64,000 nt of DNA from Telmatactis stephensoni (lineage: Eukaryota; Cnidaria; Anthozoa; Actiniaria; Isophelliidae). The notes below the pieces were generated by a model. That model made no database searches. It was not told the DNA's origin and saw only the letters and a list, made by a program, of their open reading frames with translations. The position numbers and the translations under genes were made by a program. The first letter of the stretch is position 1. Every line of letters begins with the position of its first letter. This document shows positions 1-64,000 of the stretch, piece by piece. The DNA lies in contig JALIZF010001676.1 in the NCBI GenBank assembly GCA_029948255.1, positions 437,001 through 501,000 of the forward strand, written 5' to 3'.

Positions 1-719
1 ATACCTTTGTGGAACTCGTTGCTCTGTACGAGGCGTCTCGAAATCCGCAGGTATGTATAAGTTATGATACCAAGTGGTAGGAGGTACCAGAAGATCGTCA
101 GGCCAACGATGTATGTTATCAACATGACACTCATTCCCTTATGATCTGTAGGCCAGTTGGGGAAGCAGTAATGTCCGTCATAAAACATGATGGGGTACAT
201 AGGCACTGCAACCACAAGAAACGATGTTAGCCATATCAAAAGGATCTTCAACGTTACCCTTTTGAACGGCTCAACTCGCTTTCCAAAGGCTCGTCTGCTT
301 ATGATGTTTTTGTATCTTTCGATGGCAATGATGGTAATGGACCAAATCGACGCGCCATAGAAAATTTCAGTGGCAGGCGCGATATATAGGCAAACGAATC
401 TTCCAAATGGATAACCTGTTTTTACATGTTCCGAGATGACACTTATTGGAAAGTTCACCAACAGAACCCCCAAATCAGCGATGGCCAGATTACGTAAATA
501 TAAATTCATCGTTGTTTTCAAGTTGGCGCGTTTGGTAATGACGATGCAAACGAGTAAGCTACCCACTACACCGACTAAGGCAATGGCTACTTGGATAGTC
601 AGCTTAGCGACTGTAAGCCCCATTGGTTCTTCATAATACCGAGGAAAACCACCCATTCCTTGGTTTGAAGAGCTTGAATTGTTCTGGGTTGTGTTGGGCA
701 GCTCCTCTGAGACATTCAT
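1..719 (-). CDS. Class A (rhodopsin-like) GPCR, neuropeptide-receptor type, N-terminal part
   Basis: Reading the minus strand from the ATG at 719-717 gives one open frame of about 239 codons that runs off the left edge. An in-frame stop lies upstream at 755-753, so this Met is the likely start. The N-terminus is short, Ser/Asn-rich and has N-x-S/T glycosylation sites (NVS, NTT, NSS). TM1 (IALVGVVGSLLVCIV) is followed by TM2 with NLAIADLGVLLVNFP, which holds the conserved LAxAD. TM3 starts with the conserved Cys (FVCLYIAP) and ends in ERY, a variant of the DRY motif. TM4 contains the conserved Trp (ILLIWLTSFLVVAVP), ECL2 carries a Cys (GHYCFPNW), and TM5 has the conserved Pro (FWYLLPLGIITYTYL). 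The sequence then leaves the window in ICL3, so TM6-7 are not seen. The frame is a single exon so far. The ligand cannot be deduced; the general look is that of peptide receptors, many of which are expanded in cnidarians. Confidence 0.85.
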   Translation of the reverse strand, partial: MNVSEELPNTTQNNSSSSNQGMGGFPRYYEEPMGLTVAKLTIQVAIALVGVVGSLLVCIVITKRANLKTTMNLYLRNLAIADLGVLLVNFPISVISEHVKTGYPFGRFVCLYIAPATEIFYGASIWSITIIAIERYKNIISRRAFGKRVEPFKRVTLKILLIWLTSFLVVAVPMYPIMFYDGHYCFPNWPTDHKGMSVMLITYIVGLTIFWYLLPLGIITYTYLRISRRLVQSNEFHKG

Positions 720-1637
720 CTTGAAAAAAGATTCCTTTTGCTGATTTCTTTCTTAACGAGCGAGATCTCGCCGCACTGTGCAAGTCAACTGGTCCGGTGT
801 GGATCAGTATGTAATGGTTCAGTCGATCCACTGGTGATCAATGTCTATCGAGGTAATACGTCAATTGACAGCTCCTCTATAAACAACCTGCCAAACTTCC
901 AACGGCATTAGCTCTCTGATTAGTTCCGATCACTGTAATTTGTATGCAAAACTCACGGCCGGACTACACGCAAACCATAAAGACAATCCAGCGGCAACAA
1001 AAGACATTAAAAAACCTTGGAGTGTCTCTCTAACATGAAGCTAAGACTATACAACAGTGATATCAAACAGGTCTTTTGTTTTCGACAAGCAAGAGGAAAT
1101 TTTATAGCCTTGAAGTGGACTCTAGATTTATCGATAACATTAACAAGTGCATCGATCTATCTAGTCCGGCTTTTGATGTGCATAATAGATTACTTCAAGC
1201 AGAGTGGACCTTCCAAGTTTAGTGTCATTTTTTTCTCTCTCACTATTAGCGCACAACAGGGGCTGGAAGAATCTTGTCAGTGAAGTTCGCAAGTATATTA
1301 TAGTTTGACGTACCTTATCACCTGTCTCTAGGGGAACAAAAGACAATTATAAAAATATGAAAGAATCAATTTGAGGGGATGCTGTGCTGAAATAATGAGA
1401 AAGTAGTCTACAAAGCCTAGAATGCTCTTGAAGAAAGACAAAAATATTTTCATTTCTATTGTTTGTCAATTTTTTGTAATTGCACATCGAGCTTTTTTTA
1501 ACATTCTATCAAGGATCTCGTGCTATGATTAAAGTTCTTTTTTTACATTTGTTGTTAATTATTTTTCCCAGCTAGCTTATTTTCAGTCCGCCCAGTTATA
1601 ATTTGTCTTACACTTTGTTCTTGGTTTCCTCTGTATC

Positions 1638-1757
<120 letters not shown>

Positions 1758-3779
1758 GGAATAAAGCTGTCCTTATTCTTTTCTATCCAATTATTTACGT
1801 TTTCTAATCTTCTTAGATATCACCTGTACGTCCTTCGTTTTCAATTTGTTTTATTATTCTGACTTAGCAGAAAGGCTAAAATCCCCCCTTCAGAACTAGC
1901 TAACGGTTGCAATCTAAATCGGCTATCTCCTGTTTACGTCCTTGCCAACACATTTCCTTTAAATGTTCAAAACAGCGGAAAGACTTCAGAGTCTGATTCG
2001 TACAAAGATAATTTGATTCAAAAATGAATAACTCGAGCAGTTGTGAAAAATTGGTCTCCTGCGCGAGCAAATCTCCTTTTTGCCCTGTTGGATGTTAACC
2101 TCTGTTATTATCTTAGTACAGAGAGTCGAAAATAAACTTCGCATGTTGGCCAGGATTGAAGAAAACCTGCCAAGTGTACGAGAGTGTTTTGATAAGTTTG
2201 TAATGCATCTATTTAGTTAATTATCCCCCTACCAAACACTTATAAGGAATACATCAATTTAATGAAAAACTCGAATTTGAATTTAATATACATATGACAA
2301 AACGAGATGATTGTTTCAATAGAAATTTCTCCCAAACTCATTAAGTGGTTAAAACAAAGTGAGTGATATCTGGCTGCTTTATCTACACAAAATAAGTCGT
2401 TTGTTATTTGGTTTTAATAGTGGAAGGGGTAAACATAGAGCACGCTTTGTGAAAAGTTAGGTAAACAAACTGATAAAAGTCTTAATGGACGTGTTATTGA
2501 TGGTTTTTATGGTAAACTAGGATACACAGATGCAGAACCAGTTTCAACAAAAATTGTTTTTGATAAATTTTGGATGTCGTTTATTTAAACGCTCACTCGG
2601 CGGACTATAGTTCTTGTCTGTAATTGTGACGGACGAGAATGGGTCGACCGCTGAGTAAAAATCCCAGATTTGAGATGCACAGATATCCAATGATATCTAG
2701 AGAGCATGCATTAAAGTAAGTCGTTTTAAGAGCCGACTATGTGTGTGGAAGGAAAGGGGAGAAGGTGCTGGATGATTTTACTTATATAATATTATGCAAA
2801 GTATTTATTATTATTTTTTGTATGAAAAAGTAAAAAGCTTTTCCTTAAGGTTTTATGCAGATATTATGTTAATTGCTGTGGTTCCCTTCTACTAGTTATT
2901 TACTGAGGTATAAACTGAATATATTAAATTTTAATCCTCATATAGTCTACAAAATGATAATTTCAGATTTTGGAATGTTTAAGATTGACTAACAAGATAC
3001 GATTTCGACTACAAGTAGGACAAAACTGAAAACGTGTTGCAAGGAAGTTCTACAAACAACTATTGCACAGGCAGTTTTTGTCAAAAGATCAAAATGAATC
3101 AAACGATAATATCAAACATCCCAATTGTCTTTTAAGAACTAGCCATTCAGAAGCCCGATATATACCATAAACGTAGGGCACGGTACCCCTAAATCTAAAT
3201 ATTTTACATGGGTACAGCACCCCTATCAGACCAACAAACGTTCTGTTTGTTTGATAATAATTACGGGTGTCATGCCAAAAATGATGGGCCCGCGTACCCA
3301 GAATTAGGGGTGGCGTGCCATAAAATGACTGTCCTGTAAATCGTGTTTCCACTAAATGGAAAATACCCTTAATTGCGCATCCATTTGATGAGCGCAAAAT
3401 TATATAATGCGTGATTTGACGGCAAAACGTAACAATATTTTCGCTTTATTTTCAAAAAATATATAAATTAAAGTTGTCAGGCAAATAGGCTACAAAAGAT
3501 CGCCAAGCCATCGTAGTGCCTGAAAGGGAGTAGAGGTAGAAATTAGCCACTTTCATACCGTGAAGATTGGGTAAGAGTCCTTTACATTTTGCTGATAACA
3601 ATATAAGAGTCATATGAGCACATCGAGCTGTATATAATCCCGAGATCTGGTGTATATCAGATATACATTGAAAGAGATTCAAAAATTCAAAGTTTTTTTG
3701 AAAGTCATTTATTCAAAAATGCTATAATTTACAAAGAAATGTAAGGGTTGTAGGGACATTTACTTAACAAATAGATTCC

Positions 3780-3938
3780 TTTTTCCGTGCGTCTGTACTC
3801 TAATCGATGCACAGATGACGTCAAAATGTGGTGAGAACAAAAAAGGAAGCCACGAGACGAAGTCGAGTGGCGTGGCTGTTGTTCTCACCACATTTGGACG
3901 TCTTCTGTGCATTGATTAGAGTACAGACGCACGGAAAA
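3780..3938. mobile_element. Palindromic MITE, copy A of a dispersed family
   Basis: The left arm (TTTTCCGTGCGTCTGTACTC, followed by a GACGTC core and a GTGGTGAGAACAA stretch) is repeated as its reverse complement at 3879-3938. The centre carries CGAGACGAAGTCGAGTGGCG. Related copies lie at 43925-44065 and 57294-57890. Flanking DNA contains the phrase CCAATCAGAGCGCGCGTAA, which recurs beside the 57.8 kb copy. No protein is encoded. Non-autonomous DNA element is an inference from structure. Confidence 0.75.
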
Positions 3939-5139
3939 ATGGAATCTATCTGTTTTATATAATATTTATCGAAACATTCCAACCAATCAGAGCGCGCGTA
4001 AGATTCGATGACGCCATCTATGTGCGTGTACACATAGTTGTTCAACCAATCAGAGCGTGCGTAATATGCCAATTATTATATGATAGTACTATACATTTCT
4101 TTTTGAAGCATTTTTGCACGGCTGTTGGTCGTTTATATTAACCCGATAAACACCAAACTTCTGGATTTTATATAGCTCGATGTGCTCTTTCGGACTATAT
4201 GAGTCTTGTATTGCCATCAGCAAAATTTAAGGGACTCGTATCCAGTCTTTACGGCGTGAAAGTGACTAATTACGCACTGAAGGAAAGGTGAATCATTTCA
4301 CACACATTCCACACAGTCAAGTCATTTCAGACAACCCACAGTCCTCTTCTGTTGAGTCGTTAGGCGTGAGACCTGTTGTCTGACATTCTATATCATGACA
4401 TTGCTGTCTGGTTAATTAAAAAAGTGAAAGTACACACCACGTAATTTCCTTTGTCGATCCTTTTCAACTTATTTTTGTTAAAATTAAGTAGGGGTTTTTT
4501 TTTCATTTTATCATGCATCCACTTTTCATTTTATCAAATGATCAGCTTATCCTAGACTTATCCAGAGGGCTTTGGCAGCATTTATCAAGCTTAGATGATA
4601 TTTTTATTAATTATGTCAGTTTGGGCTCGATTATGATAAAGAAAGATGATCGTAATCTTATTTTCTAAAGTATCTGTCAATTTCGATGAGCAGCTCAGAA
4701 AAGCGATTGTATATTTATAACCTAAACATGAATTGAAAATACTCGGAAATAAAAGTATTTGATATCGACGATTTCGATAAATCCCATTAATCTAAGTATT
4801 AGCTGTTTGTATGTTGTCGCATTTCTGTGCAAATTAAGTTAAGTGTATCAACACGATTACGTGGAACCAAATTTAAGTAATGCTCCGAGGCTAGAAAGAG
4901 CATCTAATTGTGATACGTACTGTTTAATCCTCCCATCTCATTGATAAAGACATGAAAATCCGCCATAAAGCTACGGTAATGCGAGCAACAAAATCGCTCA
5001 ACTCGTACGTCTCTCAACATGTGAGTCGAGTGATTATTTGGAAAATACTTAATGTAGAGGTAGTGTGTGAGAGAGTACAGTGTCCCCCAATTAGTGCGCA
5101 AGCGCTAGAAGACTTGGACACTTAAATAAACAGTTATTT

Positions 5140-5460
5140 GTTTATATATTTTTCAACTGTTGCGAAGCAAGTCGAATACAAACTTGTCTCGCAACAAAAT
5201 TATCTGTTACAAGTTGAGAAATTTTGTTGCAAAAAGTTGAAGGCCGTTCAACTTTCTGCAACAAATTTTAAAATGTTGCACGTATTACCACTTCAAAGCA
5301 ACTTGTGTCGCAACAGATGGTTTTCTGGGCTAATCAGAATACAAGATTCTCTCAACTTGCAGCAAATAATTTTGTCGCGAGACAAGTTTGATTTTTCGAG
5401 TTGGAAAAACGCGCAGCATTGCTTTTTAATTCCGTCGTTTCCCAACAATGTTGCGTGACG
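5140..5460. repeat. GCAACAA / TTGTTGC-rich element, likely MITE
   Basis: The segment is dense in short inverted words of the type TTGTCGCAACAA and AAATTTTGTTGC, including AACTTTCTGCAACAAATTT against its reverse complement. The same vocabulary builds the long palindrome at 5982-6168, so the two are probably related elements. The open frame across it has no recognisable domain. Confidence 0.5.
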
Positions 5461-5981
5461 AGTTGAGCTAGAGATTTTGTTGCCCGTATTTCCGTAGCTT
5501 AACTTAAAATGTTAGCGTTTTTGTTTCTAATTAATATCTGATTCTCTTTTCAAAAATAAAGCTTTTTATATTAGAATTTTCATACAGGAAATTTCTGTGT
5601 AGGAAACATGGCAAATTGTAAGTGTTTCTTTGCTATTATTTTGAGCGCTTATGATTCGACAAGATTAATTTAGTACAAAAGAAAATGTGTCAAACGGTTT
5701 TTGCAGATTTTGTTTTGAAAATGTGTCATTTCCATAGATTGATATATTTTCGGCATTCTGAAAACCAAGACCTTCTTATGTAGGAACTTGAAATTGTCGC
5801 AGAACAATAGAAAGTTGTGTAGTCCTGACGCACATTGTTGCTCAAATGTTGTAAAGCTAAGTAAGTTAAAATAGACCTTTATTGCTTTACCACTATTTTC
5901 CAACTTCGTGCGCCATAAAACAATAGGCGACAAGAAAGCATGTGCAGAATGTGAATTTCTTTTGTTTTAGTTATAACCTTC

Positions 5982-6168
5982 CAATTTTCCCAGCAACTTG
6001 TCTCGCAACGGCGTTTCAAAACAAGTTGCAGAGAAAATTATGGCGCTGTTACACTGTGCAATTTTCCCCAGCAAGTTGCTAGGGAAAATTGCACAGTGTA
6101 ACAGCGCCATAATTTTCTCCGCAACTTGTTTTGAAACGCCGTTGCGAGACAAGTTGCTGGGAAAATTG
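5982..6168. mobile_element. Near-perfect 187-bp palindrome, MITE-like
   Basis: The arms of about 87 bases are reverse complements with only a few mismatches, around a short centre near 6075. Because of the symmetry, almost the same 60-residue open frame (starting MSRNGVSKQVAEKIMALL) can be read on both strands. Transcripts from either strand would fold into a long hairpin. No protein function is implied. Confidence 0.85.
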
Positions 6169-6979
6169 CTCAGTGCAACAACGCCTTAATATTTACACGC
6201 TACGATTGTCAGCCCGATTTTTTAACAAGGTTTGTTCGGGAAAAGGAAGAATCGGCGCGATTCGCAGAAATCGGCTACAAAGTTTTTCGTGTCTGCCCGA
6301 TGTTTTGAGAGGAAAATCAAATGAATTGGAGCACAAAAACAATGGATTTCAAATCGGCCCGACAAAACGATATCGTGGCGTGTAAATCAGGCTTTAAGGT
6401 AAACTTTGATAATGATAACATTTTCTTAATAATACAATAAAATCTGCATTAGGTTGTGAGTAGCATTTTGAATTATTCAAAATATTCAGGTATTTCAAAG
6501 TTGTTTCTAAGACCCTTTTTTCCAATATTTTTTGCTTTTTGGATGAGAAATTAAAATGTGATCAAATTTCAAGACAAATGCATTTGGCATATGAAAGATG
6601 ATCGTGTAAACGTGGCAAATCCATTTAGCATAGAAAATTTAATTTGTTATAGAAATAAAAGGGCCTTAATAGTTCAGACAAATTGGCTCGTTGATCATGC
6701 TCCTCCCACTCTTGGCTCATCCCGTACTTTGTAAACACGGCTCCACATTGACTACGAGGATACATAAGCTTCTAATTTTTAAAGATTATATAGCGCTCAC
6801 GCTGATATTAGTCCGCTATATAGACTAGTGGACGACACTAGTTTTATTTATTTATTATAAGTGCTTTCCTTAATTAATAAAAGATATTCTACTGGAATAT
6901 GGAAGCTAGCACTTTACTTAGCAAGTGCTCCGCGACAGGTGCCAAACGTTTTTCAAACTTGTCGCTTCCTTCGAGTTTT

Positions 6980-7235
6980 TTTTTCCTTTCTTTTATTTTC
7001 TTTCCTGTTCCTTTCCTTTCCTTCTTTTGTTTTCTTTTCCTTTCTTTTCTTTTCTTTTCTTTCCTTTCCTTTCCTTTCCTTTCCTTTCCTTTCCTTTCCT
7101 TTCCTTTCCTTTCCTTTCCTTTCCTTTCCTTTCCTTTTCTTTTCTTTTCTTTTCCTTTCTTTCTTTCTTTTCCTTTCCTTTCCTTTGTTTTGTTTTGTTT
7201 TCAATCTTTTCTTTTCTCTTCTTTTCGTCTATAAA
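6980..7235. repeat. (TTTCC)n / (TTTTC)n pentanucleotide array
   Basis: Imperfect TTTCC and TTTTC units form a long pyrimidine tract, with purines on the minus strand. All open frames here are repeat artefacts (Phe/Leu/Ser/Pro on plus, Lys/Glu/Arg on minus). Confidence 0.95.
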
Positions 7236-8426
7236 TTCCCAGAGACTGAGTGGAATTGCGAAAAGAGCTATTTTACTCTCTTTTACTCTCTTTTATTCCA
7301 ACGAAGAGCCAAGGCTAAGAAACGTCCGTAAGTTCTCTCTCTTTTTAACGGTGTTGCAAATTTCCATTCATCGCTTGTTGGAAATACGAAAATCCTAGCA
7401 CCTAGATCCTAGACTACTACCGTAACGATCGAACAGATTTCGTCGCGTTCTAAAAGAAAATTAATAGCAGAGTTCCTCTATTTGTCATTTTAAAAGCACA
7501 AGGAAGTTTAGAAAGCAATAAACTGGTTTGTCTTGAGTACATCCTCCTAGTGGAATCACGAAAACCTGGCTACGATCATTTAGCTCCTTTTCACTCAAAC
7601 GATCAAAGGTTTTGTCGGCTTTAAAAAGAAAATTAATTGCGTTCCTGTTTTTTTTTTTCAGAGCGCAAGGAAGTTTAGAAGGCAATTATCTCAAAAAATA
7701 TGACAAGGAAACAAAATGCAGTGAGATATATACTTTGCATTTTTAATCAGAGACAAAGGTTTTTTAGTCAGATTTTTAAAGTCTAAAGATTTTTTAGTGA
7801 TGTTTGTGCAACAGGGACCCGAAATCTCGATTACGCTAACTCCAGGATTAAACTTAATTAATTTTTGTTGCTTCGAGCATTGAGCAACGGTAAAACCTCT
7901 CAGTCGAAGAATAAGTGTTGTACGAAGCTAAAATTATTTCTGTCAGAAGCTTTAAATTGTTTGTCGTCGGTGTGGGTTGATAAAAGTAAAATTTAAGTGT
8001 TATAAATCCAAAGTGAAAGTTTGGACCCAAAATGTGGTTTAGGTCCGGGGAGGGGGAGCGGGGAAGAAGTTCGCTCGGAAAAGGGCGGGGATGCTCGTCG
8101 TACCGTTTAAGGGGTCAAAAATCGGCGATCTGGTACCGTTCAGAGTGTCTCATACTCTAGTGGACTATCAATGACTAAGGTGGTATATGTACCTTTTTGG
8201 GGTATTTTTCAGTAAATTAGTCATCAAAGATAGCTAGCATTACACCTACAGTTTTAACCATTTGACTTTTTATAAAGGAATTTACATGTTAAATATTCAT
8301 TCAATCATTTGTTTTTGAGTTAATATATTTTATAGGGGGTAAATATTTTGTTAATATAATACATTTAATATAATATATATATAATTAGATAAATATTATA
8401 TATTTAAGGAATATAAAACGCGCGCG

Positions 8427-8577
8427 CATGTCTCTGTTCTGTGATATAAACACGATGCTTCGAAGATGTAGAGCAAGAGAAAAGCAAGCTTAGGAACACG
8501 AGGCGTAGCCGAGTGTTTCTCTTGCTTTTCGAGTGCTCTACATCTTTCAGAGTGTTTATATCACAGTACAGAGACAT
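8427..8577. mobile_element. Palindromic MITE-like element
   Basis: ATGTCTCTGTTCTGTGATAT at the left is mirrored by ATATCACAGTACAGAGACAT at the right. The arms continue through GATGTAGAGCA and AAAGCAAG to a CGAGGCGTAGCCGAG centre resembling that of the 3.8 kb family. A further half-copy of the terminus lies at 8635-8660 (CATGTCTCTGTCCTCTGATA). Confidence 0.7.
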
Positions 8578-11493
8578 AAGCGATCGTTTTATATTGCTTT
8601 TATAAAATATTTTCGACGGTTTTTTGAGCGAGCCATGTCTCTGTCCTCTGATATAAACATGGTAGCCAGCCAATCAGCGCACGCGTTATATCTCAAATAT
8701 TTTATAAAATATAATATAGTTAATATATTTTATAGGGGTAAAACTTTTGTGTTGCCACGTCCACCTTTATTAGACTCAGGTACTTGAGCATCCCTACCCT
8801 CTGATATATGGGGGTCCCCCCAGGGGTTCAGGCCTCCAGTCGCTTACTTGCCATATATGTTCTTTACATTCAGCTTGAAAGTTGCTAAATTTAAATAAAA
8901 ATGCAGCATAACAACTTCTACAAGTTCAAAAACAGTTTCAGACAGGCATTTTATCTTATTTGATCAGTTTCTAACATGGTAAAGTGTCAATTCAAAGCGA
9001 AAACTTGAATTGAAATTTGCAAGAAGGGCTAGTTTTAATTTGACACTTTATATTAGCCATTATTACTCGATCATATTGATTAAAAATGTCTTAACGTTCA
9101 AATGGTGTTTTTAACAGTTATTCCTGGATTAGCGGTATAATCTGGCGGATATGTACTTCAAAGGTGTTTTTAAGCTAAATGTTGTGAAGCTATTTTATGG
9201 GTTTGTGTGACCAATTCTGATATACAGTTTTTCTTTTCTTAAATCAGCCTTTTTAATCCTGTTGCTTTCTTAATAATTATTCTCCTTTTAGCTCGTATAT
9301 TACATCCGCAAGTCAGATTTTTTCTTTCTTTTTTCTTGCTCATTTTAGAGCCTTTTTTCCTTCAACATTAATTGTTCAGGTGGCTTGCTCAAAGCATCAC
9401 GTGACTTGTCTTCGGTTTTACATGGGGGGAGACAAAAAACGGCAAACAAACAACAACAGTAACAAAAGAGTGACGATCTATTGGTTTGTAGTTCCAGGTG
9501 AACGGTGAACACGGCGTGCAAAGCATTATTGGACAAAATGAACGGCCCTGGTCCCCAGGTCCCTTGATGAACAAGCAAAATATCAGAAAAATTATTTCTG
9601 AAAGCTTTTAATCACATAAATAAGCAAAAGAGTTTGAAAGAAGTCTCCCTTTAATTTTTGACTGTTCCTGCGCTTTGTCATCGTTTTATCAGCGATCAAA
9701 ACTGTGTCACGCAATACCGTCACGATATGTTGAAGGAGCAGGAACTTATCATTCTGCGAAAATATTTCACTCCTAAAGTTAATGAGCGAATATATGTTTA
9801 TGCATTTAAGAAAGATTTAGCCTAAAATATGAAAATAAGCTGTTGGTATCGTCATTTTAACGCTCAGTGTTTTGGCTATTTTCTTTCTTTAATATCAAAC
9901 AATACGTGATTTTGAGAGTTGACCGAGGCGAGCGTGTTGATCAGGTGCGAGTATCCCAAAGGAAATCGGTTTACAAACAGAATATCGTGCTTAACAGCAC
10001 AGTAAATAAGGGCTATGATTTTAAAAATGAGTTTTTTCGATATGGAAGTATACTTGGGGGTTTTGGCGAGTCTACAACTGCATGAATTTGCTAATAACTT
10101 TAATTTTATATTTATCAACTGAACGGAATAATTAACTTAAGTACAGTACACAATGCCAAATAAAAAGTTTATCATAAAAACTTACAAACATTTGTACAAC
10201 AATAACTTACACGTTAGACTCAGGAAGAAGACTAAATTTACAGTTGTTCACCACAAATCTTGATTGAAAACAATTTATTATAAACTCCAGTTGCAAAATG
10301 GTGGATTCTCATACTCGTCGACCGTGAAGTAAGTAGCCTGGGGACGAGGGCCGTTCGCAAAAATACTGAACGCGCTCTGATTGGTTGAAAATAAAATCTC
10401 CGTTCACCTGGTCGTTCTCTCCCTTGCTTCGAGGGTTTTTCTCCGGGTTCCCCGGTCTCAGTAAAATTGAACTAGAGAACTGAGAGTTGTATGCATAGAA
10501 TATTAGAATGTAGCGGTAGTAGTGCGTGTGTGAGAGTACAGAGTCCCCAATTAGTACACAAAAATACTAGAACATCTCCCTCCAAAAAAAAAAAAAAACT
10601 TGTAAGCTGAGAGTTGTGTGCATAGAGAATAAGAATATAGTGGTAGTGTTTGTGAGAGTACAGTGTCCCCCAATTCGACCGCAGGCTGTTATTAATATTC
10701 TCTGTTGTTCTACGACAGAGAAAGCGATACTCAGTTTGTTTTTTACCAACATTTTTAAAAGTAAACAGTCTTTGAAGTAAAAAAGGATTTATTTCAAATC
10801 TCTAAACAGGAGATTGATCCAATTAGTCACTGTTTTCGCTCCTATACCGACGATATAAACTGCGGCTGCGCAGAATCCATGTCGTAGTTTTCGCTCCTTG
10901 GTATAGTTGTCGTTCAACCACCACAGGAAGCCCAAAGAGCAAAAACACCGACTTATAAAATCAGTCTAGAGACTAAGCTAGTGTCGGTGTGTAAACGAAA
11001 TCAGAATCGACGAAGAGCGAATAAACTGACTTGTGAAATCAATCGGAAAAAGTTATTTTGAAACATATGGTAGGGATAAAAACGGTTATTGTGATCCAAA
11101 TCTCTCAGGATTCCTTTTTTGCAGCAGTTGCTCTATAATCTTGTATGTCGTCCAACTCTAACACAGGTAGACCAAGTTGCACACAAAACTCTAAGGTTTT
11201 CGCTTAGTCTTACTTTTTATGCACTCGTCTTCAAAGATTATTTAAGGTAGAATCACTGCACATACACCTTTCAGATAAACCAGGTATGCGACTTAGAGTA
11301 GCACAGCAAAAAGTGCATATTCCCACGTCGAAGATGTACCATGCTACACCTGTAAAGACTTATAGCGGTACGCAAGAACATAACACCCAACTTGAACGTT
11401 TCCTTCATTTTCAAATACCAAGACTAACTTCGTGCCAAGATGGCTGTCTTGTATTAATTTCATCAATTTCTGACATTGTTATTGCTCTTGATG

Positions 11494-14400
11494 TCATCTT
11501 TGCCGCATAATTTGTTCAATTTCTTCTGGTTCTTTGGGGCATTTGTTACTAAGAATTTCAGGGTCAGTCTCTGTGATCAAAACATCGTCTTCAATTCGAA
11601 TTCCAATCCCATGAAACCTTAAAATAACAATGACAAACATTAATACCTGGAATTTCAATTAAAAAGTTATCTTAAAGTGAACTGCAAACAGAAACAAAAA
11701 GAACAAACAATTAGTGGAATACTCAAGGCCGGTACACACGAGGGAGCATGCTCCCACAACACGCTCACGCAACGCGTTCCCGCAACATGCTCCCGCAACA
11801 CCCTCACGCAACGCGCTCCCGCAACATGCTCCCGCAACATGCTCCCGCAACACGCTCCCGCAACACGCTCCCTCGTGTGTACCAACGATTTCATGTAAAA
11901 AATGTTGTGGCGGGAGCAGAATTTTGCCCCCGGCTCACGCTCCCTGATATTAAACTGGTTAAATATCAGCGAGCATGACCACACCATGCAGCAAGCTCCC
12001 ACAGCATGCTCCCTCGTGTGTACTGGTTATGCAAAATGTCCCAGGAGCGCGTCGCGGGAGCAAGCTCCCTCGTGTATAACGGCCTTAAAGGCCCTGACGA
12101 ACACACGATGCAGCGTTTCCTGCAAATTTTCCTGCAACATCGCGCGCAACACAATCTTGCAACGTATGTCCACCCCTGCAACAGTTGTAGGTTTAAAATT
12201 GAAATCCACTTCTGCAACTTTTTCTGCAACGTTAAGAACAATATTGCGAGGATAAACACGCGGTGTAACTGTTGTGTTGCAAGTTCAAGGATAAGGGGAT
12301 GAGAAGAAGGAAGACGAGGTTACGAGCACTTGCATCGCATTGCGCTTGATTCACATGTTCATTCCTCAGTAAAATAAAGATCTACTAGAAGATAAGAAAA
12401 CAACAGAAACCCTTTATGGACCTCAGGTTGCGTGACAAGTGTAACACAATAGAAGTTCGTGACAAAGGAAGAGATCTCCGTCACCTCCTCCCCTCCTTGG
12501 GACACGACCTAGTTCACTACAACAAGTTCGAAGTCGAGCACTTCCGCTTAGTTCTTTGTTCTTTTTCTTCTGCTCGACTACAGAAAACTTCAGGAAGTTC
12601 AGCTGCAAAGCTTGGTTTGGGGATTTATCTGCTTTCTCTTCAGTTACAGTCTTTGTCCTACAGACTTCCCACTCTTCTCCTTTGTATTCCGGTCCCTACC
12701 TACAATGACATCTGACAATTTTCGGTTTACTTGTGAGCACTCTCCGAGGGGAATGGCGTCAAAAGAGTGCTCGTAAACCGAAAATTCGAACTACAACACA
12801 GAAAGCCCAAGCAACAGAAAAAATTAATGAGCGAGACATGGAGCAAGTTGAAATCATGAAGGTCTCCCAAGACATACTTCAAGACTATAACATTACCTTT
12901 CCGGGACGTTCTTTGCGTTGCTAGGGATATAAAGGCCTGGTTCAATAGTTACTACCATTCCAGGTTGTAGACCCAGTCCTCTACTGACAAGGTGAGTGTC
13001 ATGTGTGTCCATACCAAGGTAATGTCCCACGTGATGTGGACAGTACTCACTGGCTGCCTGCAGTTATTACATAACAAAAATCATCACCATGACAAGAAAT
13101 CATCACCATGACAACAAATCATCACCAAGACAACAAACCGTCTCCATGACAACAAATCAATACCATGACAACAAATCATCACCATGACAACAAATCATCA
13201 CCAAGACAACCAAGATATACAGATAGCACGACCTGTGAGAACTACTTTTCCTTTCATTACTCTGACATTTCAAACCTCCACTTCCAGAATTTTTTTTTCG
13301 GTAGCTGCTTTTGTCATGCTAGTTTTCACTGTTGTTTTGGTGTTCCCAAAGAAATTTTGATACTTGAAAAGAAATTTCGAAAAGGATTTTGGTGGTTTAG
13401 GTATGACACGTCATAAGGGTAAGGGTCTATAGCCCCTCATGAATAAAGCGCGCTCTTATCTTGACGCCTGCTCGCTGAGAGCACACCGCACAAGGGCGGT
13501 GACACTTTCAAGCCTGTTTGACAACGCACCTTCAAACCTTGTATTTTCATCGTTGAGCTATGACTTTTTCAAAACGTATCGTGATTTGCCAGAAGGTCGC
13601 GTATTTTATGGCGGCACAAAGCACGCAGGCGCGAGAGTGAGACTATAGACATGAATGAGTAACAAATCTTACCCTCTTTCTTTCTGCATCCGTGAGATTT
13701 TCTGCTAGAATCCCGATCTCTAGAAGACAATGAAAACACGATTTAATATTACTAGTAGTTATATCAAGAGGGTCTCCCGCCCGGGAGATGATGGTCGGGA
13801 ATTTTCATTTTCACTCCTAAATTAAAAGGTACCAAAATTGGCGTGGCCACCATCATCATCATCAGCAGCGTCATCATCATTAACATCATCATCATCATCA
13901 TCATCATCTGTTGTAGTACTAACTTACTCGTTAATTTTTCACCAAGAAGGGTCAACATAGCATGATGAATGTAATCCAGTGTAACGTCTTTACGACAAAG
14001 CTGAAACAAAACCGATGCTTTTATTTCATGGTCAAAATTCCTTCTTAACAGTAAACGTTCCTGAAGAACGTATCTATTTAAAAGCCGCTATACAAATTTG
14101 GGGGAATTTGAAACAACTTTTAAGAATAAGGGCGATATATCATTCACACTGACTCAGCGTTTGTCATCGATGGCCATATTGGCCAACTTAAAAGCAGGTA
14201 TTAAGTTAAGTACTGGCCGATAAGAGTGTTCGTCCGCTGTAGTTGATGCTACATTAGATTAAAACTGTAGTGCAATATTGTTACATTAAAAGCTGGTGTA
14301 GTGTAACGTGGCGAGGCTACGATTTTTTAACGCATGCAACATTGTTGCGGCAACACATTCCAGGCTTTTGAACGACTTTCAAAAATTCATAACATTAGGG

Positions 14401-17400
14401 AGCTTAAGCACGAGTTATTTTTGACAACAAGGACGTCACACGTACGAGTTTGTCCGTGCGCGCGCCGTCAGAGATGAAATCTAGAACGTGAAAAATCCTC
14501 AACTGACGTTCTAAGGATAACCTCATCTATGACGGCGCGCGCAAGATCAAAACGTACGCGTGACGTGCGTGTTGTCAAAAATAACTCGTGCTTAAGCCCC
14601 TTATTGGTGCCATCAACTCCTTGCAGCTACACGTGCCTTGTTTTGAACGCAACGATGTTGCGTTAAAAGTTGTCCAGGGTGACACTTTTACAGACGCTTC
14701 ACTATGTATGAACTTTGTTTCCTCAAGTTCCTGAGTGAAAATATTCACTTACTGAGAGACAATTCTTCTGTATTCTAAGTACCATGTCATACAACTGTCT
14801 CTGTGGTTCACTAAACGTGCCATTAACGGGCCATACTCTTGTGACGTCACTAGCGTAACCATGGTATTCACACCCAGCATCCATGAGAACAAGATCGCCA
14901 TCCCTGAAGAAGATATAATACTGTGATGTAATATATATATAATCTATAATGAATCCTATCAGTGTTATCATCGTTGTCATCATAGAGGAAATTTTGGATA
15001 ACTAGAAAGTGAAATAGTAAAATATGGCAGACCGAATGGCAGTGTCATGTTACAGCGCAATATTAGTGATTTAGCAAACGCGACGCGACGCGCGAACGGG
15101 ACGAAAGATGACGAATATATCACATTGGTTCGTTGTGTGACTACTACCGACGAGGTCACGCAGCCGCGTTCAGGATGCCATTTCGCTTGTTTTCGAGTCC
15201 CCTTCTAGGTCATTTGGAACAAAATTCGTAAGTGCGTGTGGCGTCCTCTGTCACGTCGCGTCCCGTTTGCTAAATATCTATAATTGCAGCAACATGTTGC
15301 ATGTTTTTGAAGAAACTTTCAACCGTCTAAAGTTATCATCATATCAACAGGCATCATCATCATCATCCCCACCATTTTGAGACATCGCTTACTACCTTAA
15401 TAACTGGGTATTATTAATGTAGTGTAAGGTGTTAGCCAATGAGCCGCCAGCAACTACAGGAGGATAGGATAGTCTTTCTGCTCCTTTCATCCTGCATTCA
15501 TACTCCATTGCTATATGTAGATGGGATTCCTCTAGGCCAGGATGAGTGATAGTCATTACCTGAGATAAAGTCAGGAACCATGTCAATAATGAGAACGCTG
15601 TACTTAAAGTATTACCCACTGTATATAGCAACTAATTCAAACTAACCAATGACCACAATTATCTACCTAGCACATCCTTAGTAGTTATTGATTGATCATC
15701 CTCGGGGACCCAGGGCGAAAGGAGAGGGGAAGGACCGGAGGGGGAGGGGGAGGGGGAAGGAAAGGGAAAAGGGAAAGGACCTCCTTTTCCCTTTTCCCTT
15801 TCCTTCCCCCTCCCCCTCCCCTTTCGCCCCGGGTCCCCGAGGATGTGTAACGGTAAAAGCACTAATATTTAGTGTCGTCGGTAGTTCCTTCAGCCAGAAG
15901 TTGGTCTCCCAGGAAACCACTCCATAATTCCATTTACCTTTTTCATTGCTTCAGAAGCAATAGCACTTGATTTTCTCATCAGCTTTATTTCAGCTGGTGA
16001 CTTGATGAGACGTAGCATATGAAGGTTATGACCAAGAACAAGTAAATCTAGTAGATATCCAAAGATATTTATTGTATTGTGTTGTATTGAATTCTTTTGT
16101 TTTGTATTGTATTGTATTTATTTGTATTGTATTAGATGGTATTGTATGGTGTGGTATGGCATGGTATTGGATTGGTGTGGCGTGGCATGGCGTGGCATGG
16201 TGTGGTATGGTGTAGTATGGTAAGGTAGTGTATGGTGTGCCGTGGCGTGGCGTGGCGCGGTGAGGTGTGGTGTGGTGTGGCATTCCCACCTACTTTTAAA
16301 TGTAAACTTTGGTGTTGAGAACAGGACTTGATTCAGCTCAGCATGGAGTCTTGGATTGGGAGGATTGAGATGATCATACCAGATACAATAATCTTTTTTT
16401 GCATACCTAAAACAATCAAAAATAGCTGTCAAATGATTGTTTAATCCTATATCTGGGATTGATTTAGGGGAGGGGTGCAAGAAGAGTGCATCCTTTCCTT
16501 AGATGACGTTTGGTCATTTTCTCAGTACTTTTCCAAAATATCCTGTGGATCCTGGACAGCATCAAAAATGCAAGTTGAATCATCTTGGAATAGTTTTGGT
16601 TTTGAGGATTGAGTGGTAAAGTCACTGTGTAGCCAGGGTGGCAGGACAAACTTGTGTAACAGGTTAGCCGGAGGTAGAGCACAATAGACTTGAAGTGGCC
16701 AAGGAGGGCAGGGTGTAACAGGGGTAACACCTCAGCATGGGGGCAGCTAGGGTGGCAAGAGAAACAAGGGTACCACAGGCAGGCGAGGGTGCCAAGAGTA
16801 GGCAAGGGTGCCGAGAGTAGGTGAGGGTAGCGAGTAGGCAAGGGTAGCGAGGGTAGCGAGTAGGCGAGGGTAGTGAGTAGGCGAGGGTAGCGAGTAGGTG
16901 AGAGTAGCGAGGGTAGGAGAGGGTAGCGAGAGTAGCGAGGGTAGCGAGAGTAGCAAGAGTAGCAAGAGTAGCTAGGGTAGCGAAGGTAGCAAGAGTAGCG
17001 AGGGTAGCAAGAGTAGCAAGAGTAGCTAGGGTAGCAAGAGTAGGGAGGGTAGCGAGGGTAGCGAGGGTAGCGAGAGTAGCAAGAGTAGCTAGGGTAGCGA
17101 AGGTAGCAAGAGTAGCAAGGGTAGCAAGAGTAGCAAGAGTAGCTAGGGTAGCGAAGGTAGCGAGAGTAGCGAGGGTAGCGAGAGTAGCAAGAGTAGCAAG
17201 AGTAGCTAGGGTAGCGAGGGTAGCGAGAGTAGCGAGGGTAGCAAAAGTAGCAAGAGTAGCTAGGGTAGCGAAGGTAGCGAGAGTAGCGAGGGTAGCGAGA
17301 GTAGCAAGAGTAGCAAGAGTAGGGAGGGTAGCGAAGGTAGCAAGAGTAGGGAGGGTAGCGAGGGTAGCAAGAGTAGCGAGAGTAGCGAGGGTAGCGAGGG

Positions 17401-20400
17401 TAGCAAGAGTAGCAAGAGTAGTGAGGGTAGCAAAATTACATCATTTAAGACACAACATTACTCTACAGTGATCTGACTTTCCTTTTTTTATGGGAAAGCT
17501 TAGACAACAAGTTATGTCGTTGGTTTCAAGAGGCCTAGCTTCCTAAGAGGGCTACCAAAGGAATTCCAGGGGCAGAAAATAAAAATGGGTTGCCTGTGGA
17601 GAAGGCTAAGGTACCCAGTAAAAATCTAATCTATAATATGAACAATACTAAAATTACCTTTCAACAAGTTTTGCACTCAAATCTTTTATTGGGTAGGCCT
17701 GAAAAAGAATTCTTTGTATACATTACTGTATGCTTAATATAAAATGTACCATGGTCATGTATTTGGTAAATACAGTATATGTCTTTCTCCACTGGACTAG
17801 AAAGCAAAGAGAGAGCTACTGACCTCATCTACACCAAAAACATTTATTGCACCTCTGACACCAGCACGTGAACCTTCCCATAATTCCCTACAAAAAACAT
17901 GGTTTATTCAAAGGCTTGTATAATTTGTTCATCCTTCATCTGTTCTTCCTCCCTCCCTCCCATCCATCCATTCTATTCATTCATCCATCCATCCTTCAAC
18001 CTATCTATCATTCATCCACACATTCATTCATTTATCCCTTCATTTGTTCATTTATTCATTCATCCATCCATCTATCCATTCTAATCATTCATCATTTATT
18101 CAATTTCATTCATTCATTCATTCCATTTTATCCATTAATCTATTCATTCAATGTTCATTCATTCATTCATTCAAATTCATTCATTCAAATTCATTCATTC
18201 ATTCATTCATTCATTCATTCATTCATTCAAATTCATTCATTCAAATTCATTCATTCATTCATCTCATCTTCATTCATTCATCTCATTCATTCTCATTCAT
18301 TCATTCATTCATTCATTCATTCAATAATATAAAAATAAAAGACAGTAAAAGATAGTACCTCCTAGGATCTCTTGGTCTTACAAATAGTATACTTTTGTGA
18401 TATGGTAGTCCTTCCTGTGTTTCTGTAAAGAGATGTGCGAGCTTAAGCATCACATACTTGGGTAATAGCAGATGGCAATGCGTGTAAGGTGACTTGTTTT
18501 CTCAGCATCTGGCATTGCTGTTTCAACTCGAGGGCGAGTAACTTCATGTTTGTTGAAAATGTGAAAAGTTACTGTCTTTTGAGTGCCAAACTCACAATAC
18601 CAGGTGCAAAAAAATGTAGGTCACATGGTCCTCTCTGCTGTCTACTGTTTCCCAGGGACATGATGCTTAAGCTCTCTATTGTTGCCTCCCCCGCAGGCAA
18701 CTAAATCCAAGGAAGGAGAAGTAAAGGAGTAGCCCACGGAGGAGGCTAATATGGTTATTTTTAATTAGGAGACGTCGTTTTGTTAGGACTTGTCCATATA
18801 GCCAAGCATGGGTTTGACAAAATGAGTCAGAGAATCTTTCTGGCATTTTGCATTTGAGCTCAAGAACTCTATTGATATATGGCTATTTCCCACAGCTTTA
18901 TAAGAAACTCTGAAAATGTGAAATTAAAAGTGACCTTTTGAGATACACTATGCTGACCTAAGCTGATATTTCATGGCTTAATCTCACCATTCCTATCAAC
19001 ACTTTGGCCAAAGACAAACGATTATGATATCATGCCTTACCAAGGACCAGGATTGAATCAGGTTCTTGAAAACCAGTAAGATAAAGAAAGTCTGTGTTTT
19101 GTCTGAATGGGTATCTAGGATGGAATTAACCAATGAATGAGTTGAAAGAGATGGGAAAATATTAAAGGGGAACTGCATGCTAAAAATAAATACTTTTTAT
19201 ATAGCACTGTAGACCTTTGTAATCAAAATTCTGAAAGTTTTTCTTCAGAATTTCAATTCCATATTTTTTTAATATAAGAATGCATTGTAAGTTTCCAACT
19301 CATACCAAAACCACTCTATATGGTGTAGAAATAACTTACGGGACATCTGTTGTCATAAACTTGTCAGGATTACTTGGAATAATAATTACATGCTTGTTGT
19401 GTGTGGAGCCATAATGAGTTCGACTGAGTATACTGTTAAAACAAAGGAAATTAAGTGAACATGTAAAAAAGATTTTTTGATAAATATAAATAAATAAATA
19501 AATAAATTTGGGGTAGCCCATCACCCTTCCCTGCAGAATTACCAAGGGCACAGCTCAACATGACTGATTCAAAGGTACAAGGAAAAACTGGAATACCCGC
19601 AGAAAAAACCCTCGAAGAAAGGGAGAGAACGAACAAGAAACTGACAAGCCACATGTGATACCCTGTCGGGGGATCGAACTAGGGACCACAGAGGTGACAG
19701 ACCGGCGCTCTCACTGCTCAGCCACCCTTACTTCCCTTGTTCCATGTACATGTCAAGAACACTTTTCTTCAAAAAACAAACAAACTATTTTTGATAAAAC
19801 ATAGCCAGCAAAGACATGGAAAACTGACACACTTGCTTAGACTTTGCATTCATTTTTCCCTTCTTTCCATGAGCCAGACCTCAAGTGTGATTGCAGGCTT
19901 GACTGTACTTCAAATAACAGTATTGTATGTACCTCATTAAATTGTGCCGTCGATCTATGTACTCTTTCTTGGTTATTCCAGGTGTCACTAAAAAAAGATA
20001 AAACAACATGATAATATAAACTCTAAATACCCCAAAAATAACAATTCAATTTTACAATGTAAGTAGTACCAAAAGTGCTATCAGGCAAACCCCTCCTGGC
20101 TCTCTGTGGTGTTGGGTAGAATTCAGGGGGGGAAGGACTTTGAAGTTCAATCATAAATGGTGCCCCTTGGCTCTGGTTTCCTTTGTTCCACTTCCAAAAT
20201 GATCTAATCCTATCTTTCTTCAACCACAAATTTGGTCCATTTTCAGGAATATAATCATTAAACAGATAGTAAAATATCAGAGAAACTGTAAAAACCAAAA
20301 GTAGGAAACGAAAGAAAAAATGTATCCTACAAGGTAACATTGGAGCATTTCTACCATGAAAACTGCTCACAAAAAATCAAAAAGTTTCCATATTTGTTTT

Positions 20401-22857
20401 ACCCATTGGCAAAAAATATTAAAAACCATTGTTAAAGTCACAAAAATATTGATACATGTACTTAGAATCCTTAGAAAGCCTCTGTAACATGTGGGTGGAT
20501 AACAGAGTACTAGAAAGATTACAGGTGGTACATTGTATCTAGCGTGAACCCTTATAATAACATACCAGTCCAGTCTAGTATATGTCATAACAGGTCAGCC
20601 ACATAACATTTTCAAGGCACTACATAAAAGATCACAGTAATATGTACGATGCTGTACGATTTTGTGCATACTTTGTTTAAGCAATAATTGTTTAGTTACT
20701 AATAGACTTATCTATTTTTGTCACTCACTGATAAAGATCAATTAAAATCAGAAAAACAGTAGCTTTCCTTTAAATAATCCAGCACCATTAAATTATTGAT
20801 AAATATGATTAATGTGGTTGTCATGGTAATACACACAAATCAAAAAACACTATCCATGGTATTCATGGTTGTCATGGTAACATTCTTGTAAATGAAAAAA
20901 AGGATCAAAATGATGAAAATGTGCATTAATAGTAAATATTGTGATAATTATCATATGCTAGAAACTCTCAAAACTTGTAAGAGTGCCCACAAGAGCAGAT
21001 TTTGTATGACTGTAAAAACAGCAAAAAACAGACCATAAGTTGGTCTGTTTGCTCCTTGGGCTTCCTAGTGCTGTCTGCTCACCTAATGATACAAAGGAAG
21101 TGAAGACTATGACTTAAGGATTCAGTCTACTTGTGGCCATTGTTTGTGAGCCCCATGCCATAAGTGTCCATTGAGTTGAGTGATGTATGAAAAATATTTA
21201 ATGTAGAGGTAGTGAGTGTGAGTGCCAGCAGGTCAACATTAGCCAATAATGGTTGCCAGAAATCCAACCTGCTTTTAAAAACAACTAAAAGATTTGATTA
21301 TTGACAAGTACAAGTCATATATATGTATACATAACCTACATTCTCCATCTGAAACAAGATGAGGATGTGTAGCATGTATTGGTTGTCCAATGTAATCATT
21401 ATCATCTGGTCTATGATTGCTAAATGCTAGTCCTCTTTCACTTAATTGGGATAGATGATCTTTATGTATGAAAGAAATAAAACGTTAACAATAAATTAAT
21501 AATTCCATTTTAAGAGCTGGGGAGAGTAATAATGCTAAGAGCAGAGGGAGGGGCCAGAGAGATCCAAAGCAAGCAAAAGTACTCCTTTTTGACAGATCAA
21601 TGGATCTCCCCCCCCCCCCAAAAAAAAATAAATAAATAAAGATCTCCCCCCCCCCCCCCCCCAAAAAAAAAAAAAAATAAAAAAAAAAAAATAAAAAAAA
21701 GAGAAAGATTTTTTTTGATTGTGATCATGAGGAAAATATTAATATGTACTTATTGCCTGAGTGGGAGGGCTGGATGGGAAAATATTTGGCTTGAGGTTAT
21801 GCCATATGGACTGAGCATAGGCAAGGTCCCTACAAATGACCAAGAACCAAATTATTATTTTCCCATCTGGCCCAACCAAACTCAGTCAGTAAGCATTTTA
21901 TCATATGACCTGGTTTTTCTGTTATAAAAAGTGCTAAAAATTCTGAAATGCAAATTATAGAATATAGTGCATGGAAACAAGCAGGGCCATTATGGATTTT
22001 TATGGCCTGCTTGAATGCTAAAGCCATCTGGCCCTGATCACATCACTTTTTCCAAAGGACTTATTAAGAGCACGCAAGCAGGGAAATACGGGTCATATGA
22101 TAAATATACATATAAAATATTCTTACCATCTGAATTTGTGCTATTAAGACTGAGACAAGAGCTAAACCCTGTAGACATACATATAATTAATAATCAACAG
22201 CTAATAACACTGAAGGGCTCCCCATGAAAATGGCTTATGTGACTTTTTGGATGTTTGGACATTATCAAGTTATGGGAAAGTAACCCTGTTGGTACCATTT
22301 TAGACCATCTGAGAAGACTTAAAAGATCCCCCTACATTAAGCCATAATTGTACAGAGTTAGGTACAGAGTTATGCTATGTAACTGATATTTGAATTGGAA
22401 CTCCTAGAAAGTGTACACAGCTAGAAATATTTTCAACCCTAAAAGAACTACTGATCACCCCTACCACTTGAACAAAAGGAGACCTCTACCCCCCCCCCCC
22501 CCCCAAAATACACTTCTACCAAGGTTATAAATCATAAGGTGCAGAATTTCAGAAACATTATGCAAATTAATGCAAATTAGAGAAATATTTTTGTTTTCGA
22601 ATCAATGATGTATTAACTTTGCATAGGTTTTTGTCCAATATCCTGCTCTTTCCTCATTACATTGCATTAAATTGCAGTGCACTGTATTGTACTTCTAAAA
22701 GACTAGAAGCATTGTAAAAGTTGGGAATTATACTGGTACAGTTAAACGATGCGCTTTTAAGATACCAACCCCTAGATCTTAAAAACTGAACTGCTTTATT
22801 GGCAAGAAGTCTTGTTTCCCGGATTCTAACATGATTCGTAGGAGCAAATATCTTCAT
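11494..22857 (-). CDS. XPNPEP3: Xaa-Pro aminopeptidase 3 (mitochondrial aminopeptidase P)
   Basis: Sixteen coding exons in matching phase: 22857-22770 (start exon, tentative), 21459-21340, 19987-19933, 19432-19340, 19114-19041, 18422-18359, 17887-17824, 17698-17658, 16406-16294, 16047-15938, 15559-15396, 14903-14753, 14000-13928, 13719-13673, 13057-12897, 11617-11494. The sum is about 513 residues, close to the 507 of the human protein. The proposed N-terminus is basic and could be a mitochondrial presequence. Recognisable blocks include [53 protein letters not shown] and [17 protein letters not shown]. All five M24 metal ligands are present: Asp in LVLMDAGCE, Asp in [13 protein letters not shown], His in [14 protein letters not shown], Glu in [10 protein letters not shown] and Glu in [10 protein letters not shown]. 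The enzyme removes N-terminal residues preceding proline, and in animals it trims proteins after mitochondrial presequence processing. Introns are rich in minisatellites. The gene is head to head with ADAM10. The start exon is the least certain part. Confidence 0.93.
11725..12086. mobile_element. Composite MITE with ACACGAGGGAGC termini and internal 13-bp tandem repeat
   Basis: The left end AAGGCCGGTACACACGAGGG is mirrored by CCCTCGTGTATAACGGCCTT at 12067-12086. Additional internal copies of the terminus (GCTCCCTCGTGTGTAC) occur at about 11866-11881 and 12007-12022, so the element is compound or nested. Between 11757 and 11869 the word GCAACATGCTCCC and close variants repeat with a 13-base period. 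It lies in the last XPNPEP3 intron. Confidence 0.7.
12087..12290. repeat. GCAAC-rich dispersed repeat
   Basis: The segment is packed with CTGCAACA/TTGCAAC words and contains TGTCCACCCCTGCAACAGT, which recurs almost unchanged near 59855 in an intron of the MOV10 fusion gene. This indicates a dispersed family. No coding content is recognised. Confidence 0.5.
12717..12786. repeat. Short inverted repeat
   Basis: ATTTTCGGTTTAC with GAGCACTCT at the left is mirrored by AGAGTGCTC and GTAAACCGAAAAT at the right, with a 4-base insertion in the left arm. It is probably a very small MITE in the last XPNPEP3 intron. Confidence 0.6.
13078..13210. repeat. 19-bp tandem repeat (seven copies)
   Basis: The unit TCATCACCATGACAACAAA is repeated about seven times with point differences. 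It starts about 20 bases upstream of the acceptor of XPNPEP3 exon 13057-12897, so its length could affect that splice site. Confidence 0.85.
13850..13908. repeat. (CAT)n microsatellite
   Basis: An interrupted CAT/ATC trinucleotide run just beyond the donor of XPNPEP3 exon 14000-13928, within the following intron. Confidence 0.9.
14398..14600. mobile_element. MITE with TTA target duplication, PIF/Harbinger-like
   Basis: The termini GGGAGCTTAAGCACGAGTTA and TAACTCGTGCTTAAGCCCC are inverted repeats about 50 bases long, continuing through a TTTTTGACAAC block and a GACGTCAC stretch. TTA flanks the element on both sides (14395-14397 and 14601-14603), which is the target size and sequence used by PIF/Harbinger elements. 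It sits in an XPNPEP3 intron and encodes nothing. Confidence 0.85.
15700..15842. repeat. 143-bp G/C-rich hairpin palindrome
   Basis: CCTCGGGGACCCAGGGCGAA at the left is mirrored by TTCGCCCCGGGTCCCCGAGG at the right, and the arms continue through purine-rich GAGGGGGAGGGGGA and GGGAAAAGGGAAA tracts. The palindrome is nearly perfect, with polypurine/polypyrimidine arms. It lies in an XPNPEP3 intron. Confidence 0.9.
16066..16285. repeat. TGTAT / GTGGT low-complexity array
   Basis: Degenerate TATTG units grade into GTGGTATGG and GTGGTGTGG units, immediately downstream of the donor of XPNPEP3 exon 16406-16294. The Thr/His/Pro-rich frames on the minus strand are artefacts of this repeat. Confidence 0.9.
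16795..17431. repeat. About 640-bp minisatellite with 9-bp unit
   Basis: The unit is RAGRGTAGC (for example GAGGGTAGC, AAGAGTAGC, TAGGGTAGC). The variants recur in a higher-order order (GAGGGTAGC, GAGAGTAGC, AAGAGTAGC twice, TAGGGTAGC), suggesting expansion of multi-unit blocks. It is in an XPNPEP3 intron. Confidence 0.95.
17935..18332. repeat. (ATTC)n tetranucleotide array
   Basis: About 400 bases of imperfect CATT/CATC units with long pure stretches near 18190-18320. It ends only about 30 bases from the donor of XPNPEP3 exon 18422-18359. Confidence 0.95.
19485..19733 (-). mobile_element. tRNA-derived SINE
   Basis: Read on the minus strand, the element starts GTAAGGGTGGCTGAGCAGTG. It has a box A-like TGGCTGAGCAGTG and, about 45 bases later, a box B-like AGTTCGATCCC followed by CCGACAGGG, which is the layout of a Pol III tRNA head. 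It ends in a (TTTA)n-type tail at 19485-19507. No clear target-site duplication was seen. It lies in an XPNPEP3 intron between exons 19987-19933 and 19432-19340. Confidence 0.75.
21609..21706. repeat. Poly-C / poly-A low-complexity tracts
   Basis: Two runs of C each followed by A-rich stretches (CCCCCCC then AAAATAAATAAAT). Length here is prone to sequencing error. Confidence 0.9.
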
Positions 22858-23383
22858 ATGAATGCTGCCTCGGTGAAGATGGCGATCATTTCCTATAAAA
22901 CACACAAAAAATATGACTATTGCTCATACGCAAAAGAATGTAATACTCTCTAAATAGCTTACTGGGTTTTAACAAGAAAAATCTCAATGTTTCTTTGCCA
23001 AAAATTCTGCTCCTGTGGGCCGCCATTTTGTTTGAATTGTCGGCAGATTTTCGTAAGTAATTCGGAAGGTATTCGGAATTAGAGGCAAGTTAAAAAAAAA
23101 TTAAAATCGATCTTTAACCTTTTTTATTTGGAGTCTTCTCCAAAATAACGATTATCTAAGTAAATATTTTGTGAAAATTTGCGTTTTCAAGATAAAAAGT
23201 TGATGTTTTAAATTTTTGAAAGATGTTGTAGATTGAGCCCACTATGTGTTTCCGCTGATGCGATTATGCGCATTGTACATATTTACAGTAACGCGGTATG
23301 ATAATCCATCGAAGCATTGATCAAGCGTGACTGGCGTTAGGGTGTGAGCTTTGTATCTAGCACTTTCATCTTATTCAACCAAG
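22858..23383. promoter_or_regulatory. Shared head-to-head promoter region of XPNPEP3 and ADAM10
   Basis: About 525 bases separate the proposed XPNPEP3 start (22857, minus) from the ADAM10 start (23384, plus). The interval holds GGCCGCCATTTTG at 23018-23030, which matches the YY1-type motif, and a TATGCGCATTG word near 23267 resembling an NRF1-type palindrome. A TTTATAG-type acceptor just upstream of the XPNPEP3 start exon suggests a 5' UTR intron. Bidirectional use is inferred from geometry. Confidence 0.45.
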
Positions 23384-26300
23384 ATGAACCTCAAGGAAGT
23401 TTTCTCTTTACTTTTTGTGTCTCTAGTAATCTTGTCTCCATTTGTTAGTTGTGTTGAGCATAGTTTAGGCAAGTTTATCAAACGTTTTGAACCTCTGAAC
23501 TACGATACCAAAGCTGTGCACTCCACTCATGAGCATGCTGTTCCAAGAGGTTTTGGTTACGAGTTGCAGTTTGATGCTTTTGGACTTCGGCACAAACTTC
23601 GCGTAAGAAGAGACACCAGTATCTTCACTCCAGATGCAGTAGTACAAGATGGAGATGGTAATCCTATTGAGCTCGATCACAGTTCCTTCGTCACAGGCGA
23701 AATTGTCGGTGAACCTGGTTCAAAAGTTCATGGCGTTGTAGAAGATGGAGCATTCCGTGGAAAAATAATTGGACGCGAAGGTAACTTTTATGTTGAGCCT
23801 GCTAAAAGGTACATCGATAAACCAGAATTTCATTCTGTAATCTACCGAGAAGGAGACGTCAAATATGATGCTAATTATGCCGATATTACCAAGCGCCTCC
23901 CAGAGTTGCATGAACGAAAACGAAGAGAAACTGATGCAAAAGATAATCACCGATCTCGCAGGGCAACAGAAGGGGACTTGAAGAAAAACGTTTGCAAACT
24001 CGGGCTTTTTGCCGATGATAGGTTTACAGCGAGATTTGGTGGAAGAGCACAAGCTGCTAGCAAAATCGTTGAACATGTTCAAGCTGTACAGCGAATCTAC
24101 TTGGACGACTTCAACAAGACTGATCTCTATGCACCCTATGGTATAACATTTCGTGTCAAGCAAATTACCGTTTACGACAGCAGCAATGTTCCAGCTAAAT
24201 ATAAACCAGACAACTTAGGAATTGATCCCATGCTGGACTTACTGTCTAAAGACAATCACGACGATGTCTGCGAAGCGTTTCTCTTCACAGACCGTGATTT
24301 TGATGGTGGCATTTTGGGCTTAGCGTGGATTGGAAGCACCAAGTCTGTCGGTGGAATCTGCTCAAAGTTTCAGCAAGGAAGAAGCAAAAGTTACAACACC
24401 GGCATTGTCACAACAAAGCTTTACGGTCGCTTTACTCCTCCTAAAGTTTCTGAAGTAACTTTTGCTCATGAACTTGGCCACGGATTTGGATCGCAAGTGA
24501 GTACAAAGATTTACTTACATTATGTTGCGTACTGCTTTTGTTATTATTGATATTAAGTATCCTGTTTTGCGGTTGTTCCAGCACTTCTTCAGCAGGTACT
24601 TACAGCCGGGTTACAGTAGAGCTAATCTGTTAAAGATTTTGTCGTTATGTTGTTGTAGAATATTTTTCATTGCACCGAAATTAGCACCTGCTAACTTTTT
24701 GCCTTTCATATTCAAAACAGCATTAATTAGATCACAATACTGCACTTACAATGCGTTTGAAAACAATATTTGATAGAGTAATTTTATTTAACCCGTGAAA
24801 AAATAGTACGTATAATAAGTAGTAGTAAACTTTAAACCCATTGTTTTCTTTTGTTTTTTTTATCATCTAGTTCTTGAAAACTAAATAGTCACCTTTCTTT
24901 CATGGGCTAAATATCACTCTTATGACTATTTAGTATTTTACTAACTACGAAGATGCTGTCAGCATGATTCATTTACAGCCACTAGCCTAAGGCGGTGTTC
25001 ACTTTTATGCAGATAAAATTTAAGATGCTTCTTTGTTACTGTACATCCATAATAAAACTGTATTTTTCTTTTGTCTAAGTGATAGAGGAAAAAAGGAGTA
25101 TTTTCAGGTCTATTTATATCATGATGAATGTGGACGTACGTATAGCCTAAGGCTGCATACATGTGCTCAGAGTTGAATGTTTAAACCTAAGTGCTAAATA
25201 TTTCTGGGCCATTCGGCATTGTTAAAAGTCATAATTAAACTTTGGTCAGTGCTCAAGACTAAACACGACCTAATGTATAAACCACATCATTTATAGATGA
25301 GGAAATGAGTTGGCTATTATCTATATTGCCATCTTTAATTGGTGTTGTATGGGTGGCAAAACAAATAAATGGCATTTGTATAATTTTTCTTTTTAATAAA
25401 TTGTTTGATGTGGTTTTGATTGGCCGCTCAAAATTAAAACAGAAGAGTATCACTCTTGTTGACACTTGAATGAATGTGGATATTGCTTAAGACTGACTGT
25501 GTCTTGTGCATGTACATGATACAAAATCTTCATATTTTCATTGTTTAAATTTATCCTGATCTACACAAGAAACACCTGTGCTTTTCAAGCCCTAGTTGCA
25601 CAAAAGGTTGATATTGCTATCTGCTGGATAAATCCTTATTCAGTGATTTAATTTACAATTTTCCATAAATATTGATTATATTTATTTCAATAGAACCATT
25701 ATCCACTAGATAAAGGATTTAACAATGGGTAGTGCTATCCACGGACTCTTTGTTAACCAGGACCAAACAATCATTCCTCCCTTACTTTGGTGCATGTGCA
25801 CATGTGTATTATATCTGCTTGTCCATCAATCAGTTTTCTTTGATAAGAATCCTCCTTAAATTTATCTTTGGTTGTTTTTTTTCTAGCACGACCCTGAAGG
25901 CACATGTTCTCCTGGTGGCACTGCTGGAAATTACATCATGTACAGCAAAGCTACATCTGGGGATCGTCCAAACAATGATCGTTTCTCGTCATGCAGCTTG
26001 AAGTCCATTAGTGATAACGTCAATGCCAAGAGATCTTCTACCTTTTATGAGGGCTGCTTTAGCTCTGGAAATGAGCCAATTTGTGGTAACAGAATTATTG
26101 AGGGTTCAGAGCAATGTGATTGTGGTGATGCAATCTCATGTAAGGAAGAAGGCAATTGCTGTCATGCTGCAGGAACTGCTAAGCAATGCCAACTGAGAGT
26201 CAATGCCCAGTGCAGCTTGAGCCAAGGTAGGGTGGCCTGTCATTTAAATATTTATATTAAGTGGTTACTTATCAGTTCTCCAAGGGTGACTGCTTATGGA

Positions 26301-29113
26301 GATGTGACTGTAATTGTTAGGATATTAGAGACCTTAAGATATGACTATGCAAGTACAACTTTGGTTACAAATTTTGTGGATACCATCTCATAGTCATGCT
26401 CATGCAAATTCTAACTAAATTTAGATTCAAAAACAATAGTACAAAATTTCTGCAATATCTGAAATAACTGTTTGTCATAACAAGAAAGGAAGTCATCAAA
26501 GAAGATAACTGAGTGTTCTTGACATAAAAAAAAAAACAAGAAATTATGATGGAATATCATAAAAAAACTCATAGTCTTGAGTATGAGCTCTGTTACAAAA
26601 CTCATCATCCAAGCGATGGCTACAAGTTTAAGTGTAACAGTGTCACAGTCTGGCACATGTACACAAATGGAAAAAGAAAAAGAAAACTTGTGGTCCAAGT
26701 CGTACTCGTACTCAAATCTAAAGGTCTCTAGTGATGGTGCAGTGACAGTGGTAGGCAAGATCAGGGGCGTATCCAAGGGGGGTCCCAAGGTGCCCGTGAC
26801 CCCCCTTTGAAAACAAAAAGATGATAGAAATAAAAGAATCTGACTGGAGAAAGATTGAGAAATTGGAAGTGTGACCCCCCTTTGGTAGAAAATGGAAAGT
26901 GTGACCCCCCTTTGAAATATTCTGGATATGCCCCTGAAGATATAGTAATGCTAACAAAGTAACTACTTATTTCTGATGAAGCCTTCAATGTAAAAATCAC
27001 CAATGACTCATGCGGATCGCTATGTTCAATATACTTGTAATACGTACAATTTATATTTGTTATACCAAACTGATATACTGTAACTTGTTTCATTTTAAAC
27101 TAGGTCCCTGCTGTACCAAACAGTGCAAATATGCACCCGATAAAGTTTGCCGCAATGCCACAACTTGTATACAAGAGGCGAAGTGTGCAGACAATTCCAA
27201 AAGTTGCCCAGCACTTGTTGTAAAAGATCCAAAGAGCAACATGCAGTGATGGCCGCAAAGTCTGTGGTGCTAAAGGTGATTGCTCAGAGTCAATCTGTAC
27301 CAAGTATAACTTGGAAGAATGCCAATGCACTGAGGATAAAGAATTGTGTGATGTTTGCTGTAAGAATATAGGCAAGGATCAAAAATGCATTGCAGCAAAA
27401 AATCGAAAAGATGTGAGTTTTAAGCTTTTAATTTTAGATCCCTTTATGTACATATTCTTTTAAGAAACTTATTAAAAATTATATTAGAAATAATTATTAA
27501 TTATTCTCTTAGGCAAGTCTAAGGAAAGATAAATGTGTACTTAAAAATTAGTTGGCTTTCTGTCATCTATGTCATTTCAGCATAATCCTTTCAAACTAGC
27601 CTAAATACATATACCTTTATAGCTTACCCATCAAAAAACATATTACAGTCTTGTTTAGGATCTATTCATATCAAACCATTCCCAACAAAAAGGTGTTGTT
27701 CCAATGGTTATGCAAATCTATTGGGCAGGCATTACCTTATTTGGAAGTCATGTTGATCCATTTTTGTTGATTTCTGCCATTTAGAGTCTTAAACGGTCGA
27801 AAATTTATATAATGAAAACTTACAGATGTTATAGCGATGAAACATCACATTTTCCACCATCTTGAAAATGGCTAGCTTAGAAACCTCGCATTCTGATAAA
27901 CAGACACAATAGCAAAAACACAGGAAGCCCGCGCGAACGACACCAACATTGTTTGATATATACAGTGTCAAAGAAATAAAATTGAACGGGATTAACAAAT
28001 TTACTTATTTTTTTCAGGTGCCTCAAAGCCTAGCAGCCCTCAAAAAGGACTCTGGTTCACCATGTGCAAATTTTCATGGATACTGTGACGTGTTTGCTGT
28101 ATGTCGTCGTGTCGATATGAGTGGTCCTTTGAAACGTCTCACTGAAAGATTTTTCACTGTAAAAGGTAGACTGTCAATAAATAAAAACAAAAATGTCAAC
28201 TTAGTCTCTTCAGAGATTTTAACTGGGAGCTTCAACTTGCAAATTGTAATCGCCTGAATTGAATACCAGTCCTCGTTCAGTATTCATTCCGCCAGGATGC
28301 GCTCAAAGAGGAAGACATGTCTCCCCCTCGCCAAAGAAATTTGAGGGCTGGTGACAGATAGGGGCCATTTCACCTTTGATAATCTTTCATTTTATGTCAT
28401 TCGTCTCTCTTTTATTTCACGAGCTTTTGTTGTGCTCAAATACAAAAGATACATAAAGTCAGGAAAGTCTACGACATCAGTGATGTGCTGGTTATAATTA
28501 TGACTGTGAGACTTAATATTAATTAATGAAGTACGCAGTTACTCAGTTATTTCAGGGTAAAGGCTACTCAGTTACTCAAATAACTGAGTAAAATTACTCG
28601 GATAAGTGAGTTACTGTGGATGCACCGATTTACTCAAGTTTTTGAGTAAATTTACTCGCGCGTTTTTGCAGCAAAAAAGGCACCATTTGCGTGAGAATCC
28701 CGACTACCTGTCGACCAGAACAATACACATACACGATGTGTGATAGCTGTAAGTTTTTGAGTAAATTTACTCGCGCGTTAGGCACCATTTGCGTGAGAAT
28801 ACCGACTACCTGTCGACCAGAACAATACACATACACGATGTGTGATAACTGTACCTTTTTACTTGCTCTTTTTGCAGGCCTTAAAGAAACAGTTAAAAAA
28901 TACTGGTGGGCCATATTAATTGGTATAATTGTTGGTATAGTACTCATTGGTCTTATGGTATTTTTTTGTGTGCGATATACTCCAAGCAGCAACCCGTTGA
29001 GGGAGGCGAAAAGACCTGCCAAGGAAATCCCTGGAAGAAAGAGGAAAAACAAAGACCGTACACAAGATGCTCGACGTCACTCACCAACCATGGAGTTGGA
29101 GCATGACGTATAA
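23384..29113 (+). CDS. ADAM10: ADAM10-type membrane metalloprotease (one apparent frameshift)
   Basis: Exons: 23384-24496, 25887-26226, 27104-27412, 28018-28165, 28878-29113, giving about 715 residues (human 748). The Met at 23384 begins a good signal peptide ([17 protein letters not shown]); an upstream in-frame Met at 23351 is less likely. Order: prodomain, furin-like sites (HERKRR, HRSRR at about residues 193 and 206), then the reprolysin domain starting [11 protein letters not shown]. The zinc motif [12 protein letters not shown] is split by the first intron, followed by the Met-turn [13 protein letters not shown]. Next come the disintegrin domain ([17 protein letters not shown]), the Cys-rich region ([32 protein letters not shown]), one TM helix ([20 protein letters not shown]) and a basic tail beginning TPSSNP, as in human ADAM10. 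The protein sheds ectodomains, including Notch. Exon 27104-27412 changes frame between 27224 and 27248 (see findings). Confidence 0.94.
26762..26936. mobile_element. MITE with CAGGGGC termini and AAGAT duplication
   Basis: The left end CAGGGGCGTATCCA and right end TGGATATGCCCCTG form a 14-base inverted repeat with one mismatch. AAGAT flanks both sides (26757-26761 and 26937-26941). The interior repeats GTGACCCCCCTTTG three times. CAGGGGC ends are typical of hAT-like elements, although those normally make 8-base duplications, so the superfamily is uncertain. It lies in an ADAM10 intron. Confidence 0.75.
28636..28853. repeat. Tandem duplication in the last ADAM10 intron
   Basis: A unit of about 115 bases starting AAGTTTTTGAGTAAATTTAC is followed at once by a second copy (28751-28853) that differs by a short deletion and two substitutions. 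The copy ends just before the acceptor at 28877. The intron is open in the frame of the last exon from 28691 onward. Confidence 0.9.
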
Positions 29114-31707
29114 ATATTTAGTTTGTTTTTAGTATTATTTAATAATTATTAGTAAACTTAGAGACCAATTCTTGTTTCATACTATATGGTAAACCTGTTT
29201 GATTTTGTAGTATAGTCATTTTCTCTAAAAAAAATTTTCAGATTTTGTTTCTGTTTTCTTTGAAAATGAGTTTGTAGACTTAACGAAAACTTTTTATGTA
29301 CGGTAGTGCTACTAGAATGCGAGAAAGCTCATTCCTGAGAGCGAAATGACAAAACGTGTTGCGGAGCCAGTTTCTAATTACCAGTGTGAGAGCACCCGAA
29401 AACTTGCCTGTAAAGTCATAGCAAGAGAGCATAATTTATTTATGCTCTCTTGGTCATAGCTAGACTAGGTCATAGCAAGTTAACGGGCCCTCAAGTGATC
29501 GGGTCTTCCTCTGCCTCCGCAAGGATGTTGTCCAAGGTTTCATTCATTCAGTCTTTCTAATTTTTATTTGTTTCTTTTCAATGGTTTCTTTTTTAAAGTC
29601 TTTTTCCGGCAAAATAGTTCGTTGTTGAACGATGACTTCAAGTGATGGCTCATATAACGGACACAGAACTTTGATAACATGATTGTCATTTATTAGTCTG
29701 CGTAGCCGGCGATTTTTGTGGGGGAGGGGAGGGGAAAAAAGAAGCCCGCTGTCTTCTTTGCATTCTCCTCCCTCCCCTCCCTCTACGCTATCTAGTCAAT
29801 GGACAAAAGGACTTCAACTGAGTACAGTACCACGAATATAACAAAGAATAATACATGACCGTTCCGGAGCGCGAAGACAGCCCCTAAACTGACCTGAAAA
29901 TCATTTATTAGTATTAAACTGAAACCTGCTAAATTTCTTTGATTTGAATCTAGTAATTCAAATAACATAAATTAGACAATAATAGCTTGCTAATACCTGA
30001 GATACGAGAAACATCGGATTTTTGAAGTGTATCTCCTGCAACAAATTAACGCAGAATCGGACTAAATTTTATTCTTAAATTTGGCATGTTAAAGTTAGGC
30101 AAACTACAGCACCGGGCGATATTTTCATCAAAAATTGCAAGGCAATTATCTTGCTAAGAGTAAAGGGGGAATTAAGTCTAGATAAAACAAGTCGCTATTT
30201 TTTGAAGATTTTTGTATTTATTAAGCTACACAATACAAAGTGCTAAAGTTTGCTTCAAAAGATTTTTTGTAGTAGCTAGCTATTCTTCCTTGATGTATCC
30301 ATGGAATTCGTAAACATTTTGCAAAATATCCTAGTTATAATATAACATTGAACTGAAGAGATAATCGAACACAAAAGACTTCATACTGTTTAGTATTGGG
30401 TAGTATTCGTACTGTATTTGCGTTTCAAGGTTCTTGTGTGGTCCTAGCATAACACCCTGTAGTACACCACAGCTCATTTCATTTCTTTCTCGTAAATTCT
30501 GAATAGAATTTTTCTGATTAGAGGCTCAAAAGTCTGGCTTTATCTAAGATAGAAGAGAGAGTGACTTTCCGTCAGAAAGTTTATACGGTCGAACGAATTC
30601 GTTATGACTGTTTTCCAGAGAAGGAGAAGTTAAAAACTCGCAGATTTGCAATCCACGAGTTAAAAATAAGGAGCTCACTAGACTTCTGTACAACTCGATT
30701 CTGTTATTTATTCCACTTGTATCTTGGAGGGTCCAAAAGTAGAGTCTTGCAGTACTCCCAAGTAAGTTTAAGAAAATTACTACAAAAATGGATTTACTAT
30801 AAAAGGACTGTAATTGTTAATTGTACTCTTAGAGTGATCGCACTTAACCCGTGCAAAAGTACAAAATCTAAATAGTACTAAAAGGTAGCAAATCCTTTGT
30901 TTTGCATTATTTAGTTCGTACTTTTGCACGGGTTAAGTATAATCCTGACTCTACGTTAGTAAAGTTGCACATATTTTCGTAAATAGATAATTAAAAACGT
31001 AGTTTATTCATTGTAAAAATAGTTCACAACAACTTTTAACAATGTAAACAATAAAATATTTCACACTTTGTACTTTTGAAATTGCATTTATTTTTTTATT
31101 AAAACAATTATATTCTATTTTTTATTCATCCCTTCCCCCCACCCCCCTGCATTTGCTCATCGCTTTGGGATTGGCTTTCAGGAAATTAATTAGCGCCAGG
31201 GGCGATCGAATATAACTTCGCAAAAATTCATATTTATTCAAGTGTGAAAAAGTCAGAATATGGATCGAAAAAAATGTATGTAAAATTGAATAACAGTGAC
31301 ACTGCTTATTGACACAAACTTGACTGAATGTGCCAAGACCGCGTGGCCAAAAACGCAAACCTTTGAGATACTGTCAGTCATGCATTGTGAGAAGCGCTCA
31401 CTCAAGCGTCTCCTATGCAGTGGTTACAGACCGAGTGGAAAGGTATTCAGGTCAAGTTGGCGTTGATCAATCACTTGAGCTGACAAATCAGAGAGTGCGT
31501 CACGTAATTGTTTAACTGGTGCTCAGTCAATAACGATATCCATATGTCAAACAAAACCAACTTAACGCGGAAAATTACCATAATGCGTAACGCAACGCAG
31601 ATAAATCACGCGCTTGTCTTCCATGATACCACACTGAGTGAGAAGTCTTAGTCATATTTTTATTTTCTTAATCATTTTGAAACCTGTACAGACTTATAAG
31701 AAGAATC
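29114..31707. other. Intergenic region ADAM10 to BOK-like gene
   Basis: About 2.6 kb with no recognised gene on either strand. The first part is probably the ADAM10 3' UTR. The only clear structure is the inverted repeat at 30842-30938. The sequence just before 31708 should hold the promoter of the BCL-2 family gene, but I see no distinctive element. Confidence 0.55.
30842..30938. repeat. 97-bp inverted repeat with exact 21-base arms
   Basis: ACTTAACCCGTGCAAAAGTA (plus one further base, C) at 30842-30862 is exactly mirrored at 30918-30938. The loop is AT-rich. It is probably a small MITE. Confidence 0.8.
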
Positions 31708-33605
31708 ATGTCAACACTACAAAGGCCAACTCTGGTTAAGAAAAGACTTAGTTGGGTCGATATGACGGGGACCTCAGCCAGTAGTCAAAAAATACGATTA
31801 ACTAGAAGAATTGTCCAACTTCAACAAGATAAAGTTGCTTCAAAAATCCTTGATCAAGGGAAGCAGCTCTGTTTAGAGTATGTTAACTCAAAGTTGGAAA
31901 GAGAAGGGCTGAAGCGTCGATCTTCCATATGGTCGTCTGGTACTGTTGAAGACTTTGGAGAAAATTGGCGCACGATATCTACTCGTGTTCAAGAAGTTGG
32001 CTGGATGCTTGAAGAGTGTTACCCCAAGTTATACACCAATATTTCTAAACATGTTAATGTTTCATTCACAAGTGAGGAAGTCGTTCATGATTTATTTACG
32101 CAAGTGGGCTCGGAAATTGTAACCACTGGTGTTAATTGGGCTAGAATTGTTGCTATATTCCAGTTTGCTGGCGCTCTTGCAGCAGAATGTTACAGGGATA
32201 GTAGGAGCGTTTTTGTTAATGATTTATCACTCTGGATGTATGAGCTAACAGCCATGTATCTTGTAGACTGGATTAAACGAAGAGGAGGGTGGGTAAGTAT
32301 AATATTCTATAACTTTAGCTAACAATAATAGCTGTAGTGATTATAGGTGGTAATTGTTTGTGGCAATGTTGGTGGGGCGCAGCTGAAGGCTCGAGTTTCA
32401 GTTCTCATTGTTTGTACCAAATATTTCCTTTCAAGCCCACAATCTGGACCACAGCAAGCCATTTGCAAACACTGCTGATGGATTTGTTTAACTTGGTCTG
32501 ATTATAACGTGCAAAAATTTACATAAACGCTTTTGAGATATCAAGCCAAAATACCTCAGCCAAAGACGGAAAAAATAAAGCTTAAGACTTTCTTAAATTT
32601 TTCATCCGTGACTCATCTCGAAATTGAAGTTTATTAATTTTTTTTTATTTCGTATAATGTCTAACCTTTTGTAGTCAGTGAGTTATAGAAACTGTACGAG
32701 TCACGAATTATTAGTTTTCTTGTTTTTCGTAATTAATCAGTATTCGACGCGTTTTCCATAAGTGACATGCTCACGCTAATACGGCGTAAATCCAAAGCTT
32801 TTGTAAACGATAAAACAAGAAGCTTAACGTTTCGCTTTACTAATTTTGTTCATTATAAGTTGAACACACACACAAAAAACGCTTAAATTAAATTTCAAAA
32901 TTCATTGTGAAAATAAATTTAAATACAACATGCGCAGCTAGGGATCCGGATTTTAGCATCTGTATCAATACTTAGAATTGCTTTATAGCATATCTGTTGA
33001 TGGCCTGCTGCGTATCTCACAGTTAGGAAATTAATTTTCTGTTAAAAGTTAGATGCAGCACCGAATTTTGATTATAGTTCAACGAACGAAAAGTTTTGGC
33101 TTTTTCGTAATATCTTCCCTGTATTTATTCGCTAACCATTTATAATGATGTTCATCTGACTCATCGTTTATTTTAGTCTTTCCTTCCCATTTTGATCCTC
33201 CCTCCTTCCCTCCCTTCCTTCCTTCCTCCCTCCCTCCTTCCATTCTTTCCTTTATTGATCCCGTGACTCATGCAGTTTATTCACTCCTCGATCAGTTCGT
33301 TAGTTTGTGCGTGACGGCCCAGGTTCTTTAATTCACTTGTATATTTGTTCTTTATTTCTTAATCTTCCATTTATTTAGAGACCCCATAAGTTCTAAAGCG
33401 TTATTTGTTCTCTCTCACACAGCACGATATCCTGCGAGCATTTCCACGTTCAAGTATAGCTGATTATATCATCACCTCACGTGGTCGCTGGCGAGTTATT
33501 GATTATTTGTCGAACTGGCTCTTCTACGTTGTTGTCAGTATACGAGAATCATCGCGCGCCTGCGTGCGTGCAGTCAGCGGACTCATTGGTAAAAGTGAAC
33601 AATGA
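31708..33605 (+). CDS. BCL-2 family protein, BOK-like
   Basis: Two coding exons, 31708-32292 and 33423-33605, joined in phase 0 (TGG then CAC), giving 255 residues. The BH1 region reads VNWARIVAIFQFAGALA, where NWAR replaces the usual NWGR. BH2 is WIKRRGGW, close to the WLRRRGGW of vertebrate BOK. The stretch from SFTSEEVVHDLFTQVGSEI to the BH2 aligns along its length with BOK. The BH3-like segment is VQEVGWMLEECYPKLY, in which the canonical Gly-Asp pair is Gly-Trp. The C-terminal part (NWLFYVVVSI) is only weakly hydrophobic, so a standard tail anchor is not obvious. BOK promotes mitochondrial outer membrane permeabilisation in vertebrates; that role here is inferred. BAK-like or another BCL-2 subtype remains possible. 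Confidence 0.82.
33195..33250. repeat. CT-rich (CCTT/CCCT) tract
   Basis: Imperfect TCCC/TTCC units in the single BOK-like intron, about 170 bases before the second exon. Confidence 0.85.
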
Positions 33606-36362
33606 CCAGGAAGATTCCGTATGATTGGCTCATGAACGTTTAAAAACCAGTCTTAGTCCATAGATGGCACGTACCTGACTTGGAGGTGTCCCACTGCATG
33701 CACCTTGCCTTTCAGTAATATGGGTCTATGGGGAAGCTAAGGGAGCATTCATTTTTTAGGAGGGGGGGGGGGGGGGGGGGGGGGGGCGGCGGGCGGAGGA
33801 ATTGCAGAAATCAAATACAAAAAAATGCAAGCCCCCACTGTAAGGAATTGAACTATACTGATGACCCACCCCACTTCCAAATATGAAAATAGGGTCCCTT
33901 GACCTGGTTTAACTTTCAGAAAAACATGACCCACCCCCTTTCATATAGTAAATTTCTTTTGGCCCACCCCTCAATTCCTCCAGCCCACCCCCTCCTAAAA
34001 AATGAATGCTCCCTAACTTACATGTAATGAGGGTCAAGTTAAGTTGGGACAATTGTTCAAAGTTTAAGTACCGCTGTACAGCTAGAGAAGTCTGACACTA
34101 GGAGGGGAGGGGGCAGAGATGGCATGGGGACACACATTAGCACAGGCTACTTAGAGCTAACAATTCACTCAGTATTCTTTTGTATATAATAAAGAAATAA
34201 CAAATTTATACAAAGAAAGAATGCATGATTACATGTACTGTGGTAGCCCAGTAATGAAGTGGACTGATTCCCTCTGCATCAACTTGGTGTTTCCCTGTAT
34301 GATTACATTCTGTAGACAAGCAACGGTTAATCTAAATGCTCATAATGGTGATGGGTTGAAATGGTGAAATTGGTGTGGTGTTATGGGCAAATGTTGCTCA
34401 GAATTACTTGCACTGAACAAACTCGTGAACTCAGAGCATTGGAGGTTTAATAATTTAAACCTTTTTACTTACAAATAGACTGCACAGCTGATGTTTCTAG
34501 GGCAGGGGTGGGAAGATGGGAGAGGAATACACTTCCTTCCCCTCTTCTTCCAATGCCCCCCCCCCCCCCCCCCCCCCCCAGAAAAAAAAGAAAAGAAAGA
34601 AAGAAAAAAGAAAAAGTGCAGGGTAACAAGCAAAAGGGAACAGAGGAATATTAGGGCTCAAGGACCAAACAAAAACTTTCAAAAAGGAAGATATTTAATT
34701 TCTAATGGACTGTTACATGGATCACAAATATAGCATACAACACGGTGTTGCATTTATGGATTAGCACTTTCAGTGATATTATAATTACAAGGTAGAAACA
34801 ATGGAACATATAAAAATTAAAACAAACATTCCTACAAGGCTGAGTATAAGATGGTGATACATGTATCTTTGATGAGACATGATGGTGTTCAATGATTTAC
34901 ATCTCAAATATCATGGAAGCTAGGACAGTATGGCCACTTTTTGGATGTAATTTCAGGGGGGTCATTATGCACCAACAATAATTCCTTCTCCAAATCACTT
35001 TCCAGAGTGGAAGAGGGTCGGTCAAAGCTACCCTTGACTACACCCTAAACAAATTTAGTAACGGAAAAAATTGAGCATAACTCTTGATTAAATTCAGTAA
35101 AAATTAACACAAGATCTTGCTGAAAATCAGAATTTTTCTTGCCTATTGCCACATCAACCATAATTAATTTGAGTATGTAAATAAACTGACATTACTTCAC
35201 AAACTGCACTTTTGTGACTTGCTAGCAAACCAACCATATTTTGAGTATTAACAAGTCTGTAATTAGAGCACATTTCATATAACTGAGAAAATGGAACAGT
35301 CACTGCACAGTACAGTTACAGCAGGAATTTGAAATGTTTTTTTATAGAAATTATGACACTGATACAGTCATGGCACAGCTCAGTTAGTGTCCCACTCATA
35401 TGAAAACCACTCTAAAACAAAATACACATCTAGTTTCCTTTTTACCACTCTACAATTTTTTGATGCATTTTTATATAAGCATGAAATGTAAATAACTCTA
35501 TGTCAGCAATTGTATTGAGTGTTCAAGATCTAAATTCTCAACACGTTATGTATTCAAAATGAATGGTCAACCTTTAATAGAGAGAATTTAGAAAATGCTC
35601 AGTTTAACATAAGTTTAAAGCTAAATTAATCATTAGAAAAGCTTATACAATGCAGTTTCAATAAGATTTTAAGAGAGAGTATAACATTAACAGTGGACTA
35701 CAGTGGAATCTTGAAAACTCGTTTCCCTGGTAAAACTGGGAAGCAGTCCAATAAAAAAGTGCAAAAGTTAGGCCTAGTTAAGACATCAGGTACAATGGAA
35801 AGCCATGATTGCCAGAATCTCAATTATCAGGGAATTAAATGATATTCACTGCTTCGTCTGCGTCTATGTATTACATATTATGTTTTAATTTTTCTGCTTA
35901 GTTACAGCACAGTCTCCATTATTTGTCAAACATACATACTCTGACTAGAGTAGATTTTGTATGACTGTGAAAACGGCACCGCACGGTCACGGCACGGTTA
36001 CGGTAAGGCGTGGTCTGTTTCACACTCACACAAAATCTGTTATAAAACATGCATTCAGAACAGTACAGCCAAAGTATGAAATCTTAACTAGGCCTTAGTC
36101 ACTCACAAAGTGCTTTCATGGACATCTGAATGCATTCAATAAGAAATCTGAGTAAGGGGAGGTTGGAGTTTTCAGGATTTTGCTGCATGTCTTGCCTGCA
36201 AATATCTAGCTCCAAATCTTGAGAAATTTCTCCTGTTTACCTCGCTTCACCCTCTACATAGAATAATTTTAATACCTTGACCTGACCTGACAATAGAATC
36301 TCAAAGCTCACTAGATACAAATCCACTACATTGACAATTTGAAATACTTGTATTATGAATAG
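33606..36362. other. Intergenic region between BOK-like gene and clathrin light chain (convergent 3' ends)
   Basis: About 2.7 kb with no recognised gene. It contains the MITE at 33741-34013, a C/A-rich tract near 34555-34615, and a shorter segment at 35945-36050 related to the palindromes at 57.4-57.8 kb (AGATTTTGTATGACTGTGAAAA start). The 3' UTRs of both neighbouring genes must lie here. Confidence 0.5.
33741..34013. mobile_element. MITE with TAA target duplication
   Basis: GGGAGCATTCATTTTTTAGG at the left and CCTAAAAAATGAATGCTCCC at the right are perfect inverted repeats. TAA flanks both sides (33738-33740 and 34014-34016), again a PIF/Harbinger-type target. The left arm continues into a long G run (about 33763-33786). 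Confidence 0.88.
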
Positions 36363-39300
36363 TTAGTCCCGTACAAGAGGGTTTTGTTTGAGTTGAAGGA
36401 AGATTGAACGCATGCGAGAGACATCTTTGTTACTTTTTGTTCCTTTGGGATTAAAATCACATGCACGGCAGACTTTCTCCCACTCATGGCCAGGTGCCGA
36501 TGGGTCATCTCGTTCTGTAACAAATTCTTCCTCATCAGCCCTAAAAATGAAAAATCAAGATTTACAGTGTTCTATCAAGGATAGATTCAGGGGAGTTGAT
36601 TGGATGGCTAGCCACCCCAAACTCTTTTTGTTTTTCAATTTTGCTGTAAAATTAATTAATGACCTTTTTCAAGAAAAGCAATATTTAGATCATCGTGATC
36701 ATAAATATATACAAGCATTAAAACCATACCTCTCATAACAAGAGATAGGATGGCAGTTATCACTTGTACGAGTTTGATATTGCACCACAGTTATTACCAC
36801 AAGTTCACTAACTAAGCCTGTAGTGACTTTAAAGTTTGATGCACTATTCTTGGTTTACACTGACGTTATCATAAAAGTTTAGAATATTTTTGAATAAAAT
36901 GTCTTGCATCAAAAAAAGCAGTTGAAGGTTTGTATCTATACGAAATTTTTAGTCATAAGAATATTTTGATGATGAGATACGAGCGATCAAATATCTTCAC
37001 TGTTTGGTGTCAAATGTATGGGTCTGCCATCATGGTGCACAACCTTTGTACACCAACATGGCGGACAGTAACACGAAGGACCAAAATCACATTCGTGTTT
37101 TCTATGCAAATATTCACCAAAACAAACTTATTTATCACTTAAACAAAGTTAAAGTCGTAGGATTTGAATCACATTTGCCTGTATTTCTGCATCTTTATGA
37201 TATACGTGACAGTGTTGCGTGACAGAAATTGACTCACAATAAATCAAAAATCATTCATCAAAAGAACTCAGTTTTTTGTGTGAGGACTTTTCTTAATGAT
37301 ATAAATAAAATATCTAGGAAACAGTTTTGTGTGATGAATAGTTTAGATTTTAGCTTTTCGATGATGTCACATGCAACCCAAGAATTGAATCATCAAAGTA
37401 GACACCCTGATAAGCTGACAGTTAAAGGCATCAGCATTAAAGTACAATCGCAATTTGTAGGGATTCTGTTTAAGAAGAAGTTGACATACCTATTACTTGA
37501 TTGTGTTTTTCCCAATTGTTCATTTCTTCTATCATACCAGTCATTTAGTTCTTTCTTAGCCTGTTCTCTCCATTCTTCTATTGCATCTCTTTCTTCTTCA
37601 TCCATTTTTTCGAGGAGTTCCCTTTTCTCTTCTCTCCATTTCCTAAAGAAAAGAAAGTAATCACATTCATGACAGATGTCCCTTACCAGAAAGAACAAGT
37701 ACTGTATGCATTAGAAGCAGTATCTAAGGGCCTCCATAGATAATGGCATGGCTATCAATAGTTGTAGTTATTGATTATTATTAGTTAATGACTAATCCAG
37801 TGGGATATAGCAGCTGTTGATAACAAACTGGGCTTATTTTGAATTTGAGAATAAAGTGATTTTACAGTAATTTGATGTTTTAGTTATCGACCACAACTAT
37901 TTCCCTAGTCTTTGGTGGTCCTAACAAGCATAGGAGAGTGGCTGACATAAAAAAGTACAGAAGTTTGCTGAAAGTTTCTCATTGTAATTTGCCCTTTGCT
38001 AGAAATTTTACGTTTGCCCTTCCTTATAAAGAATGACAAATTGTTTACTGACAGTATAAAGTTACAGCAAATACCCTTTTTATACAAATCTTCATTCTAC
38101 TTGTCATCCCAACACTATATGTATTTAGTACAACAATGATAGAAAGGGTGAGAGCTTCAGTACATCACTTACTTCACTGACTCGGGTTCTTCTCTCATCA
38201 TAGATAATGGAGTAGGTTGTTGTGCTGCAGAGGTATCACTCTAAATAACAAAGAACACCAATAACACTATTAGGATTTGTTTCTCAAGGTGCTCTCCTGT
38301 TAAATCTTTATAATAACAAAACCTCCTGTTTATTCCTACAGTGAAAGATAAAGTAACCTTATCATGGACAATGAAGACAGGGGGAGCTGAAGTCCCCCAC
38401 TTTTCATGATACATGTATTTTTATCAGGAATACAGTTAAAAGGCTTTATCACAACCAAATTTATATTATCAAGGACTTAGCCCTGCACTAAATTAAAACT
38501 GCTCCACTGCCCCAGCTTATTTCATGTCAACTTTGAGAGTAACAAATGTGCTAAACTTTGGTAAGGGTGTGTCCTTTAGCCCCTCTTTCAATAACAGCTC
38601 TGTTTTAATGGTATTTGCAGCTAAAACAAGTATGCAAGATCCCTGGTGATCAGTAGGCCAAGCACTAACCAACCAAACCACACTTTCAGTTGAGCAAACC
38701 AAAAGATTGATGCATAAGAGGGATGACTTCAATGAGTTAACCTTGCAGATTATCTCAATTCTATGACAGAATTTAATGTCAAATGTAGGATTAATCTGTA
38801 CTGTATTTGGTCCTGAGGAAAATGATTAACACCCATTAATTTAGCTTTTACTTACTTCACCAAATCCATTGACAACCGGTTCGCTACTTCCTCCTAACAA
38901 ATCAAAATTATCACCCTAAAAAGTAAATGAATTAGTTATATTCTCTGTCAAAATAAAGGGAACCTACTGAAGTACACTGATTGCTGTCCATTTATAAGAT
39001 AGTTGGTGTACAAAATGTACTGGTAATTTACATGTCTGCAAGCATTAAAACCATACCTCTCATAACAAGAGATAGGATGGCAGTTATCACTTGTACGAGT
39101 TTGATATCGCACCAATGGGGTAACAACAAGTTCATGAAGAGAGCCTGAAGTATTTGAGGATTTTGGTGCATCTGTAATTTTATTATAATCTCAAACATTT
39201 ATGACAAAAAAATGTGAAAATAAATGAATGGAGAAAATGAATAGAAGATTTATTTAGTGTAAAATATGTGAAAAATAAATGATAACTCTATCTAATTGAG

Positions 39301-40166
39301 TAATTAATTGGATTTGATTGACACTCTTTAGAGAACTAATGGAATCAATGATCAATGAAGGTGAATGTGAACAGAAAAATTATATGATCTACTGAATAAT
39401 CTTGTACAAATATTTCCAGCCAAAGGAATGTAATATTAGAAGTTTTATGCTCTGGATGTGAATAAGGAAATATCATCTGATAATCTGAATATTCTTGTAA
39501 TTTCATGAAGAACCAATAATGCAAATGCAATTGAATGAAATGAGAATGTTATTTTATTTATGAGAAATATTTTAGTAAGTTACTAGGGTCTTGCAAATTG
39601 ATAAGTTAGTGAAACAAATTATTAGTCTAGGGAGGGGTACAAGGAAAAGATAACTTATTTACAAAGCACAGTTTTTGAAAAGGAAAGATGTAGAGCTAAT
39701 TCATAAATGAAAAGTCGTAGTTACAGCAGTGACCAAAGCGAAGTTAACCTCCCCCACGCCTATTCGAAACACAAGCTGCCTATCTACTACGAGTACAATT
39801 TGACATTAACTTTCCGATCTCGGTTAGTAATTTTGAAAGTCGAAATTCTAAACATCATTCAACTCAAATAGTTCTCTTAAATATGGGAACTTTTGATGAT
39901 TCTTAAAAACCTATCCACTTTCAAGCTGCCACGCTGTCAAAGAGATCAAATACTCGACGTATGCCGACTACTTCCAAGTCACCGGTCACAAAGCACCTCA
40001 ATTTTACTTTGCATTTTTCCCATTTTCTCACCTCATCAGCATTATCGCCGCCCTCTAAGTCTTCTCCTAGTTCTGCTAGGTCGTTTTGTTCTCGAGCTAA
40101 GAATTCGGCAGCAGGGTCTTCTGCCGTTTCTTCGTTGTAAGATGAGTCACCAAGAAGGTCAGCCAT
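36363..40166 (-). CDS. CLTA: Clathrin light chain
   Basis: Constitutive exons: 40166-40032, 38915-38856, 38240-38173, 37642-37490, 36540-36363, all phase-matched, giving about 197 residues (vertebrate non-neuronal forms about 210). The N-terminus has the conserved EDPAAEFLAREQNDLAELGE, matching the EEDPAAAFLA region of vertebrate light chains. The middle has EPESVKKWREEKRELLEK and a coiled-coil stretch (EEWREQAKKELNDWYDRRNE) that binds the clathrin heavy chain. The C-terminus is HEWEKVCRACDFNPKGTKSN, then DVSRMRSIFLQLKQNPLV. The protein regulates clathrin lattice assembly and actin coupling in endocytosis. The gene symbol is used loosely: CLTA and CLTB arose by vertebrate duplication, so this is the single pre-duplication ortholog. 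A candidate cassette exon lies at 36843-36730 and a near copy at 39171-39057. The gene is head to head with DNAJC19. Confidence 0.94.
36730..36843 (-). CDS. Candidate alternative cassette exon of clathrin light chain
   Basis: A 114-base open segment between AG at 36845-36844 and the donor GTATGG at 36729. It starts and ends in phase 2, exactly as needed to fit between exons 37642-37490 and 36540-36363, so inclusion would add 38 residues without frameshift. The translation begins SASNFKVTTGLVSELVV and ends NCHPISCYER. This is the same position at which vertebrate light chains receive their neuron-specific insert, and HPISCYE is loosely similar to HPCYSLE of that insert. Function and use are inferred; no expression evidence is available here. 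Confidence 0.55.
39057..39171 (-). pseudogene. Duplicate copy of the clathrin light chain cassette exon, frame-breaking
   Basis: The 3' half of this segment and the following intron bases match 36717-36781 almost exactly over about 65 bases; the 5' half is more diverged. It is bounded by AG and a GTATGG donor. It is 115 bases long and sits between phase-0 exons (40166-40032 and 38915-38856), so inclusion shifts the frame and meets TGA at once in the next exon. It is either a dead copy or a poison exon. Confidence 0.55.
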
Positions 40167-40668
40167 GTTGGATTCGAGGGAGCGCGACACAACGAGAGAC
40201 TGCTAAGGTCCCGGATGATAGAACGGAAGTGGTACCAAATGCGTCAGCGGTTGATCAGTTGATACGAACGTCAGCTTGGACTATTTTTAGCACACTTTCA
40301 TCACATTTATTCTATAATCTAATGTTAACAAATTATTTATTCTAATGATACAAAGTTTATTTGGATTCGCTTTATATTTTACAAAAGGAAAATTCAAAAT
40401 ACCCAAAGCTTCCGTATGGTTTGTTAATAAAAATGTTTAACTTAGTTGGAATTCTTTACAGAAGAATTCTTACAATAAATTAGATTTATTATGAATTGTG
40501 TTTTTCTTCTAAAAATTGTAACTTTTTAGCTGATATAAACATTTTTATTCCTCACAATTTTACTGGAAAACTTTAAACTTCCGGTTAGTTGCTTTATGGG
40601 TATTTGAGTGACGCATTGCAGTCTGGGAAATATTGCGTCACTTCCTTCAAAACGCACGAGAAATAATC
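40167..40668. promoter_or_regulatory. Shared promoter region of clathrin light chain and DNAJC19
   Basis: About 500 bases lie between the two divergent start codons. ETS-type core words occur near each end: ACGGAAGTG near 40223 on the clathrin side and ACTTCCGGTT near 40567 on the DNAJC19 side. A TGACGCATT/ATTGCGTCA inverted pair lies at about 40609-40640. Bidirectional activity is inferred. Confidence 0.45.
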
Positions 40669-42133
40669 ATGGTGAGTGAGGCTTCCAAACTTTGTCTTTT
40701 TTGTGCCTTTTTTGTCGTTAATCTGGATCTATTTTTTCTTAATAGACGTCGCTAATATTAGCTGGGCTTGGAGTAGCTGGAGCTGCAATAGCTGGTAAGA
40801 AAAGTGTCATAATCTTTAGTATTTTGTGATGTAATCTTGACGACCATTTGCCATGCTTCATGTTCGCGTGTGTCAGAGGGGATATAGTAGTTTTGATCTT
40901 TTTGCAGGCCGCTTTGCAGTTCAAGCATTAAAAAGAATCGACGTTAATACTATTCCTAAAGTTATACCAAAAATACCAGTGAGTATTCTACAGTGATGGT
41001 GTTGTACACGTTACAATATTGCAATTAGAAACAGATCATGTGCCTTACAGTGTAAATTTTATTTTTGATATTTTCAGACATTTTCACATTATTATCGTGG
41101 TGGATTTGATCAAAAAATGACAAAACGAGAAGCTGCCCTCATTCTTGGAATAAGGTATTTATGTGACAACTTCATGCCAAATCCCCTGGGTACCCCCCCC
41201 CCCCCCCCTCCCCTCTGTTCTACTTCTGGAACTTTGTGATGTGCAACTGTTGCAGGAGTGGATACACTGTGTAAGTGCTGATGCTTAACTTCAGAATATC
41301 GGCCACTTTTTTGAATAATAATAGAAGCTTTTGTATTCTTGCATTGTTTTCAAAGAGTTCTGCTCTAGAATACAATGGTGGACAAGTATTCTGAAGTTAC
41401 TCCAAGTGCTGATTGCATACATGACAAGAAAATTTTAACAATGTTTCCAGGAAAATTGTTCAGTGTTGCATATATTAAAATCCAACAAATGTGAAAGTTT
41501 AACCATTTGTAGGGTAGGTGTACATTGTACAGTAATTACATCCTCAATAATCCTGGGGTATTTTTCTGTCTCATTTCTCACTCCCAGGAAAGGTACCCCA
41601 TTGATAGAAAAGTATTTTTAATTAGAACTTGTTGTGGAGGTTAATGTTTATTACATATGGCTGGATGGTAATTGCTGTAACAGCACATTTATTTAATCTT
41701 CTGCAATTATTCATCTCAAAATGGCAATGTAACAATTTTATATATTTTGGCATATATAGTCTCTTAAATTCTTTTATCTTATTGTTTCAGTCCATCAGCC
41801 AATAGAATAAAAATGCGAGAAGCACATAGGAGAATAATGTTAATAAATCACCCAGACAGAGGTATGATTTTTATGTAATAATCAACAAAAATTAACATGT
41901 GAGTTGAGCGATGTATGCACTATTTAGTACTATTTATGTTCCACACTTTTAGTGTCTGAACTCTATTTTTGACTCCAAAGTAGCTTTCATTTATCTTGAC
42001 AATGCAGTGTACACAAGTTAACATATTTAAAAATGCATGATAATATCTCCTTATTCTTCTCTTTTTAGGAGGATCCCCTTACTTGGCCGCAAAGATAAAT
42101 GAAGCTAAAGATTTATTGGAAAGCTCAAAATAA
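40669..42133 (+). CDS. DNAJC19: Mitochondrial import inner membrane translocase subunit TIM14
   Basis: Six exons: 40669-40671 (ATG only), 40746-40794, 40908-40978, 41078-41154, 41791-41861, 42069-42133, giving about 111 residues (human 116). The protein has one N-terminal membrane segment ([20 protein letters not shown]), the linker [20 protein letters not shown], which is nearly identical to vertebrate TIM14, and a J domain with the His-Pro-Asp motif in [20 protein letters not shown]. In the PAM motor it stimulates mtHsp70 ATPase at the TIM23 channel on the matrix side. All introns are GT-AG and phases match. The start is set by the single-codon exon, whose ATG is followed at once by GTGAGT. 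Confidence 0.95.
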
Positions 42134-43777
42134 CTGGAAATTGTAATCATAATTTTATTGTACATATGTATTCTAAAACTTTGATAATAGTTCTGAATTA
42201 ATTTAGAGTATGCAGGGTTGTAAGATGAAGTGATTTGAGATGACTTTTTGTAAGTGAAATTATTTCTAAATCACTTCAAAATAAAAGCCATCTTTTACAA
42301 AACTACTGAAAATTTCACAAGATTCCTCAAAATTCAGCATTTTCCTACATGGCTTTTTCATAGCAAGAATTTGGGCTTCCTGTAGTATCCAAAATTGATC
42401 TAAAAATGTCCAATTTGGATTACGTATGATGAAAGGTACTGATCATCTGCTAGTTAACACACTCTTGTTTCACTGGGACACTGTAAAGCATTTCTAAGGA
42501 TATCCTCCAGAGTGAAAAGTGCCTGTCGTGAGATAACTTTACCATGAATTTCTTGAATACAACTATTGTGCTCTTATTGCACTAATGCCTGATAAAATTG
42601 CAGATATACATGAAATATTGTGAAATTTCCACTTAAAGTTATGAAAAAATCAAAGTTACCATTCTGATAATTCCTGCCTGACAACTAAATCATATCACAT
42701 CCAAATCAAAATTAATTTCTGAGGTCATAGCCTGTATACACTGTCTACTACCACTGTCTACTCTCACATTCAGGAAGATACTGGAAAGTGTGAGGAAGAT
42801 GCATTGCTGCAATTAGTTAAGTAGACACCTCAATGATTGTGGAGTTTGTAAAACTGCAACACCTAGACATACATTGTAGCAGTAGAATATTAAGTCCTGC
42901 ATCACTGGAAAATACTGTATACAAGCTTATAGCAGCTGGAGCATATACAAGACAAAGTAAGCTTTCTTGGTCTTGTGTGGTAGAGATAAAATCGTTTCAG
43001 CATATATCTAGATCTATCTAGATTATCACTGCCTTGAACTTGGCTGCATTCTATCTCATCTATCAAATCCCTGCTTGTCTTTTGCAGGTCTTAGGGAAAT
43101 TTATATTGTTAATTGTTGTATATTGAATTTTAAAACCACCAAGACATCAATTGTGTGTGATTGTGTTTTTATTGTGAACCATGAATCTACCTAGAGTATA
43201 TTGTGCCCTTTAACTGTTACAATGTATAGACACCAGGATTTTATTTCATTTTTTTTTTCGTGTTGTCGTTGTTGTATCCTGAGCTGTTATAGTTCATACG
43301 TGTTGTTGTCACTGTTGTTGTTGTTGTATCCTGAGCTTTAATGTGTGTTCATAATTGTTGTTGTCATTGTTGTTGTTGTATCCTGAGCTGTAATATGTTC
43401 ATAACTGTTGTTGTTGTAGTTGTCGTTGAAATATTTATTACCGTTGTTGAAGTGTTTAGTACTGTGTATGCAAAGTGATCATTGTTCAGTAGAGGTGTTT
43501 AATAGCACTGGTGCATGCAATATTTAGTTGAGCCTAATTCTAATCAACTACTCAAACTACACATTCCAATTTTAACAACAGCAATCAAAATTTTTTTAAG
43601 TAATTCCATTGTTGAAATAAAGTACTATGCGCTGCAATGTTTCGTTCCTAATTCTAAAGCCACTGCCCATAATACACAGTGCAGTCCAGTTTGCCATCAG
43701 TCATCTAAAAAATCTTTGCAGCTTCCTTTAGAGAATAGTTATATAAGCATGAAATAACCAATAAATTCCTTTCTAGG
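42134..43777. other. Region between DNAJC19 and the MOV10 fusion gene (convergent 3' ends)
   Basis: About 1.6 kb of AT-rich sequence. It should contain both 3' UTRs. No gene is recognised. The only repeat of note is the GTT-rich tandem block at about 43255-43440. Confidence 0.5.
43255..43440. repeat. Tandem repeat of a GTTGTTGTATCCTGAGCT unit
   Basis: A unit of about 60 bases containing GTTGTTGTATCCTGAGCTG, a TAAT/TATAG stretch and GTTCATA is present about three times with indels in the GTT run. Confidence 0.8.
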
Positions 43778-46700
43778 CTACTCGTGTCTTGTCCATTCTG
43801 GACTCTCTTGCAACTCTTTCATGCTGATTTCGGATTCCTCTTCCATCATATCTGCTTCAAAAAGAAGCGGAAAAGGCAAAAAGTATGTTATTCATTAAAA
43901 CAAACAAAATCAATGCGAGACTTCATTGTTCTATACTCTAATAGATGCATAGATGACGTCAAAATGTGGCAAAAGCAAAGACGTAGGACACGAGATTTCA
44001 ACCAATAACGTCACGTGTAAGATTCACATCTAGACAAATCAGAGGGCGCGTAGTATGCCATTTATATGTATTATATAAAGATAAATTATATTCTGTTTTG
44101 TCACCCTCTTGTAGTTGTGAATGTAAAAAAGTGCAATGTTATTTAAAATCGAGTTTTCAAATCCGGGCTTTTGGAAAATGATTTGTTTTGGAATCGGGAC
44201 AAAAGTATTTTTAAATACTTTTTTGTTTGTTTTTTTTGTTTTGTTTTAAAAAACAAATCCCATTCCCTAGAAGATGAAATTGCGAATTTTAACTATGCAA
44301 TTTTCAGAGAATTTTTAATTTGGTTATAGAAATTGTCAATGCGTTCTAAAAGTCAGGGAGTTTTGGATTGGAAAAGTCTCGGGGAAATTCCATAATCCTT
44401 AACCGCTTAATTTCGTTGACTATGGAGTAGAAATTGTTGAGTCTAAGTTTGTGTTCAGTGAAAAGCCAGTGAAAAATGGGATTTGTTCAAGTAAAAGTCC
44501 GGGAATTTTTTATAAATGAAACGTTGCAAGCTTGAAAAAGTTTTTGGCTCTTTCTTGGTGTTGCAAGGCACGTGAGGCATGAAAACAATAAGAACTTTGA
44601 ACGAAACAATAGCCTGCAATACAAAGAACTCGAACTCGGAAAACAATACATCTTGCAACATTAAGAAAGACCCAAGTTTTCTTACTTTGTTCTGGAATTA
44701 GCCTCAGTTTTCTCATCAGCGATACAATGTCCATTCCACTTTCCCTTGCTGGCACCTTGATAAATCCATCGTTGTCACAACAGAACATCAAAAAACTGCA
44801 AACAATATCAGTTGTTTCACAAAGTTATTAATATTAATACATTTTGAATCTCTAACCTACTATTTGCTGGTATAGGGCCTTTGTATTCTTCTAGCAGCTC
44901 AACGCTCTTTCACAACTACTTTGGCAAGCGTAAAAGGATAGAAGAAAGGCTGGAGTACATATGTCTCACCTGTTCCAGTTGTCATCTTTAGCTAGCATTT
45001 CCACATTGCCAATCAAGATAAGCAGGGCCTGTGCGCGCGTAACTGCAACGTTGAATCTCTGCAATACAGTACAGTACAGTTAGATACATTCAACCTCATC
45101 AATTAGTTATGGAGCGCGTGTATTGATCGATAAAGAGGTTATGGCAGTCCGGTGAAAAGTGCGTGGAGGTTCAGGTTTACTATTTGATACCGAGTCAAAA
45201 TTACTGTATAGTGCAGATGTTTTGCCTAAGTATTCATATGTTGGCATACAATTAATGCAAAAACAGAAACATTTCATTTGAGACCGCATAATTCAGGATA
45301 AAGATTTTTGCAAGAACCTTCATATACACACTTACTTACCCCAGTATTATTTTTAAATAATACGATTAAAAAAACGTATTAGCGCCATTTTAGCCTTTTT
45401 AGCTGGTGCTATAGGGTGAGGAAAGAAGGGAAAGCAAAGGAAAGCAGTCAGTCATATGACTAACATCGTTGATTGGGAGTCGTGTATTTTCTGCCGTGAG
45501 AAAACTGGAAATGGTTAACTGAGCCATATTTTTGCGTACCTTTGGATTATCAAGAAATCCCAAGCCAAACTCCTTATCCATGTCCAAATACTCTCGTTTG
45601 GTACTGCGGACTGTGGAGACGATAATGATACGTCTTTCTTGGCCTTGGAATTCCTCCACACTACCAACCTTGATGTTTTTGTAGTTCTTCTTTTCCAACA
45701 TAGTTTGAATTTTTTGCACCTGTACATTTAAAATAAACTTGGAACTTTAGTGTGCCGGATATATCTGGTATTAGTCTGCCGAAGGTGCATGCAGCGGGCG
45801 AGTGCGTCATACAGTTTACTCAAATAGAGAAATGAAAGCGTCTTGCAAGAAATGACCAATACCATTCAGTGAGAAAGTCTTCCACATGAAAAACATTTTG
45901 AGAAATTTTCAGCACTTCGACGAAATATCTATAACTTTTTCCGCAACATTGCGTGCAATACATGCAGAAAAATTAAGTTGCTGATGTAGAGAAGCTAAGA
46001 GAATTCTTGTGAGACCAAAACTAGACTTTTGTATGATTTATCACTGGGGGCCTTATTGGCCTCGTTTTATAATTAATACATTTAAAGTGCAAGCGACAGG
46101 ACGCCGATTTCTATAAAATGTATTTCTTTAATATCTAGAAAAAATGTCCTGAAAATTTACTCATATTTGAAAAAATATTTAACACGTTTTTTTGCGTTCA
46201 AAAACGCGCACTTTGCAGTATTTTTTGTCCCGGAGGTCTGGGACCGAGTTAACATTTCGTGTGACGTCATATGGTGTACCGACAATCGAAAAACACTGTA
46301 GTTTTCCTTCCTTGTTTGGTAATATGTCAACTTTAAACCCAGAATTTTCTTGTGATTCGGACGATTCTTTCGAGTCCGAGTCTTCGCAAAGCTCCAGATC
46401 TAACACTGAACCAGAATCGTTTCATTCTGGGGAAGAAATTACGGTAGACATTGACGATGAACCGTACCAAGATGAACCACTGGCAAGTGATAGTGATCAA
46501 AGCCACAGCAGCGACGAAGAAGCTGATCAAGATGGGCTAACGCCGACTGTTTTAGAGGCTAGATACGAACGTCGTATAACAGTTCAAGAATGGTGAGTAA
46601 TATAGTCGTCAATGATCATGCATGTGCCTGAGATACTTACAGAACATCTAGTAACGGCGGCCGATGCATGTAGTACACGAGCAACAAGAAACTCTTCTGA

Positions 46701-47899
46701 TTCACTGTTCTTACTTCGAATCCAGGAGAAATAACTTTTTATAACAGATATTTCAAATTTTAAGAACAGTATTTTAGAGTAAAAAAAGCTTAAAACAAAT
46801 CTATTCCAAAACTTATGGCCGTATAAATCATGAAGTTTTCATTCACTCCTTCGTAGGTGCAAATGTCAACAATGTCAACATGAAAAACTAGAAAACGCTA
46901 TTGAATATCGCTGCTGTCACGAGATCACGAATGCAATTGGAAAACTTTTATTTGATGGATCAATAGACACTATCAGCTGTATAACAGAACATGAAGATTA
47001 TCCTGCATTGATCAATAAAACAGTACTTTTACAAGTTGCTCCTTTGTTGAGATACCGTCGACAGACCGGATCAAGCGAAAACGAGTATGTATTTTTATAT
47101 ACATAACTTTTACTTTAGCATTCAACGATCTTACACTATTTCCCTTTATGTTGTGACAGGTTTGTTCGAGCTATTGCCTATCGTTGGTTGATAAGATGGA
47201 TTTGTGGTTTCATGGGCTGGGACAATAGAAGACCCTTACCAGCTTGTGTTTATCACAGCATAAGAACAAAGTATCATTCTTATAATACTAAAGGTTATGC
47301 TGCTGCTCAGCCAGAATAAAAATTTATTGTGAATAGTGACATTTTTATCCATCATTCAAATTTCTATTGCACTTAATAACTTCTCAGTGTATATAGCAAG
47401 AAAAATCAAGATAACCAACTTATACTGACATTTGTATGTGTTACATTCTAAAATACAATCTTAAAATATTCCATGTGCAAACATATTATCATGGATTAAT
47501 CATGTGATATTTGTAAATACTTTATTTAGGGGGGCAATTATGAACACCACTTTACTAAACCCACTTCCAAACATTACTTGGGGTGTTAATGATTAATTGC
47601 ACTCAACCATTACTATTTTTTAGATTTCTTTTTTGTTTTGTTTTTTTCTTTTTTGCGGCTGCTTCTTTATTGCTTGATTTCTTCTTTTTTGCTGCTGCTT
47701 CTTTTTTCCTAGATTTCTTCTTTTTTGCTGCTTCTTCAGCCTGTTGCATTTTAGTCTGTTTGCTCACTGCAATTATAATACCAAAATTGACATGAGAGGC
47801 TAAATTCATTTTTTTGTAATGTTCAACTTTGTTATAAAAGAGGAACTCAATCCTCATTATAATCTATACCCCATGCTGTTAGAGCAGGCCACATCACTG

Positions 47900-47972
<73 letters not shown>

Positions 47973-50900
47973 CCTTTAGTTTAATGTCCTTATCTGAGAA
48001 GACGAGAAAGTTATATATTTTACCTGCTGGGTATAGTTGGGTAGTAGTCTCTTTTCTCTTTTCATGGACTTTTACTGCCTCCAATTTACTAACCCTGTCT
48101 TGAAACTGGGATGTTACTGACTTTGGGGCTTTGGCAGAGTATTTTTCAAATATCTTTATCCTGTGGTGCTTTGTCAGGGCAAATAGTTGCTCTCTCATTT
48201 CTGAGACATAACCTGCAGGACATATTTTCACACCGAAATATATTATGCTGTGTTGTCATATAGATGTCAACTATTTTCTTTTGACTTTTTTTCTTTTCTT
48301 TTTTTCTGTTCTTTTTTCTCAATTTCAATAAAAGATACTTGAAGTCATTCTGTACAATAATTTATTATTTACTTACCATAAGATGGGGCAACCTTGATAT
48401 CACGAACAACTTCGTCACCTACTTTATACTTCGGGTAAGACACTTTTACATATGTTACACCAGTTTTGGAAACCCGTGGTTCTCTCTGGAGGTTTTCATT
48501 GAAATGGAGGCTTGCCAAAGCATGCCTAGATAACAGCAAAAAGCAATAAACAGTAAATAAATGTTTTACCTCACAACATGTGAAAGAAAATATGGGTGAG
48601 AAAAAACTGGCATTATTTAATGTTTGAAATGGGGTCAATATTAAAATATTATTTTATCTTTATAGCAGCAGCTTTTTAACTGCAATTGATTTGTTTAATA
48701 TACAATGTAACAAGGCATTTTGAAGTAAGGGACAGGTCAATAATTGGAGGCTTATCAGTGCTTGGTATTTTGATGCTCTGTGTGTTGCTAAGATGTCAAA
48801 TAGTGGCAGTTTTGAAACATAGGGAAATTGTTGTATAAAGAAAACAGTACCGCCAGCGAGTTTCTATAACTAATCAGTATTCTCTATATAGAGCATACCA
48901 ATCCTTCAAATAAAGCAAATTGAAAGACATTATTAGTATGCTGTATATAGATATTACTAATTAGTTATAGAAACTCACTGACTGCGTACTTGTTTTCTTT
49001 ACCCCCACAATTTATCTCTGTGCCTCTAAGCCCTAACCACTGGACATCTTTAGTTACTCTATGGAAAATAGAGCACCTAAATACTAAGCGCTGATTGGGC
49101 AAGTGAGTGTGATCATATTCTAAGAAAAAAAACATTATTAACCTTCTGTTTGGAGCTTTTTAATATTAGCTTGATTCAGTGACAGGATCATTAATTTTTT
49201 TACAATTCTTTTGACCTGATTTTATGCAAAAAAACGTTTGGCCCTCCCCTTAAGACTTGCACAATTCTTTCTGGCCTTCCCTTTTAGCCTGTATGAAAAA
49301 TAATGACCCTCCCCCCCCCCATTTGCACCAGCCCTCCCCCTCCTGCTAATTATTATTGACCTGTCCCTAAGAATATCAGAATGAGAAAACTCAATTCAAT
49401 GAAATACCTGCAAAATGTCCCTAACCACGAAAAACAAATCATTTTGGGATGCCAGTGGTTTAATGTGGCATGGAACCCTTCCAAACAACTTGTCTGGGCA
49501 TCCGAAGAAAGCTTTCTAATGTCGTTGATAAGTACTTTCTTGGTTAGTAGACTGTTGAGCTTCTGGTATGCCACTGTTCCTACAAAATTAACAGAAAGGC
49601 CATACGTTATTGATAAGAAACAATTATTATGTTTACAATCTACAGTCTTATAATCCTTCAATTTGTGAGAAGTTTTATCCCCCTCATCCCTCTCCAAAAA
49701 GACAAAAATTAATCAACCCCTCCCCATTCATACACACACATCAACAAATTCATTGCACATGTTGAAACAATTCACATTCAATAAATAACAACCATCCTCT
49801 TACCAATTTTGATCCACTTTCTCCGTTTCAGAACACCATGGTTACATTTCTTGTATAAAGGATCAGGATGTTTATTATGTTTGTTTGCAACATGACGGAG
49901 AAATGATGACCATTTTGCCACTATTAGTGAACCAAATCCAGTTTTGGTGGAAGTTGCACACCAGTAGAGATGTTTGCGAATACCTTTAATCCATGAGGCA
50001 ATGATTTCACACCCTTTTTCTTTACTTGCCTTCAGTAGCTTTTTGGTGATAGACCTTGCTATATGCCAAATATCGTAGTAATGTGTAGTGCCAAGACATG
50101 AAGTGCGGATCCACTTTGCTATTCCTCTATGTCGGTCTGAGATGAATACAGGAACCTTTAAACCAATCTTTTTGAAAAATGCAAAACTTCTCTTGCAACC
50201 CTCCAACTCTGTTTGTTGGCTACCCCCAGTTTCATTTGACTAATAAATAGAAGAAAAACTAGTTTTTAGCAAATGAGATAGGTATAGCCAATCCTATTTA
50301 CATAAGAGAGATTCAACTATTATAGTTAAAATAATGATGGGAATATAGCTGCATATTAATTAAAATTTATGCTTTATCTATAACTAATGATTTCATTTCT
50401 TTTGTTACTCTGTTTCACAGTTCTAAAACATTTAATGAAAAACTGACTGAAATCACATAAAAACAAACAGAAAGACAAACAAACAAACAGACAGACATAA
50501 TATGTAATTTCACCTAATACCTGGACTATTTCAAAATGAACAATCTTCATCACTGATGTGCACATCATGGTATAGGCACCGTACTTGGCAGAATGCCCCA
50601 TGGAATCAAATCTGCCATCTCCAGACCATACAGTTTCTTTCATCCTTTTCAATGATGTCACTAGCTTGTCTCGGTAGTTCTCCCAATGGTGAAGGACTAA
50701 TGGGAATAAATAATTTCTTTGGTGTCTGAAGTATGCTCTGGCTGAGTGAACACAGAGACCCATGTGGCGGAATATCAGTAGTGTTTTGCTTATAGAGGCT
50801 CCAGCCATCAATATGCCAAAACTGAGTAAAATATTTCCAAATGGTATCCGTCCACCTAACAGAGGCTGGGATTTCCATTCATACTCTTGGTGACACTTGA

Positions 50901-53900
50901 GACAATGTTGTGTTACAGACACCATTGTCCCCATTGTCTTTGCAGTGGCAGTTGGGTTGGCTTCCTTGCATTTAAAGCAAAACATGGTGAATAGGCTGAC
51001 AAGCTTCCAGTAAAACACAATAAACTTTGGTTGATCATACTCTGGTAGATCTGGATTTACTCTGAAAACAGAAAAAAAAAACATTGTAAAAAATGCTAAA
51101 TTTTTGATGCACAATATTGTTTCAGGGTTTGCAAAAAAGATCCAGGGTTGGGCTGCTGGGACTACAGTATAACTCAATGACTTGTTACTATGAATACATT
51201 GTGTTGATTCAAGACATATCTGAGGACCATAATACAAATGTACCAGAGACTTTATCATCAACAACTAGCGTAAGTTACAATGTGGGATGGACATTAACAC
51301 AAAGGATTGATAACTGATGTTTCGAGTGTAACTTATTCATATTCACTTCTGAATCACTATAATTCAATCTGTACTTGTAATACCTTATTTCATTGTATGG
51401 GGTTTCATCATCTTCACTGTTGCTCTCAAACTCAGTACTTTCTTCCATTGATGCATATGTCCACTCTGAGTCATCATTTTCTTCCTCACATTCCCCTTCA
51501 CTTTCTGTCTCAAGGGAGGCTTCTGCTTCTATATGATTTTCTTCTGCTTGCTCTTCATCAGTCTCTACCTCTGTTGATTCTCCATGTTCAACAACTCTCT
51601 ATAAAGGACATAAAAGTGACATTATACCAGCTAATGTAAGTTTATATACGATGATGAATTATAGTTCAAGTTCAAGCTACAGTACGCAGTACACAAGCAC
51701 TTTTTCACCGTCAAGGAAGAACAATAATTGTTAATAATTATAATCAGGGAAAATGTGCTCGTGTAGATGAGGCATTATTCATTAAGTTACATATATGATA
51801 CATGATTGTTGATTCATTTGAAGGCATTTATAGATGGTTAATGTTCATGAAAATGACAAACAAAATGTAAAAATAATCACATGGAATATAATATTAGTTA
51901 AACTACATGCAATTTTAAAGTTGATAAACTCTAATTACATGTATAAAGTTTACTTACACTTTCAAGTTCTTTAATTCGATTTTTCAACTCCGACATCTTT
52001 CGGGTAAGTCTAGTATTTGCCTTTCGTAGAGTTTGGCACTTTTTTGTTTTTATACTGCATTTCTTGCAGCTGATTTTTTCCGTAACTTGTTTAGATGACG
52101 ATTGCGTTAAGCTTCCATGATCATGACAGGATAAACAGGATGTTGATAGCGGTTCTTCAGGCGGCATCGAATTGATAACTGCTGAAACTTCTGTTTCTTT
52201 TCGTGGCCTCTTGCTTTTCGATGAAATTTCGTCTTTCTTAGAAAGAGCATCTCGTTTTAACTATAATAAATTCAAATAATTTAGCTCAGTACAATGTTTG
52301 GAGTTCGTGAAGGTTCGATCAGTTCAGCTGGGTTCATTCAAATAGCTTACCTGTCGTTTGTATCTCGCTGTTAATTCCGGGGATCTGCTTGGTAATTTTA
52401 CTGTATCTCGAGTAGGGATGGCTCCTTTAATTAGCTTTCTTCTCGTGTTTTCCGTCCCCATAGCTTCCATAATCGAACGTTCGCGAGTGAAGTCGCTGTC
52501 CTCAAAGTGAGCAGAACACAAACACGCATGTTTGTTGACTGGCTCACTGAAATCATCTCTATGCCTCTGTACAAAACGAACCCACTTCGATCTTATTTCG
52601 GGATCAGAAGGAAACTGGTGCATGGTTATGCCTTTTGTGTAGGAATTGTTTGCACAGCTCGTTTTATTTGGTGCACCAGCAACACATCTTTTGCCTCCAC
52701 GTTTCTTTGTGGATTCCGCCATGATGGCCGATCGATGTACACCATGTGACGTCACTTACTGTGTTGCGTGACTATTTGGCCGAGCGATAAGTGGGACAGA
52801 TTTTTAGCGAAAGGGCGGTATTTTGAATGCGAAAAAATGATATTACTTTTCTATTCAATTAGGCAATGGTGGATTGTCTTGTCAACCCTCCTCTACCAGG
52901 AGAAGAGTCTTATGAAAGTTTTACAAAGGTAGGCATTGCCGGTGTTATTAACCTTCATTTTCACACCAATTCCTTTTTTCTCTTAGGCACAATACCAGTA
53001 TTTAATATGACATTCTGCTCAAGACCTAGTGTAATGCCTTTTATTACATAGATATCAATGAAATACCAGGATTTCTCCTGTTTCTAAAACTTCGTACGCA
53101 GTGAAGATATCATTTTTATCCTTCACATGTGAAGATATCACCGTTGTCATGACTACCCTTGTATCAACCAATCACAAATGGCCTTAAGATTCTTTCCTGA
53201 TCCTGGATATTTCATTGATATTTATAAAATAAACAGAACATTACATGGCTGCTTGGAGATACGAATTTTATCTTCTCGTGTTGAATATCTCTCACTCGTT
53301 CACTGCGCTCACTCGTGAGAGATATCATCAACACTCGAAGATAAAATCTGTATATCCACGCGCCCATGTAATATCCTCTATATATCCGCTTCGCCCTCAC
53401 TTTCTTTCTATGGAGATATGATACCAATCATCTCTGGTCTGATCATCTTCATTCTTCTGCTTCTCACATTATCATCAAGAAGTTTCTTCAAATACTTCTC
53501 GATGGTCTCTACTTCCGCCACGTTGAAGAATGAAGGGCTGCGCGCCTCTCTCTCATCGGTGCCGTACACTGGGTGAACAATAATGGGAAAGTGTCGGTTT
53601 GGCAACTCTTCCCAACCAAGCATGATGTTTCGGAAATCACCAGCACATTCATTGAGCTCATCCTCGTAGAACAACTTCTTTGGGATTTCGATGATGGATT
53701 TGTGTGATCGGTAGTTGTTGACTAGCTTGGTCATGATTCTGTTGTCGTATTCATCACTCAAAATTGAACGTTGGTACACATCGCATGTGCTCATGAGACG
53801 CTCTAGTAGTGACATCCCTATAATTGTATTTGGTATAGAAAGATACGGAATAAGTTATTTTTGATTTTATATCAATGGAATTGAAAGTAAAGGTTTCTAT

Positions 53901-56900
53901 CCTTAAAGCAAGAGAATTGTTAACTATAGTTAATTGCTTCCTCCAAATTAAACTAGGGTGCATGCTTTTTGACGAATTAATTACCACCTTACCGAGTCCA
54001 TATTTCTGAGCAATAGGAGACCTTAAGATGGGTCCTAATTGCTTAGGATCCCCTGCAAGCACCAATTGTCCAGTTGCAGGATTTAGAAGGTCCGCAACTG
54101 GAATGACACATTCGGGTTCCACTGCATGTCCTGCTTCATCAATGAAGATGTGAGTGAAATGATCTTTACCAATCATCGCAGAAACAAGTCTATAAAATTT
54201 ATCAGAATAAAGAGTTGGGTTTAGTCTTTTTTATTCGAACGTTAACCGTCGTCCTATTGCAAATAAAGAAAAGTTCAAAGTTATAGAAAAGTTCAGCGCA
54301 AGCTAAGAAGCTCGAGGAAGACCTTCAGTATGTTGGCTGTCTCATTTTGCGGTCGTATTATTTAGAGCGACTTGCACGAGAGTGGAATTTACCACTTGGT
54401 AGGTAAAAGGTCTATAGGGACGTTTAGTCCAAGTGATTCCATCCACCAAGGCTACATATTTCGGCACTCAGTTTCGATTGACCAGGGGCAGAAATCGGCA
54501 AGGTTTTATGGAACAAATCACCAAAAAGGACCTCGAACAATGCCATGTTCTAGAATACTTAGCTGTACAACAATGCATATTCCCCACTGCATGTTGGTTA
54601 CTGGTTAACAAGCTGTACGTAGTTACTCGAAATAGCGCTGAATGATATTAGACCCTCTGGAATATGCGTAATGAATTAACTTTTACCTTCCCGCAGTGAC
54701 AAGAGTGGTCACTATCACGCGGTATTGTCCTTTAAGTTCTTCAACGGACGGATAGAACACTTCCTTGGTGATAGCATCGGTGAAGTTTATAACTTTATTA
54801 TCCTGAAAAAGCGAAATTTATGTCATAGACCCTTTGCAGAATACTGCTAATCATATGCAGATACACCTCTTGCTGCACTTTGGCGCAGCTAAACAATGGC
54901 ATGCTTAGGTGGTTCTTTTGTTTTACTAAGCCAAAGCGAGGCGAAGGATGTACGTATCTACATATGATTAGCATACTATGATTATGCAAAGGGTCTGTAC
55001 CTTTTGACAAGATCCTAAGAAATTATTGTACACAAAATATATTAACTCTGTATGCGCGCGACAGTGTAATTAGCTTGCGCGCGGTGCACATGTGCATATA
55101 GATTGATCCAATTAAGGCCGCACTGTTGTTTTTGCAGCTGTTATATTACTGTAGCAGTTTAAAAGAAATTAAATCTACTTCCATGATTACGATAGTAACA
55201 CTAGCTCTTTTCATACGGCTATTGACTAGCTTCGATAGCAAAACTACAATAGTACCGGCCACAGCGGATGGGGCAAGTGAAATCTGTGGCCTCCAAGGAA
55301 CTTCCTGCAGGAAAATATTCAATTTTTTTCCAGAACAATATTCTTGACATTGTCATACCTTAAGAACTTGTGGAACGAACTCCCAGGGCCTTGATGTTGC
55401 GTACATTCTTAGAATCTTTCGCTTCTCAATATGCGGCAATAGTCTCTCTGCTATCAGGTCTGCGGCACTGTTTTCTGGTGCACATGCTAAAATGACTGCG
55501 CCAGGTTGGTGTCTGTATACCTGCACGGAAAAAATGCGCAAGTTGAGGAAGAACATTCTTCGTGTATAAAGGTTGCGTCTTGATTGTGATCCTTTTATGA
55601 TTGATGCTCGGTAATGGTTTTGGGTTCAACAACAACAAAACTAGATAATGGCTTCAAATAAATTACATGCAAATGTAAACTAGTCAAACCTGTTTGATGG
55701 CTTCCACAAATGTGACGGTTTTTCCTGTTCCGGGCGGACCAAAGATTAGATAAGGCGCAGGACGAGAGGTTCCCATGGCAATGTTTTGAACGGCAGTTTT
55801 TTGCTCATCGTTTAAATTAGGATCGAAGTACGTCCTGTCATGGAAATGAACATATCCTTTAGTCCACTTTTTTGTTTGTTTTCAAAACCGAGACGCCGCT
55901 TAACATTACTTTGCATCATCTGAGCCGTCAGGTCACATTGCACTGTATTTTGAGTTGTGAAGATATGTGATCCTCGAGCTTACATCCACAGTTTTAATAT
56001 AGTTAGTTTGCCGTATGATCAAGTAAAGAAATTATAACTTACCAAGAGGTGAAATTGTTGCGGCCCCGTCCGCAGATTGTTTCGTGAGTAGGAAAAAGGA
56101 CGGGTTCCAAATCAGGCTTCTTCACAGCGCGCTCGTGTGAGCGATGCTGCATCTGGATGGACATACGGTTGAAGGTGAACTGTATGTCAAACTTCTTGTT
56201 TCTGATAAAAGGCATGCTGCGGACAAAATGAGATCACCTTAATCTTGGGTATCACCATCATCATCATCATCATCATCATTGATATTATTAGAAATATAAC
56301 CAAGTTCATCCTAGCTTTTGTGATTTCACCGTGCTGTGTCTCAGCTGTATCACGCATCAAGGCAGCCATCTTGTCAGTTGAATTTCAGAATAGATTTCTC
56401 ACTTTATAGCATAATTTATATATTTTTTATAGCACGTCAATCGCTTCTGTTCCTCACGATTCTTCTCACTATGCAATATAGTTCATTATAATTAAATTTA
56501 TTATTACTGTACATACTTTTCACCAAAACCAAGTTTGACATTCAGCATTTCCACCTTGTGTACGATTCCTTCAAAACGACGAGAGCGGACTCCTTGTTCA
56601 TAGGCGAATATACGATCACCACGGAGAACTGATGGTCGATTTTCCGCCAACCCTGGGACCTTTGATAGAAATTTTGCAATTAATAGTGCGATTAACATAA
56701 AAAATGAATAAATAAATTTGTAGGGCTAATCATCCACAAGCAAATACACTGCTAGGATGCAACTCAACGTGGTCGGATTGGAGGCCTGTAGGTGGTGCAC
56801 AATGTCGTCACCATACAACCCATGTCTGACCATGAAGCACAGTTTAGATCGACACAATGCTGGTTTTATTGGAAAACCAGAGTAGCTGAAAGGAAACCGG

Positions 56901-59900
56901 AGTACCGGTACCCGGACAAAAAATCCTCGTGGCAACTCACATATGATCCAGCGCCCGAGCAGGGACTCCGCGAACCCGGAGCACAGCAGTGAGAAGTTCA
57001 CTAAGTTCGTACTTTCGAAGTTCACGACGAACTTCGCTGATGAACTAGCTTCCAACGTGCTAGAATCATGACCAATTTACACTAAAAATGAGATGCATCA
57101 CATAAAGCAAGAGATAGCTCTGACTAAAGTAATACGAAATTTGATCATGAAATAGACTCTTCCATGCCGGTAGCTCTTACGAATTTCCGAATGTGCGCGG
57201 AAAGTAGGTTCGAGTTTCTCTAATGAAGTTCGCGGTGAACAAAGTACGCCGGATTTGAACTTCGGAACCGTCTTGCAAAAAGTATGTAATATTTGACAAA
57301 TAGATTCCATTTTGCCGTGCGCAGACGACGAGGCGAAGTCGAGTGGCTTGACTGTTGTTCTCATCACATTTTGACGTCTTCTGTGGATCATCATTTAGAG
57401 TACAGACGCACGGAAAAATAGAGTGGATTTCGTATGACTTTGAAAAACTACGGCATGGCACGGCCACGGTACGGAACCTCGCCTGCTGATTTATTCACAA
57501 TTTTTTAAAGAAATCAGCAGGCGAGGTTCCGTGCCGTGGCCGTGCCGTGCCGTGACCGTGCCGTAGTTTTTCAAAGTCATACGAAATCCACTCTAGAATC
57601 TATTTGTTTTACATAGTAGAGCGGTTTTCATATGACTGGGAAACAGTACGGTCACCGCACGGTACGGTTACGGCACAGTTACGGCAGAATTTTCGAATGT
57701 TTTTATAAATTCCGGTACTGACACGGTTACGGTACGGACCGTACCGTTTCCCACTCATGCGAAAACTGCTCTATTTGTGGAAACATTCCAGCCAATCAGA
57801 GCGCGCGTAAGATTCAGTGACGCCAATTGTAAGTACTCTAATCACACATGGTTCTCGATCAATCAGAGCGCGCATAAGATACCAAATATTATATAAATAG
57901 TTGTCTTTTGTATGTGCAATGATAGTATAAAAGTGCACTAAAGTTAGTAATATTTATAATCACAATGGTCACCTTAAGGATGAGGAGGTCTCCATCTTTT
58001 GTGAAGGTCTCGCCTTCCATGTCATAGTTTCTGATGTCTCTCTCCATTTGAAGCTCCTCTACTTGAACCAGAATGCTGAACTTCTCCTTGTAGTTGGAAA
58101 ATGTCAGCGGGTTTTTAAGTTTTATGCTAACAAAAAATACAATTTAGTAAGAAATTGCTCTCGGTTAACGGTAACGTCATGGCGGCCATCTTAAATGAGC
58201 TTCGACAAACTATTTCTCATTTCATGATCAGGGCTGTTGTTCTCCTGTTTATGAAGCCGACAACAGAGACAAACACATCAAATGTACTTGTTACTTCGTT
58301 ACCTTAAAACGGAAGAAAGACTCTTTGAACCTTTCACAGAAGCCCTTACTGAGGGGAGAACGAAATATTCGTCCATGCGTTCCATTCCTAGACCATTGCG
58401 TCTCAACCTGTTTTTATCCATGCAATAAAAATTCAGAGTACAGCAAATTAAACTCTCCCAAACTGAATATCGTCCCATAAGACGGACACCTCCCTACGGC
58501 GGACATGTAGTTATTCCAAAAATTATTAGTTTACTGTAAATGGGCGATTGCTTTGATGTGACCATGGCAATTCAAGATAAGGATGTGGGGGCACTTCATA
58601 GCTCGTTGCATAGCAACAATGAAGCCGATGTTAGATAATGATTATCGCTATGATTAGTACGGTATTCTTGGATTGCAAGAATTCCAAGTCAGAGAGTGAA
58701 TTGAACAGGCAAAAGACATGGCAGCTATGTTGGTTGTTATTGTTTTGTCAAGACAACCAACATGGCTGCCGTATCGTTTGTTCATGCAGTTCACTCTGGG
58801 AATGATTGCAATTGAAGAATTTCATCATCATTATCATTAGCTTGTGAAAAGTCTCTTTGAAGGGAGGGGAGTGTTCACAGGCAGCAAATCTGTTCATCAC
58901 ATCATGGTTTATCAATGAAAACGATATGACTCAGTGATCGATTTCTTATACATACGGTGGTAACCGTCTTCCAGGCTCCGTTCTGATATCTGATGGGATC
59001 AGCTGGCGAGGAGCGGGACCAATGTAATCTGACTTCTTCTTTAAATCATCATAAACATCGCTAACGGATCGAACGCACAGGAAACGAAGAATATGGAAGT
59101 CGTTATTTTCATCGTCCTCATCCTCTCGGAATCTAAGAACGGCAGGCACATAATTGAAGCCATACTCTTCTCTTGGTTTGCAGCCAATAGAAAATCTCAC
59201 TGGAGTTCCACCTTATGAAGAATTTATATAGATTATATATGTACCTAAAAAGGTACGGACAACAAGGGATGCAGAAATTGAATCTGTGATCATGATCATT
59301 ATTGACTTAAGTTTATGCGCATTTATTGGGCTTTTGGCCAACTAGAAACCTAACTGTTCAAAGTCATTCGGACTTGGTAAATTGATCACCTAGCATTAAA
59401 AACGATTCGCGTTAGCTCTTGCCCTGACATACCTCTTGCAAGCATACGTTTGTGAAACGGAATCTCTCTTATCTCGCTGTAATCAAACAAAGACGTACTC
59501 CAAAGCAGTGTGATATCTGTAAGGTATATTACTTCGCATGAAGTCCCCGTGTTCTTGACAGTAAGAACGATGTCTTTCTTGCTTCCAAGCTCGACGATGA
59601 TCTCGATGACGCCAGCAGCATCGCCATGGGGGTTTGACGTCACTACAACTCCTTCTTTGTCATAGATCAAATCATGCCTACATGGAAACAAAGAGGACAA
59701 ATGTATCAACGAACAACATCTGGACATGCAGACCTTTGTGGAAATTGATTTGCGACTACATGTTATTATGGTAATAGTGGTTCTAGTAAATGCCCGTTCG
59801 GATGGGGCAACCTTCTGCAAATACAGCTGTGCGCAACATTGTTGCACCATGGGCATGTCCACCCCTGCAACAGTACAATTCAGCGCAGTGTTGCGCGAAT

Positions 59901-62900
59901 GATCACTTACTTCTCAAGGGTTTTGCGAATCTCACGAAAAATCTTCTGCTGTCGATGTCTAATGCTTGTCTTGTGCTTTTCAAGCGTATAACTGTTATGC
60001 ATAGGCTTTTTGCAAGTATTGCAAACGAAACTGTGCATCAGAGATTCCTGTTCCCAGTCATCGTCATCATCAGAGTCAAACATAGCTAATGCGGCTTCTT
60101 CTCCTCCTCCAAAAATAATCTTCCCTTGAACTTGCTGGCAGAGGTTCAGGTGGAAGCATAATGCATCAAGAACATCGCTAAATGTAACGCCTCCGGTTAC
60201 ATACTCGACGCTAAATTTACACTCATAAATTTCCCTCAACTCTTTTATTTTCATTGTTTCTTTAAGCTGCTGTTGTTCGAGGTAAGTATCAAATCCCTTG
60301 GCTATTCCTATCTTCTGTGTTCTATCGCTGGACCCGCTTGCACCAAATTTAGACCGCTTATACGGAAAAACCATTCTGTAAGAACAAAACGGAGACAGAG
60401 CCCCGTAAGTAAATATAAGTACAAAGCATGCTGATGTGCTATGTTAGGTTAGGCGAGCCTGCTTACGCCTCGTGCTTCTCTTTTTACTGCTATCTTGTCT
60501 TTTCGCAGTTCCAAAGTGCTTTACAAATTCAGCGTAGTACGTTGTAGCCTACCGCGTAGCAGGCGTTCCCGTGGGGCAAGGAATCCGGACACAGGTGCGC
60601 AGGCTAAGTACGTCACGTTAAGAGTTGTTGCTGCGAGCATACCGAACAGCGACACAAATCTCCATGGTATTCCTGTGTTGAGATTAGTTTAGTCCATATA
60701 TCGGAAGTGCATGGGGATACCTACAGTCGATCGATATGTTTGCAGCCCCAGTAGGCCGCAGATGATACCCAACCGACGTTATCGGCTGACATATTGACTT
60801 AAGCTAAGTACGTATATGATCCAATAGAAAATCTAAATAATTAAATAATGCTTAGCAAATTGACGATTAAAAAATTACTCATTATACAATGTACCTTTTC
60901 ATGAAACCTTCAGGTGCATTATAATCTTTTACTCGTGGATGAATCACTTTTTTTACATCGTGCATTTCTTCTTTAGTATTTTTTTCCGCGGTACGGGTAA
61001 CAATATCTTCAGCAATATCTTTCTGCTTATAAGGCAACAATTCCTCAAAGAAGCACCGTGCATGCAGATATTCGTCTTCATTCACTGTTACCAAGAGCTC
61101 AACTTTTTCACCGCGATTATTGCCCATTTCCTCAGTAACAAAAAGTTTTTCAAGATCACTTCTCAGCTCACCAGACTTGTACCTTTAGAGGCAAATCAGA
61201 AACACTCATAATCAGTTCACATACATAACGTAATTTATTTGTTCATTTATTTGTTCGTTTTCAGTTGTGCGTTTGAGCCCCAAAAATAATGCCCACAAAG
61301 ATAGCTAGACAGATATACTTTTTAATCATTAAGAATATTACCACTAACATCAACTCTGTTGTTGCGTGTCTTGTGATGATCTAAACTCACCTCTTCCAGA
61401 AATCTTCAAGTGCATCAAGATCCATTACTCGTAGCTGTATTTCTATTGATCCCTCGCGTACATTTTCTGCGTGTATTCTGGCATTATGGATAATAGTATC
61501 TTGAATCGTAGTTAATAATGATGTAGGGTCCCCTCGATGATTCTCACAGACGACTCTGAAATCTCCGTTGGGCACACGAACTACAATGCCTTAAAACAAC
61601 AATTTATCAGGCTCACTTCTACTGGGGAAGACAAGACAAGGGGGGATAGTTGGGACACTAATGAAAAATATCTGCTTATGCGTGCATATTACGGCGTATT
61701 ACTCTGTCGTACCCAGAGCACCTCGGCCGTCGTTCCTCCCCTAACGGTGGCTCTTATCAAGAAATGTGTTAGCTTTTTGCGTGTTCTGGTCATTTGTGTA
61801 TACATAAAATTTCTCTTGCATACAAGACAAAGATATTGCATTATATATGAAGACGTTATGTGAATACTGGCCCTAAGTTTCAATTAAGAATTGACCGTTT
61901 TGAAATTTTGTGAAACCATTGTTGAAGGCAAGCGTATAAAAAGCAACATTTGCATAAGTTTACAAAAATCACAAAGACGTGACTACGAGCATGCGCAGAC
62001 GTTCTACACTATTGTCGATAGTGGGATAAAAATTCTTGGGTGAAAACCCCTAATTTGAAAGCTTGCAGTTATGAATCATATAGATCAGTTTGCATTTTTC
62101 ACTACCGACCGACCACAAAATTAGCAATTTTAATTTCTGGACAAGCAATTGATTCGTGTAGAGGAGGTAGAGGAGTTTAGTACCTGTATATGGTCCCATA
62201 TGTACATTCAAGAAGAAACTGCATACCGGTATACCGTAGTTAGCCGTAAAAATGCTCATCAAAGGTACATTAACTAACAGTGCCCTTAAATACTATTATA
62301 AGAAGACTCGATCGATAGAGTATACTATAAAAAGTACAATTGGGTGTTCTCAGCAACCGAGGAAGTGTACTTTAGATATAAAATTGGGCCAAGAGCAAAA
62401 CCTTGCAGTACTCAACAATCTAGACCGAGATCTAGAGGGACAGATAAAGAGCCATCTATTTAAAGCAAACTTCAACACACCGGTTTTAGGGAAGTAGGCC
62501 ACTTCCAGCTTCAAGCAACAGCCGGTTGACGATTTGACAGATTGCAGATAGCAACACTCAGGACTGACTGAGAAGTATGTTAGCGGAAAATGGATCGAGG
62601 CTGCTGCATAGGACTTTAACTGGGAACACTTTACTTGATATGAAATATTTGATAGTTCATCAACAGATATGGGAGAAAATAAATGTTGTTTTGCATTGAG
62701 ACATAGTTGAATCAAGGTAGGAAAATGAAAATGATCCAGAAAAGAAAATTGATTTTATATATTAATGATTTTGTCCTTGAAAAAGTGAACGAGACAAGTG
62801 CTGTAAAAAGTAAAGTCCAGCTTTTTACTTGAAGCATATATACCTAACTCCATTATAAGAGCGTTAGAATGGACAGCTATTTTCAAGTCTTTTCGCTTGA

Positions 62901-64000
62901 AATTCGATATTTAATAGCTTGACTAAACTCATAAACTTATATTTTCCTCGAGATTCCTTTATAACTGTTTATAACTTTGATGACGTCTGGAATTTATATG
63001 AATATTGACTTTGGTCTCTGATTGTATTATATTTAAATTTATCATTCTGGAAGAATTCCTCGAGGTCACGAAATCGTTGAGCAGTACTTTTATCATTCTT
63101 ATCTTCAACATGAAAATTGAGTTTTCGATATGCAAATGAATTTCAAAAGAAAAATACACGCATGCGCAGACAAATTCTCTACATGTTCTGTTTGTTATGA
63201 AACCATATTAGAACACATGCTGATTCGTTTGCGTGTGGCAATCTGAACATGTCTGTAACACACAAAAGTATAAAATAATAAAACCCAAAAAACCCTAAAA
63301 CCGTTTTCTTGGACTCAATGTAGAATATACCACAGGTAATGAAGGATCCTTTTCCATTCATGACAAGTTGTTTTGATTTCTGCAACGATTTCAGTTAAAG
63401 AGTGATATGATCTGCGATGGAAACTATTATCCCCGTGTCTTCTTCAAGAATACAATGACATTCGCTTGGGTTAATCGATCGATCTAAGGTGTACATACCT
63501 GGGAATTGAGAAAAGTAAGCCCTGATATCACCTTGAGTGATGGGACCAGTGAGATTCCTGTTGATCTGTTCTTCCCATTCTTGGATTGAGTCTCTACTAT
63601 ACGTTCCAACTATTCTTAACAAAGCTTCTTTGACTTCCGCCCAATATTTAGTGAACAGTTTTTTAGAAAGTTGTTGCTTGTTGTGGGCATATACTGTATT
63701 ACGATAAAACCTTATTCTCGCTATATCTGCTACCAAAGATTCATCTGTAGCTTTAGGGAGTGTATCCCATCGAGGAGACCACGGCGCCTCGAGCCCACAA
63801 ATATTCCTCAGCAATTTGATAAGTAAAGTTAAATCAAAATTTTCAGACTTGCCACAAGGTGAAATCAACTTCTTCCATTCAACTGAAGACAAAATATTAT
63901 CGTCTTTGAGTTGTTGCAAAAGGCTTCGATTTGACCTTAAAACGTTTTTAAGGTTTGAAGGAGGATGTTTAGAATCGAATAATCCTCTTATAATTTCTGT
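43778..64000 (-). CDS. HEPN / TRADD-N-like / zinc finger / MOV10-type RNA helicase fusion (5' end outside window)
   Basis: Exons: 64000-63499, 61589-61391, 61182-60895, 60375-59911, 59677-59433, 59211-58956, 58126-57973, 56659-56517, 56216-56043, 55834-55690, 55520-55359, 54802-54687, 54189-53993, 53817-53401, 45719-45540, 45058-44970, 44795-44686, 43854-43778. All phases match except for a 2-base lesion in exon 53817-53401. About 1300 residues are seen. N-terminus: DZIP3-type HEPN ([31 protein letters not shown], with R-x5-H). Next: a TRADD-N-like block ([33 protein letters not shown]). Then an acidic run and a C2H2 finger ([19 protein letters not shown]). The helicase has [49 protein letters not shown] and [12 protein letters not shown], ending [11 protein letters not shown]10 is a 5'-3' RNA helicase restricting retroelements and viruses. 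The fusion is inferred from phase continuity. Confidence 0.85.
43925..44065. mobile_element. Decayed MITE, copy B of the 3.8 kb family
   Basis: CTCTAATAGATGCATAGATG followed by ACGTCAAAATGTGG matches the arm of the element at 3780-3938. AATCAGAGGGCGCGTAGTAT matches the flanking CCAATCAGAGCGCGCG word. One arm is missing. It lies in the last intron of the MOV10 fusion gene. Confidence 0.65.
46324..47319 (+). CDS. P2X7 ballast-type cysteine-rich domain protein carried by the transposon
   Basis: Three exons, 46324-46592, 46857-47084 and 47160-47319, join in phase 2 each time (about 218 residues). The N-terminal exon is acidic and Ser-rich ([20 protein letters not shown]), low in order. The second exon opens with [20 protein letters not shown], where C-x-C-x2-C and the following CC resemble the zinc-binding cysteines of the P2X7 C-terminal ballast domain, then [20 protein letters not shown]. 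The third exon has [20 protein letters not shown] and [17 protein letters not shown], matching the AYR...W...LPSC...IR pattern of P2X7. There is no membrane segment and no channel domain, so it is not a P2X receptor. An upstream in-frame Met at 46192 falls inside the terminal repeat and is less likely. A role as accessory or DNA-binding protein of the element is inference. Confidence 0.8.
47603..52722 (-). CDS. THAP-domain DDE transposase, Kolobok superfamily
   Basis: Nine exons: 52722-52351, 52260-51958, 51598-51384, 51061-50521, 50239-49804, 49579-49408, 48525-48377, 48212-48024, 47766-47603. The start [14 protein letters not shown] opens a THAP zinc finger ([52 protein letters not shown]). 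A basic/Cys region and a coiled coil ([20 protein letters not shown]) follow, then an acidic stretch. The catalytic core has [20 protein letters not shown] (likely first Asp), [15 protein letters not shown] with [15 protein letters not shown] (second Asp region) and [18 protein letters not shown] (likely catalytic Glu). The C-terminus is a Lys-rich repeat (EAAAKKKKS). No internal stops or phase breaks were found, so the enzyme may be functional. Assignment to Kolobok rests on THAP plus these motifs and on the TTAA at one end. Confidence 0.82.
47903..47971. repeat. (GA)n microsatellite
   Basis: An almost pure run of about 33 AG units in the last intron of the transposase gene. Confidence 0.95.
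52863..52928 (+). pseudogene. Orphan exon of alanine aminotransferase (GPT-like)
   Basis: A 66-base open segment bounded by an acceptor (TCTATTCAATTAG) and a donor (AAAG then GTAGGC), phase 0 on both sides. It encodes [20 protein letters not shown] plus TK, which lines up over its full length with the [21 protein letters not shown] segment of vertebrate GPT2. I find no other GPT exons nearby. It lies about 20 bases outside the right end of the Kolobok element, in the MOV10 intron, and on the opposite strand to MOV10. Confidence 0.75.
53042..53385. mobile_element. Two adjacent palindromic MITE segments
   Basis: GATATCAATGAAATACCAGG (about 53051) is mirrored by CCTGGATATTTCATTGATAT (about 53202-53221). 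A second palindrome at 53240-53372 pairs TTTTATCTTCTCGTGTTGA with TCAACACTCGAAGATAAAA and has the centre CACTCGTTCACTGCGCTCAC. The right edge is within about 30 bases of the MOV10 splice donor at 53400. Confidence 0.75.
56250..56281. repeat. (CAT)n microsatellite
   Basis: A short CAT run about 35 bases upstream (in transcript sense) of the MOV10 exon that starts at 56216. Confidence 0.9.
57419..57595. mobile_element. Palindromic MITE with TAGAGTGGATTTCGTATGAC ends
   Basis: The left end TAGAGTGGATTTCGTATGAC is mirrored by GTCATACGAAATCCACTCTA. The arms are GGC/ACGG-rich (CGGCACGGCCACGG type) and nearly perfect, around an AATTTTTTAAAG centre. TA at each end suggests a TA target as used by Tc1/mariner-type elements. 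It is inserted into MITE copy C. Confidence 0.82.
57617..57773. mobile_element. Palindromic MITE with TAGAGCGGTTTTCATATGAC ends
   Basis: The left end TAGAGCGGTTTTCATATGAC is mirrored by CATGCGAAAACTGCTCTA, with GGTACGGTTACGG-type arms. It is a sister of the 57419-57595 element, inserted 21 bases further along in the same host MITE. Weaker relatives occur at about 20990-21060 and 35945-36050. Confidence 0.8.
58690..58803. repeat. Imperfect palindrome (MITE-like)
   Basis: GGCAGCTATGTTGGTTGT at the left pairs with ACAACCAACATGGCTGCC at the right. The arms continue outward to CAGAGAGTGAATTGAAC against GTTCACTCTGG. It lies in an intron of the MOV10 fusion gene. Confidence 0.7.

Follow-up and report, generated by a model that had tools for sequence, protein, structure and literature searches.

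We give a little better than even credence to the explanation that, in Telmatactis stephensoni, one haplotype of a MOV10 helicase gene has been joined to a module of HEPN and TRADD-N-like domains through phase-2 exons while its helicase frame has been damaged; we infer from the genomic DNA both that the two MOV10 copies in question are alleles and that the module is spliced to the helicase. The module-bearing copy was analyzed in a window of 64,000 nucleotides (contig C267, positions 437001-501000) of an assembly of 483.5 Mb in 1782 contigs. Coordinates are those of the window, and extended coordinates carry the window numbering past 64000 along C267. A preliminary description of this DNA had proposed a single working protein that unwinds RNA, cuts it and signals. 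The copy as assembled does not encode such a protein, because the helicase is incomplete here and the second copy does not carry the module.

Nineteen exons (A to S) were placed on the minus strand, from 64000 down to 43778. Proposed borders and phases of the first four (A, 64000-63499; B, 61589-61391; C, 61182-60895; D, 60375-59911) were borne out, with GT-AG borders, a single open frame and exon ends in phases 1, 2, 2 and 2, respectively. All 14 introns from A to O have GT-AG borders, and no stop interrupts the frame before a TAG close to the end of exon O. Exon A is cut by the window edge; beyond the edge, a likely ATG for it occurs at extended coordinate 64099, a position much as in the related proteins P0140 and P0141, and the coding sequence therefore probably begins with exon A. 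The HEPN domain that had been recognized in exon A (63499..64000) as DZIP3/hRUL138-type with an R-x5-H site was confirmed by Pfam (HEPN_DZIP3, PF18738: E=2e-37, 128.6 bits vs a curated cut-off of 27). Its RNTVYAH matches the Rx4-6H motif; across 28 aligned sequences, R100 and N101 do not vary and H106 is conserved in at least 90%. An AlphaFold model of the domain was all-helical and confident (pLDDT 88.9); a fold search of the PDB with this model returned nothing described as HEPN among the matches listed. The match of exon A to P0140 (60%) and P0141 runs to an identical exon end (..FPGM), and HEPN exon-level matches in this genome number 108, counting fragments and both haplotypes. Exon A thus belongs to the same family as the animal DZIP3/hRUL138-like HEPN proteins, in which Rx4-6H is mostly conserved and which are expanded in cnidarians (PMC3710099; PMC8260672). 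TPR, Zn-ribbon, RING, ankyrin, CARD, NACHT, DEATH and LRR domains are partners of DZIP3-type HEPN there; unlike in the fusion predicted here, MOV10 is not among the partners that the accessible text of the two papers names (PMC3710099; PMC8260672).

Exons B (61391..61589, with a phase-2 end, ..DFWKR) and C (60895..61182) appear to carry the first and second halves of a TRADD-N-like domain, the latter with a degenerate tail (..GFMKR) and a phase-2 donor. For the TRADD-N module that had been proposed here, the pairwise evidence stood and the profile evidence was borderline: B and C together matched the TRADD-N of the coral HEPN protein P0003 at E=7e-7, spanning the B/C junction, and P0003's own TRADD-N passes the Pfam cut-off, whereas B and C scored just below the cut-off of TRADD-like_N (PF20694: E=6.6e-5, 23.1 bits vs 23.7). 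A Pfam search of two joined paralog exons gave no match, and a PDB sequence search with TRADD-N gave nothing useful. The nearest genomic relatives of exon A (40 of 2386 candidates scored) were two loci on contig C544 (78001-108000 and 206501-236500), with 74% and 72% DNA identity. Each of these loci has a HEPN exon with TRADD-N-like exons after it on the same strand, several of them in tandem. One C544 locus has long TPR-rich open frames further downstream, whose membership in the same gene is only putative; at the other, we take the open reading frames between HEPN and TRADD-N to resemble a retrotransposon. Full-length alignments of exon C were obtained with 8 of 9 paralog exons; the remaining one departs from it in the tail. 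Ten paralog exon ends were inspected, picked as open frames ending in WKR, and every one had AG|GTAAT in phase 2; the AG|GTACAT of exon C is the homologous site.

The helicase begins with exon D (59911..60375), whose ATG (60374-60372) starts at the exon's second base, and continues through exons E to N (53993..59677), which encode Ig-like, helical, beta-barrel and AAA_11 parts including GPPGTGKT and DEAGH. Exon O (53401..53817) follows, and then exons P to S (43778..45719), which encode the C-terminal helicase part with the tail ..PEWTRHE-stop and are open, although in this assembly exon O does not lead into them in frame. Exons D to O matched the MOV-10 Ig-like, helical and beta-barrel and the AAA_11/AAA_12 families (PF21633, PF21635, PF21634, PF13086, PF13087) above their cut-offs, and the MOV-10_N match was weak (E=0.068). 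Over the same exons, identity to five relatives (Stylophora P0021 and P0024, Oculina P0022, Montipora P0023, and P0020; the shorter coral proteins P0025 and P0026 were left out) was 54-59%, and the coral proteins share a similar tail (..PEWxRxE). In contrast to this copy, these five MOV10 proteins (P0020-P0024; 954-1019 aa) have no HEPN or TRADD-N listed, start at the Met equivalent to 60374 in 5/5 cases, and read unbroken through ISPYK(R/K)QVQK.

A complete MOV10 with no terminal stop had been described at this locus, and neither part of that claim holds. Exon O ends in ISP and an in-frame TAG (53410-53408) where the five relatives have ISPYKRQ or ISPYKKQ, and its donor leaves phase 1, whereas exon P requires phase 0; between them, the stop and the mismatch prevent a single frame from running through every helicase motif as far as the C-terminus. 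An alternative phase-0 donor at 53467 could skip the TAG at the cost of the stretch through GIISP, about 20 residues. The DNA of exon O occurs in one other place in the assembly, contig C1036 (86371-86795), which reads ISPYKRQ, as in the relatives, and then a donor (GTGGGG). A lone 2-bp loss as the origin of the stop was rejected, since this comparison shows a patch of approximately 20 to 25 bases replaced; the stop adjoins repeat-like sequence. The following intron holds a 6.95-kb stretch (46087..53038) that is absent from C1036, which has no match of at least 200 bp at the same place. A THAP-domain open reading frame (52327-52755, E=3.4e-16) and two long frames with no Pfam match lie within it (49778-52755, minus strand), and the stretch is likely a polymorphic transposon. 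Loss of the C-terminal motifs abolishes the activity of SF1 helicases, and nonsense-mediated decay typically acts on transcripts in which introns follow so far downstream of a stop. Should the stop in exon O be real, either a HEPN-bearing, truncated RNA binder would be produced or nothing at all, and annotating a "complete" HEPN/MOV10 protein at this locus would be wrong unless RNA and read evidence bore it out.

To compare the two copies, matches of at least 200 bp were collected over 46 kb of window-extended sequence. C1036 was collinear with extended 32029-46086, 53039-60342 and 69508-78508 in eight blocks of 90-98% identity (∼97% length-weighted); a further match, of 329 bp, breaks the order and probably represents a repeat. 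Exons A to C had no match in C1036; extended 60343 to ∼67705, of which 60343..64000 is within the window, and C1036:74516-79776 have no block in common. The only full-length match to the DNA of exons A to C in the assembly was C267 itself (40 of 2386 candidates scored). The copies part inside exon D, at about 60342, where C1036 reads MSLRYGRPRYVAGR-SSDRTQ; this segment is strongly diverged, with the ATG and codons in register. Past this point, counted per 100 columns, identity climbs from 83% to 94% and thereafter lies between 94% and 100%, save for one stretch of 89%. In place of the HEPN and TRADD-N exons, C1036:75793-76653 has an open frame of 287 aa which we take to resemble a LamG-type domain. 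Upstream of exon A, within the block missing from C1036, extended 64773-67266 contains inverted repeats (359 columns at 89% and 236 columns at 83%).

The damage in both copies bears on a reading that overlaps the others and that we regard as somewhat unlikely, in which the locus is non-functional wreckage: a decaying, rearranged copy where recombination set an immune module against MOV10 and no protein is made. The stop and altered donor of exon O beside repeat-like sequence, with a 6.95-kb insertion in the next intron, are consistent with it, as is exon I of C1036 (83509-83653), in which two extra bases in an otherwise identical exon break the frame. That break is either a real mutation or an assembly error and, with the frame broken in both copies, either the MOV10 gene is decaying or the assembly carries small errors. 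Against wreckage, the remaining MOV10 exons are open and exons D to O show 54-59% identity to the five relatives, C267 and C1036 do not differ at all in ten exons (G, H, J, K, L, N, P, Q, R and S), and the R, N and H of the HEPN site are all present.

Whether the module and the helicase form one transcription unit depends on the 519-bp interval between exons C and D (60376..60894), an intron if the fusion is real. Judged from DNA, the balance tilts towards exon C being spliced to exon D, given that this genome contains a family of phase-2 exons to which exon C is homologous. The tandem C544 exons each combine the last part of one domain with the first part of the following one, and most such sites must therefore be spliced. 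Exon D is the next exon downstream for the donor of exon C; its acceptor, when left out of training, scored second best of 18. The donor of exon C ranked lower, with 5 of the 17 other donors scoring below it. An earlier statement that only the exon C donor and exon D acceptor stand out in the interval was rejected: both had sat in the training set, and with them left out, two other donors in the interval scored as well as that of exon C. Neither AATAAA nor ATTAAA occurs there, although the variants AGTAAA (60488) and ACTAAA (60693) do; this absence was rejected as strong support for splicing, since 239 of 655 windows of the same size also had neither signal. Between the acceptor and the ATG, the copies (60374 region vs C1036:79745) differ in length by 6 bases, which keeps the reading frame, and both are open in the phase-2 frame; this hints weakly at translation of the sequence that precedes the exon D ATG.

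The same interval can be read as the border of two adjacent genes with their own promoters, a HEPN/TRADD-N gene and a standard MOV10 starting at 60374, with the phase match of C and D a matter of chance (approximately 1 in 3); this we consider unlikely. The start shared with all five aligned relatives favors it, as does the presence in C1036 of MOV10 without the module. Because two equally good donors lie in the interval, a separate 5' untranslated exon of MOV10 is possible. Read past its donor, exon C reaches a stop after only three codons, and in 10/10 inspected paralog ends the codon after WKR is TAA, so that those sites can also be read as protein ends (KR-TAA when unspliced) and exon C as a terminal exon is possible too. 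Weighing against two genes, the half domains of the tandem paralog exons make sense only if spliced at the homologous site, C and D are just 519 bp apart with neither canonical polyadenylation signal (the two variants do occur, and 239 of 655 windows have neither signal as well), and fusions of TRADD-N to Mov10 have been reported (PMC8195603). No homologue spanning the C/D junction was found: none of 18 module-type protein matches lists MOV10 domains as well, and none of the 120 MOV10 matches listed, of 206, lists HEPN or TRADD-N. A further protein search returned 108 HEPN proteins under a length limit of approximately 180 to 580 aa, at which a MOV10 fusion could not be revealed. The in-frame splice to MOV10 put forward in the preliminary description is thus supported by frames, phases and the homology of exon C to phase-2 exons, and is weakened by the conserved start at 60374 and the lack of a spanning homologue.

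Two other MOV10-like loci are also represented by contig pairs, C90/C994 (aligned and collinear) and C3/C398, and HEPN and TRADD-N queries at C90, C994 and C3 (30 kb each) gave no match at E≤1e-3. Such pairing suggests that the assembly keeps both haplotypes, and C267 and C1036 are therefore most simply, and on their sequences probably, alleles of one locus. A segmental duplication, which would make the presence or absence of the module a difference between two loci, is improbable given eight collinear blocks of such identity across 46 kb and the pairing of the other MOV10-like loci, among which the aligned pair is collinear.

Fusions of this class were already known, contrary to the suggestion that the architecture was undescribed. 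In cnidarians and brachiopods, DEDD2-clade TRADD-N domains have been found joined to HEPN, Mov10 and further RNA proteins; fusions to TTC28-like TPR also occur in this clade, and close species differ greatly (PMC8195603, eLife 2021). The accessible text of that study does not state that HEPN, TRADD-N and Mov10 occur in one protein, whereas here all three fall in one predicted frame; and whereas its comparisons are across species, the difference here is between two copies in one genome, with a broken helicase frame. What is new is the occurrence of module-bearing and module-free MOV10 copies in one genome. Literature searches, which were not aimed at precisely this and returned top matches with few subscription journals, found no title dealing with such a difference between haplotypes; searches for Mov10 in coral or Nematostella found nothing useful, nor did a search of NCBIfam.

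Under the favored explanation, in which one MOV10 haplotype has gained the module, the phase-2 donor of exon C would reach the phase-2-compatible acceptor of the first MOV10 coding exon and create a HEPN/TRADD-N/MOV10 frame, while the probable other haplotype, C1036, would keep a MOV10 with its own start and no module. From what is known of the families, the MOV10 part may bind viral or retroelement RNA, TRADD-N may self-associate or recruit death-adaptor proteins, and a HEPN dimer may cut RNA. Since the polypeptide as assembled would end before the last helicase motifs, the outcome could be an RNA-binding, helicase-dead HEPN sensor; alternatively, the transcript could be removed by nonsense-mediated decay, or the alternative in-frame donor could bring back the tail for the loss of those 20 or so residues. 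Taken further, and tentatively, the locus may represent a gene-fusion polymorphism within one animal: one MOV10 haplotype with spliced HEPN/TRADD-N and the other without, a breakpoint in the first coding exon, capture enabled by the phase 2 common to the TRADD-N exons and the MOV10 start exon, and a helicase that, catalytically dead, may sense RNA on behalf of a HEPN effector. If the two copies do coexist at one MOV10 locus, a fusion would have been seen while still segregating, with phase-2 exons as its likely route, which makes it testable how marine invertebrates diversify RNA-directed immunity.

Other genes were recognized in the remainder of the window. An exon of the Bcl-2 family (31681-32319, plus strand, E=5.9e-23) places an apoptosis gene approximately 11 kb from the end of MOV10. 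A clathrin light chain exon lies at 37396-37710 (minus strand, E=1.5e-9), and an open frame at 39924-40202 (minus strand), with no Pfam match, resembles the N-terminus of the same protein. A Reprolysin/ADAM-type metalloprotease exon (E=3.2e-20) and two M24 peptidase exons were found at 23348-24547 (plus strand) and 14726-15631 (minus strand), and a rhodopsin-family G protein-coupled receptor (7tm_1, E=9.1e-33) at 3-752 (minus strand).
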